From Bacteroidota bacterium (GTDB taxonomy: Bacteria; Bacteroidota; Ignavibacteria; Kapaibacteriales; NICIL-2), in NCBI GenBank assembly GCA_019695345.1, contig JAIBAE010000007.1, forward strand, positions 1 to 64,000: 64,000 nucleotides of DNA. The letters are read 5' to 3'. Positions within the stretch are counted from its first letter, which is position 1. Each line of letters begins with the position of its first letter. Positions 1 to 64,000 of this stretch are shown piece after piece. A model generated the notes under the pieces. It ran no database searches. It was not told the origin of the DNA and saw nothing but the letters and a program-made list of their open reading frames with translations. A program made the translations under genes and the position numbers.

Positions 1-915
1 GCACAATACGCTGCCTTTCCACCGTTTACCATAGTTGATTTTTTTAAGTCAACGGTAAAAGCGCAAACAGACATTCTTACCGATAACTACTCATTACCAT
101 TTATGTTTTGTGCTTTGGTAGGCTTTGTGTTGGCCCTACGGCAATCAGTTGGCACAACGTGGAATAACATTACAGCCAGGAATAAAGTTGTACTAATAGC
201 CCTGATGTATGCACTTGCTTTGTGGTGCTCAATCATTATAGAACGTAAATTCTTACCCAATCATTTTTATCGGATATATGGAATGCTAAGCATAGCTTCC
301 GGAGTTACGGTAGCGTTAATATTACAATGGGTTAAAACATTACAATGGAATAAGAATAATATACTTATATCGGGGTTAGTTTGTAGCACAGTTGTACTTT
401 TTATTTCATTGAGCCCTGTATCCCGTTATGTAGTTCATGTTATGAATTTTATAACCTATCATAGTAACCAACAAAAGTTCGATACAGTGTATGAACGAAG
501 CGAGATTGGGTACGACCGTGTGCAAGAAAAACAAATTGCGGCATATATAAATAGTCATTCAGAGCCAACGCATAAAACACTTGTCATTGGAAATGGCATT
601 TCACAAACCTATATTCATGTACATAAACCTGTGTGGTCGTATTTTGGTGAAGCTCATTTCTATCATTCATCGTATGCCCCGCCAATTTGGGTTAACCGCT
701 ATCATCAGGAAATAACAATGGCCCATTGGATAGTAGTGTGTACCAACGATGTCTATCCTTTTCTAAACGGGCACGACCGAACAAGCTGGCAATCGCTGCA
801 ACAAGACTCCGCAATCTATCCGTATTTTACCAAGCATTTCCGCGCAGTGTTGCCGTTACGTTCCATGACGCTGTATCAAAGAATAGAGCCAGACTCAACA
901 CAACATATTCCGTAA
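1..915 (+). CDS. C-terminal part of a multi-pass membrane protein (5' end outside window)
   Basis: The frame is open from base 1, so the gene begins upstream and about 304 codons are visible. Four hydrophobic segments fall at about residues 35-50, 62-80, 92-111 and 118-137. A soluble tail of about 165 residues follows, rich in Tyr, His and Trp. A membrane block followed by a soluble C-terminal domain resembles GT-C glycosyltransferases such as the gene at 47476-49149, but the catalytic N-terminal loop is not in the window, so this is only a suggestion. The stop at 913-915 is followed within 6 bases by a repeat element (R1). Confidence 0.6.
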   Translation, partial: AQYAAFPPFTIVDFFKSTVKAQTDILTDNYSLPFMFCALVGFVLALRQSVGTTWNNITARNKVVLIALMYALALWCSIIIERKFLPNHFYRIYGMLSIASGVTVALILQWVKTLQWNKNNILISGLVCSTVVLFISLSPVSRYVVHVMNFITYHSNQQKFDTVYERSEIGYDRVQEKQIAAYINSHSEPTHKTLVIGNGISQTYIHVHKPVWSYFGEAHFYHSSYAPPIWVNRYHQEITMAHWIVVCTNDVYPFLNGHDRTSWQSLQQDSAIYPYFTKHFRAVLPLRSMTLYQRIEPDSTQHIP

Positions 916-920
916 AGTAG

Positions 921-1232
921 TTTTCTGCTAACGCATTGCCGCCCCAAACATGCACTATGGTATATCCTTCATCTGCGGGATAGAACCACCTGTAATAAAC
1001 AACGGTTATCGTGGAGGTGTAATATTTCCAATACGTAGAGAATTTCCCACAGCGTTTCACAGAGTTAAACATAGAGTTCACAAATAGTAGAACAGTTTGA
1101 TTTAGTGTGTAATTGTGTTATTCGCAGTTACAATCAGTAACGATAACGGCTGTATAAACCACAACCATATTTTCCGGCAGTACGCCGCTTTGGTTTGCAA
1201 AACGTGCGGTGCCGTAATGCGCAAGCAAAAGA
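921..1232. repeat. R1 repeat, inverted pair with spacer
   Basis: The plus-strand half (921-1025) starts TTTTCTGCTAACGC, has a central CATCTGCGGGATAGAA block and ends near CAACGGTTATCGTGG. The minus-strand half (about 1135-1232) reads TTTGCTTGCGC, then TACTGCCGGAAAAT, then GCCGTTATCGT. The two halves point toward each other, with outer ends at the TTGCT side. Together they fill most of the 398-base gap between the first gene and the FAA-hydrolase gene; the remainder holds only the promoter candidate at 1272. Confidence 0.6.
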
Positions 1233-1271
1233 ACTTACCCACACTCCATAACAGAAAGCAGAATACCTTCT

Positions 1272-1279
1272 TATTTTTG
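1272..1279 (+). promoter_or_regulatory. candidate Bacteroidota-type -7 box
   Basis: TATTTTTG matches the Bacteroidota -7 consensus TAnnTTTG, 35 bases before the start codon at 1314. No clear TTG/TTTG -33 box sits at the ideal distance, so support is moderate. Confidence 0.35.
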
Positions 1280-1313
1280 CGGATTCTTTTTTACGATACT
1301 AAAAGGTAGAGCA

Positions 1314-2300
1314 ATGAAATTTGTAACATATCAATCGGGACACGATGCGCGCCTTGGCGTTTTAGAAGGCGATGACATAATTGATGTAGCACTTGTACAC
1401 GATGCAGCCCGCGGAAGTGCAAAGCTGCACCTTGGATACTTACCCGCAGAAATAATTGAGTTCCTTGAACTGGGCGATGCGGCACTTACCGACTTACGCT
1501 CTGCACTTGCGTGGTACAATGCCACAAAACCCGAAGGCATAACCGAAAGCATAAACGATGTTGCGCTACTATCACCAGTTCCGCGCCCAACATCCATGCG
1601 CGATGGCTACGCATTCCGCCAGCACGTAGAAGCCGCTCGCCGCAACCGTGGCGTTGAAATGATTCCCGAGTTCGACGAAATTCCTATCTTCTACTTTACC
1701 AACCATAACGCTGTAACCGGCCCGGGCGAAGTTGACGTACAGGATATGCACCTAAACCAATTGGACTTTGAATTGGAATGTGCAATTGTAATTGGTAAAG
1801 AAGGTCGGAACATAAAAGCGAGCGATGCTGATAACTACATTTTTGGTTATACCGTAATGAACGACTGGAGTGCGCGCGCCTTACAAATGCACGAAATGAA
1901 ATTGAACTTGGGTCCGGCAAAAGGAAAAGACTTTGCAACATCGCTTGGCCCGTGGCTTGTAACCCGCGATGAACTTCAGCCGCGTTTAGTTTCCACACCA
2001 AACGGCGAGAAATACAACCTAACAATGGTAACACGCTTAAATGGCAATGAAGTATCGCGCGGCAACGTGCAAGATATGTCTTGGACGTTTGCGCAAATAA
2101 TAGAGCGCGCAAGTTATGGCGTAACATTATATCCGGGCGATGTAATTGGTTCCGGCACATGCGGCACGGGCTGCTTTCTGGAACTGAATGGCAGCAAGGT
2201 GTTTAATCCCCCACTATGGCTTAAGGACGGCGACCTTGTTGAATGCGAAATTGACTTGCTTGGGAATTTAGTAAACAAAGTAGTACGCGTAGGCGAATAA
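1314..2300 (+). CDS. fumarylacetoacetate hydrolase family protein
   Basis: The 328-residue protein has the FAH-family layout: a small N-terminal domain (about 1-85) and a catalytic domain (about 90-325). Family residues visible are the acidic metal ligands in LDFELECAIVIGK and NDWSARALQ, and the conserved stretch LGPAKGKDFATSLGPW that follows them. Members are Mg/Mn-dependent enzymes cleaving or decarboxylating beta-diketo acids (fumarylacetoacetate, acylpyruvates, oxaloacetate). The exact substrate cannot be read from sequence, and no tyrosine-degradation gene is adjacent. The ATG at 1314 lies after AAAGGTAGAGCA, a modest ribosome site. The gene is apparently monocistronic, with an R1 repeat 4 bases after the stop. 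Confidence 0.85.
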   Translation: MKFVTYQSGHDARLGVLEGDDIIDVALVHDAARGSAKLHLGYLPAEIIEFLELGDAALTDLRSALAWYNATKPEGITESINDVALLSPVPRPTSMRDGYAFRQHVEAARRNRGVEMIPEFDEIPIFYFTNHNAVTGPGEVDVQDMHLNQLDFELECAIVIGKEGRNIKASDADNYIFGYTVMNDWSARALQMHEMKLNLGPAKGKDFATSLGPWLVTRDELQPRLVSTPNGEKYNLTMVTRLNGNEVSRGNVQDMSWTFAQIIERASYGVTLYPGDVIGSGTCGTGCFLELNGSKVFNPPLWLKDGDLVECEIDLLGNLVNKVVRVGE

Positions 2301-2303
2301 TAA

Positions 2304-2376
2304 ATTTTCTGCTATCGCCAGACCGCACCGCGCCTTGCAGCAATGCAGGGCGCTTGTGTTTGCGGGAGAGAATCTT
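2304..2376 (+). repeat. R1 repeat, single partial copy
   Basis: Begins TTTTCTGCTATCGCC, then GACCGCACC and TTTGCGGGAGAGAA. The distal GGTTATCGTG end is missing. It starts 4 bases after the stop of the FAA-hydrolase gene. An internal inverted repeat, CGCCTTGCAG with CTGCAGGGCG-like sequence, could form a hairpin. Confidence 0.5.
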
Positions 2377-2533
2377 GGTGTATAAAAGGCTGGTTAAGGT
2401 GGATTGGATTGTAACGGTTTCGGGCTTTGCGTTCGGGCGGGTTTTAGGTGTACAAAACTCGAATGTATTCCTAAAGGAGATTAAAGGTATAGAACTCCGA
2501 GTTCATACGCTATCCGCCTGATGCAAAATACGT

Positions 2534-2542
2534 GTTATAGGC
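2534..2542 (-). other. attC-like R'' core downstream of cassette gene
   Basis: On the minus strand GCCTATAAC lies 5 bases after the stop codon of the 2548-3006 gene. It is complementary to the GTTATAGG core found just upstream of the same gene, as expected for an integron cassette. A convincing second half of this recombination site was not found further downstream (GTTCTATACC near 2486 is the nearest candidate). Confidence 0.35.
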
Positions 2543-2547
2543 AGATT

Positions 2548-3006
2548 TTATTTCTTGCTTCGTTCATCCCAATAATTTTTACTTATTTCTCCGAACTGGT
2601 CAATTGTCAATTCATTTTGATTTTGGTCAAACACTTTTATTGCCTGACAACTAATACTCAAATTGCCGCCACAATAGTCAAAATTCGTGTCGTGTTGCTT
2701 ACAAGCAACAACAACAACGTCATCATTAATGTTGGCTGAAAGTATTTCTAGCTCTGCTTTAAAAATATCAGAATAGTCAGACTTAACAACAGTTGGAAGG
2801 TCAATTAGATTTGTCCACGGGTCAAGTTCTAATTTGTCAATATTCATTAGCACCACGTAAAACCTGTCAAATGACTTTTCAATTCGTTCCGCCAAATATA
2901 AACAGTCAACTGTTAAAGTCAGCAAGTTTCTGCCTCCTGTCCACGCAGAAATTGTCCCATCGTGTAGGATTGAAAAAATATCTCTTATGTCTTCAGTTGT
3001 GGTCAT
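2548..3006 (-). CDS. hypothetical protein in an integron-cassette-like setting
   Basis: A 152-residue soluble acidic protein with no signal peptide and no recognised domain. Visible features are IFSILHDGTI near the start, a mid-region FDRFYVVLMNIDKLELDPW, and CGGNLSISCQ near the end. The HDG stretch recalls small immunity-type proteins (Imm50-like), but this is a weak impression. I chose the ATG at 3006 over an in-frame ATG at 3057 because the longer start would lie inside the attC-like site, while 3006 follows TTTAGG. The gene is on the opposite strand to its neighbours and flanked by inverted GTTATAGG cores. Its composition is more AT-rich than the adjacent metabolic genes, consistent with acquisition. 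Confidence 0.6.
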   Translation of the reverse strand: MTTTEDIRDIFSILHDGTISAWTGGRNLLTLTVDCLYLAERIEKSFDRFYVVLMNIDKLELDPWTNLIDLPTVVKSDYSDIFKAELEILSANINDDVVVVACKQHDTNFDYCGGNLSISCQAIKVFDQNQNELTIDQFGEISKNYWDERSKK

Positions 3007-3015
3007 CCTAAATTT

Positions 3016-3096
3016 ACCTATAACACTATCATTGCCGTATGGCGGCAATTTTGCCAATAGCCGAAATAAACTTGCGGCAACCCACCTAATATAGGT
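3016..3096 (-). other. attC-like recombination site upstream of the cassette gene
   Basis: Read on the minus strand, an 81-base imperfect palindrome has the attC order: R'' ACCTATATT (3096-3088), spacer, L'' TTGCCG (3080-3075), a central region, L' CGGCAAT (3037-3031), a 6-base spacer, and R' GTTATAGGT (3024-3016). R''/R' match at 7 of 9 positions and L''/L' are complementary. The gene start lies 10 bases beyond R', the usual cassette spacing. No integrase gene is in the window. Confidence 0.45.
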
Positions 3097-3147
3097 AGGA
3101 TTTGCGCAATACTATTATTACGTACTCCAAACATACCAATCATTTCT

Positions 3148-3250
3148 ATTCCAACCTAAACGATTAACGGTGTGGTGTGTATATGGTTCTGTCCCCGCAG
3201 AATGTGGCAGTTTATGGCGATGGGGTTTGGGGCGGTTGGGCGATAGCAAA
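3148..3250 (-). repeat. R1 repeat, single copy
   Basis: Minus strand: TTTGCTATCGCCC, AACCGCCCC, TCTGCGGGGACAGAACC, then ACCGTTAATCGTTTAGG. It lies between the cassette gene and fabF and starts about 70 bases before fabF. Confidence 0.6.
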
Positions 3251-3323
3251 GCCCCCACCTGCTTGCCACGCGGGGAATTCTTCGTAATGTTGCAGACATT
3301 TTGTAGTACTTAATTTGTTTTTC

Positions 3324-4571
3324 ATGAAGCGAGTTGTAGTAACCGGTTTGGGTGCCTTAACACCCATTGGGAATACAGTAAAGGAATATTGGGAAGGATT
3401 ATCTTCGGGGAAAAGCGGTGCCGCACCTATTACCCGTTTTGATACCACACATTTTAGAACAAAATTTGCGTGCGAGGTGAAGGGATTTGACCCGCTTGCA
3501 TTTATGGACCGGCGCGAGGTTGGCAGAAATGATTTATACTGCCAGTATGCACTTGCCGCCGCCAGCGAATGTGTTACCGATTCCGGAATGAATTTAGAGA
3601 CCGTAGATAAAAATCGGATTGGGGTTATCTGGAGTTCCGGTATTGGCGGACTTATTACCTTAGAAGAACAATACGGTCAGTTTATTAAAGGCGATGGCGT
3701 TCCGCGCTACAGTCCGTTTTTTATCCCTAAGATGATTAGTGATATGGGCGCAGGATTAATTTCTATTCGCTATGGTTTCCGCGGACCTAACTTTTGTACC
3801 GTATCGGCATGTTCATCAAGCAGCCACGGTTTTATAGATGCATATAATTACATCCGTTTAGGTAAAGCAAACGCGGTGTTAACCGGAGGCAGCGAGGCAG
3901 TTGTTACGCATTCTGCTATTGGCGGTTTTAACGCTATGAAAGCACTAAGCGAGCGTAACGACTCCCCCGAAACTGCATCACGTCCGTTTGATAAAAACCG
4001 CGACGGGTTTGTTCTTGGCGAAGGCGCTGGCGCAGTGATGTTAGAAGAACTTGAACACGCACTTAGCCGCGGCGCAAAAATTTATGCCGAGGTTGTTGGT
4101 GGCGGTGCAACAGCCGATGCCTACCATATTACGGCAGGCCACCCGGAGGGATTAGGTGTTATGTTAGCGTTAGAAGAAACCTTACGCGAAGCAAACCTAC
4201 AACCGGCAGATGTTGACTACATTAACTTACATGCTACGTCAACACCCGTAGGCGACCCCGCCGAAGCAAATGCAATAATCAGGATGTTTGGCGACCATTT
4301 AGATAAACTCCACGTTAGCGGAACAAAATCCATGACGGGACACTTGTTGGGTGCAGCAGGTGCAATAGAGGCGGTTGCAAGTGTTCTTGCATTACACAAC
4401 AACACAGTTCCCCCAACTATTAACATAGAAGAACGCGATGATGCAATTGATGCTCGCTTAAATGTAACAGCTAATACGGCTGTTCAGAAGGACATCAATG
4501 TAGTAGTAAGTAACACGTTTGGTTTTGGCGGACACAACGCAATTATTGCAATGAAACGCTATACCGAATAA
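3324..4571 (+). CDS. fabF: beta-ketoacyl-ACP synthase II
   Basis: A 415-residue condensing enzyme of type II fatty acid synthesis, joining malonyl-ACP to the growing acyl-ACP in the cytoplasm. The catalytic triad sits at the positions known from E. coli FabF: Cys163 (TVSACSSSSHG), His303 (NLHATSTPVGD) and His340 (SMTGHLLGAAGA). A glycine-rich C-terminal NTFGFGGHNA is also present. The loop after the nucleophile is ACSSSSH rather than the common ACATG/ACASG, so a specialised KAS II-like role is possible. The ATG at 3324 gives the canonical start MKRVVVTGLG; the frame extends upstream only to a TTG. No acpP or other fab gene is adjacent. A good intrinsic terminator follows. Confidence 0.9.
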   Translation: MKRVVVTGLGALTPIGNTVKEYWEGLSSGKSGAAPITRFDTTHFRTKFACEVKGFDPLAFMDRREVGRNDLYCQYALAAASECVTDSGMNLETVDKNRIGVIWSSGIGGLITLEEQYGQFIKGDGVPRYSPFFIPKMISDMGAGLISIRYGFRGPNFCTVSACSSSSHGFIDAYNYIRLGKANAVLTGGSEAVVTHSAIGGFNAMKALSERNDSPETASRPFDKNRDGFVLGEGAGAVMLEELEHALSRGAKIYAEVVGGGATADAYHITAGHPEGLGVMLALEETLREANLQPADVDYINLHATSTPVGDPAEANAIIRMFGDHLDKLHVSGTKSMTGHLLGAAGAIEAVASVLALHNNTVPPTINIEERDDAIDARLNVTANTAVQKDINVVVSNTFGFGGHNAIIAMKRYTE

Positions 4572-4592
4572 GACTATAACAACAGTACCATA

Positions 4593-4630
4593 CAAACGGG
4601 CTTTACTACAGTAGAGTCCGTTTGTTTTTT
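4593..4630 (+). terminator. intrinsic terminator after fabF
   Basis: CAAACGGGCTTTACT (4593-4607) pairs with AGTAGAGTCCGTTTG (4610-4624), a near-continuous stem with two G-T pairs, followed by TTTTTT at 4625-4630. Confidence 0.8.
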
Positions 4631-4656
4631 ACAAACACAACCCCAGTAAGTACACT

Positions 4657-5154
4657 ATGATAGTATCGTTAATTGTGGCAATGGACAGAAACCGTGGCAT
4701 CGGAATCAACAACACGCTCCCCTGGCGGCTCTCGGCCGACCTGAAGATGTTCAAGCAATTAACCATGGGGCATCACATCATATTTGGCAGAAAAACATAC
4801 GAGAGTATTGGCAAGCCATTACCCGGTCGCACAACAATCATTATAACACGCAACACACAATACAATGCCGAAGGTTGCATTGTTGTACAAACCATAGAAC
4901 AAGCAATAGACGTTGCCCGCAACGCAGGCGAAGAAGAATGTTTTATTTGTGGCGGTGCTGAGATTTATAACCAGTCGCTTGATGTAGCCGATAAACTCTA
5001 CCTTACAGAAGTCCACGCCGATGTTCACGCCGATACGTTCTTTCCGCAGATAGATGAGCAAGAGTGGCAAACAACCTCCAAACTGGACTTCCCTGCCGAC
5101 GAAAAGAATCAATACGATTTTACATTCCGTACATTAGAGAAAGTTATTAAGTAA
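4657..5154 (+). CDS. folA: dihydrofolate reductase
   Basis: A 165-residue single-domain DHFR that reduces dihydrofolate to tetrahydrofolate with NADPH. The start MIVSLIVAMDRNRGIG, the substrate-loop LPWRLSADLKMFK with acidic residue Asp28, the NADPH-binding IFGRKTYESIGKPLPGR and the ICGGAEIY motif are all family signatures. The length is normal. No thymidylate synthase gene neighbours it. The start ATG is 82 bases after fabF and beyond its terminator, so it probably has its own promoter, though I see no clear box. The stop is followed 2 bases later by an R1 repeat. Confidence 0.92.
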   Translation: MIVSLIVAMDRNRGIGINNTLPWRLSADLKMFKQLTMGHHIIFGRKTYESIGKPLPGRTTIIITRNTQYNAEGCIVVQTIEQAIDVARNAGEEECFICGGAEIYNQSLDVADKLYLTEVHADVHADTFFPQIDEQEWQTTSKLDFPADEKNQYDFTFRTLEKVIK

Positions 5155-5155
5155 G

Positions 5156-5226
5156 TTGCTATCGCATTGCCGTGCCGTGCAATTCTACATCAAATAACCC
5201 ACCTTAAACGGGACAAATCCTTGGAT
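5156..5226 (+). repeat. R1 repeat, partial copy
   Basis: TTGCTATCGCATTGCCGTGC followed by TTAAACGGGACAAATCC. It starts immediately after the folA stop codon; the distal end is degenerate. Confidence 0.5.
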
Positions 5227-5343
5227 TTAGGAAGTTTGTAGTGAGATTGCTCAATAGTAGGTGAAAATAGCCGATAGTACACGTAGAATCCCAACTAAGA
5301 AACTACGCCGAAAAATGTACTATGCTAAGAGTAACTACACCTT

Positions 5344-6759
5344 GTGAAATATAGAATAAACATACTACCACCGGAGTATCAGCAACGGATTATTAACCAT
5401 AATAATCTGAGGGTTGATTCATTTTTAAAGGTAGTTTCCTACATCATGCCTGTAATAATAATAGTTAATGTAATTATGTTACAAGGCAAGTCAGAACTCT
5501 TTGCATATTGGTTAATGTTGGCTTGTAATATTGGAATGTTTGCCATAGGAGTCTTTCGGGAACGTATTGTTTGTACTCCGGAACAAATCCAAAGAGATGC
5601 AGAGAGATCCCACTACTCGCTTCAAAGATGGCTTGTTCTGTTTTATATGCTTTGCCTAACCAATAGTATCACCGATATATTTGCCAGTCAACAAACATCA
5701 CTCTCAATATTAGTGTCGTTGTTTTTTGCATTCTACTTTTTGTTAGAAATCACAACAGCAGTTACTCTGTTTTTGGTAAACATATGTACTGTAATCGTGA
5801 TGTCGTTTCTCACTACATCAAATCCGGATGTACTTACAGCAGTTGTTGTAAACGCGCTCTCCGGATTTGTGCTTGCGCTAACAATGGTTGTGCAGTTCCG
5901 TAAAACATTTATTGCCGATACTGAAGCAAAGCATAAGTTAGAAATTGCAAATGCAGATTTAACTCACCTACATCACGAAAAAAATGAACTAATGGGAGTA
6001 ACCGCGCACGATTTACGAAGTCCGTTAAGTTCAATTGCATTAGCCGTTAATTATGCAAAAAAAGGTCTGGAAAAAGGCGATACAGAGTTAACCTCAGAAA
6101 ACCTGACTTTTATATATGGCGTTGCCGAAAGAATGAAGTCGGTGATTAACAACTTCTTAGATTTACACAGAATAGAATCGGGAAAGATTGTTGCAAGCTT
6201 ACAAAACATGGATGCAGTAAACATTTTCGCCTACGTTGTAAAGCAATTTAAACCACAGGCAGACCATAAAGAAATTACGTTATACCAAAACATAGTTACT
6301 CATGCGCCAAGTGTTATGGTAGATGAACAGTTAGTGGTGCACGTTTTCGAAAATCTTATATCAAACGCTATAAAATACTCACCATACCATTCAATTGTTA
6401 CGGTTGGAGTTAATGTAACGCCAACGCATGTACAGTTTATGGTAAAGGATGAAGGCGAAGGCATCAGACCCGATGAACAAAGTAAACTATTTAAGAAGTT
6501 TTCAAAATTATCAGCCCGCCCAACCGGAGGCGAGCAATCGTCGGGGTTAGGGTTGGCAATTACACACCACTATGTAGAATTGATGAGCGGCAACATCTGG
6601 TGCAAATCAGAACCAGGCAACGGCTGTGAGTTCTATGTAGAGTTTCCTATTGCCCAACCACAACAAACAACAGATGTACAGCTTCTCCACAACAACTCCT
6701 ACGTAGTAGCCAGTTCTTCTGCTACTTCAACATCTTCTTCCGAGTATAGGAAAAATTAA
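5344..6759 (+). CDS. membrane sensor histidine kinase (orphan)
   Basis: A 471-residue protein. The N-terminal half has about six hydrophobic segments (around 31-46, 52-71, 94-113, 118-136, 137-156 and 165-183), a membrane sensor without a recognisable periplasmic domain. HisKA follows, with the phosphoacceptor His222 in AHDLRSPLSS. The ATPase domain has an N box (ENLISNAIKYS), G1 (DEGEGI) and G2 (SSGLGLAI). The tail after about 440 is Ser/Thr-rich and low complexity. No response regulator gene is adjacent, so it is an orphan kinase here. The GTG at 5344 is the chosen start because the protein begins just before the first membrane segments; the ribosome site is weak. An R1 inverted pair follows. 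Confidence 0.85.
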   Translation: MKYRINILPPEYQQRIINHNNLRVDSFLKVVSYIMPVIIIVNVIMLQGKSELFAYWLMLACNIGMFAIGVFRERIVCTPEQIQRDAERSHYSLQRWLVLFYMLCLTNSITDIFASQQTSLSILVSLFFAFYFLLEITTAVTLFLVNICTVIVMSFLTTSNPDVLTAVVVNALSGFVLALTMVVQFRKTFIADTEAKHKLEIANADLTHLHHEKNELMGVTAHDLRSPLSSIALAVNYAKKGLEKGDTELTSENLTFIYGVAERMKSVINNFLDLHRIESGKIVASLQNMDAVNIFAYVVKQFKPQADHKEITLYQNIVTHAPSVMVDEQLVVHVFENLISNAIKYSPYHSIVTVGVNVTPTHVQFMVKDEGEGIRPDEQSKLFKKFSKLSARPTGGEQSSGLGLAITHHYVELMSGNIWCKSEPGNGCEFYVEFPIAQPQQTTDVQLLHNNSYVVASSSATSTSSSEYRKN

Positions 6760-6776
6760 GTACTTCACGGCTGTGC

Positions 6777-6946
6777 TTTTGCTATCGCCCGACCGCACCA
6801 CACGTTGTACATCAAACTACCTTCAGCTGCGGGATAAAAGCTCGCATAAACGTTAAACGGTTATCGTGTAGTTGTAATATTCTTTCCGGCAAGCTGTGGT
6901 TATGTTGGAATGTGTTGGTTGGTGCCGTTTTGCGTTAGCAACAAAA
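6777..6946. repeat. R1 repeat, complete inverted pair
   Basis: Plus half: TTTTGCTATCGCCC, GACCGCACCA, CAGCTGCGGGATAAAA, ACGGTTATCGTG. Minus half: TTGTTGCTAACGC, GGCACCAACC, GCTTGCCGGAAAGAA, sharing the same centre. At 170 bases it fills almost the whole gap between the convergent kinase and acetyltransferase genes and ends 1 base from the latter's stop codon (6948). Confidence 0.7.
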
Positions 6947-6947
6947 A

Positions 6948-7574
6948 TTACATCGAAGCAATCTTTCTGCCGGCACAATCGTATGCTTGTAGCGGAAGCT
7001 GCTTGCTGAAGTGTTGTGTGTAGTCCTCCCGGAACATAGTCCAAATCATGGTATCGCGTGGATTGCCGTTAACATCGGTGCTGCGGTTACGCAAGGTTGC
7101 TTCGTGCAGGAAGCCAAGTTTGTGTGGAATGTTTGCACTTGCTGTATTGTTGGGGTCGCAGTGAATTTCAATGCGTTGCAGTTGTTCAACCTCAAAACCA
7201 ACTCGCACCAATGCTTGTGTGGATTCGGTGATAATTCCCTTGCGCAGATGTGATGCACTTAGCCAATACCCAATCTCCATAGCATTGTTCCCTATCCGCG
7301 GGTGCAGTCCCGTGCCGCCAAGTAGTTCGGATTCATCGCTGTTAAATATTCCCATAATATAATCCTGTCCGGCATCGTACTTTGCGCGGAACATTCGGAG
7401 CTTATCAATTTGTTCTTCTATTCCAACCGGTTCGGTTTTAGCCCACGGTAACCACTGTATCAGGTGCTCGGTTCCGCAGTTCAAACTGTTGAATAATAAC
7501 TCGGCATCAGCTGGTTGATAACATCGAATTACAAGGCGTTCGGTTTCGATTCTGTATGTTTTTATATTACCCAT
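6948..7574 (-). CDS. GNAT-family N-acetyltransferase, RimJ/RimL type
   Basis: A 208-residue protein with the RimJ/RimL-like start TERLVIRCYQPADAELL, a beta-strand pair MEIGYWLSASHLRKGIITES that carries the acetyl-CoA loop (in place of the usual Q/RxxGxG/A), and a late IPHKLGFLHEATLRN helix-strand. Family members transfer acetyl from acetyl-CoA to protein N-termini or small amines; the substrate here is unknown. The ATG at 7574 is chosen because the RimJ-like fold starts about 10 residues in. The gene is convergent with the histidine kinase and shares one inverted repeat with it as 3' sequence. Confidence 0.82.
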   Translation of the reverse strand: MGNIKTYRIETERLVIRCYQPADAELLFNSLNCGTEHLIQWLPWAKTEPVGIEEQIDKLRMFRAKYDAGQDYIMGIFNSDESELLGGTGLHPRIGNNAMEIGYWLSASHLRKGIITESTQALVRVGFEVEQLQRIEIHCDPNNTASANIPHKLGFLHEATLRNRSTDVNGNPRDTMIWTMFREDYTQHFSKQLPLQAYDCAGRKIASM

Positions 7575-7615
7575 TCCATTGTATAGTTAGTTAGAGTTCT
7601 GCCGCAGACTTGTTG

Positions 7616-7623
7616 CAAAGATA
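7616..7623 (-). promoter_or_regulatory. candidate -7 box for the acetyltransferase
   Basis: On the minus strand TATCTTTG fits TAnnTTTG, 42 bases before the start at 7574. The -33 element is not clear. Confidence 0.35.
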
Positions 7624-7649
7624 GGTAACAGCTATTTTGTTTTTGCTTT

Positions 7650-7725
7650 TTAGGAAGCTGAGGATGCTTCCGGCAGGTTGAGATTATGTTATTTGTTGTT
7701 GTTTGGAGCCGTCGGGCGATAGCAT
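7650..7725 (-). repeat. R1 repeat, single copy
   Basis: Minus strand: TATGCTATCGCCCGACGGC, TCCAAACAAC, CCTGCCGGAAG. It lies between the divergent acetyltransferase and gatB genes. The distal end is replaced by a small palindrome, GAAGCATCCTCAGCTTCC. Confidence 0.5.
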
Positions 7726-7781
7726 AGGATGTTTCCCGAATTTCATAACCCGAGGTAACCAACTGCGTGAGCTATTTTTCG

Positions 7782-7789
7782 TAAGTTTG
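7782..7789 (+). promoter_or_regulatory. candidate -7 box for gatB
   Basis: TAAGTTTG fits TAnnTTTG, 47 bases before the gatB ATG at 7836. The -33 box is weak. Confidence 0.35.
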
Positions 7790-7835
7790 TGTTCGATTTT
7801 TTTGTTTAGGATTATAACCAGCCCAATAGATATTC

Positions 7836-9311
7836 ATGGCAGAACCGGACGTACTATCAAAATATGAAGCAGTTATCGGCTTAGAGGTGCATGCGCAACT
7901 AAAAACAGCTACCAAAGCATACTGCGGTTGCTCTACACAGTATGGCGCAAGCCCAAATGTGAATACATGTCCGGTATGTTTGGGGCATCCGGGCGCGTTG
8001 CCGGTGTTTAACAGAAATGTTGTAGAATTTGCCTTACGTATGGGGCTTGCTACAAATTGCAGCATCCGCGAGCATTCTACATTTGCCCGTAAAAATTACT
8101 TCTATCCCGATTTGCCTAAAGGGTACCAGATTTCCCAGTTTGAAGACCCGATTTGTTACAACGGCTTTATAGAAATTGAACTTGGGCAGGGCGAAACCAA
8201 GAAAATTGGTATTACAAGAATTCATATGGAAGAAGATACGGGGAAGTCTATCCACGATTTGGATGTTGACACCCTTGTAGATTTGAACCGTTGTGGTACC
8301 CCCCTTATAGAAATTGTAAGCGAGCCAGATATACGCACCGCAAACGAAGCGTACAGATACCTTATGGCTATTCGCCAAATTGTGATGTACCTTGGAATTT
8401 GCGACGGAAATATGGAAGAAGGCTCGTTGCGTTGCGATGCAAACGTTTCTGTGCGACCCCGGGGGCAAGAGAAGTTTGGAACAAAGACCGAAGTTAAGAA
8501 TTTAAACTCGTTCAGGAATGTAGAAAAAGCTATAGAATACGAAATTTCAAGGCAAATTGAGGTTTTAGAGGGGGGTGGTGTCATACATCAGGAAACCCGA
8601 ATGTGGGATGCCGCAACTCTATCCACAAAAGGGATGAGAAGTAAAGAAGGTTCCCACGACTACCGATATTTCCCTGAACCGGACTTAGTTGGTGTTCATG
8701 TTGCAGACGAATGGGTAGAGAGTGTAAGGGGGGGGCTCCCGGAGTTGCCTTTGGCGCGTAAACGTCGGTTTATTTCGGACTATGGTTTACCTGAATATGA
8801 TGCCGGGATTTTTGTTGAAGAGCAATCGTTAGCTGAATATTTTGAAAGCACATGTTCGGCATTAGAGAAAAAAGGTAACGACCGGTATAAACTTGTAAGC
8901 AACTGGATGATGACCGAAGTAATGCGATATTTATCGGAGCAGAAGCTTTTGGCAGCAGAATTCCATGTTAAGCCGCAATCAATAGCCGAGTTAGTGGAGC
9001 TTTTTGCTGATGATGTGATAAGCAGCAAAGTAGCAAAAGAGATTTTTCCGGATGTGTTATCAGGGAAATCTCCAAAAGCTATAGTAGAAGAACAAGGATT
9101 AGCGCAGGTTTCGGATGTTTCGTGGATAAACGAGGTGATAGCTAATATCTTGGCTGAAAATCCGGATACCATTGAAAAATACAAAAACGGTAAAACCAAC
9201 GTGTTTGGTTTTTTAGTTGGTCAGGCCTTAAAAACCACTAAGGGGAAGGCCAACCCAAAACTTGTAAACGAAATTTTGACCCAGAAACTGCAAGATGCAA
9301 TAAAAGGGTAA
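7836..9311 (+). CDS. gatB: aspartyl/glutamyl-tRNA(Asn/Gln) amidotransferase subunit B
   Basis: A 491-residue subunit of the GatCAB complex, which converts misacylated Glu-tRNA(Gln) and Asp-tRNA(Asn) to the correct amides. GatB holds the kinase and tRNA-binding parts. Signature motifs are [13 protein letters not shown], the zinc cysteines in YCGCS and [27 protein letters not shown], and [18 protein letters not shown]-terminal Yqey-like tRNA-binding domain spans about 345-489. Length is normal. gatA and gatC are not adjacent. A 68-base gap without a terminator separates it from ilvE, so cotranscription is possible. The region contains several short G runs, but the frame is intact. Confidence 0.95.
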
Positions 9312-9379
9312 TTATATACTTAAGTAATATCTGGCAAACAGATGTTTCTGTGCTGCCAACATAGTAAAGGAAGAATAGT

Positions 9380-10357
9380 ATGCCGGTACCAAGAACTGAA
9401 TTTATCTGGATGAACGGAGAATATGTTAAATGGGAAAATGCAAAAGTGCATGTATTATCGCACGTACTGCATTATGGTTCAGGTTGGTTTGAGGGAATCC
9501 GTTGTTATGACACAAAAAGAGGTCCTGCTATTTTTAGGTTAAAAGAGCACATCAAACGCTTGGAAAACTCTGTAAAGATTTATCACGCAGAACTCCCCTA
9601 CTCACAAAAGCAAATTTGCGATGAGACGGTTGAGTTGGTAAGGAAAAACAAGCTGGCGAGTTGTTATATACGCCCTTTAGCATACCGTGGCTTAGGCGAG
9701 ATGGGGGTTAATCCGTTGGGCTGCCCTATGGAGTTGATTATTGCAGCATGGGAATGGGGTCGTTACTTGGGTAAAGAAGCATTAGAAGAAGGTGTAGATG
9801 TGTGTGTGTCATCGTGGAATCACTTAACACCCAACACAATGCCATCAATCTCAAAAGCTTCTTCTAACTACATGAATTCTCAGCTTGTGCGATTAGAAGC
9901 AGTTCGGCACGGATATTCGGAGGGTATTTCGTTAGATTCTTACGGTAACCTAAGCGAAGGCAGTGGTGAGAATGTGTTCCTTGTAGCCGACGGTACATTA
10001 ATTACACCACCGGCAGGTGCTTCGTTACTACCCGGTATTACCCGTGACACAGTTATTCAGCTTGCCCACGATTTGAAAATTCCGGTTAAAGAACAAACTA
10101 TTCCACGCGCAATGTTATACGTTGCCGATGAAGTGTTTATGACTGGCACAGCAGTAGAGATGACTCCTGTTCGTTCGGTAGATAGACTTACAGTAGGTAG
10201 CGGTAAAACCGGACCTATTACAACAAAATTGATGAAAGCATTTTTCTCTGTTATTCAAGATGGCAAAGACCCACATGGTTGGCTTACGTTTATTAATTCT
10301 GGTAAGAAAACCACTTCTGTCTCAAAAAGTGCTAAAAAGAAAACAGGCAAAAAGTAA
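9380..10357 (+). CDS. ilvE: branched-chain amino acid aminotransferase
   Basis: A 325-residue class IV PLP aminotransferase interconverting Leu, Ile and Val with their 2-oxo acids, with glutamate/2-oxoglutarate. The start HVLSHVLHYGSGWFEGIRCY, the conserved YIRPLAYRGLGEMGVNP, the PLP lysine Lys159 (SISKASSNY), LSEGSGENVF and MTGTAVEMTPV are family hallmarks. The C-terminal tail of about 20 residues is Lys/Ser/Thr-rich and extends beyond the usual end. AAAGGAAGAAT precedes the ATG at 9380. The fused 2-oxoacid dehydrogenase E1 gene follows 67 bases later; together they could turn branched-chain amino acids into acyl-CoA starters for iso-fatty acids. D-alanine or ADC lyase roles are less likely given the motifs. 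Confidence 0.9.
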   Translation: MPVPRTEFIWMNGEYVKWENAKVHVLSHVLHYGSGWFEGIRCYDTKRGPAIFRLKEHIKRLENSVKIYHAELPYSQKQICDETVELVRKNKLASCYIRPLAYRGLGEMGVNPLGCPMELIIAAWEWGRYLGKEALEEGVDVCVSSWNHLTPNTMPSISKASSNYMNSQLVRLEAVRHGYSEGISLDSYGNLSEGSGENVFLVADGTLITPPAGASLLPGITRDTVIQLAHDLKIPVKEQTIPRAMLYVADEVFMTGTAVEMTPVRSVDRLTVGSGKTGPITTKLMKAFFSVIQDGKDPHGWLTFINSGKKTTSVSKSAKKKTGKK

Positions 10358-10424
10358 AAGCGATAGACTATAAGTAGGATTCTTAGTAGAGTAATTGGAA
10401 ATACACAACCGGAGATTATGTATT

Positions 10425-12554
10425 ATGCCACAGGCAAAAACTGCAACAACAAAGAAAACAACAGCTAAAACTAATGGTGCTAACGGCATTTCACCAGCCG
10501 GTGTATCATCAATATCAGCATTTGATTTTACAGGTTTTGATAACGAGACAATTATCAAGTGGTACACGATAAATCATCTTGGTAGAAAGCTCGACGAGAA
10601 GGCTGCCATGTACTTAAAGATGGCAAAAGGATGGTCGTATCATGCACCTTGTGCCGGACACGACGGAATTCAGATTGCTATTGGTCAGACATTCCGTGCC
10701 GGTAAAGACTTCTTATTCCCCTACTACCGTGATTTGCTTACATGTCTTTCGGCGGGCTTAACGCCGGAGGAGATAGTGTTAAATGGTTTAAGCAAAGATG
10801 GTGATGTTGCCGGAGGCGGACGCCATATGAGTAATCACTTTGCAAAGCCTTCAATCCGAATACAGAATGGTTCATCTTGTACCGGAAATCACTGTCAACA
10901 CGCAGCAGGTACTGCTAGGGCTGTTAAAAAATACAAAGGTGATGAGGTTGTAATTTATTCCGGTGGAGATTCTGCATCAGCTGAGGGGTATTTCTACGAA
11001 GCTGTAAATGGTGCAAATACCGAAAAACTTCCGGTGATCTTTGTTATTCAAAATAATCATTTTGGTATATCGGTACCTTTGCGCGAAGCATTTGCTTCCG
11101 AAGTAGTTTCTGACCAATTTGTAGGATTCAAGAACCTAAAAATCATTAATTGTAACGGGCGCGATGTATTTGATTCTTACCGTGCTATGCAACAAGCAGT
11201 AGAGTATGTACTCTCCGGTGCAGGACCCGCCATGGTGCATGCAGAGTGCGATAGAATTGGCTCGCACTCTAATTCTGATAACCACGAGTTGTATCGCACC
11301 AAAGAGGAAATTGATGCAATGAAAGTCCGCGACCCTCTTCACCTATTCCGTCAAGCAATTCTGGATAAAAAGATACTTACCGAAGAGCAGTTGCAAAAAA
11401 TAGAAAAGGAAAACACAGATAACATGTATGCCGCATGTGATAAGGTTGAGGCATCTGCCGACCCAAGTCCAGAGTCATATACTGAGTTTCTACTTCCACC
11501 TTCTGTTGTTGATTATAACGATAATTCCGAAAGCCGTTTTGTTAATGACCCAAATGCACAACAATACACACTACGTGAAGGCATTAATATTGCAATGAAA
11601 GAAGAGTTCCACAGGAATCCAAATACATTCCTCTGGGGGCAAGATGTGGCATCGGTAAATAAACAAGGTATTTTTAATGTTCCTAAGGGAATGTTAGATG
11701 AGTTTGGCAACGACCGTGTGTTTAATGCCCCAATTGCCGAAGACTATATTGTTGGTACAGCAAACGGTATGTGCCGATACCGCGATGATATACGAGTTGT
11801 TGTAGAAGGTGCTGAATTTGCCGATTACTTCTGGCCGGCTATGGAGCAGTTGTTAGAATGCTCGCACGACTACTGGCGCACAAAAGGTCAGTTTACGCCT
11901 AATATAACAATACGTTTGGCAAGTGGTGGTTATATACAAGGTGGTTTGTACCACTCTCAAAACCTTGATGCAATTTTTGCACACCTGCCGGGAATTCGTG
12001 TTGTGTGCCCTGCTTTTGCCGATGACGCAATTGGTTTAATGCGTAATAGTATCCGTTCGCAGGGAGTAACTATGTACCTTGAGCCAAAGTATCTATATAA
12101 TTATCGTCCAGGCTCAACATCTAAACCAGCCGATGATTTTATCATTCCTTTTGGCAAAGCAAAAGTACGCCGTTTGGGAACTGATGTTACAATTATAAGT
12201 TACGGAAATGCTATACATATATCCTTAAAAGCTGCAGAACAGTTGGCTGCTGAAGGTATTAGTGCAGAAGTAATAGACTTACGTTCTCTTCGCCCTTGGG
12301 ATAAAGAGAAGGTGTTTGAATCGGTAAAGAAAACAAGCAGAGCTGTAGTTGCACACGAGCATTATTTAACAGGTGGTTTTGGTGGTGAAATTGCATCTAG
12401 CATAACAGAAGAATGCTTCCGTTGGTTGGATGCACCTGTTGTACGTATTGCCTCTAAGGATACTCCTGTTGGATTCTCAAAAATCTTAGAAACTGCAATA
12501 CTCCTCAATTCCGAGGATATTGTTAAGTCTGTTAAGAAAGTATGTAATTACTAA
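10425..12554 (+). CDS. 2-oxoacid dehydrogenase E1, fused alpha and beta subunits
   Basis: A 709-residue thiamine-diphosphate enzyme catalysing the decarboxylating step of a branched-chain 2-oxoacid or pyruvate dehydrogenase complex. A Lys/Thr/Ala-rich leader (about 1-30) precedes the alpha part (about 35-365), which has the TPP motif running from GGDSASAEGYFYEA to VIQNNHFG. The beta part (about 383-709) begins REGINIAMKEEF and has GTANGMCRYR, LDAIFAHLPGIRVVCPA and DLRSLRPWD. Start choice: ATG at 10425 after GGAG (10411-10414); the frame extends to a TTG at 10395 without a ribosome site. E2 and E3 genes are not adjacent. The neighbour ilvE favours branched-chain substrates. An R1 inverted pair starts right after the stop. 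Confidence 0.88.
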   Translation: MPQAKTATTKKTTAKTNGANGISPAGVSSISAFDFTGFDNETIIKWYTINHLGRKLDEKAAMYLKMAKGWSYHAPCAGHDGIQIAIGQTFRAGKDFLFPYYRDLLTCLSAGLTPEEIVLNGLSKDGDVAGGGRHMSNHFAKPSIRIQNGSSCTGNHCQHAAGTARAVKKYKGDEVVIYSGGDSASAEGYFYEAVNGANTEKLPVIFVIQNNHFGISVPLREAFASEVVSDQFVGFKNLKIINCNGRDVFDSYRAMQQAVEYVLSGAGPAMVHAECDRIGSHSNSDNHELYRTKEEIDAMKVRDPLHLFRQAILDKKILTEEQLQKIEKENTDNMYAACDKVEASADPSPESYTEFLLPPSVVDYNDNSESRFVNDPNAQQYTLREGINIAMKEEFHRNPNTFLWGQDVASVNKQGIFNVPKGMLDEFGNDRVFNAPIAEDYIVGTANGMCRYRDDIRVVVEGAEFADYFWPAMEQLLECSHDYWRTKGQFTPNITIRLASGGYIQGGLYHSQNLDAIFAHLPGIRVVCPAFADDAIGLMRNSIRSQGVTMYLEPKYLYNYRPGSTSKPADDFIIPFGKAKVRRLGTDVTIISYGNAIHISLKAAEQLAAEGISAEVIDLRSLRPWDKEKVFESVKKTSRAVVAHEHYLTGGFGGEIASSITEECFRWLDAPVVRIASKDTPVGFSKILETAILLNSEDIVKSVKKVCNY

Positions 12555-12557
12555 TGG

Positions 12558-12740
12558 TTTTGCTACCGCAGGACGGCATAGCACATCCAGCTGAAAGGTA
12601 GCAAGCGTTGCCGGACAGCGTGGCTATTTTCCAGAAAAGCGTTATTCGTATAGTAGGTATTCGTTTTATTGGTGACGATCTGTCCCGCAGGAAACCGGTG
12701 TGATTACAAGAAGTTGCGGAGCGGTTTGCGAAAGCAGAAG
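12558..12740. repeat. R1 repeat, complete inverted pair
   Basis: Plus half: TTTTGCTACCGCAGG, GTTGCCGGACAGCG, GCGTTATTCGT. Minus half: TTCTGCTTTCGCAAACCGC, TCCTGCGGGACAGATCG. It starts 4 bases after the E1 stop. In the remaining gap up to 13045 I see only the tRNA-Arg gene and its promoter. Confidence 0.65.
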
Positions 12741-12859
12741 AAAAATTAAATAAATAAAGTGTGGTGTGGAAAACACACTGTAAGGTAAATCTGACACTTT
12801 GTATTAACGGTGGTAAAAATCTAATTGCAAGATGTTGAAAGTGAGTTAATAAATATATC

Positions 12860-12889
12860 TTGTTATTAGGGTGCTATCATCTATATTTG
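12860..12889 (+). promoter_or_regulatory. Bacteroidota-type promoter of tRNA-Arg
   Basis: TTG at 12860-12862 and TATATTTG at 12882-12889 are separated by 19 bases, matching the -33/-7 TTG...TAnnTTTG arrangement. Transcription would start near 12896, about 35 bases before the tRNA. Confidence 0.6.
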
Positions 12890-12930
12890 CGTGCCTTGGT
12901 GTATTATGAGCATGTACACTGCGCATGTCC

Positions 12931-13003
12931 GCGCCCGTAGCTTAATGGATATAGCGTTGGATTCCGGTTCCAAAGGTTGGGGGTTCGAGTCCCTCCGGGC
13001 GTA
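12931..13003 (+). tRNA. tRNA-Arg (anticodon CCG)
   Basis: A 73-base cloverleaf. Acceptor arm GCGCCCG pairs with CGGGCGT (the first pair is G-U), with discriminator A. The anticodon stem TTGGA/TCCAA encloses the loop TTCCGGT, giving anticodon CCG, which reads CGG. The T arm is GGGGG-TTCGAGT-CCCTC. The D arm is GCT/AGC. CCA is not encoded. The gene lies 42 bases before the TPR protein gene. Confidence 0.95.
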
Positions 13004-13045
13004 CTTAACTCTTTTGATTTATAGGTATTTATAGAATTTTTATTT

Positions 13046-13765
13046 ATGAGCGAGAACCAGTCAGATACTTTGCAACAACAAGATGAAAATGTTGTAGAAG
13101 CAACCCAGGGGAGCGGTAATGCTTCAAATTGGTTGCAAGGTAATCTTATGTATATAGTAGGTGGGGTGATTGCTATTGTATTAGTGATTTTTGGTATAAA
13201 ATGGTACAGTAGTAATATGGAGGAGAAGGAGCAGGTAGCAAGCTTAGCTCTAAGCAGAGTAAAGACTTACTACGATGCAGGCGAGTGGCAAAAAGCATTA
13301 GATGGCGACCCGAATAAAAAAGTCCGTAACGAGACGATAATTGGTTTGAAGTCAATAGTTGATGAATACGAGTCAACATCAGCTGGGAAGTCTGCGGCAT
13401 TATACGCTGGTAATGCGTTTGTGATGTTGAAGAAAATGGATGAAGCTGAAAAGTACTTTGAGATTGCATCGAAGGCAGATTCGAAAATCGTGGTAGTTGG
13501 TGCAAAATCAGGACTTGCGGGATGTTTGGAGTCAAAGAAAAACTATAAAGAAGCGGCCGACATTTACGAAAAATTGTTAGAAATGGCTGATGAGGTTGGC
13601 GGCAAAGATCGATATGAATTGTATGCAGGATTGTGTTATGAAAAGTTGGGTGATAAAGTGAATTCAGAGAAAATGTATAGAAATTTACTGGCTGAGTTTG
13701 AAAATTCTGAATATGCCGGGGAAGCAAAGTCGGGATTAGTAAGGCTTGGCATGGTTGTTGAATAA
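13046..13765 (+). CDS. membrane-anchored TPR protein, YfgM-like
   Basis: A 239-residue protein. A polar N-terminus (1-33) is followed by one membrane segment at about 34-52 (YIVGGVIAIVLVIFGIKW) and then helical repeats of TPR type: SAALYAGNAFVMLKKMDEAEKYFEIA, YKEAADIYEKLLEMA and DRYELYAGLCYEKLGDKVNSEKMY. The layout resembles YfgM-type ancillary proteins of the Sec translocon and of outer-membrane biogenesis, with the repeats in the periplasm. That role is inferred from architecture only. Its position just upstream of a block of exported proteins is suggestive but not proof. The ATG at 13046 is preceded by an AT-rich leader with no strong ribosome site. Confidence 0.75.
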   Translation: MSENQSDTLQQQDENVVEATQGSGNASNWLQGNLMYIVGGVIAIVLVIFGIKWYSSNMEEKEQVASLALSRVKTYYDAGEWQKALDGDPNKKVRNETIIGLKSIVDEYESTSAGKSAALYAGNAFVMLKKMDEAEKYFEIASKADSKIVVVGAKSGLAGCLESKKNYKEAADIYEKLLEMADEVGGKDRYELYAGLCYEKLGDKVNSEKMYRNLLAEFENSEYAGEAKSGLVRLGMVVE

Positions 13766-13932
13766 GGTAGTAATTGCTACGGTGTAAAATAATGCGCCTG
13801 ACACACAACAACAGAGACAAAATTCAGATGAAATTCGGCAAAACCGCAAAAACATCTAAGGAAAGACGACCAAAAGTGATAAATAAAAATAAATTTTTAA
13901 TAGTTAGTAGTATTAATCCATTCGGAGGTAGT

Positions 13933-16900
13933 ATGCATCGTTGGTTTCGTTTGAGCACACTGCTTGCCTTGTTCGTATTAGCGACAGGTGTGAGTGTTGC
14001 ACAATTACCCGTTAAAGATGTTGCCGGGCGGATAGCACAGAATGATGTGCGTATCTTCGTCCGTGATACTCTTTATCGTATCAGCGGGCCCTACATTGTA
14101 GCCGGGTCATTGGTTATTGAACCGGGGACTACAGTAGAGTTCTTACCGAACGGTCGCTTAATTGATTCAGTTGGTGGTAGAATTATCGCCGACGGTCGTG
14201 CAAGAGCGAACTATTCGGGTACAAATTATACTAATGTGTTCCGTCCAACGGGCGCATTAGCATATGATTATTCAGATCCGGCATATTTTATGTCGAATGC
14301 TGCTGTTTCGGTTTCATCTCAAATTGAGCCGACTATTCACAGCGCAAAACGCGACGTTACATTTAACGTTGTGTTAGATACATTGGCACGTAAGATTGAG
14401 AACTTGCCTGCTCCATTAGCTGCACCTGCGGTTCCTGGTTCGGTATATCCATCTTGGCCAATTGCAATCAATCCGGATCCATTAAACCCGGGAGCAAATC
14501 CAACGCTTCCTCCGAACACATATGTACCAACATTTGCTTCGCCATTTGTGGCTGCAACTGTAATGAATGGTACATCGTATTATAACACAAAATTCGTTGT
14601 TACGTACGAACAAGCGTTATTATGGATTGCAGCACGTTTATCCGATCCAACAAGCGACCCTGCAATTAGAACATTGCAATGGCGCCGTGTTGGCCGTCGC
14701 GATTCATGTGCAACTGCTGTGAATATTGGCGGAGTAATTTGTGGTAACCGCGCTGTTGATAGAATTCGTTTTGTAGGTAAAGCAATAAATAACTTCTCAC
14801 GTGAGTGGGGACATATGATTGTGTTACCAGGTGCGCGTACAGCGTTCTTCCGCGATTGTGATTTTGAAAACTTCAGAAAAGATACAACAGTAGACCGCGT
14901 AGATATATACCAAGGTACAGGTGGATCAGCATCTGCACCTGGTACATTAAACTTTAACTTAGTTTCATCTACGCAAGGCTCAGGTGGTGTGTTAAGTATA
15001 TTGTCATCACGTACATGGATGGTGAACTGTAACTTTAAGAAAAATATGGCACGCTACCATGGTGGAGCAGTACAATTCTTACAGGCACCAGTAGCACCTA
15101 CAGGTCAAACTCAGTATCCTGCAACATTGACAACAGGTACTGCGGCAAACAACCAATACTTAGCATTGCCAGCATCATATCAACCAGCAGATTTAGGTAA
15201 TTCAGTAGGTACGGGTCCAATTATTGTAAATCAATATTTGTTTGAACAAAATACCTCGAATACTAGTACATTATTACCTGCACCAAGAATAAATTCAGAT
15301 CCTAACAATATGTTGTATGTGCGTGCACATGATAACTTATACTACCCAACATTAAAAGAAATGGATGATCAATACCGTCAGTTAATTGACGATGGTCGTC
15401 TTGCGGTTTATTTAGGACGTATCCGTCAGTTAACATTTACAGAAAACAAAGTACTTAATGCAAATATTAAGCAAGTAGTAACAAGTTTAGGTGTAATTGT
15501 TACTGATGATGATAGTTCGGCAGCTACAATTGAGACCAATGCCAATAGATTATTTAAAAATCAGGCATATGGTGGAGCTGTATATATGAGTGGACGTTGG
15601 GGCATAGATATCGGTTTAGGTGTTAATGATTTCCAAGGTCGTGACTTTGTAATATTCGATGGAAATAAAACTCAAAACCATCAGCCTGAACAAACTAGTG
15701 GTGTTAGTACAGGTGGTTCTAAAGGTGGAGCGATATATGTAACAGGTTTTACTTCGCTTGTAACAACCGGACGTTATCGTTCAAATATGACTGAAACAAA
15801 ATTCATTACCAATACATATAACTCTGCTGCTTTGAATCAAGGTGGTGCAGTTTATATGGCTGCAACAGCAGGCCGTTTAATGTTGCGTGGTGGTCAGGAT
15901 GTACAAGTACCAATGTATATGACATCAAATAAATCTGACCGTGGTGGTGCAATTTATGTAGATGAAAACTTTAGCTCAGATCCTAATCGCCCATCTCCAC
16001 ATATTGGTGGTAACAATGTAAATAATATTCAAGTACGTAATCTTGGGTATAATATCAAATTACAGAACAATACTGCTACATACGATGGTGGTGCAATTTT
16101 CACAAAGCGCAATTACTTAATGTATGGTGCAGGTGGAGTAGTAAGTAATGTAATATTAGGTTACACTTCAGCGCATTTACTAGAATTAAGTGGCAATATT
16201 GCGGGTTATTCAGGTGGTGCAGTTGCAACACATATGCGTTCAGGAGTTACAGAGCCTGAGCGTGGTTATATTCGTGTTGTTCGTGCAATATTTGATAATA
16301 ACCGTGTAGGTGAAAATATTGATACAAGCGCAGCTGCTAAGAACAGTGTTCGTGGTGGTGGAGCATTGTATGCTTTAAATGCAGAGTTGCAAACAATACA
16401 GGGTGTAAGATTTAATAATAACCTTGCACAATGGGGTAATGGTGGTGCTATTGCATTAATTAATCCTCGCCCATCATTTACAACTAGTGGATCGGCAACA
16501 GGTAACTTCCAACGCGTATTCGCTACAGATTTAGATGTAGTAACATATGGATCAAATCCAGCATTTGTTACTGGATTCCAGTCAGTAAACGATCCGTTTA
16601 CATTTAATCCAAATAGCGCGTATCCTCCTCACGTTAACATGTTGACAAGATTTTTAGATAATAGAGCAGTAGAAAATTCAGCTAGAATGGGTAGTGGTGC
16701 AACACAGGCTGGAAATATAACACTACGTCACCCAGGTACTGGTGTTACAACTGGTCCAGATGCTGGAATAGGCGGAACACAGTTACAAGAAAATGGTACA
16801 GGTCTTGGTGGTGCTGTTTATATTTTAGATGAAATAACAGCAGCAAGAGCAGGACGTTTAGACTCAATTTTCTTTAATCGTGTAAGATTCCAAAATCAAT

Positions 16901-19900
16901 CAGCATATAGTGGAGCAGCAGTATACTCAGATAACTATGACTTAAAATTAGTTATGTTGAGAAGTTTTGTTGCTAATAACACGGCAACATCGAATGTTGG
17001 TGCAACACAAAATGGGATCACAGGCCCAATGATTACATTAGGCACAACCACATATAATGCAGCATCAAGTGATTTAGCTGGTGCGATTATATATGGTGAA
17101 GCAATTGGTCCAGTACCACAAGCAAGTTATAGTACAGCTGGTAATTCAATGTATGATAACAATGCACGTTTCTTAATTCGTGTGCCAGATGCTCCTAATA
17201 CTAAAGGGGTTTTAGCTGGGACGACAGGAATTGGATACGGTGGTGTAGATACATTGCGTGGAAACTATTGGGGACGTACTGAAGCAAATGTAACGACAAA
17301 AGTATATCGTTATGATACAAGCGGTAATCCTGCAGATTCGGTGTATCAAGAAACATTCTTCTGGGCAGGTGATGGAACACAACAATTAAGATTTATGCGT
17401 GGTGGATCAGGTAAAGACCAAGGTCCATTCGAAAGCCCATTGCGTTATAATTACACACCAATTCCAGTATTAAATGGTGCGAATGAGAACACGGTTAATA
17501 CAGCATCTATACCAGAAAAATTGTTGCAACAAGGTAGAGTATATGACTCATATGATAAGGGTACAGATATTAAACTCTTAGATTATGCTTCACGTCGTAT
17601 GTCTCCAATTGAAGATTTTGCAGTTGGTATTCCAACATTATTACGCAAATATTCAACAGTTAGCGATGCGAAAAATCCATCATACAACAAGTATATTAAA
17701 CGATGGACACGTAATCCATTTGTAGCTGAAGTTGATCCAAATATCAATGTATTACAAACAGAATTCAAAGGTGATCATCCAATCGGTTACCCACTGTTCT
17801 TAGAGGCTCAAGCAGATTATTCATCATTAGATGTAAATATTAGTAACAACGACGTTCGTTCAATAAATGAAACAGTGTTCTTTGTAATAAATACTTCGAC
17901 AGGTGACTATATTCGAGTAAATATGGCACAATTAGATAACACAAGTGAAGTGTTTAGAGCAAGGGTAGATATTGTTCCAGACTCAACAAATGGCGGACAA
18001 TTCCAAAGTGGTTACCAAGCGCGCAGAAATGCTGAAGGTTTAGCTAACTTTGGTACAGACTTAGCGTCGATTTTAGCAGCAATTAAACGCAATGCTGAAA
18101 ATGAAGACTTAGGTACATTACAAGGTCGAAAATACGAAGCCTCAGCAGCTGGAAGTCAATTGGGTGGTTCAGGGTTCTCCTTATCAAACCGTCCAACATT
18201 ACCTGCATCTAACGGTGGTGCGGAAACTTACTTCGCTGGTGAACGATATAATGCAATTCCAGCAAAAGCCGGTGATAATATCGCTATCGTTTCACGTTCA
18301 GCACTTTGGAGAGAAGTTGGTTCAAATAATGATGCATTTGCTGGAGCATTAATGTTCAGAGTAGGTACATCAACACCTCCTCCAGTGTGGACAGGTAATA
18401 AACTTTCAACAGCATTGCCGTTGCAACAAAATGGTACACCAGTGCCTCCTATCTTCAGAAACAGAATATTTGTATCGGAGGATCGAGTTTATCCAAGAGA
18501 CCCAAGTGATCCAAATAATGCCGGATTCCCAGGACGTGACACGATTTTTGCAATTACTGCACGTGATACAAACTTGTTCTACAATCCAAATGCAATATTG
18601 AATCCAGCTGGATTTACACGCTTAGATTATGGTTGGAGTGTAGATGCAGGATCAGGATTATCACATTGGTTAAAAGCTGATACAATCAAAGCTGATCAAA
18701 CAGCTCCATTAAATGATTGGTGGCAGGCAAAAGGGTATGTTAGATTAAAAGGTCAGCCTTCTAATCCATATATTGTACCAGGTGGAGAACGTGTTGTTGT
18801 TACAGCTCGAAACTTCCCACCAACTTACCGCACATTAGATTCAATGAAAGCAGCTGGTGTTGCAGATAGTGTGATTGCAAAATATATCTATCTCTATCCA
18901 ATGTACTTTGCAAATCAACAGTACGATGGAACAAATGCACGTTGGTTGCAACAAGATACGGTTAACTATGGATGGAATTATGACACAGCATATACTTTCT
19001 GGATACATGTAACAGATAGTTTGCCAAGGATTGTGGATATTATTAATCCATGCCCTGCTCCAAACAATGCTATATATGCGAATGTGACAGATAAATTGAG
19101 AATGAAATTCGATATTCAATCGGATGACGAATTAGAGGATTCTACAGCAGACGCAGAAGGTTGGGACTTTAAATATGGCCGTACATCATATGCATTCCTA
19201 TCAAAAAATCGTAACGATGTAGGACAGGATACGGCAAATGACCAAATAACATTGGTTCGTCCTCACTGGATGAGAAATGCTAACTTCCGTAAGTATTCAG
19301 ACCCAACTCAGGCAGACCCATTTGCAACTGACTATACAACGAAAGGTCAATTATATGTTCAAATTGATTCTGCAGCAGCCATACAGGAATTGAGCCCAAT
19401 ATATCGGATACACAATGCATTGAATACAGATACAACCATGACAATAGTTGTAAATGATGGACACAGTGGTATAACAACAATGAATAAACGCATTATTGTT
19501 AACATGATGCCAACAATTATGAACACTGCGTTAGCAGAAGCATGGGAAGATCAGGATTACAATAGTGATTTGTCTAAGGTAGAACCTGATAGTATGCGTC
19601 GCATTATTGTAAGTGATCCAAATTTTGGTCAAATTATGCAGAAGTATGAGTTGATTTACGGCGACGATTCACGTAAAACAGCTGGTATTCCAAGAGATGC
19701 ATGCTTCCCTGAGGCAGGAAATTGGGATATATCAAACGCATCTACTCCAAAATGGTTAAAGGTAAATGATGTAAATGGTGTTTTATATGGAACACCAAGA
19801 GTAGGTGATGCAAAAGTTACCGATACCACAGTAAAAGTAACAGCGTTAGTAACCGATGAAGGTGGTTTAACACATGTTAAAACTTTAGATCTAAAGATTA

Positions 19901-21111
19901 ACGGTGTAAATCATCCGCCGCATATTACATCTGCACCCAATGTACGTTGTATAGAAAATGGTCAGAACTTTACCGATACTTTATGGGTACATGATATAGA
20001 CTTGCGCCGTGATGAAACAGTATCCGGTCGTGTAATAAGTCCTTCTGGATTGACGCTAAATCCATCTACAATTGATGGATGGAAATCAAAAGATTCTACA
20101 CAAGTTTACCTATCAGGTACTCCATTTAACATTACACCGTATACAACTTCGGTTGACGTAAAGATTGAAGTAACAGACCGTGCTGGATTAAAAGACACAA
20201 TTGTATATAAAATTAATGTGTCCGAAAAAACAGAATGGACTGCACACATTCTAATTGCAAACAATCAAGGTGGATTTGAAACATTATCATTTGGTAATGG
20301 AAAAACTGCAACAACAGGAGATAATCCTAACTTAGGTGGAATTGGTAAATTAGATTCAAATTATTGTGAATACGAATTACCACCAATTCCTCCATTCGAT
20401 GTGTTTGATGCACGTTGGATTATTCCATCCAAAAACGGTATGTTAAGAAACTTCTTCCCATCATGTAATAATGGTGATAAGAAAATTGAAATCTACAAAG
20501 GACACTTCCAACCAGGTGGTGTTAATGGAAATACTTCAAACTATATTCCAATAACATTCAAATGGAAGAAGTCAGAAATTCCAGCGGCAAATGACGCTCA
20601 GAAAAACCCATGTGGTGCTTCATACTTCTTACAAGATGGTTTAGGTGGATCGTTGTTCAGTATTAATATGAATACTGGTGGTTATAAAGTAATTGGTGGT
20701 AGTCAGGGTAACTTTACAGTGACTGAAAATGGTGACGAGGTCACATTAACCATTAAAACGGACGCAGTTTCGACATTCAATATTTTATGGGATCAATCTA
20801 CAGATGTTACAGAACATCCAACAGGTGATGTAGTTGAGAATTCGTTACTACCAGTTACACCAAATCCATTTGATAACGAAACAAATATCAATTTTGAATT
20901 GGTAAATACATCGAAAGTAATGTTAGAAGTTTATGATAATCTTGGTAACAAGGTTGCAACATTAGCAAACGGTGTATATCCAGTTGGACGACACAATATT
21001 GTATGGGATGGACACTCATTAAACAATGATTATGTGCCATCAGGAACATACACAATTAAATTAACAACAGGTACTAACAGTACAGTTCAAAGAGTAGTGT
21101 TTGTACGCTAA
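13933..21111 (+). CDS. giant secreted beta-helix protein with Pmp-like repeats and T9SS sorting domain
   Basis: A 2392-residue surface protein. The signal peptide is at 1-24 (MHRWFRLSTLLALFVLATGV then SVAQ). A parallel beta-helix (about 370-1060) carries about eleven GGA[I/V]-type repeats (GGAVYMSG, GGAIYVTG, GGAIYVDE, GGALYALN) with FxNN-like partners, the pattern of chlamydial Pmp proteins. Two putative-Ig (He_PIG-like) modules lie at about 1936-1993 (PKWLKVNDVNGVLYGTP) and 2036-2096 (VYLSGTP). A T9SS type A domain occupies about 2302-2392 (PNPFDNET, YDNLGNKVATL, PSGTYTIKL). The likely role is adhesion or a surface layer. The ATG at 13933 follows GGAGG; an in-frame codon at 13774 would put about 53 charged residues before the signal. 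A/T-ending codons are strongly preferred here. Confidence 0.85.
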   Translation: MHRWFRLSTLLALFVLATGVSVAQLPVKDVAGRIAQNDVRIFVRDTLYRISGPYIVAGSLVIEPGTTVEFLPNGRLIDSVGGRIIADGRARANYSGTNYTNVFRPTGALAYDYSDPAYFMSNAAVSVSSQIEPTIHSAKRDVTFNVVLDTLARKIENLPAPLAAPAVPGSVYPSWPIAINPDPLNPGANPTLPPNTYVPTFASPFVAATVMNGTSYYNTKFVVTYEQALLWIAARLSDPTSDPAIRTLQWRRVGRRDSCATAVNIGGVICGNRAVDRIRFVGKAINNFSREWGHMIVLPGARTAFFRDCDFENFRKDTTVDRVDIYQGTGGSASAPGTLNFNLVSSTQGSGGVLSILSSRTWMVNCNFKKNMARYHGGAVQFLQAPVAPTGQTQYPATLTTGTAANNQYLALPASYQPADLGNSVGTGPIIVNQYLFEQNTSNTSTLLPAPRINSDPNNMLYVRAHDNLYYPTLKEMDDQYRQLIDDGRLAVYLGRIRQLTFTENKVLNANIKQVVTSLGVIVTDDDSSAATIETNANRLFKNQAYGGAVYMSGRWGIDIGLGVNDFQGRDFVIFDGNKTQNHQPEQTSGVSTGGSKGGAIYVTGFTSLVTTGRYRSNMTETKFITNTYNSAALNQGGAVYMAATAGRLMLRGGQDVQVPMYMTSNKSDRGGAIYVDENFSSDPNRPSPHIGGNNVNNIQVRNLGYNIKLQNNTATYDGGAIFTKRNYLMYGAGGVVSNVILGYTSAHLLELSGNIAGYSGGAVATHMRSGVTEPERGYIRVVRAIFDNNRVGENIDTSAAAKNSVRGGGALYALNAELQTIQGVRFNNNLAQWGNGGAIALINPRPSFTTSGSATGNFQRVFATDLDVVTYGSNPAFVTGFQSVNDPFTFNPNSAYPPHVNMLTRFLDNRAVENSARMGSGATQAGNITLRHPGTGVTTGPDAGIGGTQLQENGTGLGGAVYILDEITAARAGRLDSIFFNRVRFQNQSAYSGAAVYSDNYDLKLVMLRSFVANNTATSNVGATQNGITGPMITLGTTTYNAASSDLAGAIIYGEAIGPVPQASYSTAGNSMYDNNARFLIRVPDAPNTKGVLAGTTGIGYGGVDTLRGNYWGRTEANVTTKVYRYDTSGNPADSVYQETFFWAGDGTQQLRFMRGGSGKDQGPFESPLRYNYTPIPVLNGANENTVNTASIPEKLLQQGRVYDSYDKGTDIKLLDYASRRMSPIEDFAVGIPTLLRKYSTVSDAKNPSYNKYIKRWTRNPFVAEVDPNINVLQTEFKGDHPIGYPLFLEAQADYSSLDVNISNNDVRSINETVFFVINTSTGDYIRVNMAQLDNTSEVFRARVDIVPDSTNGGQFQSGYQARRNAEGLANFGTDLASILAAIKRNAENEDLGTLQGRKYEASAAGSQLGGSGFSLSNRPTLPASNGGAETYFAGERYNAIPAKAGDNIAIVSRSALWREVGSNNDAFAGALMFRVGTSTPPPVWTGNKLSTALPLQQNGTPVPPIFRNRIFVSEDRVYPRDPSDPNNAGFPGRDTIFAITARDTNLFYNPNAILNPAGFTRLDYGWSVDAGSGLSHWLKADTIKADQTAPLNDWWQAKGYVRLKGQPSNPYIVPGGERVVVTARNFPPTYRTLDSMKAAGVADSVIAKYIYLYPMYFANQQYDGTNARWLQQDTVNYGWNYDTAYTFWIHVTDSLPRIVDIINPCPAPNNAIYANVTDKLRMKFDIQSDDELEDSTADAEGWDFKYGRTSYAFLSKNRNDVGQDTANDQITLVRPHWMRNANFRKYSDPTQADPFATDYTTKGQLYVQIDSAAAIQELSPIYRIHNALNTDTTMTIVVNDGHSGITTMNKRIIVNMMPTIMNTALAEAWEDQDYNSDLSKVEPDSMRRIIVSDPNFGQIMQKYELIYGDDSRKTAGIPRDACFPEAGNWDISNASTPKWLKVNDVNGVLYGTPRVGDAKVTDTTVKVTALVTDEGGLTHVKTLDLKINGVNHPPHITSAPNVRCIENGQNFTDTLWVHDIDLRRDETVSGRVISPSGLTLNPSTIDGWKSKDSTQVYLSGTPFNITPYTTSVDVKIEVTDRAGLKDTIVYKINVSEKTEWTAHILIANNQGGFETLSFGNGKTATTGDNPNLGGIGKLDSNYCEYELPPIPPFDVFDARWIIPSKNGMLRNFFPSCNNGDKKIEIYKGHFQPGGVNGNTSNYIPITFKWKKSEIPAANDAQKNPCGASYFLQDGLGGSLFSINMNTGGYKVIGGSQGNFTVTENGDEVTLTIKTDAVSTFNILWDQSTDVTEHPTGDVVENSLLPVTPNPFDNETNINFELVNTSKVMLEVYDNLGNKVATLANGVYPVGRHNIVWDGHSLNNDYVPSGTYTIKLTTGTNSTVQRVVFVR

Positions 21112-21120
21112 AAGTGCTGT

Positions 21121-21153
21121 CACTGAGGGGAGGTTTCACACCTCCCCTAAGTG
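21121..21153 (+). terminator. intercistronic hairpin without T tract
   Basis: CACTGAGGGGAGG (21121-21133) pairs with CCTCCCCTAAGTG (21141-21153) around a 7-base loop. No T run follows, so it may act as an attenuator, RNA-processing or stability element between the giant gene and the next T9SS gene rather than a strong terminator. Confidence 0.55.
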
Positions 21154-21207
21154 AACATGATTTTTGAAAGCAAAATTTATAAATTAAAAAGCAAAGGGTA
21201 TTTTGCC

Positions 21208-23115
21208 ATGAAAAAACGTGTATTATTATTAGCGGTGACAGCTCTATGTTTTGCGAGTATTAATTTATTCTCGCAGATCTATGTAGAGTTTCAACCAGCA
21301 ACAAAAATAGGGGGGCGTCCATACGTTCAACTACAAGCTGGATCACCTACAACTGTGTACACCGCCACAGATTTCAAAACGACTCCAAACGTTGATCCAG
21401 ATGATGGATTTGCAGTATCACAATTACCATTTACATTTGAATATAATGGTGTGAATTATAATTGGATTGCTGTTAACGTAAACGGATTCGTAATGATGTT
21501 AACAGATCAGAATGTACCATTAGGATTAGTGGGTATGCATATACCTACTCGTCTATTCGATGGTTCACAATTCCCAAGAAACGTAATCGCTCCATTTTGG
21601 GGAGATCACTATTTCAGAGTAGGTGGATTTTTAGAGCCAGGATATATGGCATCACAAGTTTTAACACGACCAGTGACAGTTAACGGGCGTGATGCATTTT
21701 GTGTTGAATGGAGAAACTTGAATATCAATGATAAGACAATGCCATCATCCGTTGGAAATTTCCAATTGTATTTGTACAAACAAGTAAATTTACCTGGAAA
21801 TAATCAAGGTGATATTGAATTTGCATACGGACAAATTGGTGGAAATACAAACACACCTTTAACTACTGTGATTACCCGTAATGCAGCAGTTGGTATGAAA
21901 GGAAATTCAAATCAAGGTGATTGGATTAATGGATTAGAGTTTTCAGGTGGGACTCAGGCAGCAAGAACATCAGTTCGATTAACAAACCAGTGGCAACCAT
22001 CAGGTGGTAGCGATACAGTTATTAGTTTTAGTGCAATTCCAAGATTACGTTTAGATGTTTGGGGTGATGGAGATGGAGATTTTTCACAGGCACCAGGAGC
22101 ACGTCATTATCAAAAACCGCAAAATCAATTTGTAACGGCTAATGACGCTTTAACAGTGTTGCGCTCAGTGGCTTCGAATATTCCATTAGATAGTTTGTAT
22201 AGAAGAATGGCATATAAGGCTGATGTCGATCATAACGGTCGTTTTTACTATTCTACACGTAACAGTGCAAATACTGCAGATGTTGCAAGATATCGTAGAG
22301 AAGTTACATTCCGTACTCCATCTAATGATCATACTTTAGATATGCCAAATGATAATTCATTGGATTATAGTGCAATCTATTTTCAAGTAAATGCATATGA
22401 TGCAGCTTTAATTATGCATTATTTAGGTGGTAGAGTTGTGCAGTTGCCTTGGACATTAGATTCTATTGTACCGTTTGGTAAAGTAGGAAATAATGTTAAA
22501 GCAAATGATATTAGAATATCAGATGTAACTAAATTGTCAGAAGGCATATATAAACTAACAGTAAATATGAATGGACAAACAAATAGTCCAATTAGTTCAG
22601 TATTTAATGTGAATGGTGAAATATTAAATGTAACTACACCATCCGAAATGCAAGTATTAGCAGTTGCATCAGATAATAAAGTAGCTATAGCTGGTAGTGT
22701 TAATGCTGATGAAACAATGCCGATTGCATATGTAACAGTAAAGATTAATGATAGAGTAGTTAAAATTGAGAATAATGAGTTTAATGGATTCAAAAAAGAT
22801 GATATTTCAATAGCTGTAAAAACAGTAACTGAATCGACAAATGAAATATTGTCTGAAGGAACACCAAATCCATTCTCAGGTAGCACATCATTCAAGGTAA
22901 ATATTGTTGAAAATGGCTTCTACACATTGAATATATATAATTCAATTGGTAAAATTGTTCGTACAATAGTTGAAGGTGAGCTTGTTAAAGGAGAATATAC
23001 ATTTGAATGGAATGGTAACGACAATGCTGGAAATAGTTTAGATCAAGGGATGTATATTTTTAGATTAGAAGGTACTGGCATCAATACAGCAAGAAAAGTT
23101 GTATTGGATAAATAA
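21208..23115 (+). CDS. secreted dockerin-like protein with T9SS sorting domain
   Basis: A 635-residue protein. The signal peptide is MKKRVLLLAVTALCFASINL then FSQ. The N-terminal beta domain (about 25-280) has a VNVNGFVMM core. Two calcium-loop/helix units follow, like the two F-hands of dockerin: DGDGDFSQ (about 287-294) with VTANDALTVLRSVA, and ADVDHNGRF (about 339-347) with VNAYDAALIMHYLGG. In each, the helix is separated from the loop by an insertion (about 15 and 47 residues). A beta domain comes next, then a T9SS type A domain at about 550-635 (PNPFSGST, IYNSIGKIVRTI). The ATG at 21208 fits the signal peptide; a GTG at 21151 lies inside the hairpin. It ends 17 bases into the next gene's frame, suggesting coupling. 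Confidence 0.75.
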   Translation: MKKRVLLLAVTALCFASINLFSQIYVEFQPATKIGGRPYVQLQAGSPTTVYTATDFKTTPNVDPDDGFAVSQLPFTFEYNGVNYNWIAVNVNGFVMMLTDQNVPLGLVGMHIPTRLFDGSQFPRNVIAPFWGDHYFRVGGFLEPGYMASQVLTRPVTVNGRDAFCVEWRNLNINDKTMPSSVGNFQLYLYKQVNLPGNNQGDIEFAYGQIGGNTNTPLTTVITRNAAVGMKGNSNQGDWINGLEFSGGTQAARTSVRLTNQWQPSGGSDTVISFSAIPRLRLDVWGDGDGDFSQAPGARHYQKPQNQFVTANDALTVLRSVASNIPLDSLYRRMAYKADVDHNGRFYYSTRNSANTADVARYRREVTFRTPSNDHTLDMPNDNSLDYSAIYFQVNAYDAALIMHYLGGRVVQLPWTLDSIVPFGKVGNNVKANDIRISDVTKLSEGIYKLTVNMNGQTNSPISSVFNVNGEILNVTTPSEMQVLAVASDNKVAIAGSVNADETMPIAYVTVKINDRVVKIENNEFNGFKKDDISIAVKTVTESTNEILSEGTPNPFSGSTSFKVNIVENGFYTLNIYNSIGKIVRTIVEGELVKGEYTFEWNGNDNAGNSLDQGMYIFRLEGTGINTARKVVLDK

Positions 23116-24259
23116 GATATTATTGATGTGTATCGTTGTAACAGGGATTTATATTCCTGTTACAACAGATGCATGGGCACAGAGAACACAAGAACTCGAT
23201 ATTAAAGTTGACACAATAATTGATTATTGTGGAGATAAGAATATCGTAGTGCTAATAAATGCAGGCGAGATTAGTGAAAATGACAAATTAAATCTGTATG
23301 AGTTTAGCATAGGTTTTGATAAAAGTAAGGTTAAGTTTATAGATGTTCTAAAATCTGGTACTTTGAGTGAAAATCTAGAATATGTTATTAGTGGCATTCA
23401 AGACACCGGAGTTGTAAGAGTATCAGGTTTCAATGTAACAAAATACATTAAAGGTAATAAACCAATAATTGGATTATTATTCAGATATGTAGGTGTGTGT
23501 AATCAAAAAGTATATTTTGATAATAGATTCACACCTGAGACAAATGAAAACGCTAAAATCAAGTTTGAATATAGTAAAATAGGTGAATCAAAACTGCAAA
23601 TTGTAGATAAACCTGAACGTTCTTTGAAAATAGAGTTCTCAAACGATACTATTAAAGTAGGACTGAGTGAACTGATAAAAAGTGTGCTAATTCCAAACGT
23701 ACCAATTGGTTCTTCAACAAAGTGGTTATCAATAAAATTAGGATTAGAAAATCAATTTGTTATTGATAGCGCTAAACTTAATGATACAAGTAAAGTATCA
23801 CTAAGTATTAAAAATGATATACTGCATTATGTTTCTAAAGTAGGCAATTTAGGTGGCTCAATACCAACTTCACTATATATGCGATGGATAAATAATACGG
23901 GTGAGCCAATTGGGATAACAGGCCAGATAATTAATTATGACACTTGTGCTTGTATATCAAAAGCAGTATCGGACACATTATATATAGCGAGGGAAGAATT
24001 GTCAAGTAACCGTGATAATTATTCCGAACCACCGAACCTTATTGAGGTTATACATAATAGTAACGTTTGGGAACTCAAGTCATCAGAAGATATGCTACGT
24101 GTATCAGTTTACAATGTGCTTGGAACATTGATAAGACAATTTGACGAACGTAGTTATAAAACACTGATAATTGACAAAAGAAACATTCCAAATGAGATAT
24201 CCTTCCTAAGGATTGAGTTTGTGAATGGAAAAACAACAACAATGAAATTGATCAAATAA
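23099..24259 (+). CDS. secreted cohesin-like protein with degenerate T9SS-type C-terminus
   Basis: A 386-residue protein. A signal-like N-terminus runs to DAWAQ (about 28). The region 30-170 has the cohesin pattern: FSIGFDKSKVKFIDVLKSG, then GVVRVSGFNV, then PIIGLLFRYVG, matching the 'F.v.yD...L.f......G' and 'g.v.v.g' strands of cohesin modules. The C-terminus (MLRVSVYNVLGTLIRQFDE to TTTMKLIK) looks like the last strands of a T9SS type A domain but lacks the PNP motif. Start is uncertain: TTG at 23099, overlapping the upstream gene by 17 bases, gives a charged signal start; ATG at 23126 is the alternative. It sits between two T9SS cargo genes in the same direction. Confidence 0.65.
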   Translation: MYWINKILLMCIVVTGIYIPVTTDAWAQRTQELDIKVDTIIDYCGDKNIVVLINAGEISENDKLNLYEFSIGFDKSKVKFIDVLKSGTLSENLEYVISGIQDTGVVRVSGFNVTKYIKGNKPIIGLLFRYVGVCNQKVYFDNRFTPETNENAKIKFEYSKIGESKLQIVDKPERSLKIEFSNDTIKVGLSELIKSVLIPNVPIGSSTKWLSIKLGLENQFVIDSAKLNDTSKVSLSIKNDILHYVSKVGNLGGSIPTSLYMRWINNTGEPIGITGQIINYDTCACISKAVSDTLYIAREELSSNRDNYSEPPNLIEVIHNSNVWELKSSEDMLRVSVYNVLGTLIRQFDERSYKTLIIDKRNIPNEISFLRIEFVNGKTTTMKLIK

Positions 24260-24296
24260 TAATTAAGTTATTTCTCATTAACTCTGAGGAGAGGTT

Positions 24297-27200
24297 ATGA
24301 ACAAAGGGTATATCTTACAGAGGGTACTGCGAAAAGCATTAGTATTTGCTATGCTGGCTGTTACTCTACTAGCTATTGATATGCAAGCCCAGATAATTCG
24401 TCCTGAAATCCCGCGTTTAAGTTTAACTGGAAACGAAGGTGGATACAATCAGGCGTTCTATCCGGATGGACGTATGTGGGTAACCGCATCAGGTGATCCA
24501 AGTTTATATAATAATAATGGTCCAAGATATATTCTTGTACCAGTGTTTATGAAAAACTGTTGGGCATCTAAGTCACCATATACTGCTGCACCTATCTATA
24601 GTTTTAATTTTAAATTACAATATGATAGCACTGCATTGAAACCAGTAGGTGTACTTACACGTGGACCATGGTTAGAAGGTTCGCATCCTAATGTGCGTTA
24701 TGTAAAAGGTGATAGCGCGTCATTAGCTGATGGATGGCAAATTACTTGGGACGAAGCTCGTGATACAACATATCAAGTTCAAAGTGGCTTGATTACAACA
24801 ACAAACCCGAATAAATATCGTGGTAAACGAGTTCGGATTGCTGCACAGTCACCACGTCCATTACCATTAACCGGTGATCCAAGAAACCAAGATTGTAATG
24901 GTTTTTCGTACATGCCATTATTGTATGTACGATTTGAAGTTGTAGGTCGTCCGGGTTTAGGAGTTAGTGACGTAACACCTATGATTATTACACCGGATTC
25001 AATTTATTATAATAAACTCAACGCAGCATTGGAATCTCCATTCCCAGGGGACATTAACTACCCAGCTCCTCCACCGTTGGACAAAGTGTTGGCAGGTATT
25101 GACTATGATCGACTTGGATTTGAACCTGCAGCTGTAAATAATATCCGTAAAGGTATGATTTACGTTCACGTACGTGAGGCTGGTCGTTTTGATTTCTTAC
25201 CAAAACCAACAGGAAATCCAAACGAAGTATCGGTAGTAAATGTTGATGACAAAGATACGTTGTTCCAACTTCGTCGAGTTGTTCCATTTGATCCAATTTT
25301 GCAGCAAAGTTTGGGTCAAGCACGCGCTGGTATACAGGTAACTTTAAAACCCGATGGTGTGCGCGCAACAAATGTTACAATCGAATCAGATGCTCCATGG
25401 TTGAAATTCCAAACCAAAGGAACTAAAAACCCAATTCCTGCTCCAACAAGATTTGGTAGAATTGCATACATTGACAAAGGAATCTTAGGACCACCAACAG
25501 GTTTAGGATATCCAGATGCACAAAACGCAAATTTACCTGCTGCAATTGACCCATTATTGAATTTAGATATTATTTGCGACCCAGCTGGTCTTACTGATGA
25601 TCCAGGCAATACACCAGCAGTTGATTATGCAGGTCGTTATGTGGGATATATTACATTCAAATCAGATGTTGCAGATATAGCACCAGTTCGTTTGAAGGTA
25701 GTGTTCTTATATATCCGCACACCGGATGAAGCATATGATGGCGTTCCTCCGGGTGATGATTGGGCTAAAGGTATGCAGATTATCGTGCGTAACTCAGCAC
25801 CAATACCACAATCATCTAAATTGATGTTTGGAACAGGTTACCGTGCAACACGTGCAGCTGATTCATTATTTGGTGAATTTGCGTATGATGTAGCAGCACC
25901 ATCTGGCTTCTATGCTCGTTGGTTTGCGATTGACTCAGCTGGTTTAGGACCAAATTATTTTGAATGGTCGAACGGTTTAGGTGACTTCACAGGCGTATTC
26001 TCTTCACGTGATGTTCGTGATATAACAGAAGAGAAAACATTAATTTATCGTTGTCGCTTTAATGCAGGTGGCTCGAACAATTACCCTGTAGTTATCACTT
26101 GGGATCCAAATCAATTCCCGGCAGGTGCACAGTTGTACTTACGTGATATTGACAATGGTAAACTCTTTGGTTTAGATATGAGAACAGCCACACAAAATCC
26201 AGATGGCACACGTTCATATACAATTCGTGATGAGAAGATTACTGCATTCGATATCGAATACACGCCAGCTCGTGCTACCCGTACATCGGATTTAGAAAAA
26301 GGTTGGAACTTTGTGTCATTACCTGTACGTCCATCAAATAACGACTATCGTCAGGTATATCCAAATGCTCAAGGTACAACACCTATCAAATTCTCGATGG
26401 ATATTTACCAAGCAGAAGAGCAATTACGCGTTGGTACAGGTTACTTTATCCGTTTCCCACGCAAAGAAACAATCACAATCTCTGGTATTTTAGTAACTCG
26501 TATTGACAAAGACTTATACCCAGTTCACGTTTATGGTGGATGGAATACAGTTGGTAGTTTGTCAGTTCCTGTAACAGTAGATAAAATGGATTTCCAAGCA
26601 CTAAACAATCAAACACCTGCTCCACAGCGATTAAGTGGTGTATTTACTTACTTAACCAATCAAGGTTATCGTGAAGTATCTCAAATCGACCCAGGTAAAG
26701 GTTACTTTGTAAAATTGAATGGTGAAGGATTCTATAAAATCCAGGCTGATGTTACAAAGTCATCTGAAGGTGTAACCAAAGGTGATGTATTAGCATCATG
26801 CGCAAGTGTAACAGTACGTGATAACAGCGAACGCGAAAATGTTTTATTCTTGACAGAAGGTCGTAACAATATTGATGTAAATCAATTTGAATTACCTCCA
26901 ACACCTCCTATGGATTGGTTTGATGCTCGTTTCTCAAACAACTCATATGTAGAATCAGGTGATAATGCTACTTTACGTTTCCAAGGTGTAACATATCCTG
27001 TTAGCTTAACATTTAACAATAACAAGGCAACATATACGGTTGTTGAACCATTAACAGGTAATGTTATTGGTCAAGTTAACAACGGTAATGGTAAAGTTGT
27101 TATCAATAACGAGCGTATTAGCAATGTTCGTATTCTTGTAAGCAATACAGAAGCTGGTAACTATGATATAACAGCATCACCAAACCCAACAGTTGGCGTT

Positions 27201-27416
27201 GCTCACGTTTCATTCACATTACCAGAAACACAAAACGTTACAGTTAAAGTATTCAACACAATGGGTCAGGAAATTGCAACATTAGTAAATGGTGTTGTAT
27301 CAAAAGGCTCAACAACAGTTGACTTTGATGGTAGCAATGTGGCTGAAGGTACGTACCTAGTTAAATTAGTAGCTGGTGATTTCGTTGCAGTTCGCAAAGT
27401 AAACATCGTTCGCTAA
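24297..27416 (+). CDS. secreted cohesin-like protein with T9SS sorting domain
   Basis: A 1039-residue protein. Signal peptide 1-32 ends IDMQAQ. Residues about 75-240 resemble a cohesin-type module (RYILVPVFMKN, YSFNFKLQYDSTALKPVGVL, ending PLLYVRFEVVG). Middle beta domains follow. A GWNFVSLPV module, common in Bacteroidota exported proteins, is at about 668-800, with a second GWNTVGSLSVPV. A T9SS type A domain occupies about 955-1039 (ASPNPTVGVAHVSF, VFNTMGQEIATL, AEGTYLVKL). The ATG at 24297 follows a strong GAGGAGAGG ribosome site. It is the last gene before an intrinsic terminator, so 21208-27416 probably forms one transcription unit, possibly with 13933. Confidence 0.78.
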   Translation: MNKGYILQRVLRKALVFAMLAVTLLAIDMQAQIIRPEIPRLSLTGNEGGYNQAFYPDGRMWVTASGDPSLYNNNGPRYILVPVFMKNCWASKSPYTAAPIYSFNFKLQYDSTALKPVGVLTRGPWLEGSHPNVRYVKGDSASLADGWQITWDEARDTTYQVQSGLITTTNPNKYRGKRVRIAAQSPRPLPLTGDPRNQDCNGFSYMPLLYVRFEVVGRPGLGVSDVTPMIITPDSIYYNKLNAALESPFPGDINYPAPPPLDKVLAGIDYDRLGFEPAAVNNIRKGMIYVHVREAGRFDFLPKPTGNPNEVSVVNVDDKDTLFQLRRVVPFDPILQQSLGQARAGIQVTLKPDGVRATNVTIESDAPWLKFQTKGTKNPIPAPTRFGRIAYIDKGILGPPTGLGYPDAQNANLPAAIDPLLNLDIICDPAGLTDDPGNTPAVDYAGRYVGYITFKSDVADIAPVRLKVVFLYIRTPDEAYDGVPPGDDWAKGMQIIVRNSAPIPQSSKLMFGTGYRATRAADSLFGEFAYDVAAPSGFYARWFAIDSAGLGPNYFEWSNGLGDFTGVFSSRDVRDITEEKTLIYRCRFNAGGSNNYPVVITWDPNQFPAGAQLYLRDIDNGKLFGLDMRTATQNPDGTRSYTIRDEKITAFDIEYTPARATRTSDLEKGWNFVSLPVRPSNNDYRQVYPNAQGTTPIKFSMDIYQAEEQLRVGTGYFIRFPRKETITISGILVTRIDKDLYPVHVYGGWNTVGSLSVPVTVDKMDFQALNNQTPAPQRLSGVFTYLTNQGYREVSQIDPGKGYFVKLNGEGFYKIQADVTKSSEGVTKGDVLASCASVTVRDNSERENVLFLTEGRNNIDVNQFELPPTPPMDWFDARFSNNSYVESGDNATLRFQGVTYPVSLTFNNNKATYTVVEPLTGNVIGQVNNGNGKVVINNERISNVRILVSNTEAGNYDITASPNPTVGVAHVSFTLPETQNVTVKVFNTMGQEIATLVNGVVSKGSTTVDFDGSNVAEGTYLVKLVAGDFVAVRKVNIVR

Positions 27417-27438
27417 TAGGTAAGTAATCAAGTTAAAG

Positions 27439-27471
27439 TGGGCAGCGGGTTTACCGTTGCCCATTTTTTTT
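27439..27471 (+). terminator. intrinsic terminator of the cohesin/dockerin-like cluster
   Basis: TGGGCAGCGG (27439-27448) pairs with CCGTTGCCCA (27454-27463), followed by TTTTTTTT. Confidence 0.85.
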
Positions 27472-27504
27472 ACTACTATGTGAATTGTTTGATTTATAGT
27501 TGTG

Positions 27505-27667
27505 TTGCTAACGCAAACTGCAAAATGGCGATAAGCAACAAACCAACCTACGCAATGCAGGACAAAATCCTGATTTACGAAATAGCCAAAATCGTGATAT
27601 GAGGATCAGTCCGGCAAATGGTGATTATGTAGTTGCAGTGGAAAGTTGCCGTTAGCGATAGCAAAAA
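27505..27667. repeat. R1 repeat, complete inverted pair
   Basis: Plus half: TTGCTAACGC, ACGCAATGCAGGACAAAATCC, ATCGTGATAT. Minus half: TTTTTGCTATCGC, TTTGCCGGACTGATCC, with the same ATCGTGAT-type centre. It lies beyond the terminator at 27439 and just before the small T9SS gene. Confidence 0.7.
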
Positions 27668-27687
27668 CAGTAAAATAAGGAGCTTAT

Positions 27688-28437
27688 ATGAGACTATTAA
27701 TTTTAGGTTTAATACTTATTGCAAATGCAATGTATGCCGGAAATGCAGAGATAGAAATGCGTATGACATTGAAAAATGAGTTCAATAAATCGTATACCGT
27801 AATATGTGGTGTAGATACAAAGGCGGGAGATTCGATTGATGTATCGATGGGTGAATTTGCATTTCCAAATTTCCCACTAGATGGTTTTCATGCGGCATAT
27901 ATAGTTACAGATATGGGAGAACGTGTATTAAGTTACAAAGATATACGTAACAGAAAAACCGATATGAACTATACACATGAGTACAAATTGGCGATACCCG
28001 CTCCAACAGATATTAGGGGGAAAGTAATTGATATAACATGGGCTTGGCCGTTACCGTATAACATTGATTCGATTACGGTGACAGATGAATTTGAGGGTCT
28101 ATTTGTAAAGTTTACGTTAGATAAAACTGAAAAGTTTACACTATCAGATAAGTCAGCAAATCTTGAAAAGTTTAACGTAAAAGTATATTATAATAACAAG
28201 GTAGTTACAGTTGAAGAGAGAGAAGAAAAAGTTACGTTAGTTCCAAATCCAACTGAAGGATTAATAACAGGTTCAGTTGTATGTGAAAGAATTGAAGTGT
28301 ACAATACTTTGGGAGATTTATTAACTTATACTACAGATACAAAGACAGTTAATCTAAGTGATAAACCATCAGGCACATATATAATAAGATATTTTTATCA
28401 GGGAAAAAGTGCTTCAAAAATATTCGTAAAGTTATAG
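27688..28437 (+). CDS. small secreted protein with T9SS-type sorting domain
   Basis: A 249-residue protein. The signal peptide is MRLLILGLILIANAMYAG. A single beta-rich domain follows (about 20-165) that I do not recognise, then a linker with VEEREEKVT and a short T9SS type A domain (LVPNPTEGLITGSV, VYNTLGDLLTYT, PSGTYIIRYF, ending SKIFVKL). AAGGAG at 27677-27682 is well placed before the ATG at 27688. It lies between the terminator of the cohesin/dockerin-like cluster and another terminator, so it is its own unit. The job is unknown; its size suits an accessory component of the neighbouring surface proteins. Confidence 0.75.
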   Translation: MRLLILGLILIANAMYAGNAEIEMRMTLKNEFNKSYTVICGVDTKAGDSIDVSMGEFAFPNFPLDGFHAAYIVTDMGERVLSYKDIRNRKTDMNYTHEYKLAIPAPTDIRGKVIDITWAWPLPYNIDSITVTDEFEGLFVKFTLDKTEKFTLSDKSANLEKFNVKVYYNNKVVTVEEREEKVTLVPNPTEGLITGSVVCERIEVYNTLGDLLTYTTDTKTVNLSDKPSGTYIIRYFYQGKSASKIFVKL

Positions 28438-28459
28438 ATAGTTAGTAAAAAACATACCG

Positions 28460-28467
28460 TAATTTTG
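28460..28467 (+). promoter_or_regulatory. candidate -7 box upstream of the oxidoreductase
   Basis: TAATTTTG fits TAnnTTTG, 68 bases before the ATG at 28535. The hairpin at 28481 would then lie in the leader, which makes this promoter doubtful. Confidence 0.25.
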
Positions 28468-28480
28468 CAAATGATTCACA

Positions 28481-28508
28481 CCGCGTATATGAATACGCGG
28501 TTTTCTTG
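28481..28508 (+). terminator. intrinsic terminator after the small T9SS gene
   Basis: CCGCGTAT (28481-28488) pairs with ATACGCGG (28493-28500) around ATGA, followed by TTTTCTTG. Confidence 0.75.
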
Positions 28509-28534
28509 TAAAGAATATAAACTACCATCATCAC

Positions 28535-30868
28535 ATGAAAAAACTTACTCTAGGTATTGACGGTTTTACATTTAATGATTTATATAACTCAGTAAAGCTC
28601 GCAGAATTATATTCGGAATTCGTAGAATACCTACGCCATAGGGACGCAGAATTATGCGCTAAATATGTTACCTTAGTTCAGGGTAAAAAGAACGATTCAT
28701 CACCAGCTGCTTCGGCAATATTAATGGAAGTAGCAAAAGTTGTTGAACTATTTGTTGTGCAGTTATTCAGGATAGAAAAAGAAATTAGTGTGTTGAAGAC
28801 TGGTCTTGCAGATGAAATATACGTGATGAAATTTAAGGGTAACTTCCTGAAAAGAGCAACTATCAGAAAGAAAGATAAACCGGAAGATCAGAGTGAACAG
28901 AGATTCACAATATTGACAGACGAATACAAGAAGATACAAAGCTACTTCCCTACCTTAGATTGGACCAAAGAAGAAGTGGCATTAGCAACAGCTGTGGAAA
29001 TGTTATCGAGATGTGTTGATGGTACAAATAATGATTTTACAACGGACACAGCGAAAGAAATATTAAATACCATTGAGGATTACTACTTTCTCAGAAAGAT
29101 ACGACAGCCCGAAACCTTAACAGGATGGATGAGTACACGTGTACCAAAGAAGATAGACTATAACCATTTAGTACATGTTGAACGACCAAATGCTAACATA
29201 CCAGAATTAATAATGGGTAGCGAAAAGCATTGGAGAAGGAGAGATGGTTTTAGCTTAACTGATGACCGTGGAACCATGCATGAGGCCATGGGTGAAATTG
29301 AATACTGCATGATATGCCATGAGCGAGAGAAAGACTCATGTTCTAAAGGTATGAAAGAGAAAGATGGCTCGTTAAAAAGTAATCCGTTAGGAATTAAATT
29401 GGCCGGCTGTCCATTAGAAGAACACATTAGCGAAATGCACGCGTTAAAAGGAAAAGGTAGTAGCATTGGTGCATTAGCATTGATTACCATAAACAATCCA
29501 ATGTGCGCAGGTACAGGACATAGGATTTGTAATGATTGCATGAAAGCATGTATATATCAAAAACAAGAACCGGTAAACATTCCTAAAGTGGAGACATCAG
29601 TACTAACAGATGTATTAGCGTTACCGTGGGGTTTTGAAATATACGCGCTGTTAACACGATGGAATCCACTAAACATTGAGCGCCCATACGCATTACCATA
29701 TAATGGTAAAAAAGTGTGTGTGGTTGGGTTAGGTCCGGCGGGATACACATTGTCACAATACTTGTTGAACGAAGGGTTTGCTGTTGCTGGTGTTGATGGA
29801 TTAAAAATTGAACCATTGACGGTTGAACTAACAGGTAACAAAACAACCGAACCAATGCCAATATATGATTACAATAGTGAAATTGTAAAGCCATTAGATG
29901 AACGAATTCTGGAAGGGTTTGGTGGCGTAAGTGAATATGGTATTACAGTACGTTGGGATAAAAACTTCCTGACAACATTACATCTAATGTTAAGCAGAAG
30001 AAAAACGTTTACCATATTAGATGGCGTTCGTTTTGGTGGAACAATGACGGTGGATGATGCCTGGGAACTTGGCTTCGACCACGTGGCTGTTGCAGCTGGT
30101 GCAGGAAAACCAACGTTTGTGTCAATGAAAAATAATTTGAGCAGAGGTATTCGCAAAGCATCAGATTTCTTGATGACATTGCAACTAACCGGAGCTGCAA
30201 AAAAGATATCGTTAACTAATCTACAAATACGAATGCCAGCGGTTGTGGTTGGTGGCGGGCTTACAGGTATTGATACCACAACGGAAGCAATGGCATATTA
30301 TCCGGTGCAAGTTGAGAAATTCTACGAACGTACTGACGTGATAAGAAAAGAATTGGGTGATGAGAAGTTCTGGAAGTTGTTTGACGTTGAGGAACAGGAT
30401 GTTGCTAAGGAATTTATTGAGCATGGTAAACAAATAAAAGAAGAACGGAAACGAGCGGCAGAGAACAATGAGTTACCTAACTTCATTCCGCTGCTGCAAT
30501 CGTGGGGTGGAGTAACAATGGCGTACCGTAAAAAAATGCAGGACTCCCCTGCGTATCGCTTGAATCATGAAGAAATAGAAAAGGCACTGGAAGAAGGCAT
30601 TTACATTTTAGAAAACATGAGTCCGGTTGAAGCTAAACTTGATGAATTCGGTGCCGTAAAAGCGATGGAATTTGAACGCTACAAGATTGATGAAGAAGGC
30701 AAATACTACGCATCCGGAGAATATGTTGAAATGCCTGCAAAGAGTGTGTTTGTTGCGGCGGGTACATCCCCAAATACCATGTACGAAAAAGAATATCCCG
30801 GTACTTTTAAAATGGATAAACGCGGACAGTACTTCCAGGCTTTTGAGATGATAGAAGTAGAAGCATAG
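28535..30868 (+). CDS. GltD-like FAD/NAD(P)-dependent oxidoreductase, apparently shortened at the C-terminus
   Basis: A 777-residue cytoplasmic protein. A helical N-terminal part (1-250) precedes a cysteine-rich segment at about 255-350 (CMICHEREKDSC, GCPLEEH, PMCAGTGHRICNDCMKAC), like the Fe-S-binding N-domain of glutamate synthase small-subunit relatives. A Rossmann site GKKVCVVGLGPAGYTLSQY is at about 390 and a second, MPAVVVGGGLTGIDTTTE, at about 568. The terminal part has VFVAAGTSPNTMYEKEYPG but stops about 22 residues later. The closing strand with the GD and AI.dGr.AA motifs usual in this fold is missing, and the stop is followed directly by an R2 repeat. The substrate is unknown. The start is the ATG at 28535, with weak ribosome-site support. 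Confidence 0.7.
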   Translation: MKKLTLGIDGFTFNDLYNSVKLAELYSEFVEYLRHRDAELCAKYVTLVQGKKNDSSPAASAILMEVAKVVELFVVQLFRIEKEISVLKTGLADEIYVMKFKGNFLKRATIRKKDKPEDQSEQRFTILTDEYKKIQSYFPTLDWTKEEVALATAVEMLSRCVDGTNNDFTTDTAKEILNTIEDYYFLRKIRQPETLTGWMSTRVPKKIDYNHLVHVERPNANIPELIMGSEKHWRRRDGFSLTDDRGTMHEAMGEIEYCMICHEREKDSCSKGMKEKDGSLKSNPLGIKLAGCPLEEHISEMHALKGKGSSIGALALITINNPMCAGTGHRICNDCMKACIYQKQEPVNIPKVETSVLTDVLALPWGFEIYALLTRWNPLNIERPYALPYNGKKVCVVGLGPAGYTLSQYLLNEGFAVAGVDGLKIEPLTVELTGNKTTEPMPIYDYNSEIVKPLDERILEGFGGVSEYGITVRWDKNFLTTLHLMLSRRKTFTILDGVRFGGTMTVDDAWELGFDHVAVAAGAGKPTFVSMKNNLSRGIRKASDFLMTLQLTGAAKKISLTNLQIRMPAVVVGGGLTGIDTTTEAMAYYPVQVEKFYERTDVIRKELGDEKFWKLFDVEEQDVAKEFIEHGKQIKEERKRAAENNELPNFIPLLQSWGGVTMAYRKKMQDSPAYRLNHEEIEKALEEGIYILENMSPVEAKLDEFGAVKAMEFERYKIDEEGKYYASGEYVEMPAKSVFVAAGTSPNTMYEKEYPGTFKMDKRGQYFQAFEMIEVEA

Positions 30869-30870
30869 TG

Positions 30871-30939
30871 TTCCCCTCTTCTGCCGAAGCGAGCCGCAAG
30901 CGCGCCAACCCGGTGCGAACCGAACGATATGCTGCGCTG
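30871..30939 (+). repeat. R2 repeat
   Basis: TTCCCCTCTTCTGCCGAAGC, then CGCGCCAACCCGGTGCGA, then GCTGCGCTG. It starts 3 bases after the stop of the oxidoreductase gene. A run of GAATGACGGATTACGAATTAC-type sequence follows at 30945-30968. Confidence 0.65.
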
Positions 30940-30999
30940 TTAATTACGAATGACGGATTACGAATTACATACTCGTGCTTTATACCGTTGCTGCTTTGT

Positions 31000-31255
31000 C
31001 ATTCTGAGCAACGCGAAGAATCTGTTTAATTGTAGGTTGTAATAATAGGAATCAAAATCGCTCAAAACACGGGCGAATGTCTATTCGCCCCTACGGTTAT
31101 AATAATACAGTGTGCCGTTGTACATACACCTAAAATCATGGCTTGACATTCTGAGCAACGCGAAGAATCTGTTTAATTGTTGTTTGTGAGAATAGGAATC
31201 AGAATCACTCAACACACGGGCGAATATCTATTAGCAACTACAAGTTTGTGGTGTA
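31000..31255 (+). repeat. imperfect tandem repeat, two units of about 147 bp
   Basis: Each unit starts CATTCTGAGCAACGCGAAG (31000 and 31147), continues AATCTGTTTAATTGT, AATAGGAATCA and CACACGGGCGAAT or AACACGGGCGAAT, and ends in ACATACACC/GTATGTACA. The first unit holds a perfect hairpin, GGGCGAAT-GTCT-ATTCGCCC (31071-31090). The whole 480-base gap 30869-31348 is made of repeats; no gene is seen. Confidence 0.6.
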
Positions 31256-31275
31256 TGTACATGAGTCATTGATTC

Positions 31276-31347
31276 CTGCGCCACGCATTGGTCGGGGCGG
31301 ACCGGGTTGCCGCGCAGGCGCGGTCGCTTCGGCAGATGCGGGAGAAT
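31276..31347 (-). repeat. R2 repeat
   Basis: Minus strand: ATTCTCCCGCATCTGCCGAAG, then GCGGCAACCCGGTCCG. It begins 1 base after the stop of the ompA-like gene and is inverted relative to the R2 copy at 30871. Confidence 0.6.
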
Positions 31348-31348
31348 A

Positions 31349-33385
31349 TTATTCCGTTGCTATTCTGATAACCACCGCACGATTCATAGAACGTCCCATA
31401 GGTGTAGTGTTAGTATGAATACCGCTTGGCTTTAAAGATATAACAACTTGTTCTGTTGATAAGCCGATGAGTCGCATTGCTTCGCGGGCACGTGCTTGTG
31501 CAAGTGTGGTGTTGTGTTCATCGGTACCAAGGTTGTCAGTTAAAGCAATCAATTCTACTTTCCTGCCTTTGGCAACATACTCACGAATCTGCGGAAAGAC
31601 TTCCGAGTTAATTTGATAAAACGTTGGTTTATCAAAATCGCAGAATCCAACAATCCATTCTGAAACATCGCCATTATCGGTATTCACAATGTTGTGAAGT
31701 GTTGAAACAATGTTACGTTTAGGTTGAACGGTAAATTGTATGCGTGAATCTTTTTGGTTCCCTGCCCCATCGCTTACGTTAAGTGTTAACCCGATTTGCT
31801 GCGTGTGCATAGCTCCTAAAGATTCAGGTGAAAGCTTGATGTAGTTTTCTTCGTTGGCATGTGTTGTTGTTGTATTTCCATTGGTGGCAATGGATAGTGT
31901 TGCATTTATAATTGTAGTGTCGGATTTATACGACGTGTGCACCCGGATATCGGAGGGGGGAACAACATTTGAAACGGTATCGTACTTGATAGTTGATATT
32001 GGTACGTTGCGCTTGCCGGTATTGGAAAGCGAGAGTGTTACACTGCGCATTTCTTCGAGTAATTCGGGATAACGAGAAACTGCACTTGGTGCTTTGATAG
32101 TTGTTGTAACGTGAATGCGCTGCGCAGTAATACCTGATGAGCGAAGTTGTGATGCCATCGCTTCTGCGCGTTGAGTGGCTATGGTTGGTGGTTCATCGGT
32201 TGCGGCACTACCAAGGATATTAATGTGTAGAGTAGTGTCGGATAAACATTGTTGTACAACTGCATCGAGTAGAGATTGTTGCTCAGGATTGAATTGTGAA
32301 GTGTTGTTAGAATAAAACACTTTTGGAACCAACACTGAAGTAAATACGTGCTGAGTTGAAGGAACATCAACAAGTAGTGTTTCGTGGTTGTTAATGGCTA
32401 CGTTATTATACACCGCTCTAAACACCGTAATTGAAAGTTGCTTAGGTTTAACCACAACCACCGGCGGTGTTGGCGGCGGCGGAGGAGGTGGTGGCGGTGC
32501 TACAATGGGAGATGATTTCCGCAATTGATATTGAGCTGAAATACCTGCACGAAGAACCGATGCTTTCCATTGTAATGATGAGACAAGGTTTGTTATACCA
32601 TAGGTGTAACTCACTTCTGGGGAAAGGGTGAGGGATTCCGTTTGATATACATCGTAACGGGCTGCAAGGTTGATACCGGCGTATAATCCCGCAGACTCCG
32701 GAATACTGCCTGATACTTCGTTTCGGGTTGTTGTCCCCGTCTCAAACACAGCATTAGAAGGAGTTAGAAGTGTTTCTTTCTGTGAGTAGGATGCGCCAAG
32801 AAAAGTTCCCGCTTCTATACCAAGTGAGATACCTAAAGGCAATGAAGTTGGTTGTATGTAAATGTAAGGTTCAGCAGAAAGTAACGAGAAGGAAGCATCC
32901 AGCAAATGTTCTGATGTTCCCTTTTGTACTGTGTTACCAACAATGATGTTAGCAAAGAAGTTAGTTTCTTTTAATGGTGCACCAATGGAACTGAAGCGGA
33001 TAATTCCACCAAGGCGGTAGTTCATACCAAGCAATGGTTTCTTAGGAAGATACTCAGCACCTGCTCCAAGTGTTAGGCCAAATCCCGTTCCGCCGGTAAA
33101 CTCTACACAACAATTTGGAATGCCGGGTAATTGTGAAAACGATGATGAGTGAAAGTTACCGTTTCCGGAAATGTTAGCAATGAGTCTCCAAGGCAGTAGG
33201 GTTGTATCTTGGGCAGATAATGTACTACATGATACAATGGTGAGTAGCAGGATAATCCACGATAACCGTTGTGATAGTAGTTGAGATTCTCTTCCGCAGA
33301 TGGAGTTGGTTTGTTGCTCTCCGTTTGGTGCGGTTTGCGAAGCAGATGATAATTTCACTTGTTGTAAATCTGGTTGTGTTTTCAT
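31349..33385 (-). CDS. outer-membrane protein with two OmpA-like domains
   Basis: About 678 residues. After an odd N-terminus, a hydrophobic segment with a lipobox-like end (IILLLTIVSCSTLSAQD) lies at about 45-61. A beta-barrel-like region (about 65-295) follows, then a poly-Pro linker (PPPPPPPPPTPP), an OmpA-like region (about 330-440: VFYSNNTSQFNPEQQSLLD), an Ig-like part (TLNVSDGAGNQ) and a second OmpA-like domain at the end (LIALTDNLGTDEHNTTLAQ). OmpA domains bind peptidoglycan, so it likely ties the surface complex to the wall. The ATG at 33385 is 1 base after the stop of the upstream T9SS gene, implying coupling; an ATG at 33424 is the alternative. Residues about 13-44 are encoded by an R1 repeat. 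Confidence 0.75.
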   Translation of the reverse strand: MKTQPDLQQVKLSSASQTAPNGEQQTNSICGRESQLLSQRLSWIILLLTIVSCSTLSAQDTTLLPWRLIANISGNGNFHSSSFSQLPGIPNCCVEFTGGTGFGLTLGAGAEYLPKKPLLGMNYRLGGIIRFSSIGAPLKETNFFANIIVGNTVQKGTSEHLLDASFSLLSAEPYIYIQPTSLPLGISLGIEAGTFLGASYSQKETLLTPSNAVFETGTTTRNEVSGSIPESAGLYAGINLAARYDVYQTESLTLSPEVSYTYGITNLVSSLQWKASVLRAGISAQYQLRKSSPIVAPPPPPPPPPTPPVVVVKPKQLSITVFRAVYNNVAINNHETLLVDVPSTQHVFTSVLVPKVFYSNNTSQFNPEQQSLLDAVVQQCLSDTTLHINILGSAATDEPPTIATQRAEAMASQLRSSGITAQRIHVTTTIKAPSAVSRYPELLEEMRSVTLSLSNTGKRNVPISTIKYDTVSNVVPPSDIRVHTSYKSDTTIINATLSIATNGNTTTTHANEENYIKLSPESLGAMHTQQIGLTLNVSDGAGNQKDSRIQFTVQPKRNIVSTLHNIVNTDNGDVSEWIVGFCDFDKPTFYQINSEVFPQIREYVAKGRKVELIALTDNLGTDEHNTTLAQARAREAMRLIGLSTEQVVISLKPSGIHTNTTPMGRSMNRAVVIRIATE
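33254..33350 (-). repeat. R1 repeat copy inside the coding region
   Basis: Minus strand: TCTGCTTCGCAAACCGC, ACCAAACGG, CATCTGCGGAAGAGAATC and CAACGGTTATCGTGGA, the same order and spacing as the intergenic copy at 921. It is read through in frame, supplying the residues just before the hydrophobic segment of the OmpA-like protein. Confidence 0.65.
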
Positions 33386-33386
33386 G

Positions 33387-36300
33387 TTAACGAACCACCA
33401 CAAGTAGTGATGAGACAGTAGCATCGGGTGAACGAAGATTGAGTGTGTATGTACCGCTTGGAAGTTGTGCTATAGTAAGTATCTGTGTTGAACTTCCTGA
33501 TGTAAGATGTAATGGTTGTTGCAAAGCAACTTCGCCGGTTGATGTAACAATGGTACAGAGTACATCGCGGGTGGAATCGCTGTACACAGTTAGTTCTGCA
33601 TTGCCGTTTGCTACAGGATTTGGTGTAATACGTTCCAGTGCAAGTTGAGCAAGTTGCTGAACACGCCTATCGCCACATAAGTTGATAAGTTGAAATGTTC
33701 CATCGGTTGTGGTAACTGTTGTAGCCTTACTCCAGAAGAGGGATTGTTTATTGAACTCAATGGGCGATACATCGATTTCTGCTAACCCGGCAACGCCGGT
33801 AATGTTTGCTACTGTACCTTGGTTTGGAAAGTTACCTTCAACTGAAAACTCAATGAGTCGCTTATCCCCTACTATTTCATTCCGTAAAAGCTTTCCTGTT
33901 CCGTACTGGCTTGTTACTTCTTGCGGCAGGAAGATACGCGGGTTAATGAAAATTTGTGATGTAAATGTTCTGATGCCATTATAGGAAAATTGTTCTTTAG
34001 TATTAAACTTCACCGGAATTGTTGCGTTACCTTTTGGGTCAGCTTCAACGCGCTCTATATATACAGTTCCTGTTGCAGTATATAAACGAATTGGAATTGA
34101 AAGTGGCGTAGCACATGGCTCTAATATTCCAACCATTTGTGCAGAAGTTGAATCGGTGTTATTCCATGTGATTGTTACCGGAAGTGAATCGTTCGCATTG
34201 ATAACACGTGGTGTAGTAATGTTCTGCATAGTAAAGCCATTGGCAGGTGTAATACCAAGCGATGTAAGTGTTATAGGATTATTGTTTTTGTTACGGATGT
34301 AAATGGTGCGTGTAGTTTGCTCCGGTATAAACGTGAGTGGGTTTGCCGTTGCTTCTGTTTCGGCACCCGAACCACGCCCGCGTAAAATTACTTTAGAGTA
34401 GATTTTTCGTTGACCGCCATAATAAATGTAAAGCTCGTTTAATGCAACTCCTAAATCTCGCGGAGTAAATACAATGTGCATTTTTACTTCGCCGTTTTGT
34501 TGTAGTGTATCGTTAGCAATTGACGTTGTAGTAGAGAACCACCGATTGCTTGGAGCATAGATAGAAGTTTGGTCGACAACCAGCATTGCGGGGTCGTTGT
34601 TGCGAAGAACTACAAGGTCTTTCTCAATACTTTGCCCAATACAGATGTCGCCAACATCAATGGTATCGGGAACGGTTAGAGAGCGAGGAATTGAATATCC
34701 TTCAATGGGCACATTATATGTTGTGTTACATGTGAATGTGTTGAAGATATCTTTGATAGTTCCGGTATCAAGCGGGTTGAACGAAATAGGGATTGAAAGA
34801 CATTCGCCCGGTTGTAAGGTATCGGGGATTGTAGCACCCGAGATACGGAACGACGTATTCCCATTTAACCAATCTCCCCCCAATGGAACGGGAAGTATTC
34901 CTTTGTTACACATATTTAGCGTAAACACCGTGTCGCTTTGAGTAAACGCATAGGTTGGTTTCATTACTGCTTTGGTGATTTGTATTGTAGGGCGAACTAT
35001 AGAAAACTCTGCATCGGATATATCGGACTCCGGAAAGATGAACTTCTTAACTTTAAGGTTATCCGGTGAGTTTGCAGATGAACCAACTGTAAGCCCGTCG
35101 TTACTGAATTTTAAATCGGTAAGTGCACCTTGATGTGAAGTAAGTGCGCCATATACCTGATTGGGAGATATATCCCATAACGGTGCCTGTGGTTGACCTG
35201 TATAGCCAAACACAACATAGCGCGAGGTTGCATTAGTAGTAACACCAATAGGAGTGCTTGATGCTTTGCGTTGTGAGCGTATAACTTCTTGGGTAGATAT
35301 GTTGATAATATGTTGCTCGGAGAAGGAGCCTTCTGTTAAACTCCCTGCCGATACTCTGCACCCAACGGCAATATTGTTGTTATCGGGTAATAAAATACAT
35401 TGTTCAATAAGAGGTAAACCGGGAATTGATACGAACGATTGAATAGTCCAATCGGGCAACGAGTACACAATGATTCTACCATCCATAAGTGTGGCAACAG
35501 CTTTATATTTCCCTAATCCAACCGACGTGATAACCGATGGTGCTTGAATTGTTTGTAGTAAAGAGCCATCGGCAGTTGAGTGAAGAGCAATGGTAGTACC
35601 CAACTGTGGTATCAGCGCAATAAATGTTCCCGATGAATCATACAATGCTGCTTTGTATCGTGTTGTGCTATCTAATGCAATAGTAGCTGTTGGCAACTTA
35701 GAATTAGCGGTAAAAAATGCTAAAGTATCTGCAACAGCTTTAGAGTACGTTGAGCGATATGCAACAAAAAACGACGATGCAGATGTGTAGTTAATACCAA
35801 ACGCTGTTGCATTTGATTTGTTTAGCGTATCGGTGCGAATACCCCATTTATACAGCTGTGCTCCGTTCTCAACATCCCATTCAATAATTTCGCCATTACG
35901 ATATGCCCCAAGGATTCGTTTGCCATCGGGAGAAAATGCAAATTTATCTACGGAGGTTTTGTTCGTGCCGGAAAGCAGTAGTTCTTGTGTATTTGTGTTT
36001 ACCTGGCTTACTCTGATTTTCATAGACGAAGCGGGAATATCCGGCACCGTCCATTTACACGTGCTATCTGCTGTTACCGTTATTAACTCCCATTTGGCTC
36101 CGTTATCAGTAGAATACTCTACAATGCTTTCGCCGCCGGTTGTTGTACCGGTCCAGGTAATAGTTGTTTGTTGGCAAGGAGCAAACTGCTCACCGCCATT
36201 AGGGTAGGTAACATTAAGAATTGTTTTAGCAGGTAGCTCAAAAATATTGCCGTACAGCTTTATACGTTCTACAGCACCACCTTCGTAGTACACAGTCAGA

Positions 36301-36992
36301 ACATCACTGTAGTATTTATTCTCTTTTGGTGAAAATGTAATTTCTATTGGATAGCCAAGCGGAGAGTATGCATAACCGGGAAGTTTGTAGGTACCATTCC
36401 CACCTTTCCAAACTGCCTTAAAAAACGGTGTTTGTGTAGCAATAGAATCAACAACAACCGGTAGTTCGTTCCCATCTTTACTTATGCGGCCCGTAATGGC
36501 AAAACACTGAACAGACTGAACGGAATCACGTCCGGCAGGAACATTGCCGCAATAGTATTCATTAATACGTACGGCGCGCCCATCTCTAAAGCGCATTTGT
36601 GGGTTTCCTTTAGCTAACCCCGTTGCTTGCGATGTGGAAATACTTGCTGTGTAATTACCGTTAAACGCAACAAGTGTTGCAGAAACACCCTCCGAAGTTC
36701 TGTTGCGGGTATACCATGTTATAGTTTGGGTACCGTCGCCTTCGGGTGGCGAAACAGACACAGGCACAGACGTTAGTACATCCTCTATTATAATAACGGA
36801 TGATGTACTTAGTGCAAACGGTGATTTATTAAGAGTAGCTTTAACACGGGCAGTAAGTTTTGGGTATGCCGAGCCGTTTAGCGTGTTCCCTCCGGAAAAC
36901 GATAACGTTAGTTGCGCAAACCCCGAAACCGTGCACAATAGCAGGAATCCAACCGAAACAATAATAGTTCTAAGTAAAGAATATATATGCAC
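33387..36992 (-). CDS. secreted WD40-like/choice-of-anchor protein with T9SS sorting domain
   Basis: A 1201-residue protein. The signal peptide is MHIYSLLRTIIVSVGFLLLC to GFAQ. An N-terminal beta domain (30-250) and an Ig-like module (VTYPNGGEQFAPCQQTTITW, about 255-340) precede a WD40-like propeller region (about 345-680: FAFSPDGKRILGAYRNGEII). Choice-of-anchor-D-type modules follow (about 690-1060: PGECLSIPISFNPLDTGTI), then a T9SS type A domain at about 1112-1201 (ITPNPVANGNAEL, PSGTYTLNL). The ATG at 36992 fits the signal peptide. The ompA-like gene begins 1 base after its stop, so the two proteins are probably made together and may form a surface complex. Confidence 0.82.
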   Translation of the reverse strand: MHIYSLLRTIIVSVGFLLLCTVSGFAQLTLSFSGGNTLNGSAYPKLTARVKATLNKSPFALSTSSVIIIEDVLTSVPVSVSPPEGDGTQTITWYTRNRTSEGVSATLVAFNGNYTASISTSQATGLAKGNPQMRFRDGRAVRINEYYCGNVPAGRDSVQSVQCFAITGRISKDGNELPVVVDSIATQTPFFKAVWKGGNGTYKLPGYAYSPLGYPIEITFSPKENKYYSDVLTVYYEGGAVERIKLYGNIFELPAKTILNVTYPNGGEQFAPCQQTTITWTGTTTGGESIVEYSTDNGAKWELITVTADSTCKWTVPDIPASSMKIRVSQVNTNTQELLLSGTNKTSVDKFAFSPDGKRILGAYRNGEIIEWDVENGAQLYKWGIRTDTLNKSNATAFGINYTSASSFFVAYRSTYSKAVADTLAFFTANSKLPTATIALDSTTRYKAALYDSSGTFIALIPQLGTTIALHSTADGSLLQTIQAPSVITSVGLGKYKAVATLMDGRIIVYSLPDWTIQSFVSIPGLPLIEQCILLPDNNNIAVGCRVSAGSLTEGSFSEQHIINISTQEVIRSQRKASSTPIGVTTNATSRYVVFGYTGQPQAPLWDISPNQVYGALTSHQGALTDLKFSNDGLTVGSSANSPDNLKVKKFIFPESDISDAEFSIVRPTIQITKAVMKPTYAFTQSDTVFTLNMCNKGILPVPLGGDWLNGNTSFRISGATIPDTLQPGECLSIPISFNPLDTGTIKDIFNTFTCNTTYNVPIEGYSIPRSLTVPDTIDVGDICIGQSIEKDLVVLRNNDPAMLVVDQTSIYAPSNRWFSTTTSIANDTLQQNGEVKMHIVFTPRDLGVALNELYIYYGGQRKIYSKVILRGRGSGAETEATANPLTFIPEQTTRTIYIRNKNNNPITLTSLGITPANGFTMQNITTPRVINANDSLPVTITWNNTDSTSAQMVGILEPCATPLSIPIRLYTATGTVYIERVEADPKGNATIPVKFNTKEQFSYNGIRTFTSQIFINPRIFLPQEVTSQYGTGKLLRNEIVGDKRLIEFSVEGNFPNQGTVANITGVAGLAEIDVSPIEFNKQSLFWSKATTVTTTDGTFQLINLCGDRRVQQLAQLALERITPNPVANGNAELTVYSDSTRDVLCTIVTSTGEVALQQPLHLTSGSSTQILTIAQLPSGTYTLNLRSPDATVSSLLVVVR

Positions 36993-37171
36993 AAATATTC
37001 AGTAGTAAAAGTTTAGATTACGCAAAATACGGCCAATACGCCAACGTAGGTATTAACTCCTGTTCATCCTAAAAAATTCCCACACATAGTGTAAGGCACG
37101 GCAATAACGCAAATTAACAGGAGGCGTTTCATGGCAAAGAGTATTTACTATATGCTTTGGTTACAATTATG

Positions 37172-37270
37172 TTGCTATCGCATAGCGGCACCGGGCAACA
37201 GCGTTCAAACAGGGCACACCCTGCCGGAGAGAAAAGTAGCAAATTATAAAGAGCGGTTACCGTGATAGGA
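37172..37270 (+). repeat. R1 repeat, single copy
   Basis: TTGCTATCGC, ATAGCGGCACC, CCCTGCCGGAGAGAA, GCGGTTACCGTGATAGG. It is opposite in direction to both flanking genes. I see nothing else in the 330-base gap 36993-37322. Confidence 0.6.
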
Positions 37271-37322
37271 GTTTGGTATACATTACAGTAACGTTTATTC
37301 ATCTATGTGTGTTGACGAAGCG

Positions 37323-38354
37323 TCACTTCTTGATTTCATATAGATACCGTGCGTATTTATCGTCGCCCCAGGTAGCGTATCGGAGTGCTTCCCGGTGGCG
37401 GTATTCCCACAAACCAATACTTCCCTCTTGAACAAAGTCGTTCTTCATACGTTCTAATACTTCCAACTTTCTTTTCCAATGGTTTATTCCTGAAACAGAT
37501 AAATCTGTGTAGGAATACTCCAAACCCAGTTCACGGAGAACATTTGCCAGATGTGTTTTATCGGGCAATAGGTTGGCACTATAAGCCGTGTCCATAATCC
37601 ATTGCGAAAAGTATGCATAGATATGCCCGCCATCTTCTAATAACTCCCGTGCCATACCGATTGTGTTTTTTACATTATGCGAATAATACAACGTATCTAA
37701 GAATAATACGCTGTTATATTTTTCGCTACTGTGTATGTTGTTCAAGTTCCCAACTTCAAAGTATAACAGGTTGTTATCCTTTGTTCGTTCGCAGGCATTT
37801 TGTATGCCTTGGCTGGATATATCAATACCAACACAGTACGTTTGTGTTTGTCCGGAAATCCATTCTGTAATTTTTCCGTTGCCACAACCTATATCTGCAA
37901 TCTTCTTCGATTCAGATTTTTTAAGCAAGTCTATAAGAATGGAAAGCTCCGCCTGGTCTATCAAACCATGCTGAGATAAGTCTAACCCGTACACTCTTTG
38001 GCAAAACAGTGAATGGGCTGCACTTTGTTCTTCTAATTGGAAATAGTTGTCGTATTCATACTTATAAAATGGTACCTCAAATTCGATTTCGCCTTTAACA
38101 GTATTTCCGTACTCGGTAAAGGTGTATTCGCCGGATTCAAATGTTAACACGTTTTTCCGGCACAGACTTGTAAAGGCTTCCGTCCAATATTCTTTAAAGT
38201 CTCCAATCCAGATATTCCCAAATTCTTCTATACTATCTTGGGTTGCTTTCCGTTCGGGCGAGAGACCCATAAACAGGGCATATCTGCTTCTGAACCAAGC
38301 TAATGTAGTAACTAATTGTTTTTCGGATGTTGAGTATGTATTCTGAGTAGTCAT
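37323..38354 (-). CDS. class I SAM-dependent methyltransferase
   Basis: A 343-residue cytoplasmic protein. An N-terminal domain (1-145) of unknown type, helical and acidic, precedes a Rossmann methyltransferase domain with motif I KIADIGCGNGKITEWI (about 152-167), acidic motif II VGIDIS, and motif IV SVLFLDTLYYSHN. A post-motif ELLEDGGHIYAYFS follows. The C-terminal 70 residues are helical. The acceptor substrate cannot be inferred: the nearest resemblance is to small-molecule methyltransferases. The ATG at 38354 is the longest and most plausible start. The gene is apparently monocistronic with its own promoter candidate. Confidence 0.8.
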   Translation of the reverse strand: MTTQNTYSTSEKQLVTTLAWFRSRYALFMGLSPERKATQDSIEEFGNIWIGDFKEYWTEAFTSLCRKNVLTFESGEYTFTEYGNTVKGEIEFEVPFYKYEYDNYFQLEEQSAAHSLFCQRVYGLDLSQHGLIDQAELSILIDLLKKSESKKIADIGCGNGKITEWISGQTQTYCVGIDISSQGIQNACERTKDNNLLYFEVGNLNNIHSSEKYNSVLFLDTLYYSHNVKNTIGMARELLEDGGHIYAYFSQWIMDTAYSANLLPDKTHLANVLRELGLEYSYTDLSVSGINHWKRKLEVLERMKNDFVQEGSIGLWEYRHREALRYATWGDDKYARYLYEIKK

Positions 38355-38439
38355 TGAGTAAGTATATTACTATGGTTGTTTGTTCAACATTCGTTAATAG
38401 GGAATGTTTGTGATTACGTAATGGTTTAATGGTTGTCTC

Positions 38440-38447
38440 CAAACTTA
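38440..38447 (-). promoter_or_regulatory. candidate -7 box for the methyltransferase
   Basis: Minus strand TAAGTTTG fits TAnnTTTG, 86 bases before the start at 38354. No clear -33 box. Confidence 0.3.
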
Positions 38448-38465
38448 CAAATCAATTGGTTTATA

Positions 38466-38566
38466 TCTATCACGAACAACGATGTTAGGAGGTGGAGGTT
38501 CTTTTTCCGCATGGTGAGCAAACGTAACAGCGTTCAAACAAGGCACACTCTGCCGGAGAGAACCTC
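38466..38566. repeat. R1 repeat, degenerate copy
   Basis: A plus-strand segment AACAGCGTTCAAACAAGGCA then TCTGCCGGAGAGAACC closely matches the copy at 37172, while TATCACGAACAACG at its left edge matches an R1 distal end in the other direction. Confidence 0.4.
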
Positions 38567-38613
38567 AGTTTTTAATAGTTCGTTTATGAGCTGAGGAAGG
38601 AATAAACAATATA

Positions 38614-40794
38614 CTAACGAGTTACTACAAACCTACCCGAACTGTGTAGCCCTTCCGCTTGTATAATAATGGTGTAAACACCGGATGGCAATTGCGATGT
38701 ATCAATAGAATAATCATTATATAACCCGGAAGTTATAACCGAAGGAGAGATTGAGTTACCAAGAACATCGAAGCAAGTTAGAACAATGGGTGAATGATAT
38801 TCATCTGTCAGATGGATAAACAGTATATCATCGGTTGGAATTGGGTACAACGTGAGTAATGAATTTTCTAAGGGATAGGGAGCCACAGAACTCGCAAGCG
38901 TATCCCCGATGTATTTGTAAATAAACCCTTCATTACCCACAGCCCACCCTGTATTTCTATCAACAAAAAAGAGTTTGTTTGCTAAGCTATATTTACAAAG
39001 AATTTCCCAAGTTTTTCCTTTGTTTGGAGTATAAAAGATTCCACCGGAGGAATTAATCCATCCTTCACCGTTCCTTTTCATCTGAATATCATATCTATAT
39101 GATGAGCGATTCATGTAGTATCCCGCAGAATCTATTTTCCACGTTAGGCCGCCATCAGATGTACGGTACAGTTCATCTTGCGACATAACATAACCAACAT
39201 CTCTATTAAAAAACTCAACCTTCTTCAGAAGTTTATCTCTGCTATTAACAGTAAGAGTATCCCAGTGTACTCCGCCATCAGTAGTTTTGTACAAACGTTG
39301 TGTATTGTAGGATGTTCCACCAATGGCGTAACCATTTAATGTATCAGTAAAAGTAATTTCGTTTAGCTCAACAATATTAGTCGAGTTCCAAATAGTAGTA
39401 TCCCAAGGAATCCGAGTAATTTCCTGCCACGTATCACCACCATCGTACGAGCGCATTACAATACCGCTATCCATACTCATCCATACATTGATATTATCAA
39501 GGTTATATATTTCACGTGCCTTGAACGGAAACTGTTGCCATGTAAATCCTTTGTCGGTGGTAAGTAAAGTTGGACTATTTTGAAATCCTGAAATGCCTGT
39601 AACCCATACAGATGTAAAATTCTTTGGTATTACTTTACTAAAGGATTGGTAGCCCATATTCAATAAACTATTTGATGGTATCCATCGTGCACCCCCATTG
39701 GTTGTCGTCTGAATATTGGTGTATTCTCCTACAGTAATACCGTAATTATTATCAAAGAAAAAAACATCACGTACATCTAATGCTAATCCATTGCTAGTAC
39801 AATCCCAAGTATCACCTGCATCGGTAGTGTGGAACAATGAGAACCGCTGAGACACCCAACCGTTCTGTTTATTTGTGAAAGTTGGAGCATATACGTGTTC
39901 ATAGGGCAAATATCTTTTCATATTCCAATGCAGTCCGCCATCAGTTGTTTTTAGAATACCTTCAGTACAGGTTGCAACTGCTGTAATACTATCAATTACT
40001 ATTGCATGGAATTTATCCTTATATGCAAGGGAGTCAACAGTTAAAATATAACGCCATGTTATTCCTCCATCAGAGGTACGATATGTAAATCTTCCATCAC
40101 TTAGCCATACGTTTTGTACATCTGCATAAGCAAACTCTGCTTTGGAACTCGTGTTTGTTGTAAAAATGTGTTCCCATACAATACCACCATTAGTAGTTTT
40201 ATAAACTAAGTTATCAAGCGTATGTACAAATCCAATGTTAGTATTAATGAAACATATTTTGGAAATAGATTTGTTCAGTTTAGAAAAGCTACTATCACAT
40301 CTAAAAGAGTTGCCACCATCTGTAGTTTGAAAATAAAAACCATTATTCTTTTGGAAGTCAAAGCTAGTGTATCCAAAAACAAACCCATGAAATCTATCAG
40401 TAAAATGGAAATATGAAATGATATCTATGTCATCAATTCTTCTTTGTCCCCAGTTCCTTCCTCCATCAGTAGTAATATAAAAGTAGTCTTGAGACTGGCT
40501 AACCGCAAAGCCGTTTGTTGTATCTACAAATTGTAGTTGTCCTAGATGCATCATGTTTCTGATTAAGTCGTTTGCCACCGGAAACCACGTTCCTCCCCCA
40601 TCTCTTGTTCGGTAAATATCACCCGTGCTAGCCCAGCCATTTAATGAGTCGAGAAAATAAATTTCGTTTAGCCAAGTAAACTGATCAAGTTTTAATTCCT
40701 GATTCAACGGATTTGGTGCTTGCTGTATCCATTTTTGTGCAGCTAAAGGGCTAATAAATGTTAGCAAAACAAAAAAGTATAATACTTTAGTCAT
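38614..40794 (-). CDS. secreted Asp-box (BNR) repeat protein with T9SS sorting domain
   Basis: A 726-residue protein with a signal peptide ending SPLAAQ (about 20). About thirteen Asp-box repeats of the form [S/T]xDGGxTW span the chain: TRDGGGTWF, TTDGGRNWG, TSDGGITWR, TTDGGLHWN, TTDAGDTWD, SYDGGDTWQ, TSDGGLTWK and others, alternating with WA.G/GYA.G strands. This is the beta-propeller pattern of Ycf48/HCF136-like and sialidase-like proteins, and no catalytic residues are evident. A T9SS type A domain occupies about 640-726 (TLYPIPTDDILFIHL, DVLGNSIS, PSGVYTIII). The role is probably structural or binding at the cell surface. The ATG at 40794 fits the signal peptide. Confidence 0.85.
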   Translation of the reverse strand: MTKVLYFFVLLTFISPLAAQKWIQQAPNPLNQELKLDQFTWLNEIYFLDSLNGWASTGDIYRTRDGGGTWFPVANDLIRNMMHLGQLQFVDTTNGFAVSQSQDYFYITTDGGRNWGQRRIDDIDIISYFHFTDRFHGFVFGYTSFDFQKNNGFYFQTTDGGNSFRCDSSFSKLNKSISKICFINTNIGFVHTLDNLVYKTTNGGIVWEHIFTTNTSSKAEFAYADVQNVWLSDGRFTYRTSDGGITWRYILTVDSLAYKDKFHAIVIDSITAVATCTEGILKTTDGGLHWNMKRYLPYEHVYAPTFTNKQNGWVSQRFSLFHTTDAGDTWDCTSNGLALDVRDVFFFDNNYGITVGEYTNIQTTTNGGARWIPSNSLLNMGYQSFSKVIPKNFTSVWVTGISGFQNSPTLLTTDKGFTWQQFPFKAREIYNLDNINVWMSMDSGIVMRSYDGGDTWQEITRIPWDTTIWNSTNIVELNEITFTDTLNGYAIGGTSYNTQRLYKTTDGGVHWDTLTVNSRDKLLKKVEFFNRDVGYVMSQDELYRTSDGGLTWKIDSAGYYMNRSSYRYDIQMKRNGEGWINSSGGIFYTPNKGKTWEILCKYSLANKLFFVDRNTGWAVGNEGFIYKYIGDTLASSVAPYPLENSLLTLYPIPTDDILFIHLTDEYHSPIVLTCFDVLGNSISPSVITSGLYNDYSIDTSQLPSGVYTIIIQAEGLHSSGRFVVTR

Positions 40795-41025
40795 GGTGTT
40801 TTTTGAGGTAAAATGAACTCATGTTTCAACGGTAACTTACAAGGTAACAAGTAGGAAAAAAAGATAGGATTTAGCTACAGGAATTTTAGAATTCACAGAC
40901 ACAAGTAGTGAATTTTCTTAATAAACAGACAAAGCAAGAGAAAAAAAGATAGAATTACTGGTGTGTACTTTGTGCCTTTAGCGTAAATGCTATAATATAC
41001 AAATGCTATTACTCGAAAGAATATC

Positions 41026-41124
41026 AAATAACGGTAAAGGTGTTTTTGGATGTGGCAGCATTTCTCCCGCAAGTAAAGGTACGTTGGTGTTGCAAGTTTT
41101 GGTGCGGTTTGCGGTAGCAAAAAA
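41026..41124 (-). repeat. R1 repeat, single copy
   Basis: Minus strand: TTTTTTGCTACCGC, AAACCGCACC, TTGCGGGAGAAATG, TTTACCGTTATTTG. It lies in the 404-base gap between divergent genes. The rest of that gap is AT-rich and holds no feature I can name. Confidence 0.6.
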
Positions 41125-41198
41125 TAATACGTTAAACTTACCACGGCATGGTGCAGTCTGTTTCGTACTTTCGTAAAACGTTTTTATATGGAGATGGT

Positions 41199-43100
41199 AT
41201 GATTCGTATTGTTACCCTGTTGTTGGTTGTGTGTAGTGTTAGTGTATTGGCGCAGAAATATCGCGAGGTTTCTATACCCACCCGCGTAACCGATAACGCT
41301 AAAAAGTATTTACTTGCAGATGTGTATTCCAACGATACCGTTACCCCAAAGCCTGTTATACTTATACAAACGCCATATAATAAAATGTTGTATCGGTTAT
41401 CGCTGGGTGGTGTGGGCGGTACAGGCGGTGCGGCAGTTCCGTACGATACCGCGCACTATAATTATGTAACGGTGGATTGGCGTGGATTCTATGCAAATAC
41501 AAATGCGGCAATTACCCCATATAACCGCGGGCTTGACGGCTACGATATTGTAGAATGGATTGCCACGCAACCGTGGTGTAACGGTAAAGTAGGTACGTGG
41601 GGAGGCAGCGCGTTAGGAATGATTCAATTCCAAACAGCTACACAACAGCCGCCACATTTAGTGTGTGCCGCTCCGTTTATTAAGGACTTCCTTACTAACT
41701 ACGAAGACTACTATTACGGCGGCGATTACCGCAAAGAACACGTACAGAGTTTAGTAAAACTTGGCTTTACAACCGAGGCAACTATACTCTCCCATCCGCT
41801 TGATGATGCTGTATGGCGAACTGCCGAAAAGCAATCGGACATCGCCGATAAAATTACTGTGCCGCTGTTTATGTGTAGCGGTTGGTTTGACCACTATCCC
41901 GAAGATGTACTACGCGACTTTGAAAACCTACGGAACAATAGCGCAGCAGCCGTACGTGCGCAGCACAAACTGATGTTTGGTCCGTGGATACACCAAGGCA
42001 TTGGGCAAGCAAAGCAAGGAATATTGGAATACCCCGATGTAGAAGGCGTGCCTGTTCAGCTTGGCTTAAAGTTCTTTGATTATTATATGCGTGGTGTACA
42101 AAACGGATGGGCATCTCTTCCTACTGTGCAGTATTATGTAATGGGCGATAACCAATGGAAAAGCTCGGAAAAGTGGCCATTACCAAGTGCTAAAACAGCA
42201 ACGTTGTATTTCCATATGAATCACACATTATCATCTACCCCACCTCCGGTAACAAAGCAAGCAATACCGCCCGATACACTTCTTGCCAACCCGCGCAACC
42301 CGGTGCCTACTATTGGTGGCTCTCGGTTTAACCCAACAGACAGAAATCTGCCTATGGGTCCGCAGGATATACAACAACTGCTGCAACGTAACGATGTACT
42401 CTACTATTCTACCGATGAACTTACAACGCCTGTATCTGTTATGGGTAACTCCGATGTGCGTGTATATTTCCGCAGTAGTACAAAAGATGCCGATATCAGT
42501 GTGCGCTTATGCGATATATATCCCGATGGTAAATGGGTTATACTAACACAAGGTATTGAGCGACTGCGTTTGCGTAATTCGTATGCAACGGAATCGTTGT
42601 TAACTGTTGGTGCGTTGGATTCATGCACGGTGCATTTAAACGACCTTGCCATCAACTTCCCCAAGGGGCACAAGATAGGATTGCTGCTAAGCGGAACTAA
42701 CTACCCCATGTTTGATATTAACCCAAACAGCGGTGGCACTATGTACACAGCAGGCGATACCGTAACAGCAAATACGTTGCTATATCACACGCACGAGTTC
42801 CCTGCCCGCTTTACGTACAAAACAACCGATGTAGTTTCATTGGTAGAGTACGATGAACAGACAGAAGACATTCAACTGTATCCAAATCCTTCAAGCATGG
42901 AAGTTGTTGTACATACTGCAACGCCTTGCACCCAGGTAACAATGTACGATGCCTTAGGGATTCCCGTTTATACTGTTGTTCCACTTTCAGGCAATAATCA
43001 GGTGCACATTACAACCGCACAACTGCCAAGTGGTTGTTATACAATCAGCGCAGAAACAGAAAGCATAATATATGTGCGCCCGTGTATTATTGTGCATTAA
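41199..43100 (+). CDS. secreted CocE/NonD-type S15 hydrolase with T9SS sorting domain
   Basis: A 633-residue protein with signal peptide MIRIVTLLLVVCSVSVLAQ. The alpha/beta-hydrolase domain (about 25-300) shows the S15 pattern: RGFYANTNA near the oxyanion strand, the nucleophile in GTWGGSALGMIQ, and the catalytic His in MFGPWIHQG. A jelly-roll X-Pro dipeptidyl-peptidase C-terminal domain (about 330-545) contains VSVMGNSDVRVYF and KGHKIGLLLSGTNYP. A T9SS type A domain ends the chain (QLYPNPSSMEVVV, PSGCYTISA). Relatives hydrolyse acyl esters, beta-lactam side chains or X-Pro peptides. ATG 41199 after GGAG is preferred over 41148, which precedes the signal with 17 extra residues. Confidence 0.85.
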   Translation: MIRIVTLLLVVCSVSVLAQKYREVSIPTRVTDNAKKYLLADVYSNDTVTPKPVILIQTPYNKMLYRLSLGGVGGTGGAAVPYDTAHYNYVTVDWRGFYANTNAAITPYNRGLDGYDIVEWIATQPWCNGKVGTWGGSALGMIQFQTATQQPPHLVCAAPFIKDFLTNYEDYYYGGDYRKEHVQSLVKLGFTTEATILSHPLDDAVWRTAEKQSDIADKITVPLFMCSGWFDHYPEDVLRDFENLRNNSAAAVRAQHKLMFGPWIHQGIGQAKQGILEYPDVEGVPVQLGLKFFDYYMRGVQNGWASLPTVQYYVMGDNQWKSSEKWPLPSAKTATLYFHMNHTLSSTPPPVTKQAIPPDTLLANPRNPVPTIGGSRFNPTDRNLPMGPQDIQQLLQRNDVLYYSTDELTTPVSVMGNSDVRVYFRSSTKDADISVRLCDIYPDGKWVILTQGIERLRLRNSYATESLLTVGALDSCTVHLNDLAINFPKGHKIGLLLSGTNYPMFDINPNSGGTMYTAGDTVTANTLLYHTHEFPARFTYKTTDVVSLVEYDEQTEDIQLYPNPSSMEVVVHTATPCTQVTMYDALGIPVYTVVPLSGNNQVHITTAQLPSGCYTISAETESIIYVRPCIIVH

Positions 43101-43102
43101 TA

Positions 43103-43196
43103 TCTGCTAACGCATGACCGCACCAAACGACGACTGAAATAATCCCCTTGCATTGCGGAGTAGAACCTTTGCGTTATTCGTACAACATTACCGTGA
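43103..43196 (+). repeat. R1 repeat, single copy
   Basis: TCTGCTAACGC, ATGACCGCACC, CATTGCGGAGTAGAACC, ACATTACCGTG. It starts 3 bases after the hydrolase stop codon. Confidence 0.6.
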
Positions 43197-43290
43197 AAAC
43201 GTTAACCGCGAATAACACAGATAAACACAAATCAGGAATCAAAAAAGAACTTTGCAACTTGGCTACCTTTGCCCCTTTGCGTGAGAATAA

Positions 43291-43359
43291 CTGCGCCGCA
43301 CAACGCTTGGCTCGCACCGGGTTGGCGCGCTGAAGGATTGCTTCGGTAAAGGCGGGGAA
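43291..43359 (-). repeat. R2 repeat
   Basis: Minus strand: TCCCCGCCTTTACCGAAGC, AGCGCGCCAACCCGGTGCGA, GTTGTGCGGCGCAG. It is the only R2 copy not placed just after a stop codon, lying upstream of purF. Confidence 0.6.
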
Positions 43360-43445
43360 CCACTATACTCCCCTATCAACCTATGTTGAAATGTGGGTAA
43401 CTCTGTGGAAAACTATAATCAATGGGTGCTGTTAAGGAATTCTCG

Positions 43446-43453
43446 TATTTTTG
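43446..43453 (+). promoter_or_regulatory. candidate -7 box for purF
   Basis: TATTTTTG fits TAnnTTTG, 41 bases before the preferred purF start at 43494. It argues against the in-frame codon at 43422, which lies upstream of it. Confidence 0.4.
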
Positions 43454-43493
43454 CGCTCCGCTTAACGTGAATACTTTAAAGCAAACACCAACT

Positions 43494-44996
43494 ATGATTT
43501 CCCCATTAGTAGAACAACTTGATAAACCACAATGCAACTGCGGTATTGTTGGCGTATTTAACCATGCGCAAGCATCGGCAATGTGCTATTACGGCTTGCA
43601 TGCCTTACAACACCGCGGGCAGGAAGCTGCCGGTATTGTTTCGTGCTATATTAACGATAAAAACAAAAAACGCTTTGGCGTTCATAAAGATGAAGGTCTG
43701 GTACTTGATGTATTTTCCGATAGCTCCATATTAACCGATAAACTTCGGGGAAACTCGGCTATTGGGCATAACAGGTATTCCACAACCGGCGGGAACTCGA
43801 TAGCAAACATTCAGCCGTTCCATATTATTTACCGTATGGGTAATCTTGCCCTTGCCCATAACGGAAACCTTACCAATACAAAAACACTACGTAAACAACT
43901 TCAACACGAAGGTGCTATTTTCCAAACAACAACCGATAGCGAGTTGTTTTTGCATCTTATTGCCCGTAGTAAAAAAGAAACACAGTTCGAGCAAATACGC
44001 GAGGCGTTGCAGATAACACGCGGTGCGTACTCGTTGGTACTGCTTACCGAAAACGCATTGTATGCCGCGCGCGACCCACATGGCATCCGCCCATTATGTA
44101 TTGGTAAAAAAACAAACCCCGATGGCACTACAGCATACATTGTAACAAGCGAATCGTGTGCGTTGGATATTATCAGCGCAGAGTACGTGCGCGATGTTCG
44201 CCACAACGAGATTGTTGTTATTGACGACGAAACCGTAGCAACCGGCGAGATAAAATCGTTTACTATTGACAACGAAACACCAACGGCACACCACTGTATA
44301 TTCGAGTACATTTACTTCTCGCGTCCGGATAGCAAGATATTTGGTAACAACGTAGATAAAGTGCGCCGCAAGCTTGGTAAAAACCTTGCAGAAGAAAGTC
44401 CGGTAAACGCCGGCGGCGATGAAAAAACCGTTGTAATTGCCGTACCCGATAGCGGTAACACGGCAACACTTGGATATGCCCGCGTAAATGAAGCATTAGG
44501 AAACCCAACCCGCTACGAGATAGGTCTTATCCGCAGCCACTACGTAGGGCGTACGTTTATTGCACCCGGGCAAGACCAACGCGAGTTTAAAGTAAAAACA
44601 AAATTCAATGCCGTGCGCGGCGTGTTGGAAGGACGTAAAGTTGTAATGATTGACGACTCGATAGTTCGCGGAACAACATCGCGGTCGTTAGTAAAATTAG
44701 TGCGCGAAGTAAACCCAACCGAGGTACACGTACGCATTACCTCACCACCAATAACACATCCATGCAAATACGGAATGGACTTCCCCAGCCGCGAAGAACT
44801 CATAGCCAACAGTTGCGAGAACGTACAAAAAATTGGCGAGTACTTAGGCGTGGATTCACTACACTATTTAAGTGTAGAAAAACTTATGGACTCTGTTCCG
44901 CAGGAGCCGGGCATAGAATATTGCACTGCCTGCTTTACCGGAAACTACCCCGTACCGATTGATATAAACGTAACCAAATTATCAACCGAAGAGTAA
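43494..44996 (+). CDS. purF: amidophosphoribosyltransferase
   Basis: A 500-residue enzyme for the first committed step of purine synthesis, making phosphoribosylamine from PRPP and glutamine. The nucleophile is the Cys of NCGIVGVFNHAQ (about residue 16), exposed after removal of a short propeptide. The glutaminase domain shows HRGQEAAGIVS and GHNRYSTTGG. The phosphoribosyltransferase domain has the PRPP loop VVMIDDSIVRGTTS. Cysteines near 222, 424, 476 and 479 match the [4Fe-4S] ligands of the Bacillus-type enzyme. The ATG at 43494 gives the usual short propeptide and lies after the promoter candidate. No other pur gene is adjacent. Confidence 0.93.
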   Translation: MISPLVEQLDKPQCNCGIVGVFNHAQASAMCYYGLHALQHRGQEAAGIVSCYINDKNKKRFGVHKDEGLVLDVFSDSSILTDKLRGNSAIGHNRYSTTGGNSIANIQPFHIIYRMGNLALAHNGNLTNTKTLRKQLQHEGAIFQTTTDSELFLHLIARSKKETQFEQIREALQITRGAYSLVLLTENALYAARDPHGIRPLCIGKKTNPDGTTAYIVTSESCALDIISAEYVRDVRHNEIVVIDDETVATGEIKSFTIDNETPTAHHCIFEYIYFSRPDSKIFGNNVDKVRRKLGKNLAEESPVNAGGDEKTVVIAVPDSGNTATLGYARVNEALGNPTRYEIGLIRSHYVGRTFIAPGQDQREFKVKTKFNAVRGVLEGRKVVMIDDSIVRGTTSRSLVKLVREVNPTEVHVRITSPPITHPCKYGMDFPSREELIANSCENVQKIGEYLGVDSLHYLSVEKLMDSVPQEPGIEYCTACFTGNYPVPIDINVTKLSTEE

Positions 44997-45019
44997 CACA
45001 CAACAAGAAGAGTATGTGT

Positions 45020-45087
45020 TCCCCGCTTCTGCCGAAGCAAACCATTCAGCGCGCAAACCCGGTGCGAGCCCACCGTTGTGCTGCGCA
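45020..45087 (+). repeat. R2 repeat, perfect copy of the one at 47287
   Basis: 68 bases starting TCCCCGCTTCTGCCGAAGC and ending CGTTGTGCTGCGCA, identical base for base to 47287-47354. It sits 24 bases after the purF stop. Internal CGGTG...CACCG and CTTC...GAAG pairs could form hairpins. Confidence 0.85.
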
Positions 45088-45270
45088 CTATTGATACGAT
45101 ATACTTCTAATATTTCACGGATTGTTTTAACCAACCAATTTCTCAATCGGGTTTTGTACTAACTTTGTAGGGTAATTACATTGCTATTTGTCTACAAAAA
45201 TACCTTATATAGCAAAAAAGTACTTAGTACAATAAAGCTACATACATGTATGTAGTATATTTCTTAAAAG

Positions 45271-47274
45271 TTGTCAAGAAGAAATTTATTGAAAAAATTT
45301 ACATCTCATATTCAAGCTATAAACGCCACTACTTTAATTAAGTTAACACTACTGCTCATGTTTTTCTTAGTGGCATGTAGCACCCGTGAAGAATCACTCC
45401 AGAAAGACGACTTGTTGAAAAAGTTAGACACATTAGATATGAGTATTGCGCTACAAGATCTTTCGACACAAATGTATAATGATTCTTTATTATCTGATAG
45501 CCTCGTAAAGCGATATGCTACACCAGAAATCGCTGAACATTATCCAAATTTTGTTGGGTACTTGATAGTTGTTGCAGCTACTCCTCAGAAAGGCCAGTAT
45601 AATAAGATGTTAAGTGACAAGCTTGAGTTACTTGCTACAACAACAAATAAAGCTGAGCTATACGCATGGCGTACTTATATGCAAGCACGGGCAATACAGA
45701 ATGAAGGCAAATATGCGATAGCAACAGATAAACTTCTTGAGGTGCTACAGTACTTTGAAAAAACACATAACATCAAAGGAATGCAGTTAATTTACAAACG
45801 ACTGGGTTATATTTATCAAGATGCACTAAATGATTATGATAAGGCATTACTATACAGCCGTAAAGCATATGCTTTGATTACAGACACTGTTGAACTTGGA
45901 CCCATATACTATAGTTTTGTAAAAGGTTTTTCAGACAAAAAAGAATACGACTCCGTTGAGTATTACCTTAAGAAACATGCTGAAATATTTGGCGATAATA
46001 CTATGTTTTACCTGAGTCAGAAGTGTTTCTCAGAAACTTGGCAAGCAATTGAAGGAAATGGTCATCTTGATTCTTTGAGAAAGTATAGTTACAGATTTCT
46101 TAACGAACTAAAGTCAGAAAAGCATGGTGGTTCCGACACCTTGATGATGATCTACACAAACGCATTACTTACGGAAGCATATGTGAGAATGGGACAATAT
46201 GGTGAAGCGAGGCAACGATTCAGCGAAGGTGTTATCCTATCAGACCAACATCAGGAATTACTCAAGGAGAGGATGTATATATACTGTGCAGGTGCTGAAC
46301 TTTTCGACTCTCTGAAGCAGTACGACGTTGCACTCAAATACTCTAAGGAATATAGAAAAATATATGATGAAATAAAGGATGATAGTACACAAACATCGGT
46401 GAATAAAGCAATTGATCAGTTTACCTATAAGCAAGAAAAAATCGAGCTGCGCCACCAGCAAGAATTAACCAATGAAAAATTAGAGTTTCAGAAAAAGCAA
46501 AACATATACATCGGAATTGGGTTTGTATTCGTATTACTGGGTGGTGTGTATCTGTATCAAAGCCTCCACAAACAGCGCATTGCTACAAAAACAATTTCAT
46601 CTCAAAAAGAAATCATTAGTATCGAAAAGCACCGTTCTGAAGAATTATTGCTGAATATATTGCCGGCAGATATAGCTGGAGAACTCAAAGAAAAAGGTTC
46701 CGCTCAGGCGAAGCTCTATAATGATGTTACAGTATTATTTACCGACTTCAAAAACTTCACAAATGCCAGCGAGCAACTCACACCGCAAGAACTAGTTGAT
46801 GAATTGCATTCATGTTTCAAGGTATTTGACGAAATCATTAATAAGTACAAAATTGAGAAAATCAAAACAATCGGTGATGCATACCTCGCCGTGTGCGGTC
46901 TTCCGTTAGCAGACGAACATCATGCAGAGAGGATGGTTCACGCAGCAATAGAAATACGGGACTTCATGAAGCAACGCAGAACAGAACTTGGTGAGAAAAC
47001 ATTTGAAATACGCATAGGAATAAATAGCGGTAGTGTTGTAGCAGGAATAGTAGGCGTGAAGAAGTTCGCCTATGATATTTGGGGAGATACAGTAAATACT
47101 GCCGCGCGTATGGAGCAGAATAGTAAAGCTGGAAGGATCAATATCTCGCAATCAACATACGATTTAGTGAAAGACAAATTTGCATGTGAGTATCGTGGCG
47201 GAGTTGAGGCAAAGAACAAGGGAATATTGAAAATGTATTTTGTCGAAAGTATAACTACTACTTCTGTCGAATAG
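45271..47274 (+). CDS. TPR-containing lipoprotein-like class III adenylate cyclase
   Basis: A 667-residue protein. The N-terminal hydrophobic stretch ends in a lipobox-like FLVACS (Cys36), so the helical repeat region (about 40-400, TPR-like) is probably outside the cytoplasmic membrane. A second membrane segment (about 411-432, IGIGFVFVLLGGVYLYQSL) and a coiled coil (435-475) lead to the cyclase domain (about 484-660). Metal Asp residues are in LFTDFKNF (about 490) and IGDAYLAV (about 535). The Lys of IKTIGD and the Asp of YDIWGDTVN favour ATP, and WGDTVNTAARME carries the transition-state Asn and Arg. The start is TTG 45271 or TTG 45289. R2 copies flank the gene. Confidence 0.82.
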   Translation: MSRRNLLKKFTSHIQAINATTLIKLTLLLMFFLVACSTREESLQKDDLLKKLDTLDMSIALQDLSTQMYNDSLLSDSLVKRYATPEIAEHYPNFVGYLIVVAATPQKGQYNKMLSDKLELLATTTNKAELYAWRTYMQARAIQNEGKYAIATDKLLEVLQYFEKTHNIKGMQLIYKRLGYIYQDALNDYDKALLYSRKAYALITDTVELGPIYYSFVKGFSDKKEYDSVEYYLKKHAEIFGDNTMFYLSQKCFSETWQAIEGNGHLDSLRKYSYRFLNELKSEKHGGSDTLMMIYTNALLTEAYVRMGQYGEARQRFSEGVILSDQHQELLKERMYIYCAGAELFDSLKQYDVALKYSKEYRKIYDEIKDDSTQTSVNKAIDQFTYKQEKIELRHQQELTNEKLEFQKKQNIYIGIGFVFVLLGGVYLYQSLHKQRIATKTISSQKEIISIEKHRSEELLLNILPADIAGELKEKGSAQAKLYNDVTVLFTDFKNFTNASEQLTPQELVDELHSCFKVFDEIINKYKIEKIKTIGDAYLAVCGLPLADEHHAERMVHAAIEIRDFMKQRRTELGEKTFEIRIGINSGSVVAGIVGVKKFAYDIWGDTVNTAARMEQNSKAGRINISQSTYDLVKDKFACEYRGGVEAKNKGILKMYFVESITTTSVE

Positions 47275-47286
47275 ATAAAGTATTTA

Positions 47287-47354
47287 TCCCCGCTTCTGCC
47301 GAAGCAAACCATTCAGCGCGCAAACCCGGTGCGAGCCCACCGTTGTGCTGCGCA
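47287..47354 (+). repeat. R2 repeat, perfect copy of the one at 45020
   Basis: 68 bases identical to 45020-45087, starting 13 bases after the cyclase stop codon. With the upstream copy it forms a direct repeat bracketing the whole cyclase gene. Confidence 0.85.
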
Positions 47355-47475
47355 ATTATGAAACTCTGCCCACTATGTGTAAATAATTAGCGTTGAAATG
47401 TAAGAGTTCTATGAACCAACGTAGTAAATAGGAATTTGAAGAGTAGTTAAACATGTGTAATGAACAAAGCATACT

Positions 47476-49149
47476 TTATGGTATAGCAGGGTTGCGGTGA
47501 ACATATACATAACCAATGAACCCGGGTTGATACCAACGATAATATGAAACAACCTTTAGGAGTTGCATAGAGGGAATGTGTCCGTCAGTAAGTACAAACT
47601 TCGGGTTTTCAACCCACCACCAGTTTTTATCCGGCGTGGACTTATAATGATAATAATAATTTTTCCACGAGTTGTAGTCAAACCCACCATCAATATCCCA
47701 ATACGTTGCATGACATTGATTTTCCACATAATCAAGCGCAGTCATATATGCACGATGTCTGGCAAAGGTATCATGGACAAAGGAAAACGATATATACACA
47801 ACAGCTAATAGGAAACCTAATACCGAATTACGAACCACCGGACCAATAATGGGAAACAGGTCTTCTGTGCTTTTATAAAAAAGCATCAAGATAAACGGAA
47901 TCATAACTAAATAATAACGTGGAATCATCCATTGAGTAAACATCAAGATGCCGTAAATACACAGAATACCTGCAAGGAAAATAACTGAAACGGGCAGCTG
48001 TTTGTGACGGATGTTTTTACCTAACACCCAAAGATATCGCACTATTACAAGTACAATACATACACCCGATACAACAGCACAACACGTTATAATCTTTTTA
48101 ACCCACTCAGTAACATATGGGATAGATTCATTTTGCATTGAGTAAACGTTGCCGGAGTTGAAAGATATGGTAAACCCGTCCCAAACATGGGTGAGTAACA
48201 CGCCATATACTTTATTGATACTGAGTATAACAATACATAATGCAGCAGCAAATATTCCTACAATCAATAATTGTGAGCGAGTAAAATATCTTTTAATTGC
48301 TAATAACGCAATAGGTAACAATGGGACACAATACATCCCAACATAACCTAACGTATAAATTGTATTGCGAGAAAGTGCCGAAGCAATTTTAACAGGCGAG
48401 GTAAGTGTTTCCAGCATCCTGTTTCTGCTAAAATCTATATTCTTGGGTAAGCCGTGTATGTTAGCTAACCACCAGCGCCAACCAAAATAACAGCATACAA
48501 GCAATAGTATATATACTAACGAAAGCAGAATAGTACGTTTAGTAAATCCTTTTTGCAACAATAGTGCAAATGCAAACGCAGGTGGTAACACAACTGCAAC
48601 ATCACGTATAAAAAATGCAGCTATAGTACATAACAGACCCATTACATAGTATTTGTTGGCGGCAGTTTCAAAATATCGAAGCATGAAATAAACAGCCCAT
48701 AAAAATATACCTAAAAAAGGTATGTCGGTTACAAATGAAACTCCAATCTGAAAATACAGTGGATTAAACAGCATGAGTATTGAAAGCAAAAATGCGATAA
48801 GGCGTTTTGTACCAATAATCTGTAAATTCATATAAAGTGCCAACACAGCGCTAACTGCAAATGCCTGAGATATAAGTCGTAGAGTTGTTATAGAAAAACC
48901 AAACAACCAGCTAACAACAGCACCAATCCACACCTGTAAAATCAGAGTCATGGAACTCCAATCGGTATATTTCATGCTGCCTGTTTGTAGATAGTGTTGT
49001 ACTGGTTTGATATAAGCAAACTCATCGCCAAAGGGAAGATTAGAAAATGGATGTACAATAAGAATAGCACTCACCCACAAAAGGATAATACCGATATACG
49101 GAAGTGGAAATTTATTGAATGACCTGGTAATTGTTTTTAAAATAAGCAT
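47476..49149 (-). CDS. GT-C-fold membrane glycosyltransferase (ArnT/PMT-like)
   Basis: A 557-residue polytopic protein with about ten to twelve membrane segments. The first extracytoplasmic loop holds FGDEFAYIKPVQHYLQTG, with the Asp42-Glu43 pair typical of GT39/GT83 enzymes that use polyprenyl-phosphate sugars. A periplasmic C-terminal tail of about 110 residues follows (YWDIDGGFDYNSW, WWWVENPKFV). Likely role: transfer of a sugar to lipid A, a glycan or protein in the periplasm. The acceptor is unknown, and no donor-synthesis gene is adjacent. The ATG at 49149 begins just before the first membrane helix. It has the best promoter match among protein genes here. Confidence 0.8.
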   Translation of the reverse strand: MLILKTITRSFNKFPLPYIGIILLWVSAILIVHPFSNLPFGDEFAYIKPVQHYLQTGSMKYTDWSSMTLILQVWIGAVVSWLFGFSITTLRLISQAFAVSAVLALYMNLQIIGTKRLIAFLLSILMLFNPLYFQIGVSFVTDIPFLGIFLWAVYFMLRYFETAANKYYVMGLLCTIAAFFIRDVAVVLPPAFAFALLLQKGFTKRTILLSLVYILLLVCCYFGWRWWLANIHGLPKNIDFSRNRMLETLTSPVKIASALSRNTIYTLGYVGMYCVPLLPIALLAIKRYFTRSQLLIVGIFAAALCIVILSINKVYGVLLTHVWDGFTISFNSGNVYSMQNESIPYVTEWVKKIITCCAVVSGVCIVLVIVRYLWVLGKNIRHKQLPVSVIFLAGILCIYGILMFTQWMIPRYYLVMIPFILMLFYKSTEDLFPIIGPVVRNSVLGFLLAVVYISFSFVHDTFARHRAYMTALDYVENQCHATYWDIDGGFDYNSWKNYYYHYKSTPDKNWWWVENPKFVLTDGHIPSMQLLKVVSYYRWYQPGFIGYVYVHRNPAIP

Positions 49150-49279
49150 TGATTGATTGTTTTTACAGATGTTAAGAACTTAGCCATTATAAATACCCGT
49201 ATCATGTACAATCTGCCCATAATAACAAAATGTTCTCATGTAGCTAGTATTGGTAGACCAAGTAAATGAATGCAACCAT

Positions 49280-49310
49280 CAAAATTAAAACAATAACAAA
49301 CGTAAACAAA
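49280..49310 (-). promoter_or_regulatory. Bacteroidota-type promoter of the glycosyltransferase
   Basis: On the minus strand TTTG (49310-49307) and TAATTTTG (49287-49280) are separated by 19 bases, an exact -33/-7 match. The leader would be about 120 bases. Apart from this and an R2 copy, the 360-base gap 49150-49508 holds nothing I recognise. Confidence 0.55.
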
Positions 49311-49400
49311 CTAACGTGCAACAAGTCTGTAGATTGAGTTTGAACGCAGACTTAGGGAGTGCAATACAACAACAATCAAGAGATTCAGGTAGTGTATGTA

Positions 49401-49469
49401 TGCGCCGCTGAAGGGGTGGAGCGGACAGGGTTGCCGCGCTATTCTTGCGCTTCGGCAAAAGAGGAAACC
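49401..49469 (-). repeat. R2 repeat
   Basis: Minus strand: GGTTTCCTCTTTTGCCGAAGC, then GCGGCAACCCTGTCCGCTCC. It starts 40 bases after the stop of the FN3 gene and shares the CTGTCCGCTCC variant with the copy at 62332. Confidence 0.6.
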
Positions 49470-49508
49470 CACACTGTATGCAGTTATACGATAAATAATA
49501 ACTAAAAC

Positions 49509-51515
49509 TTATCTTTTTGGTGTGTAGCGAATAGTTAGTGGTATGCTTTCCACTCCCGTTGAAGTAAAAGCACGAATGTAATACGTTTGTTCTTTGGTTG
49601 TATCGGATAATTTGTCGGTGTGTTGTGTAACTGTTTTTTTTGTTTCCTTAATAGACACTTGCTTTCCGTTATATTCAATCCAAACACTGTAACCGGAAAC
49701 ATCAGTTGAGGGTGTTGGCTTCCAGCTAAGTATAATATTCCCGTTCTTTTCGGTAGCATTACCTTGTTCGGGGGGTGCAATTATTGAGCTTAGAATGGTA
49801 GCACTTCTCTCGCCGGAATGTGTGCTTTCGTTACCGGTGCTATCGGTTGCTGTTACCGAGTACCAATACTCTCCGGCGGATAATTCCTTATCGGTAAATG
49901 TTGTTGTGGTTGTTTTATAAATTGCTTTTGTATCATTTTTAGTTCGCCGATATACAACGAATTCCTTTAAATCAGGTTCGGTGCTTTTTGTCCAGTTTAT
50001 TGTTGCAGAATTTTTACTTTGTTGAAACGATGTTATGACGGGAACCGTTGGCGGAGTTTTATCGGGTAAACGAACAAATAATTTTTCGGACGGCAGAGAA
50101 CGATTGTACGAAATATCCTCTGCGTATATCTGATATGCCACGGTATATGGTGCATCAGGCGGAAGTGAATCGGTAAAGATAGTAGCTTTGATAGGTGATG
50201 CAGTTAACTGAAATGGAATAGAAAATTCCTTATCGCTTAAACGTGTTATAATATAGCCGGCAATATCCTGTTCTTTGTTTGGTATCCAACTTAAAATTAC
50301 TTTGTTTTTATCGGTTTTGTACGTTAGCTTTTGCGGCTGAGCGGGTGGAATGTTGTCCTTTAAAGTTATTGTTTCTTCTGCGCTGTATCCGCTTGTGGTA
50401 TCGTTACTCACCGCCCTGACGGAATACGTGTATGCACCCGATGTAACAGTATTATCAATCCAAGATGTCTTTTTTCCGTTTCCTGCCGGTACTGTTTCGG
50501 TTGTAGTTACCTTCTTAAAATCAGTTCTGCGGACTTCATAATATCGTACGTATGCATCGGCCCTTGGCAATGTCCACTCAACCAACACAGCATTGCCTAT
50601 TTGCTGTAACGTAAGTTGAACAGGTGCTCCAACTATACTGCCGGGTGTTGCTTGCAGGGTAATACTTGGTTTACTTTCCACACCGGCTACATTGATATTG
50701 GTAACATAATAAAAATAGGTAGTACCATTTTGCAAATACTCATCGGAAAACGTGCGTTGTTGTTCGTTGCCTGTAAACCGGAAAGGCACTAATGGTAAAG
50801 CATTGATTCTGATAAACGGACCCAACGGTTGTTCAGAGCGATATATATTATTTGATACAGCAACACCCTGTTGTTCGTATTCATTATTACCTTGCCATGT
50901 TATAGTACACGAAGCATCGCCGGATGAAATGTTGCAATCGGTAGGAACTGGTACAACTTCGGGTTTATCAGTTGATACTATACGCGATGTTCCAATGATT
51001 TTTTCGTTACTGCCTTCAAGAACAACAATGGTATAGCGATACTGTTCACCTTTGGTAAACGTTGAATCGGTAATTGCTTCTCCTAACACACGTGCAAATT
51101 CCGGTGTTGTAGCGCTAAGAGCGTTAAATAGGTTCAACGATGTTTTGTTTGTAAATACCCGCTCGTAATCTGTGGCTGTAATGTCTTTACCATTGGTTCT
51201 AAACATTCCTAAATATGCATCCGTTTTTGTTCCTGCAATTTTTGTTATATCCGAAACCAATGATGTACGTGTTGTTGTTGCGATACTTGCTTTATTGCCA
51301 AACCTGCCTGTAGTTCTGTACACGATATATTTTGGGTCGGATATGCTTCGCTCACCACGCCAGCGAACATGTATACTCTTTCCATCAAAATGCACAAATA
51401 CATCATCAGTTTGCCCAAGTATTGTAGCAGGCATCAACACTACTACAATAAACAGCAGAATCTTTCTTGCTGCATTCATCGCCGGTGTAACGGTCTTTTC
51501 AAGAATACCAATCAT
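49509..51515 (-). CDS. secreted fibronectin type III protein of the TANFOR cluster
   Basis: A 668-residue protein. The N-terminus MIGILEKTVTPAMNAARKIL leads into a hydrophobic signal ending PATILGQ (about 35). An N-terminal domain (36-200) is followed by about five FN3-like domains to the end, recognisable by their W-x-x-N/P...Y...Y-x-V-x-A pattern (SWIPNKEQDIAGYIITRL, NWTKSTEPDLKEFVVYRR, SWKPTPSTDVSGYSVWIE). It has no T9SS sorting domain: the chain ends in the last FN3 strand (IRYTPKR). A strong GAAGGAGA ribosome site precedes the ATG at 51515. It is the third gene after the barrel and giant genes and is probably a surface or periplasmic partner of the giant protein. Confidence 0.78.
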   Translation of the reverse strand: MIGILEKTVTPAMNAARKILLFIVVVLMPATILGQTDDVFVHFDGKSIHVRWRGERSISDPKYIVYRTTGRFGNKASIATTTRTSLVSDITKIAGTKTDAYLGMFRTNGKDITATDYERVFTNKTSLNLFNALSATTPEFARVLGEAITDSTFTKGEQYRYTIVVLEGSNEKIIGTSRIVSTDKPEVVPVPTDCNISSGDASCTITWQGNNEYEQQGVAVSNNIYRSEQPLGPFIRINALPLVPFRFTGNEQQRTFSDEYLQNGTTYFYYVTNINVAGVESKPSITLQATPGSIVGAPVQLTLQQIGNAVLVEWTLPRADAYVRYYEVRRTDFKKVTTTETVPAGNGKKTSWIDNTVTSGAYTYSVRAVSNDTTSGYSAEETITLKDNIPPAQPQKLTYKTDKNKVILSWIPNKEQDIAGYIITRLSDKEFSIPFQLTASPIKATIFTDSLPPDAPYTVAYQIYAEDISYNRSLPSEKLFVRLPDKTPPTVPVITSFQQSKNSATINWTKSTEPDLKEFVVYRRTKNDTKAIYKTTTTTFTDKELSAGEYWYSVTATDSTGNESTHSGERSATILSSIIAPPEQGNATEKNGNIILSWKPTPSTDVSGYSVWIEYNGKQVSIKETKKTVTQHTDKLSDTTKEQTYYIRAFTSTGVESIPLTIRYTPKR

Positions 51516-51548
51516 ACTTTCTCCTTCAACGGAAGTATATATCTATAG

Positions 51549-51754
51549 TTTTGCTAACGCCGGACGGCACCAAACAACCTGCACATAAACCCTACTGCGT
51601 GCCGGAAGTATCGTTCTGCAACTCCTAACAACAACCTGAACGATGTACTACAATCACGAACACACAGATGTTGCCCGTTGTACATTCTGTCTCCCGCAAG
51701 GCAATGCGATGCAGTTTATGTAAGGTTCGGTGCGGTCATGCGACAGCAACAAAG
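51549..51754. repeat. R1 repeat, complete inverted pair in the TANFOR operon
   Basis: Plus half: TTTTGCTAACGCCGGACGGC, ACTGCGTGCCGGAAG. Minus half: TTTGTTGCTGTCGC, ATGACCGCACCG, CTTGCGGGAGACAGAATG. It fills most of the gap between the giant and FN3 genes, starting 14 bases after the giant gene's stop, so it would be a large hairpin in a shared transcript. Confidence 0.65.
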
Positions 51755-51767
51755 TCACGTACTTATG

Positions 51768-54700
51768 TTACGACGAATATCCAACATCAATATCAAGGGC
51801 ATCGCTATACCCAAACACCGAATAACTAACATGAACACCCGCTGTTATTTTTACCGAGTACGGCGTTGCTTCCAAATCGGCGGCAACTTTTGCGCTACCG
51901 GTTAGTAATGTGCTCATGCCGTAAATCGGGAAGTCGCCTTTTACATCAACCGACCCTTTGAATTCAACCTTTGTTTTCAGTTTTGAGGTTGATGTGTAAT
52001 ATGCAATCGTTCCGCCTGCATAGGCATGAAGCGAAACATAGAAGTCAACAACACCAAGCGGAATCTTTTTATCGAAATCGTAACGGAGTGTACCATCAAC
52101 ATACAAAGAGTCTTGTGTTACACTTACTTTACCTTCTGCTTTTATTACTTGCAAAGCCGAGCCGCTGAGTGTTTTACTGCGTATGTATTTTTCGGACTCA
52201 CTGTATTTGAATTCCATATTACCATCAAACGATAATATTTTTCCCTTGGCATCGGGCACGCCAATAAACAACCGTACAAAACCGGAAAGCGAAGCCGGTT
52301 CGGTTGATAGTGTGAGTTTTCCTTCGCCAAACAAAGCGTCCTTTTTATTAAGTAACCAGATCTTTCCATAGATAGTAAATTCCGTCCAGGGAATTAGTAC
52401 CATTTCTACACGACTATTCATAAGAGAACCTGTAGAAGGTGTACCGATACCAACTATTGCCTTAAACGCTAGAGAGTTTGGTAATTCTTTTGGGTTACCA
52501 CTTTGCGTTCCAACAGGTGGCTCGTAATTATAACCAATACCTCCGCCAAGTTCTGTAATAAACAACGTTGTTTGCCCAAGCGGAATTGCAACCTTGGCAG
52601 TTAGCTCGCCATACCAATAGGTAAATGATTTTGTCTCGTCAACTTTTTGAACACCTGCAATCAGTTTGCCTGTAATGCCTCCTGTGCAAAGGTTCTTTAA
52701 TCCAATATCAAAATCACCACGGAATTCTGTTTCGGAGAATGCAAAGCCACCGCTAAAACTGCACGGACCATAATCAAATTTTATTGAAGTTTCATCAAGC
52801 GATACTTTTACACTTGGTCCGGTTGTAAGTTCAACACCACCTTTTAAGGCAATGATATTAGGAATTGAGAATGTACCTTTAACTGTGATGCTTAAATCTT
52901 TATCTTCTTCTTTCTTGATAGTAAGTTTTGATATAGCAAGGTCGAACCCTCTGCCGAACTTAATATTGGGTTCGGTAATGCTTACTTCCCCTACAATTTT
53001 TCCGGTGTTATCCAGAGTAAGATTTTTAATATCAAGCCGCTTGAAATATTCACATGTTGCCGTAGCGTTAATGGAAAGTGTAGCAAGTGATGTTTCAGGT
53101 TTATAGCTGATGGAGGTTCCATCTAACAGCGAAAAGACAGTTTTGATTTTAGGAACCGATACAGGATGTGCCGTTGAAATGGTTCCGCTCCATTCTTCTT
53201 TCGAGCCGCTAAGTTCAAAATCTATATCTCCCTCAAACGGAATAGGCATATGTATAGCGCCACTAAGCTTTCCTTCTTTCAGTTCGCTATTAGCAAAACT
53301 GAATTCCAGCGATGAAAAGTCACACTTCCAACCACCAAAACCCATTTTGAAAAACTTACCGCTTACTTTAACAGTACCGCCTATTGCAACTTCACCTGCT
53401 TTGTACTTTCTGCCAATAGCAAAGCTTTCTACACTCAATTCGGAGTTTGTTGTATCCTTGCCATCGGTTGTAGAAAACGTTTTGGGCAGAATTAACTCTG
53501 CTTTATTAATAACAATACCAACAAACGGTTTTAATTCATCGGCAATTTCATCTTCGTCGCGGGTTTCATGCATATCTAACGTAAACGACGAGCCTTTTTT
53601 AAGAGTACACTTTGCAAACTTTACTTCCGGCAAATCGCTTACAGTACCAAAGAAGTTACCGCTTGTTTCCAACTCCGCATGAAATCCTGCACCATCAGGA
53701 AGATACTTCTGGTGCGTTATCCCTCCGCCAATCATTGCACCTGCGGACGCTGTAATGGAAAGTGAATCAACCCGAAATGTAAAACCTTTATACTCAACTT
53801 TTTTGCCTTCTCCGGGTTTCCAGGAAACAAACCCTTGCTTGGCAATCATTGCATCGCCTTCCCCCTCCAGATAAACACCATTTACAGCTAAGGGTATATC
53901 AATAAACGATTGCAAGAATTCATGGAGATTTTCAACAATCAATTTTCCATTACCATAAACTGTCTCGCCCGATGAAGCAGGTTCATCCAACTCAACAATA
54001 AATGGCATAGAAGCAGAGCCAATTTTAAACCGCTTATCTTTACCCGATTTTTTTCCTTCAACGTCTTTTGGAACAGATAGCTTTTGTAATGCTGCTTCAG
54101 CACATTGTGCTTTAATCCAAACTTCTTCTTTTGGATCCTTAGGTAAACTTGATACAAGAGTACGGGCTATACCAAACAATTCTGTTGCAACTTTAGGTGG
54201 AGTGTACGTTACAGGTTTCTTGTTCTTGGGGTTTTTCAAGTACTCAATCATAATATCATTGGCAGGTTCCCTTTCATTATCAGTTACACCAACAATTGCA
54301 TGTGTTCTCTTTGCATAATTTTCGTCCTTATCAGCATCCTCATTTTTTTCGGGCATTGATTTGGAAGCAGCTTCTAACGATAACGCACCTTCCCACACTT
54401 TTTTCCCTGCTTCAACGGCAGCGTTTGGCGGTGAGTCGGCAAATTTCAGGAACTGTAAATACAGTGGCATAGTTGCAAGCAATGTATCTTTATAGCAACG
54501 TTCACGTTTCCATTCTACCGTCATATCAAATTCAGCAAACCCACTACCAAATAAAAACGGAATATGTATATATCCGTCGCCATCGGTTTGCTTTACAACT
54601 TTAAGTTGATTTGGTTTCTCTAGTCCATAATCTTTCGTCAACTTTGCATACTCAGGTTTTATAGTAACAATAACTTCAACATCCTCACCTGCAAGCCCTT

Positions 54701-57700
54701 TATGGTCACCACAAACAACTCGTGCAACAACAGTGTCGGTTGTGTTCGGAGCGCCAATAAGTTTCTTTGTTACTTCAATCATTACACCTGCCTTAACTTC
54801 CGGTAACATTTTTTTATCCACGGGAACATCAGTGGCAATGGGTGTATCTTTATAGGTAACGGTATGTATCACCGTCTTTTTGCATTTTGGTTTCGGAACT
54901 TCGCCTGCCTTCCAGGCAACTTGTTGGTTATTCATTCCCAATACCAAGCCACCATCCAAAGCCCAGGAATACGTAATCAAGTCTATTATGGAACTACCGT
55001 TAGCCGCTTCGGCACAGTTTTTTGCTTTGGCAGGCCCGCATACTCTTCTGCTAATATCTGCATCCGATGCCGATGAAGTTAAAAATGTATAATCACGTGC
55101 AAGTATTGGTTCATCTTCCGGTATTACAGCCCATTCTTTCCAAAGTGGCTCACCATTTTTATACATCAACGCAATAGTACGTGGTTCCTTGCGTAATACC
55201 GATGGGTCAGTTCCAACAAGTGGTGGTTGAGGTAAAAACGTATTCTCAATCGGACATTCTCCTTGGTGTACATCAGTGCCAAGTCCACCCGCAGGTTCTG
55301 TATTAGCAAAGACGGGGATACGTCCGGAATAAGAAATTTCTTTTACCTCAACCTGTGGTCCATCTTTTGCCCGCCATCCGTCGGTAACAGTATCAGTAGC
55401 CGTAATAGTTAGTTTATCCTTCAGGTTTGGATTAGAAAATATATCGAACAGAAAGTCATGAAGTTCTTTTTTGGCTTTAGCAAGATTATCGCGCGATTGT
55501 TTTAAAGAATCCTGTGCAGCTTTAATGGAAGAATCGCGTTCTGCCAAAGCACTTGTTACATTGGCTTCACATTCCTTCATAATTGCCTCACCCGTCTTCT
55601 TTGCCTTTTCGGTTTCTTCAATTGTCTTAGCAATTTCTTTGGCATCATCTAAACTATCTAAACCCTCGTTAATCTTTTCATTTAATTCAGCGCGTTCTGT
55701 TTGCTTGTCGTCAACAGTTTCTTTTGCTTCCTGCAATCTGTCTTTTGCAGCATCCAACCTTGGTGCAATATCTTTTTCCAATCGCTTATTCAACTCATTC
55801 AACTCATCAATTGCAGCAATACGTGCCTGACTTTTAGCGGAAAATTCCTTTCGGGCATCTTCATATTCTTTTGTGGCAGCGGTAACTCTATCGGTAGCAG
55901 CTTTAACACTAGCTGCCACGCTTGCAACATCACTTTCCAAAGAAGCAACTTTAGTTTTGGCAAGTTTTTCTTCTGCATCTGCCACTTGTACTTTACTGCG
56001 CGCCGTAGCAGCAGCAGTCTGATTATTTGCAGCAATAGCGTGGTTCAATTCGCTTTGTGCTTGTCCGGTTGCTCCATGTTTCTCTTTTAACTCTGCACGT
56101 GCTTTTTCTAGGTCGGCAGTACGCTCTGCAAGAGTTTGTTTTGCCTTTGCCTCAAGGTCTTTTTCTTTATCAATTCCTGCTTTTAACTCTAATACTTTTT
56201 TACCAGCAGCAGTAGCTTCTTCCTTGGCGGTTTCAACATTTTTTTCCTGTGCTTCTATATCTGTTTTCAGCTTATCAACTTTATCCTGATACATCTTCAC
56301 TTTTTCTTCTTGTTTCTTTACTTCCTCTTCTGCATCCTTAACTGCTTGTTGAGTTTTTAACTGTTCGTCTGCCTGTTGCTTCTTACCATCGTTTTTAACA
56401 TGAGATAGTTCACGTTTAAGGGAATCAATTTCTTCTGTTCCAGACGCGACCGCACCGCTTGCATCATGATAGCGCATAGTCTCGCGTAGAGTACGTTCCA
56501 GCAACAATGTAAGCTTTTTCTGGACGGCCTGTTTTTTGGCTAATGCTATTACCACACCGGCTTCTGCTTTTGCAACGGAATCTTTTAGTTCATCAAATCG
56601 TTTCTTCTGTGCATCATCCATTAATACTTCTATTGGCGGAGGTACATAGTACACCAATTCCCCATCGGCAATTTTATTTCCGGTCAACGCTACATCTTTA
56701 TCCCGTTTCTTATCGGCAAGCTTTTTCTTTAGCTCATCAAATTCTTTATTAGCATCATCAATCTGTTTCTGAAGAGCATCTATAATTTTATTTGCATCAA
56801 TCTTTAAAACATCTTCAAGTGATGTTTTTTGTGCAATAAGTTTATTCTTCTCGTCAGTAAGACGTATTACTTCCTTATTAGCTATTAATACTCTGGCTTT
56901 CTCTGTTGCAATACTATCGCTTAATACAACCAACGAATCCTGTAGGAGCCGAACAGTACTGTCAATCCCTCGCTTCTTATCGGCTAGTGTTCCACGTTCT
57001 CGCAATAACGAAACACGAATCTTATCCAGAGCTTCTATTCGTTTAGTCTCAAGAACTTTTAATTCTGCTTGCAATGCCGAAAGTTTATCCGATTCTTTCT
57101 CAAACAACTTTGCAGATGCATCTGCTTTGGAAACATACAAGGCAAGTTCTGTTTTGTTTGCTTCAACGGCGGAAGAATATGCCAGTGCTTTCTTCTTCAA
57201 TTCACTCTCAGCCGAAGCAAGAGCCGATTCTCTTGCCCCAATCTTTGCTCTTGCACTTGCAATCTTACTCTTTAATAACTTATCTAACGTAAATGGTGTA
57301 GCAAGCAGTGAGACATGATTACTCATAAACACCGATTGTGCCGAACTCACAATATCAAGTGCCGCGGAACATGCTGCACGTTTATCTGCGTTGCTCTTGC
57401 CTGTACATTCTGCCGCCATTGCCAAACCAAGCGCAGTAAGCCGTGTAGTAAATAATGTTCCTAATGCTGTGCGTGTTGCACCAACAGGAGTTGCTAAAGC
57501 AGAATCAGCTATATCATTCACGGCTTTTACCTCTGCCGATAACGTGGTATTGCCGGCTGCCTGCGTTGCAATCCAAATGGTAGCTTTGTCGGTAAAGTCT
57601 CGTTGCGATTTAAAAAACTCCCTTGGTGCACCAGCCGGATACAACGATGTTTGAAATGCACCTACACTCTTGGCATCACCCGAACTTGCAGAGCGCAACG

Positions 57701-60203
57701 ATTCGTACGCTACTTGTGCAGCTTTGTATTCGGCAAGTAACGTTTTAAGTGTAGCAGCTAATTCTGCAGTTTTATCCGTTAGTTTTTTTACATCAGCATC
57801 GCGTGCCTTTTGTGCAGACTCCATGGTTTTTTGCTGTGTAGCAATCTCCTTTAACTTTGCAAGTTCCTCAGGAGATTGTTTCCCTTGCAGTATCACATCA
57901 ATCGAATCAATTTCTTTTTTTACTGCACTGCTTTCTTTTTTCTTGTCGGCAATGGTTTCTTGTACCTTGCCAAACAAAGTTTCATTTTTTTCTATTTGCT
58001 TCTTTTCATTTTCAACAGATGTTGTATACTCTTTTAACTTTTTACCAACCGAGTCAAGTTGCGCCTTAATAACCTCCAACTGTCGTTCTGCAACATTCTT
58101 TTGTTGCTCAAGTTTTTTCGGAATCTCTTTTTTAATCGTCTCTAAAGAATCTATTTTGCTTTGTACTTCAGCAATTTGCTGCAATAACTTTTCAATTTCT
58201 TTTTCGATATCATTGGCAAGTTTTATAGACGGCATAGTGTTTAAAGTACCTTTGCCTTCTAATACCCAAGAATATGTTATTCCATCCTGAACTGGTATTT
58301 TTTTCTGACTTATTGCACCTTCTTTACACGGGGTACACTGTAGTATTCCATAATCCATATCAATTGCAGAAGCACGAATAGGTAATGCACGGGGGTAGGG
58401 GAACTCGGCAGGTGCATCAATTTTAGAGCCCAATGAAACAGGCGTTGCCTTCTCCGATTGTAATTCCGGTGGTGGGCACTTATCCGGTAAACTATCGCTC
58501 GGACAATACACTTCAAAGTTGCCGCCAAATGGGCACTTTGTTCCATCGGAACAAATTACATTTCCGCTTAAAGTTATAGAATACCACCCGGGCTTAATAC
58601 AACGAACCTCAACCATCTCGCCTTTGGGGTCGCCAATCATTTCCGCAGCACCATCACCACTTCCAAAACTCCAAGAATACTTAATGGTATGTGTACACGC
58701 CGGAACAGTGCCTTTACATGGAGTGTTCTTACAGCCACCCTCCACTTTTGCTTTGTAGGTGGTATTTCCTCTTGCAGATTTTCCAGTTTCAATATCAGAC
58801 TTTACCCAACACGAGCATTTACATTCTTCCCTTGTTGTGGTGGTGGGCGGTCGCTCGGTTGTAGTAGTTGTTCCACCACCAGTAGTAGTTGTTCCGCCAT
58901 CGGTTGTTGTTGTGGTACCAGCTGATTTATTAACTTTCACTGTTTTTGTAGTAGTTACACTTCCGCACGAGGCTGTACCACAAAACATTTCACCCGTATA
59001 AGTTGCTGTAATAGTTCCTGATGAAGGTGGTGAAACAGTAGCACCAATTCCACTTCCACTTGGAAGGGGTGATGTATTTCCTTTTTCGTCGGTAAAAGTT
59101 ATTGTCCATTTCCCTTTAATGGATGGCATACACGGCATAATGCAGTTCATTCTGAATCGTATCCAAAATGAAACCGATGATGAATAGGTAACGGTAGTAC
59201 CTGTATTGCCTTCAGGTAAAAAGAACGGTCCGCCAATATACTCTTTACTCGCATCGTTATCTGCTTCATATCCAATCCCAACTAACTCACCTTTACAAAA
59301 ACACGAAGTGGTTGTGTCGCGTGTACGTGTACCGGTTGGTGAACATGTAACAGTGAATGTGTTTGGTTCCGACCATCCGTCGTTATCGGTAATTAACTGG
59401 CCGCCAATACCTGTTGTTCGTACCGACCACACATAGGTGCGTGTTTGTGTTTTTGTACTCGTGGTGCTATTCTGTGGCTGAAACACCGTTACGTCAAAAT
59501 CGGGTGGAAACACAAGCTGTGTTGTGTTGTATACATCCTGTTCTATAATTGGATGATTAGCACGAAATGCATTCATGGGTGTTTGTCCGGGCAATACTTC
59601 GCATAACACAAAATGATACATTGTTCCAAAGGTATACGTAGGTGTTAACGAGCCCCACCGGAAAATCAAGGTAGGTACTTGCTGACATGTTGTTGTAAAG
59701 TTCTGAACAGGTTGTAACAGATACGGAAGTTGATAACTAATTATCTCGAAGTTCCTACATACGGGTTGGCTTATTGGTTGTCCGGTTTCTGCCTGTAACA
59801 ACTGAACACACAACTGATATTGAGATGAAGGCAGTTTCCCTGTTCTGACTGCAACGTTTTTATCATCGCCAAAAAACGACATTGCTTGCAGTACTACTAC
59901 CTGTTCAGCATTTACCATCATGGTTCCACGCGGAACAGTAAGAATCGGCATTTTAGTGTAATCGGAAGATGCCTTTAGTTGTCCGTCGCGTAGTATCTGC
60001 ACACCAAGCCGAACCTGCGCAGGATTTTGCCCGGGGTTCAGAATGTTAAGCATAATTGTTTCTGTGCGTTCTTGCCAGTCCGAAAGATACGGAGACGGGC
60101 GCGGGTTCATGTTCAGGTTCAGCTGCAGCGGCTGCCCGAAAACAAACAGCGTGTTTGCAAATGCAAGCAAACTGTACAGAATTTTTTTCGATATGTTCTT
60201 CAT
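51768..60203 (-). CDS. giant secreted TANFOR-like protein with coiled coil and beta-rich C-terminus
   Basis: A 2811-residue protein. The signal peptide is at 1-23 (…NTLFVFGQ). The N-terminal region (about 24-290; NPRPSPYLSDWQERTE, RVQ-type strands) resembles the TANFOR domain of Bacteroidota giants. Cys-rich and PKD/Ig-like modules (about 300-640) include a Thr/Gly linker at about 426-451. A continuous coiled coil (about 658-1594) is rich in Lys, Glu, Ala and Asp. Ig-like modules (about 1640-2050) precede a repetitive beta region (about 2060-2811) of short alternating G/F/S strands. There is no membrane anchor and no T9SS domain; it ends DIDVGYSS. AAGGCGAG precedes the ATG. Function unknown: a fibre, stalk or envelope-spanning bridge is possible. 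Confidence 0.75.
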   Translation of the reverse strand: MKNISKKILYSLLAFANTLFVFGQPLQLNLNMNPRPSPYLSDWQERTETIMLNILNPGQNPAQVRLGVQILRDGQLKASSDYTKMPILTVPRGTMMVNAEQVVVLQAMSFFGDDKNVAVRTGKLPSSQYQLCVQLLQAETGQPISQPVCRNFEIISYQLPYLLQPVQNFTTTCQQVPTLIFRWGSLTPTYTFGTMYHFVLCEVLPGQTPMNAFRANHPIIEQDVYNTTQLVFPPDFDVTVFQPQNSTTSTKTQTRTYVWSVRTTGIGGQLITDNDGWSEPNTFTVTCSPTGTRTRDTTTSCFCKGELVGIGYEADNDASKEYIGGPFFLPEGNTGTTVTYSSSVSFWIRFRMNCIMPCMPSIKGKWTITFTDEKGNTSPLPSGSGIGATVSPPSSGTITATYTGEMFCGTASCGSVTTTKTVKVNKSAGTTTTTDGGTTTTGGGTTTTTERPPTTTTREECKCSCWVKSDIETGKSARGNTTYKAKVEGGCKNTPCKGTVPACTHTIKYSWSFGSGDGAAEMIGDPKGEMVEVRCIKPGWYSITLSGNVICSDGTKCPFGGNFEVYCPSDSLPDKCPPPELQSEKATPVSLGSKIDAPAEFPYPRALPIRASAIDMDYGILQCTPCKEGAISQKKIPVQDGITYSWVLEGKGTLNTMPSIKLANDIEKEIEKLLQQIAEVQSKIDSLETIKKEIPKKLEQQKNVAERQLEVIKAQLDSVGKKLKEYTTSVENEKKQIEKNETLFGKVQETIADKKKESSAVKKEIDSIDVILQGKQSPEELAKLKEIATQQKTMESAQKARDADVKKLTDKTAELAATLKTLLAEYKAAQVAYESLRSASSGDAKSVGAFQTSLYPAGAPREFFKSQRDFTDKATIWIATQAAGNTTLSAEVKAVNDIADSALATPVGATRTALGTLFTTRLTALGLAMAAECTGKSNADKRAACSAALDIVSSAQSVFMSNHVSLLATPFTLDKLLKSKIASARAKIGARESALASAESELKKKALAYSSAVEANKTELALYVSKADASAKLFEKESDKLSALQAELKVLETKRIEALDKIRVSLLRERGTLADKKRGIDSTVRLLQDSLVVLSDSIATEKARVLIANKEVIRLTDEKNKLIAQKTSLEDVLKIDANKIIDALQKQIDDANKEFDELKKKLADKKRDKDVALTGNKIADGELVYYVPPPIEVLMDDAQKKRFDELKDSVAKAEAGVVIALAKKQAVQKKLTLLLERTLRETMRYHDASGAVASGTEEIDSLKRELSHVKNDGKKQQADEQLKTQQAVKDAEEEVKKQEEKVKMYQDKVDKLKTDIEAQEKNVETAKEEATAAGKKVLELKAGIDKEKDLEAKAKQTLAERTADLEKARAELKEKHGATGQAQSELNHAIAANNQTAAATARSKVQVADAEEKLAKTKVASLESDVASVAASVKAATDRVTAATKEYEDARKEFSAKSQARIAAIDELNELNKRLEKDIAPRLDAAKDRLQEAKETVDDKQTERAELNEKINEGLDSLDDAKEIAKTIEETEKAKKTGEAIMKECEANVTSALAERDSSIKAAQDSLKQSRDNLAKAKKELHDFLFDIFSNPNLKDKLTITATDTVTDGWRAKDGPQVEVKEISYSGRIPVFANTEPAGGLGTDVHQGECPIENTFLPQPPLVGTDPSVLRKEPRTIALMYKNGEPLWKEWAVIPEDEPILARDYTFLTSSASDADISRRVCGPAKAKNCAEAANGSSIIDLITYSWALDGGLVLGMNNQQVAWKAGEVPKPKCKKTVIHTVTYKDTPIATDVPVDKKMLPEVKAGVMIEVTKKLIGAPNTTDTVVARVVCGDHKGLAGEDVEVIVTIKPEYAKLTKDYGLEKPNQLKVVKQTDGDGYIHIPFLFGSGFAEFDMTVEWKRERCYKDTLLATMPLYLQFLKFADSPPNAAVEAGKKVWEGALSLEAASKSMPEKNEDADKDENYAKRTHAIVGVTDNEREPANDIMIEYLKNPKNKKPVTYTPPKVATELFGIARTLVSSLPKDPKEEVWIKAQCAEAALQKLSVPKDVEGKKSGKDKRFKIGSASMPFIVELDEPASSGETVYGNGKLIVENLHEFLQSFIDIPLAVNGVYLEGEGDAMIAKQGFVSWKPGEGKKVEYKGFTFRVDSLSITASAGAMIGGGITHQKYLPDGAGFHAELETSGNFFGTVSDLPEVKFAKCTLKKGSSFTLDMHETRDEDEIADELKPFVGIVINKAELILPKTFSTTDGKDTTNSELSVESFAIGRKYKAGEVAIGGTVKVSGKFFKMGFGGWKCDFSSLEFSFANSELKEGKLSGAIHMPIPFEGDIDFELSGSKEEWSGTISTAHPVSVPKIKTVFSLLDGTSISYKPETSLATLSINATATCEYFKRLDIKNLTLDNTGKIVGEVSITEPNIKFGRGFDLAISKLTIKKEEDKDLSITVKGTFSIPNIIALKGGVELTTGPSVKVSLDETSIKFDYGPCSFSGGFAFSETEFRGDFDIGLKNLCTGGITGKLIAGVQKVDETKSFTYWYGELTAKVAIPLGQTTLFITELGGGIGYNYEPPVGTQSGNPKELPNSLAFKAIVGIGTPSTGSLMNSRVEMVLIPWTEFTIYGKIWLLNKKDALFGEGKLTLSTEPASLSGFVRLFIGVPDAKGKILSFDGNMEFKYSESEKYIRSKTLSGSALQVIKAEGKVSVTQDSLYVDGTLRYDFDKKIPLGVVDFYVSLHAYAGGTIAYYTSTSKLKTKVEFKGSVDVKGDFPIYGMSTLLTGSAKVAADLEATPYSVKITAGVHVSYSVFGYSDALDIDVGYSS

Positions 60204-60245
60204 AACTCGCCTTTACAAAAACGTATTGTTATGGTAACAAGGGAA

Positions 60246-60464
60246 TTGTTGCTATCGCCCGACGGTACCGCACTATGTCTGTATCACATCCTTATCATGC
60301 CGGAGAGTTCCTTTACTGTTCAACAAACTGTATCGTGATATGAATAAATTCTTGTGTATAAAACCAATATCCACGATGCACATTGTTACTTATGTGTTGT
60401 TCTGTTCTGCACGAGAGCTGCGTTGTAGTTACTCGGCGCATGGTGCAGTCATGCGTTAGCAACT
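60246..60464. repeat. R1 repeat, complete inverted pair in the TANFOR operon
   Basis: Plus half: TTGTTGCTATCGCCCGACGG, ATCATGCCGGAGAG, CTGTATCGTGATATG. Minus half: TAGTTGCTAACGC, ATGACTGCACCA, and a central TCGTG. It begins 3 bases after the barrel gene's stop and ends shortly before the giant gene. Confidence 0.65.
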
Positions 60465-60466
60465 AT

Positions 60467-62173
60467 TTAAAACCTTGTTGAAATCAATGCCTGAATTGTA
60501 CTCTCGGAATATGAACTGTTTGTACTGAATGAGAATGAATTAAGGGTTGCATTCAGCGAGAGCACAGTTGTGCCCGATATAGTATAACCACACGATACAC
60601 CAACAAGAAACTGAGTATTGGAACCCCCACCTGTAAAAGATGACGATGAGTACGTAAGCCGTAAACCCGGGCGTAGTTTAAGTGCAGCCAGGTTATACGA
60701 ACTACCCGCATTGGCCGAGAACGTAGTGTAGCCCCCAAACTTAAGCGAGTTACTTACATAACTTATACCTCCGTATCCGGTAAGCGGCATCGTTGAAAGT
60801 ACAACAGAGTAATTTGCAAAAGTGGAAAGTACACTGTTATCGGAAAGTGCACCGCTAATGACATTGTAATCGTCATAACTATCGTAGCCGGCTGTGAGCG
60901 TAACCGTTTGCATTCCAAACGAAGTTGAAAATGAATACATAGGTGATACCGAAATGGAACGTGATACGTTTTCTATACGTAATGTATCGTTACTTGCCGT
61001 GTTGCGTACGCCAAAATTTGAAAGTGTTGCTGCAACCGACCAATCGTTGCTCATTACCCATAAGCCATTTGCAGAAATGAGTAATTGAGATAGTGTTGCG
61101 GTTTGAGTTGATAGAACATTATTGATTCTGTATCCAACTGTACCCGAAATGTTAAGAAGATTATCGGTTGTTGTGAATGCAGGTTGTACGGTAAACTCAA
61201 TGCGGTCGGGTTGTAGGTACGGAAAACCGGGTGATGCAAACCCTTCGCCAATATACTTTGCACCTGTACGGAGCTTAACGGGTCCTAACAGAAATGCAAC
61301 ACCGGCTGTGGCAGCGTAGTCGAGCCGCGTTGAGTTACGAACGGTAATTGGCGAGAACGACGAGAAGTCTGACCCCTGATACAATTGCGCACGTAAACTT
61401 CTTGTTGTAAAGTTCGATGCAATCTCTGCATCGGCAATTATTGTACTATCTATATTGATTTTTGCTGCAACCGAACCAACAAACAACTCTTGTGGTGTAA
61501 CAGTGGTTAATTGGGTTTGTACGGATGAGGTATCATCAATAGCATGAACAACCTGAAACGATACTGTACTTCCGCCAGCGGATGATACTCCAAACTGTGC
61601 GCCTTTCATGGTACGTTGATACGCACCGGTTAAATTAAAACTTGTTATAGGAAACGTTGGTTCTATTGCACGCTGTGCCACACCATAAAATGCCGATGCC
61701 GTTAAACGCCCGGGTTTAAAATCTGCACCGAGCCCAAATATCTGTACATCGCCTGCTGTTAGCGAAGAGTACTGCGGGGTGTAGCTTCCCAAGTGTGCTT
61801 GCAGCGCTCCAATGCGCGGTTCGATTGCAATAATGTTGAGCGGGTTTTGTAAAAATTGCTCTAACGATTGGTTAACTGCAAATCCTGTACTTACGTTAGT
61901 TTGTTGTGAGCTTAGCATAAGTGTAACAGGTAGCTCGATGATACCATATTGTATATTACTTTGAGCAACAAGGCGGTATAGGTTTGCCGGACGGCGTGGT
62001 GCAAAGAACGGTGCAGGTTCGGTATTTAATGTGTAGTAGTCTGCACTGAGTGAGATGTTTCCGGAGATAATTGGCCGTAAGGATATATCCTGTGCATGTA
62101 ATGATACACAGGAAGAAAAATAATATGCAAACGACGCAAGAAGCAATGGTGCGAGGAGTAATGTTGTACGCAT
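60467..62173 (-). CDS. outer-membrane beta-barrel protein of the TANFOR cluster
   Basis: A 568-residue protein. The signal peptide MRTTLLLAPLLLASFAYYFS continues to VSLHAQ (about 28). The rest is amphipathic beta-strands (LSADYYTLN, GLGADFKPGRLTASAFYGVA, LRTGAKYIGEGF, VTLTAGYDSYDDY) and ends ALISTRF with the terminal Phe of outer-membrane barrels. There is no TonB plug or OmpA domain. It lies upstream of the giant and FN3 genes in one direction, separated by repeat pairs only, so it may be their exporter, anchor or docking port. That role is inference from context. The ATG at 62173 follows GGGGAAAGG. Confidence 0.75.
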   Translation of the reverse strand: MRTTLLLAPLLLASFAYYFSSCVSLHAQDISLRPIISGNISLSADYYTLNTEPAPFFAPRRPANLYRLVAQSNIQYGIIELPVTLMLSSQQTNVSTGFAVNQSLEQFLQNPLNIIAIEPRIGALQAHLGSYTPQYSSLTAGDVQIFGLGADFKPGRLTASAFYGVAQRAIEPTFPITSFNLTGAYQRTMKGAQFGVSSAGGSTVSFQVVHAIDDTSSVQTQLTTVTPQELFVGSVAAKINIDSTIIADAEIASNFTTRSLRAQLYQGSDFSSFSPITVRNSTRLDYAATAGVAFLLGPVKLRTGAKYIGEGFASPGFPYLQPDRIEFTVQPAFTTTDNLLNISGTVGYRINNVLSTQTATLSQLLISANGLWVMSNDWSVAATLSNFGVRNTASNDTLRIENVSRSISVSPMYSFSTSFGMQTVTLTAGYDSYDDYNVISGALSDNSVLSTFANYSVVLSTMPLTGYGGISYVSNSLKFGGYTTFSANAGSSYNLAALKLRPGLRLTYSSSSFTGGGSNTQFLVGVSCGYTISGTTVLSLNATLNSFSFSTNSSYSESTIQALISTRF

Positions 62174-62243
62174 TGAAGAACCTTTCCCCAGAGTAAAATG
62201 AAAGGACGTACTGTACTACCGAAATTACCATTATAAGCCGGGG

Positions 62244-62251
62244 CAAATATA
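62244..62251 (-). promoter_or_regulatory. candidate -7 box for the barrel-TANFOR-FN3 operon
   Basis: Minus strand TATATTTG fits TAnnTTTG, 71 bases before the barrel gene start. The -33 box is unclear. The 312-base gap 62174-62484 otherwise holds an R2 copy and the terminator of the next gene. Confidence 0.4.
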
Positions 62252-62331
62252 ATCCCTGTTTTTGTAATGCCGTGATTTATTTATAGTTACAGGCAAGAAT
62301 TTTGTAAAATCACAGATTTGGGTTAGTACTT

Positions 62332-62396
62332 TGCGCCGCTGAACGGTTGGAGCGGACAGGGTTGCCGCGCAGTTTCATGCGCTTCGGCAGAGACGG
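62332..62396 (-). repeat. R2 repeat
   Basis: Minus strand: CCGTCTCTGCCGAAGC, GCGGCAACCCTGTCCGCTCC, AGCGGCGCAA. It lies beyond the intrinsic terminator of the lipoprotein gene. Confidence 0.6.
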
Positions 62397-62426
62397 TTTA
62401 CCAAACCATTGTATTTGTACGATAAT

Positions 62427-62460
62427 AAAAAAAAAGCCGCACAATGGTTGTTGTACGGCT
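62427..62460 (-). terminator. intrinsic terminator after the LVIVD lipoprotein gene
   Basis: Minus strand AGCCGTACAA (62460-62451) pairs with TTGTGCGGCT (62444-62435) around a 6-base loop, followed by a T run of nine (62435-62427). Confidence 0.85.
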
Positions 62461-62484
62461 TGCCTGCTTTCGTAGTGTGGTGTT

Positions 62485-63756
62485 TTATTTACCGATGCTA
62501 ATCTTGCTAAGTAACTGCAAGTTGTTTGCTGCGGTGTAATCGTATTGATATAATCCGTCCGGACCCACAACAATGGCGTGTGTACCCATTGGAATAATAT
62601 CGTACGTGCGGAAATCGGTGATGTACGATTGCAAGGTTAGGTTTGTGTGGTCGGTTGCATCGAACAGTTTTAAGCCGGCGGTGCCATCGCATACAAAGAT
62701 GTTATTGCCATCTACACCAACACCGTAGGGTTCTTGCATTGCATACGATTTTACAAGTTGTGGGTTGGTAAGGTCGCGGATGTTTACTACATCTAAACGG
62801 TTTTGTCCGCCGCCACAGATAGAGCCCGCGCGTAAGGTTACGTAAGCGTAATCGCCTTCGGCAACAACGGGGTCGCAGCTGCGTGCATGGCGGAACTGAC
62901 ACAACTGAACAGGATTCCGTTGATCTTTGTTTTCGTAGATGAACATTCCCGTTTGCGAGCCAATAAAGAGTTTGTCTTTATACGGAAAAATGGTTTCGAT
63001 ATTCCAGCCCAGGTTAATCTTTGCCCATACAGTTGGGTTTTGCGGATTATCGAGCGCGAACATCTGCATATCGCTATTGCTAACAGCGTACAAGGTGCGG
63101 TCGTAAATAGTAAAGCGTGCCATCGAGCCACCGCGTCCGCTTGAAGAGCCGCCACTGTTACTGCTTGTGTTAGATTTGTTTCCGCCGCTCATGGCATCTG
63201 CGGTAACACCACCTCTGTATGCGTCGTTGTAGTAATAAGGCGATGTAGCATTCTCATCAACTTCCACCGTTACGGTTTGTGGTTTCCAATCTATGGCTAT
63301 GCCTTTGGTAGTATCAACGTAGATTCCGTTTTGATTTAGAGCATTAGGGAAAATAGATTGAATGCGCTTAACTACACGGATATTATTGATGTCGGAAATA
63401 TCAAGTGCTACAAGGTCAATGTAGCTATCGGCATACAGTGTTGTACCTTTTACAGCAATATCGCCATTACCCGGAATATTGATAAACGCAAGGTTAACAG
63501 GATTACGCGGGTTAGAGTTATCGTAAATGTGAATCCCCTTATCTTTTTCGTTGATAAACAGGTAATCGCCTTTTACATAAATCTTTCCCGGTACTTTCAG
63601 TTCCTTTGCGGGTTGCACCGCAACAGCCGACCGAAACTCATCTAAAGGAACATACACCGGAACCATTTGTGTGTACGTAACATACCGTCTGCCGCCGCAA
63701 CCAAACGCAACAACAAGCATGGCAACACACATCAGAAACATCAACGAGCGTTTCAT
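62485..63756 (-). CDS. LVIVD-repeat lipoprotein
   Basis: A 423-residue protein. The signal peptide has a lipobox (VVAFGC, Cys20), so it is a lipoprotein. About seven propeller-blade repeats of LVIVD type follow: GIHIYDNSNPRNPVNLAFI, DLVALDISDINNIRVVKRI, MQMFALDNPQNPTVWAKI, GMFIYENKDQRNPVQLCQF, RLDVVNIRDLTNPQLVKSY and GLKLFDATDHTNLTLQSYI. A Gly/Ser-rich insertion (about 210-228) interrupts them. This suggests a seven-bladed binding propeller on the cell surface or in the periplasm, with no catalytic residues seen. The ATG at 63756 follows GGGGATTCT; an in-frame ATG at 63816 would put 20 residues before the signal and is disfavoured. Confidence 0.82.
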   Translation of the reverse strand: MKRSLMFLMCVAMLVVAFGCGGRRYVTYTQMVPVYVPLDEFRSAVAVQPAKELKVPGKIYVKGDYLFINEKDKGIHIYDNSNPRNPVNLAFINIPGNGDIAVKGTTLYADSYIDLVALDISDINNIRVVKRIQSIFPNALNQNGIYVDTTKGIAIDWKPQTVTVEVDENATSPYYYNDAYRGGVTADAMSGGNKSNTSSNSGGSSSGRGGSMARFTIYDRTLYAVSNSDMQMFALDNPQNPTVWAKINLGWNIETIFPYKDKLFIGSQTGMFIYENKDQRNPVQLCQFRHARSCDPVVAEGDYAYVTLRAGSICGGGQNRLDVVNIRDLTNPQLVKSYAMQEPYGVGVDGNNIFVCDGTAGLKLFDATDHTNLTLQSYITDFRTYDIIPMGTHAIVVGPDGLYQYDYTAANNLQLLSKISIGK

Positions 63757-63832
63757 AGAATCCCCAATTTTGTAAGTAACAAGTAATTCGTAATGGGAAC
63801 AACCGCTCACATGCACTCTTGTTTCAAATTAT

Positions 63833-63935
63833 TTTTTGCTGACGCATTGCCGCACCAAACGTTACCGTATAACCATACCACGCAATGCGGGACAGAATGA
63901 AGTTGCATGGTACAACGTGTATCGTGCAATGAAGT
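63833..63935 (+). repeat. R1 repeat, single copy at window edge
   Basis: TTTTTTGCTGACGC, ATTGCCGCACC, CAATGCGGGACAGAATG, GTGTATCGTGCAATG. It is divergent from the lipoprotein gene; any upstream gene lies outside the window. Confidence 0.6.
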
Positions 63936-64000
63936 AATACAGTGTAGGGAAATAACTGAACAATAATATCAGTATTAATGATATTTAAGAGAATACAGTA

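Follow-up and report, generated by a model that had tools for sequence, protein, structure and literature searches.

A beta-barrel gene paired with TANFOR genes across Bacteroidota encodes a candidate outer-membrane partner of TANFOR proteins

How TANFOR proteins, toxins and giants alike, cross the outer membrane has been an open question since their description in 2020. The stretch of DNA analysed here (hereafter the window; 64,000 nucleotides, positions 1 to 64,000 of contig JAIBAE010000007.1 from a Bacteroidota bacterium) carries a gene for a TANFOR giant between genes for an outer-membrane beta-barrel and an FN3 protein. A preliminary description of the locus treated TANFOR merely as a domain of unknown function, which does not hold, as TANFOR proteins have been shown to be polymorphic toxins (Jana, Salomon and Bosis 2020, PMC7073777). 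The same study noted FN3 and T9SS neighbours, hypothesised export by T9SS, and described members for which an immunity gene is not present. A barrel partner of TANFOR is described neither in that study nor in the open-access papers searched here.

The three genes and their products

The open reading frames are as the preliminary description had them: on the minus strand, an outer-membrane beta-barrel protein that ends in Phe (positions 60467–62173; 568 aa, ~24–26 predicted strands), a TANFOR giant of 2811 aa (positions 51768–60203), and an FN3 partner protein of 668 aa (positions 49509–51515) with several FN3 domains (PF00041, E 1.4e-12). Inspection of the sequences also bears out a Sec-type signal peptide on all three (...LHA/QD in the barrel, ...VFG/QP in the giant, and ...ILG/QT in the FN3 protein, the last counted from an internal Met). 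The intergenic gaps measure 263 bp between barrel and giant and 252 bp between giant and FN3 gene, versus approximately zero in most relatives. A 21-bp repeat that is dispersed among intergenic regions occurs as two inverted copies on either side of the barrel-giant spacer (positions 60249–60462, minus strand), and likewise around the giant-FN3 spacer (positions 51551–51749, minus strand). Gene spacing predicts that the three genes likely form an operon.

Four regions are distinguished in the giant, all on the minus strand. The N-terminal domain (residues 1–290, positions 59334–60203) contains conserved cysteines 132 and 149. TIGR02542 itself does not match the N-terminus of the window giant in the profile search; the profile of its family, however, matches proteins positive for TIGR02542 with a probability of 99.9% (hhalign, E 3.9e-37), and in the relatives G037, G003 and G010 the TIGR02542 matches sit within the same domain. 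The N-terminus, previously called TANFOR-like, is therefore assigned to TANFOR by profile-profile alignment. It is followed by a Cys-rich segment with Thr-rich linkers (residues ~290–640, positions 58284–59336; 5.4% Cys, with a tandem repeat at 58861–58913) and by a coiled-coil region (residues ~640–1600, positions 55404–58286), which has 1.2% Pro, 35% charged residues and two stretches, 290 and 217 residues long, without any Pro, and which matches SMC-type coiled-coil models only in the profile search. Composition and these matches give the coiled coil ~950 residues, close to the ~935 claimed before. The beta-rich C-terminal region (residues 1690–2811, positions 51771–55136) is conserved, by alignment, among relatives of C-terminal type A. 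Relatives of the giant over its full length come from further genomes of the order and from RI_134.

No toxin domain was recognised in the window giant by Pfam or NCBIfam, and the giant may possibly carry a toxin of an unrecognised kind. There is no recognisable small immunity gene in the window, where the gene after the giant encodes the 668-aa FN3 protein with its signal peptide, and the giant sequence contains no CxxCH haem motif. An AlphaFold2 model of the C-terminal 1122 residues, built on six sequences, reached a pLDDT of 51.3 and Foldseek TM scores of at most 0.13 to the query, and no inference was drawn from it. A search for solved structures related by sequence to the barrel, TANFOR or the C-terminus of the giant found none.

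The barrel matches no Pfam or NCBIfam family, which fits the earlier view of a possibly undescribed apparatus. Its AlphaFold2 model is of medium confidence and rests on five sequences (pLDDT 75.8, pTM 0.64). The closest solved fold is MtrB (6r2q_B; Z 20.7, rmsd 5.4, 471 residues aligned), followed by a match with Z 17.9 over 296 residues, while a viral fold search returned generic outer-membrane proteins only. The model thus depicts a large barrel that would resemble the 26-strand sheath MtrB, a fold match that says nothing about function.

Conservation and modular make-up of the cassette

The neighbours of TANFOR-type proteins were tabulated, as the preliminary description had proposed, in a survey of 395 Bacteroidota genomes in which barrel matches were counted at E ≤ 1e-25. 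Of the 121 barrel matches (89 genomes), 98 have a TANFOR domain at most 10 kb away on their own strand and 0 on the opposite one, a count on which accidental adjacency was rejected. Reading of the loci confirmed two further barrels, where the TANFOR domain is more than 10 kb away through a giant more than 11 kb long. FN3 is the usual third member, in the order barrel, TANFOR protein, FN3; the proposed three-gene set thus recurs phylum-wide, far beyond the window. Furthermore, among the TANFOR matches listed, the barrel is present in 84 of 87 genomes; the two genes co-occur within the 61 genomes of the order (Fisher p 2e-9), with near-identical distributions per genome. Lone barrels and lone TANFOR genes exist, partly owing to contig ends.

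At least nine genomes, that of the window among them, also encode TANFOR and barrel as a single polypeptide. The fusion ORFs span 863–1016 aa and belong to several families; in the window's own genome, an 869-aa ORF joins the latter half of TANFOR to the barrel. Outer-membrane barrels normally have both termini in the periplasm, and the N-terminal TANFOR of the fusions is therefore placed at the periplasmic face of the barrel or within its lumen.

In mirror-tree comparisons over 20 cassettes, barrel and TANFOR correlate with r = 0.84, with lower values for barrel and FN3 (0.47) and for TANFOR and FN3 (0.36), and the trees of two paralogous cassettes in one genome are concordant; mirrored trees can also come from joint inheritance. 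The profile of the FN3 partner family has matches beside TANFOR genes. Approximately 40 TANFOR proteins fall into ~20 C-terminal groups without detectable mutual similarity, one of which, among the TANFOR relatives, is a colicin-type DNase; any relation of one C-terminal type to another is at most weak (hhalign probabilities of 88%, 39% and 1%). A DUF6603 match (E 0.007) was obtained in one type D relative only, and no mention of DUF6603 was found in the open-access papers searched. The FN3 tree has clades that track the C-terminal types of the giants (type A, 7/7; type B, 8/8 plus G018, whose own C-terminus matches type B too; type D, 3/3); the TANFOR tree does not. Because the TANFOR tree parallels that of the barrel and the FN3 tree tracks C-terminal type, these sequence comparisons suggest that the cassette consists of two modules, barrel plus TANFOR domain, and FN3 plus the C-terminus of the giant. 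The FN3 partner could conceivably be an immunity protein; it occupies the genetic position of an immunity gene and tracks C-terminal type, but it is a large, secreted, multi-FN3 protein.

A proposed dedicated outer-membrane partner and its alternatives

The trio carries no T9SS type A domain, as had been claimed: T9SS CTD models match neither the barrel, the giant nor the FN3 protein of the window, and type A and type B sorting domains (TIGR04183, TIGR04131) were found in none of 39 TANFOR and 25 FN3 C-termini. In the window's own genome, the type A model matches at least 150 proteins. Eight other window proteins had been credited with one; their presence stands, with the count at six of the ten other proteins scanned (TIGR04183 cut-off). 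The preliminary description had named as refuting a neighbourhood not conserved in relatives or a T9SS-type CTD detected by profile search; the neighbourhood is conserved, and no CTD was found. The sprA gene, encoding the T9SS translocon, is present in 107 of 107 TANFOR genomes versus 304 of 395 overall (Fisher p 4e-15, uncorrected for phylogeny). Because every TANFOR genome has sprA, TANFOR proteins may depend on T9SS, and the dedicated route put forward earlier becomes only one of two readings; in the other, export would fall to T9SS, with the barrel serving just as an anchor.

We think it somewhat probable that the barrel is a dedicated outer-membrane partner of TANFOR proteins, serving as exit, as anchor, or as both. 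We infer the docking, the transport or anchoring, the topology and the role of the C-terminus as follows. The TANFOR domain at the N-terminus of the giant would dock on or in the wide barrel, approaching it from the periplasm, and the giant would then either be retained by the barrel in the outer membrane or pass through it. The coiled coil and the beta-rich C-terminus would be displayed at or beyond the surface, with the FN3 protein as an accessory to the C-terminal region rather than to the TANFOR domain. More tentatively, barrel and TANFOR could make up an unrecognised outer-membrane export and display system of Bacteroidota that operates independently of T9SS, in which the wide barrel would recognise the N-terminal module, carry swappable C-terminal effectors (large beta-rich proteins with their FN3 partner, or nucleases) and keep or release these at the surface.

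A possible though doubtful alternative is that T9SS recognises TANFOR proteins as cargo through a non-canonical signal. SprA would transport them, and the barrel would act as a shuttle or surface anchor in the manner of PorP/SprF for type B cargo, collecting and holding the giant afterwards. It accords with the sprA distribution, with the export route proposed by Jana et al. and the CTD genes enriched nearby (PMC7073777), and with PorP/SprF barrels, which pair with neighbouring cargo and are needed for its secretion or anchoring (PMC12618676, PMC9143113). However, the 39 TANFOR C-termini have neither CTD type, the conserved end is the N-terminus rather than the C-terminus, and the barrel, without a PorP/SprF match, is approximately twice as long and is predicted to have many more strands than PorP with its 14. 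A static, MtrAB-like conduit appears unlikely. In such a conduit the barrel would sheath TANFOR permanently, and the giant would be a periplasm-to-surface or periplasmic tether instead of a secreted effector; the long coiled coil, the natural fusions that leave TANFOR attached to the barrel, and the closest fold, that of MtrB, which encases its periplasmic partner, fit this picture. Yet other TANFOR proteins carry C-terminal DNase domains, which must exit the cell (Jana et al. 2020, PMC7073777), the fold match is uninformative on function, and the giant lacks a haem motif. That TANFOR and FN3 merely share surface-protein islands with an unrelated porin or transporter is very improbable: FN3 proteins are indeed common in these genomes (weak matches), but the 98:0 strand bias, its persistence across the phylum, the near-identical genome-level distribution, the fusions, and the concordant paralogous cassettes all argue against it.

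The dedicated-partner reading attaches a specific gene, found phylum-wide and at times fused to TANFOR, to the question of outer-membrane crossing. If true, it would add a barrel family to the secretion repertoire of Bacteroidota, provide a genomic marker for surface effectors that CTD-based prediction overlooks, and account for some of the barrel and FN3 proteins without a named family.

Comparison with known systems

With the TANFOR polymorphic toxins, the window giant shares the N-terminal TANFOR domain, the signal peptide, variable C-termini, FN3 neighbours and a T9SS genome. It differs in having no recognisable toxin domain and in that the gene downstream of it codes for an FN3 protein and not for a small immunity protein, and the 2020 study reported no barrel partner, barrel fusion or barrel-TANFOR-FN3 cassette.

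PorP/SprF with type B cargo likewise combines an outer-membrane barrel with a large secreted protein that is encoded beside it and served by it, in cognate pairs and in T9SS genomes. PorP has 14 strands and ~33 kDa (PMC9143113, PMC12618676), whereas the TANFOR barrel is much larger (568 aa, ~24–26 predicted strands) and unrelated by profile search, the PorP_SprF profile matching neither the window barrel (E ≤ 0.1) nor four phylum-wide barrels (E ≤ 1). Moreover, the conserved module of TANFOR proteins is N-terminal, no CTD was found in them, and the barrel gene usually lies upstream, not downstream.

In the MtrAB/MtrCAB conduit, MtrB forms a sheath around a partner inserted from the periplasmic side (PMC7198977), and the conduit shares with the cassette the predicted barrel fold (Z 20.7 over 471 residues). 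The barrel, however, has no sequence match to MtrB_PioB (PF11854; E ≤ 0.1, E ≤ 1), and the cassette has neither CxxCH in the giant nor electron-transfer genes.

TpsB barrels, of two-partner (type Vb) secretion, have 16 strands, fewer than predicted for the TANFOR barrel, and Pfam detects neither POTRA domains on the barrel nor a TPS domain on the giant. What the two share is the arrangement: the barrel is encoded next to a giant exoprotein, and a conserved N-terminal module of the exoprotein accompanies the barrel.

Architecture of the cassette and structure of the barrel

The cassette is composed of three minus-strand ORFs, encoding in order a barrel (60467–62173), a giant (51768–60203) and an FN3 protein (49509–51515). 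The giant begins with a signal peptide and a TANFOR domain (residues 1–290), followed by a Cys-rich, Thr-linked segment (290–640), a low-proline, highly charged coiled coil (640–1600) and a beta-rich region (1690–2811). Among Pfam and NCBIfam models, FN3 domains are recognised in the third protein, an SMC-like coiled coil is the only match of the giant, and the barrel has no match. TIGR02542, the TANFOR model, fails to reach the giant; in profile–profile comparison, the N-terminal profile of the giant and its relatives aligns with TIGR02542-positive proteins over 252 columns (99.9%, E 3.9e-37). Relatives reached through the C-terminus of the giant include a Candidatus Kapaibacterium bin that belongs to the order of the window's genome.

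Inverted pairs of a 21-bp dispersed intergenic repeat (roughly TTGCTAWCGC-NN-GACSGCACC) flank both cassette spacers (60249–60462 and 51551–51749). The repeat is present at about 200 places in the window's genome, and with at most one mismatch allowed, the 13 inner bases are found 202 times genome-wide, versus 9 times for a reversed control.

The AlphaFold2 model of the barrel, built on five sequences (pLDDT 75.8, pTM 0.64), contains approximately 24–26 strands, as counted from the listed strands. Among solved structures MtrB, which forms a 26-strand sheath in the MtrCAB conduit (PMC7198977), stands out (Foldseek E 5e-12, with pilus ushers ranking after it; Z 20.7 over 471 aligned residues, next best 17.9 over 296), a fold match that shows no function. 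Profile searches gave no match of the barrel sequence to MtrB_PioB, PorP/SprF or POTRA. The MtrB match implies that the lumen might accommodate a domain.

Conservation of the set and TANFOR–barrel fusions

In most of the relatives' 20-kb neighbourhoods inspected for gene order, the barrel, TANFOR and FN3 genes adjoin, usually as barrel–TANFOR–FN3 and otherwise as TANFOR–FN3–barrel or TANFOR–barrel–FN3, with gaps of usually about 0. A search of 395 genomes across the phylum, with the barrel and TANFOR-domain profiles run separately, yielded 121 strong barrel matches (E ≤ 1e-25) in 89 genomes. A TANFOR domain lies within 10 kb on the same strand in 98 of the 121, and on the opposite strand in none, so that the adjacency for which the preliminary description proposed to inspect relatives is indeed conserved. 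Two of the remaining barrels (loci L104 and L105) share their cassette with a TANFOR gene more than 11 kb long. Among the strong matches listed, the barrel is present in 84 of 87 genomes with TANFOR, and presence of the two is concordant in all but 3 of the 61 Kapaibacteriales genomes (Fisher p 2e-9). The FN3 family, searched alone, has an upstream same-strand TANFOR domain in 42 of 61 strong matches; many of the others are near contig ends. The barrel–TANFOR pairing, with the FN3 protein as third partner, is real and phylum-wide, and apparently previously undescribed.

Several individual loci deserve mention. Locus L095 (JAGFIZ010000062.1) is titled Bradyrhizobiaceae, yet it has a TANFOR cassette and groups with genomes of the Kapaibacteria type; mislabelling of the bin is probable. 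The cassette FN3 gene of genome G030 (C40:97430–98881; L039:13440–14903) is short (487 aa), with a profile match crossing one in-frame TAA, and may be truncated. A 909-aa family representative from another Bacteroidota lineage (L092:7515–10244), whose gene adjoins a CHASE2-guanylate-cyclase gene, gives a weak match to the barrel profile at positions 115–530; matches of this weak kind are seen in many genomes with no TANFOR nearby.

In several families, one uninterrupted ORF of 863–1016 aa encodes both TANFOR and barrel (genomes G339, G223, G353, G256, G274, G190, G025 and G053). A fused ORF of 869 aa on contig 136 of the window's genome (L098:5499–8108) holds the second half of TANFOR, and a fusion like it in G002 (L101) is flanked on either side by genes of comparable length. 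TANFOR is always N-terminal and the barrel C-terminal. Because both ends of outer-membrane barrels are normally periplasmic, this layout would place TANFOR either in the barrel lumen or on its periplasmic side.

The window's genome (G000) has several more TANFOR genes, on contigs 13, 15, 39, 136, 152 and 160 (L053, L091, L037, L098, L054 and L055), including a second full cassette on contig 15, TANFOR–FN3 without a barrel near a contig end on contig 160, and, besides the fusion, TANFOR domains that stand alone, 286 and 289 aa long.

Two proposed modules in the cassette trees

For 20 complete cassettes, the correlation between barrel and TANFOR trees is r = 0.84 (Mantel p 1e-4), compared with 0.47 for barrel and FN3 and 0.36 for TANFOR and FN3. 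The two complete cassettes of the window's genome group consistently in all three trees, that of contig 15 first with G001 and G367 and that of the window with members of G014, G030 and G054, so each cassette is inherited as a unit. The FN3 tree departs from the other two, in that it groups by the C-terminal similarity type of the giant: type A, that of the window giant, 7/7; type B 8/8, with which G018 is grouped, its C-terminus likewise matching B; and type D 3/3. The TANFOR tree does not group by this type. The simplest reading of these trees is that the barrel would pair with TANFOR and FN3 with the C-terminal region, as two modules exchanged against each other; mirror-tree values can rise through joint inheritance alone, and the trees support this reading rather than prove it.

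Proposed export or anchoring of TANFOR proteins

TANFOR, which the preliminary description regarded as only a domain of unknown function, is treated in the main text of Jana et al. 2020 (PMC7073777) as marking polymorphic toxins, with one DNase domain tested along with the corresponding immunity protein, and FN3, SprB and CTD domains enriched near TANFOR genes. That main text holds no barrel, TANFOR–barrel fusion or cassette that we found, and among the open-access PMC papers searched no other contains "TANFOR domain". Polymorphism is also seen here, in that some 40 TANFOR proteins divide by C-terminus into about 20 groups with no detectable similarity between them. One C-terminus is a colicin-type DNase, and in a TANFOR protein beside a barrel (L043:6002–7776) the last part before the contig edge resembles eCIS_core (DUF4157-like; PF13699, E 5e-4, slightly below the cut-off).

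We consider dedicated export and/or anchoring of TANFOR proteins, through or at the barrel, the most likely reading, with moderate confidence. The main rival, a distinctly less probable one, is that TANFOR proteins are T9SS cargo with the barrel as anchor. The translocon gene sprA is present in 107/107 TANFOR genomes versus 304/395 overall (raw counts, phylogeny ignored), in agreement with the T9SS found in >95% of TANFOR genomes, and consistent with the T9SS export hypothesised, in the main text of Jana et al. 2020 (PMC7073777). However, the barrel lacks a PorP/SprF sequence match, and a T9SS C-terminal sorting domain (CTD) is absent from 39 TANFOR and 25 FN3 C-termini of the window and relatives. 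The type A CTD cut-off is passed by at least 150 proteins of the window's genome and by 6 of 10 scanned window proteins, but by none of the three cassette proteins, bearing out the earlier claim that they lack such a signal.

Elsewhere in the window, the CTD regions of two proteins (21151–23115 and 13774–21111) also match models of FlgD, for flagellar hook assembly (E 1e-9 and 2e-7), and a 1201-aa ORF (33387–36992) adjoins that of an OmpA-like peptidoglycan-binding protein (31349–33424), which matches PorE weakly.

For dedicated export or anchoring at the barrel, the nearest functional analogy is PorP/SprF with type B cargo, in which secretion or anchoring depends on a cognate barrel whose gene lies next to that of the cargo (PMC9143113, PMC12618676). 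The likeness lies in a cognate barrel encoded beside its cargo gene, whereas the TANFOR barrel differs in family and size, and the position of the conserved module and the cargo signal differ from those of type B cargo.
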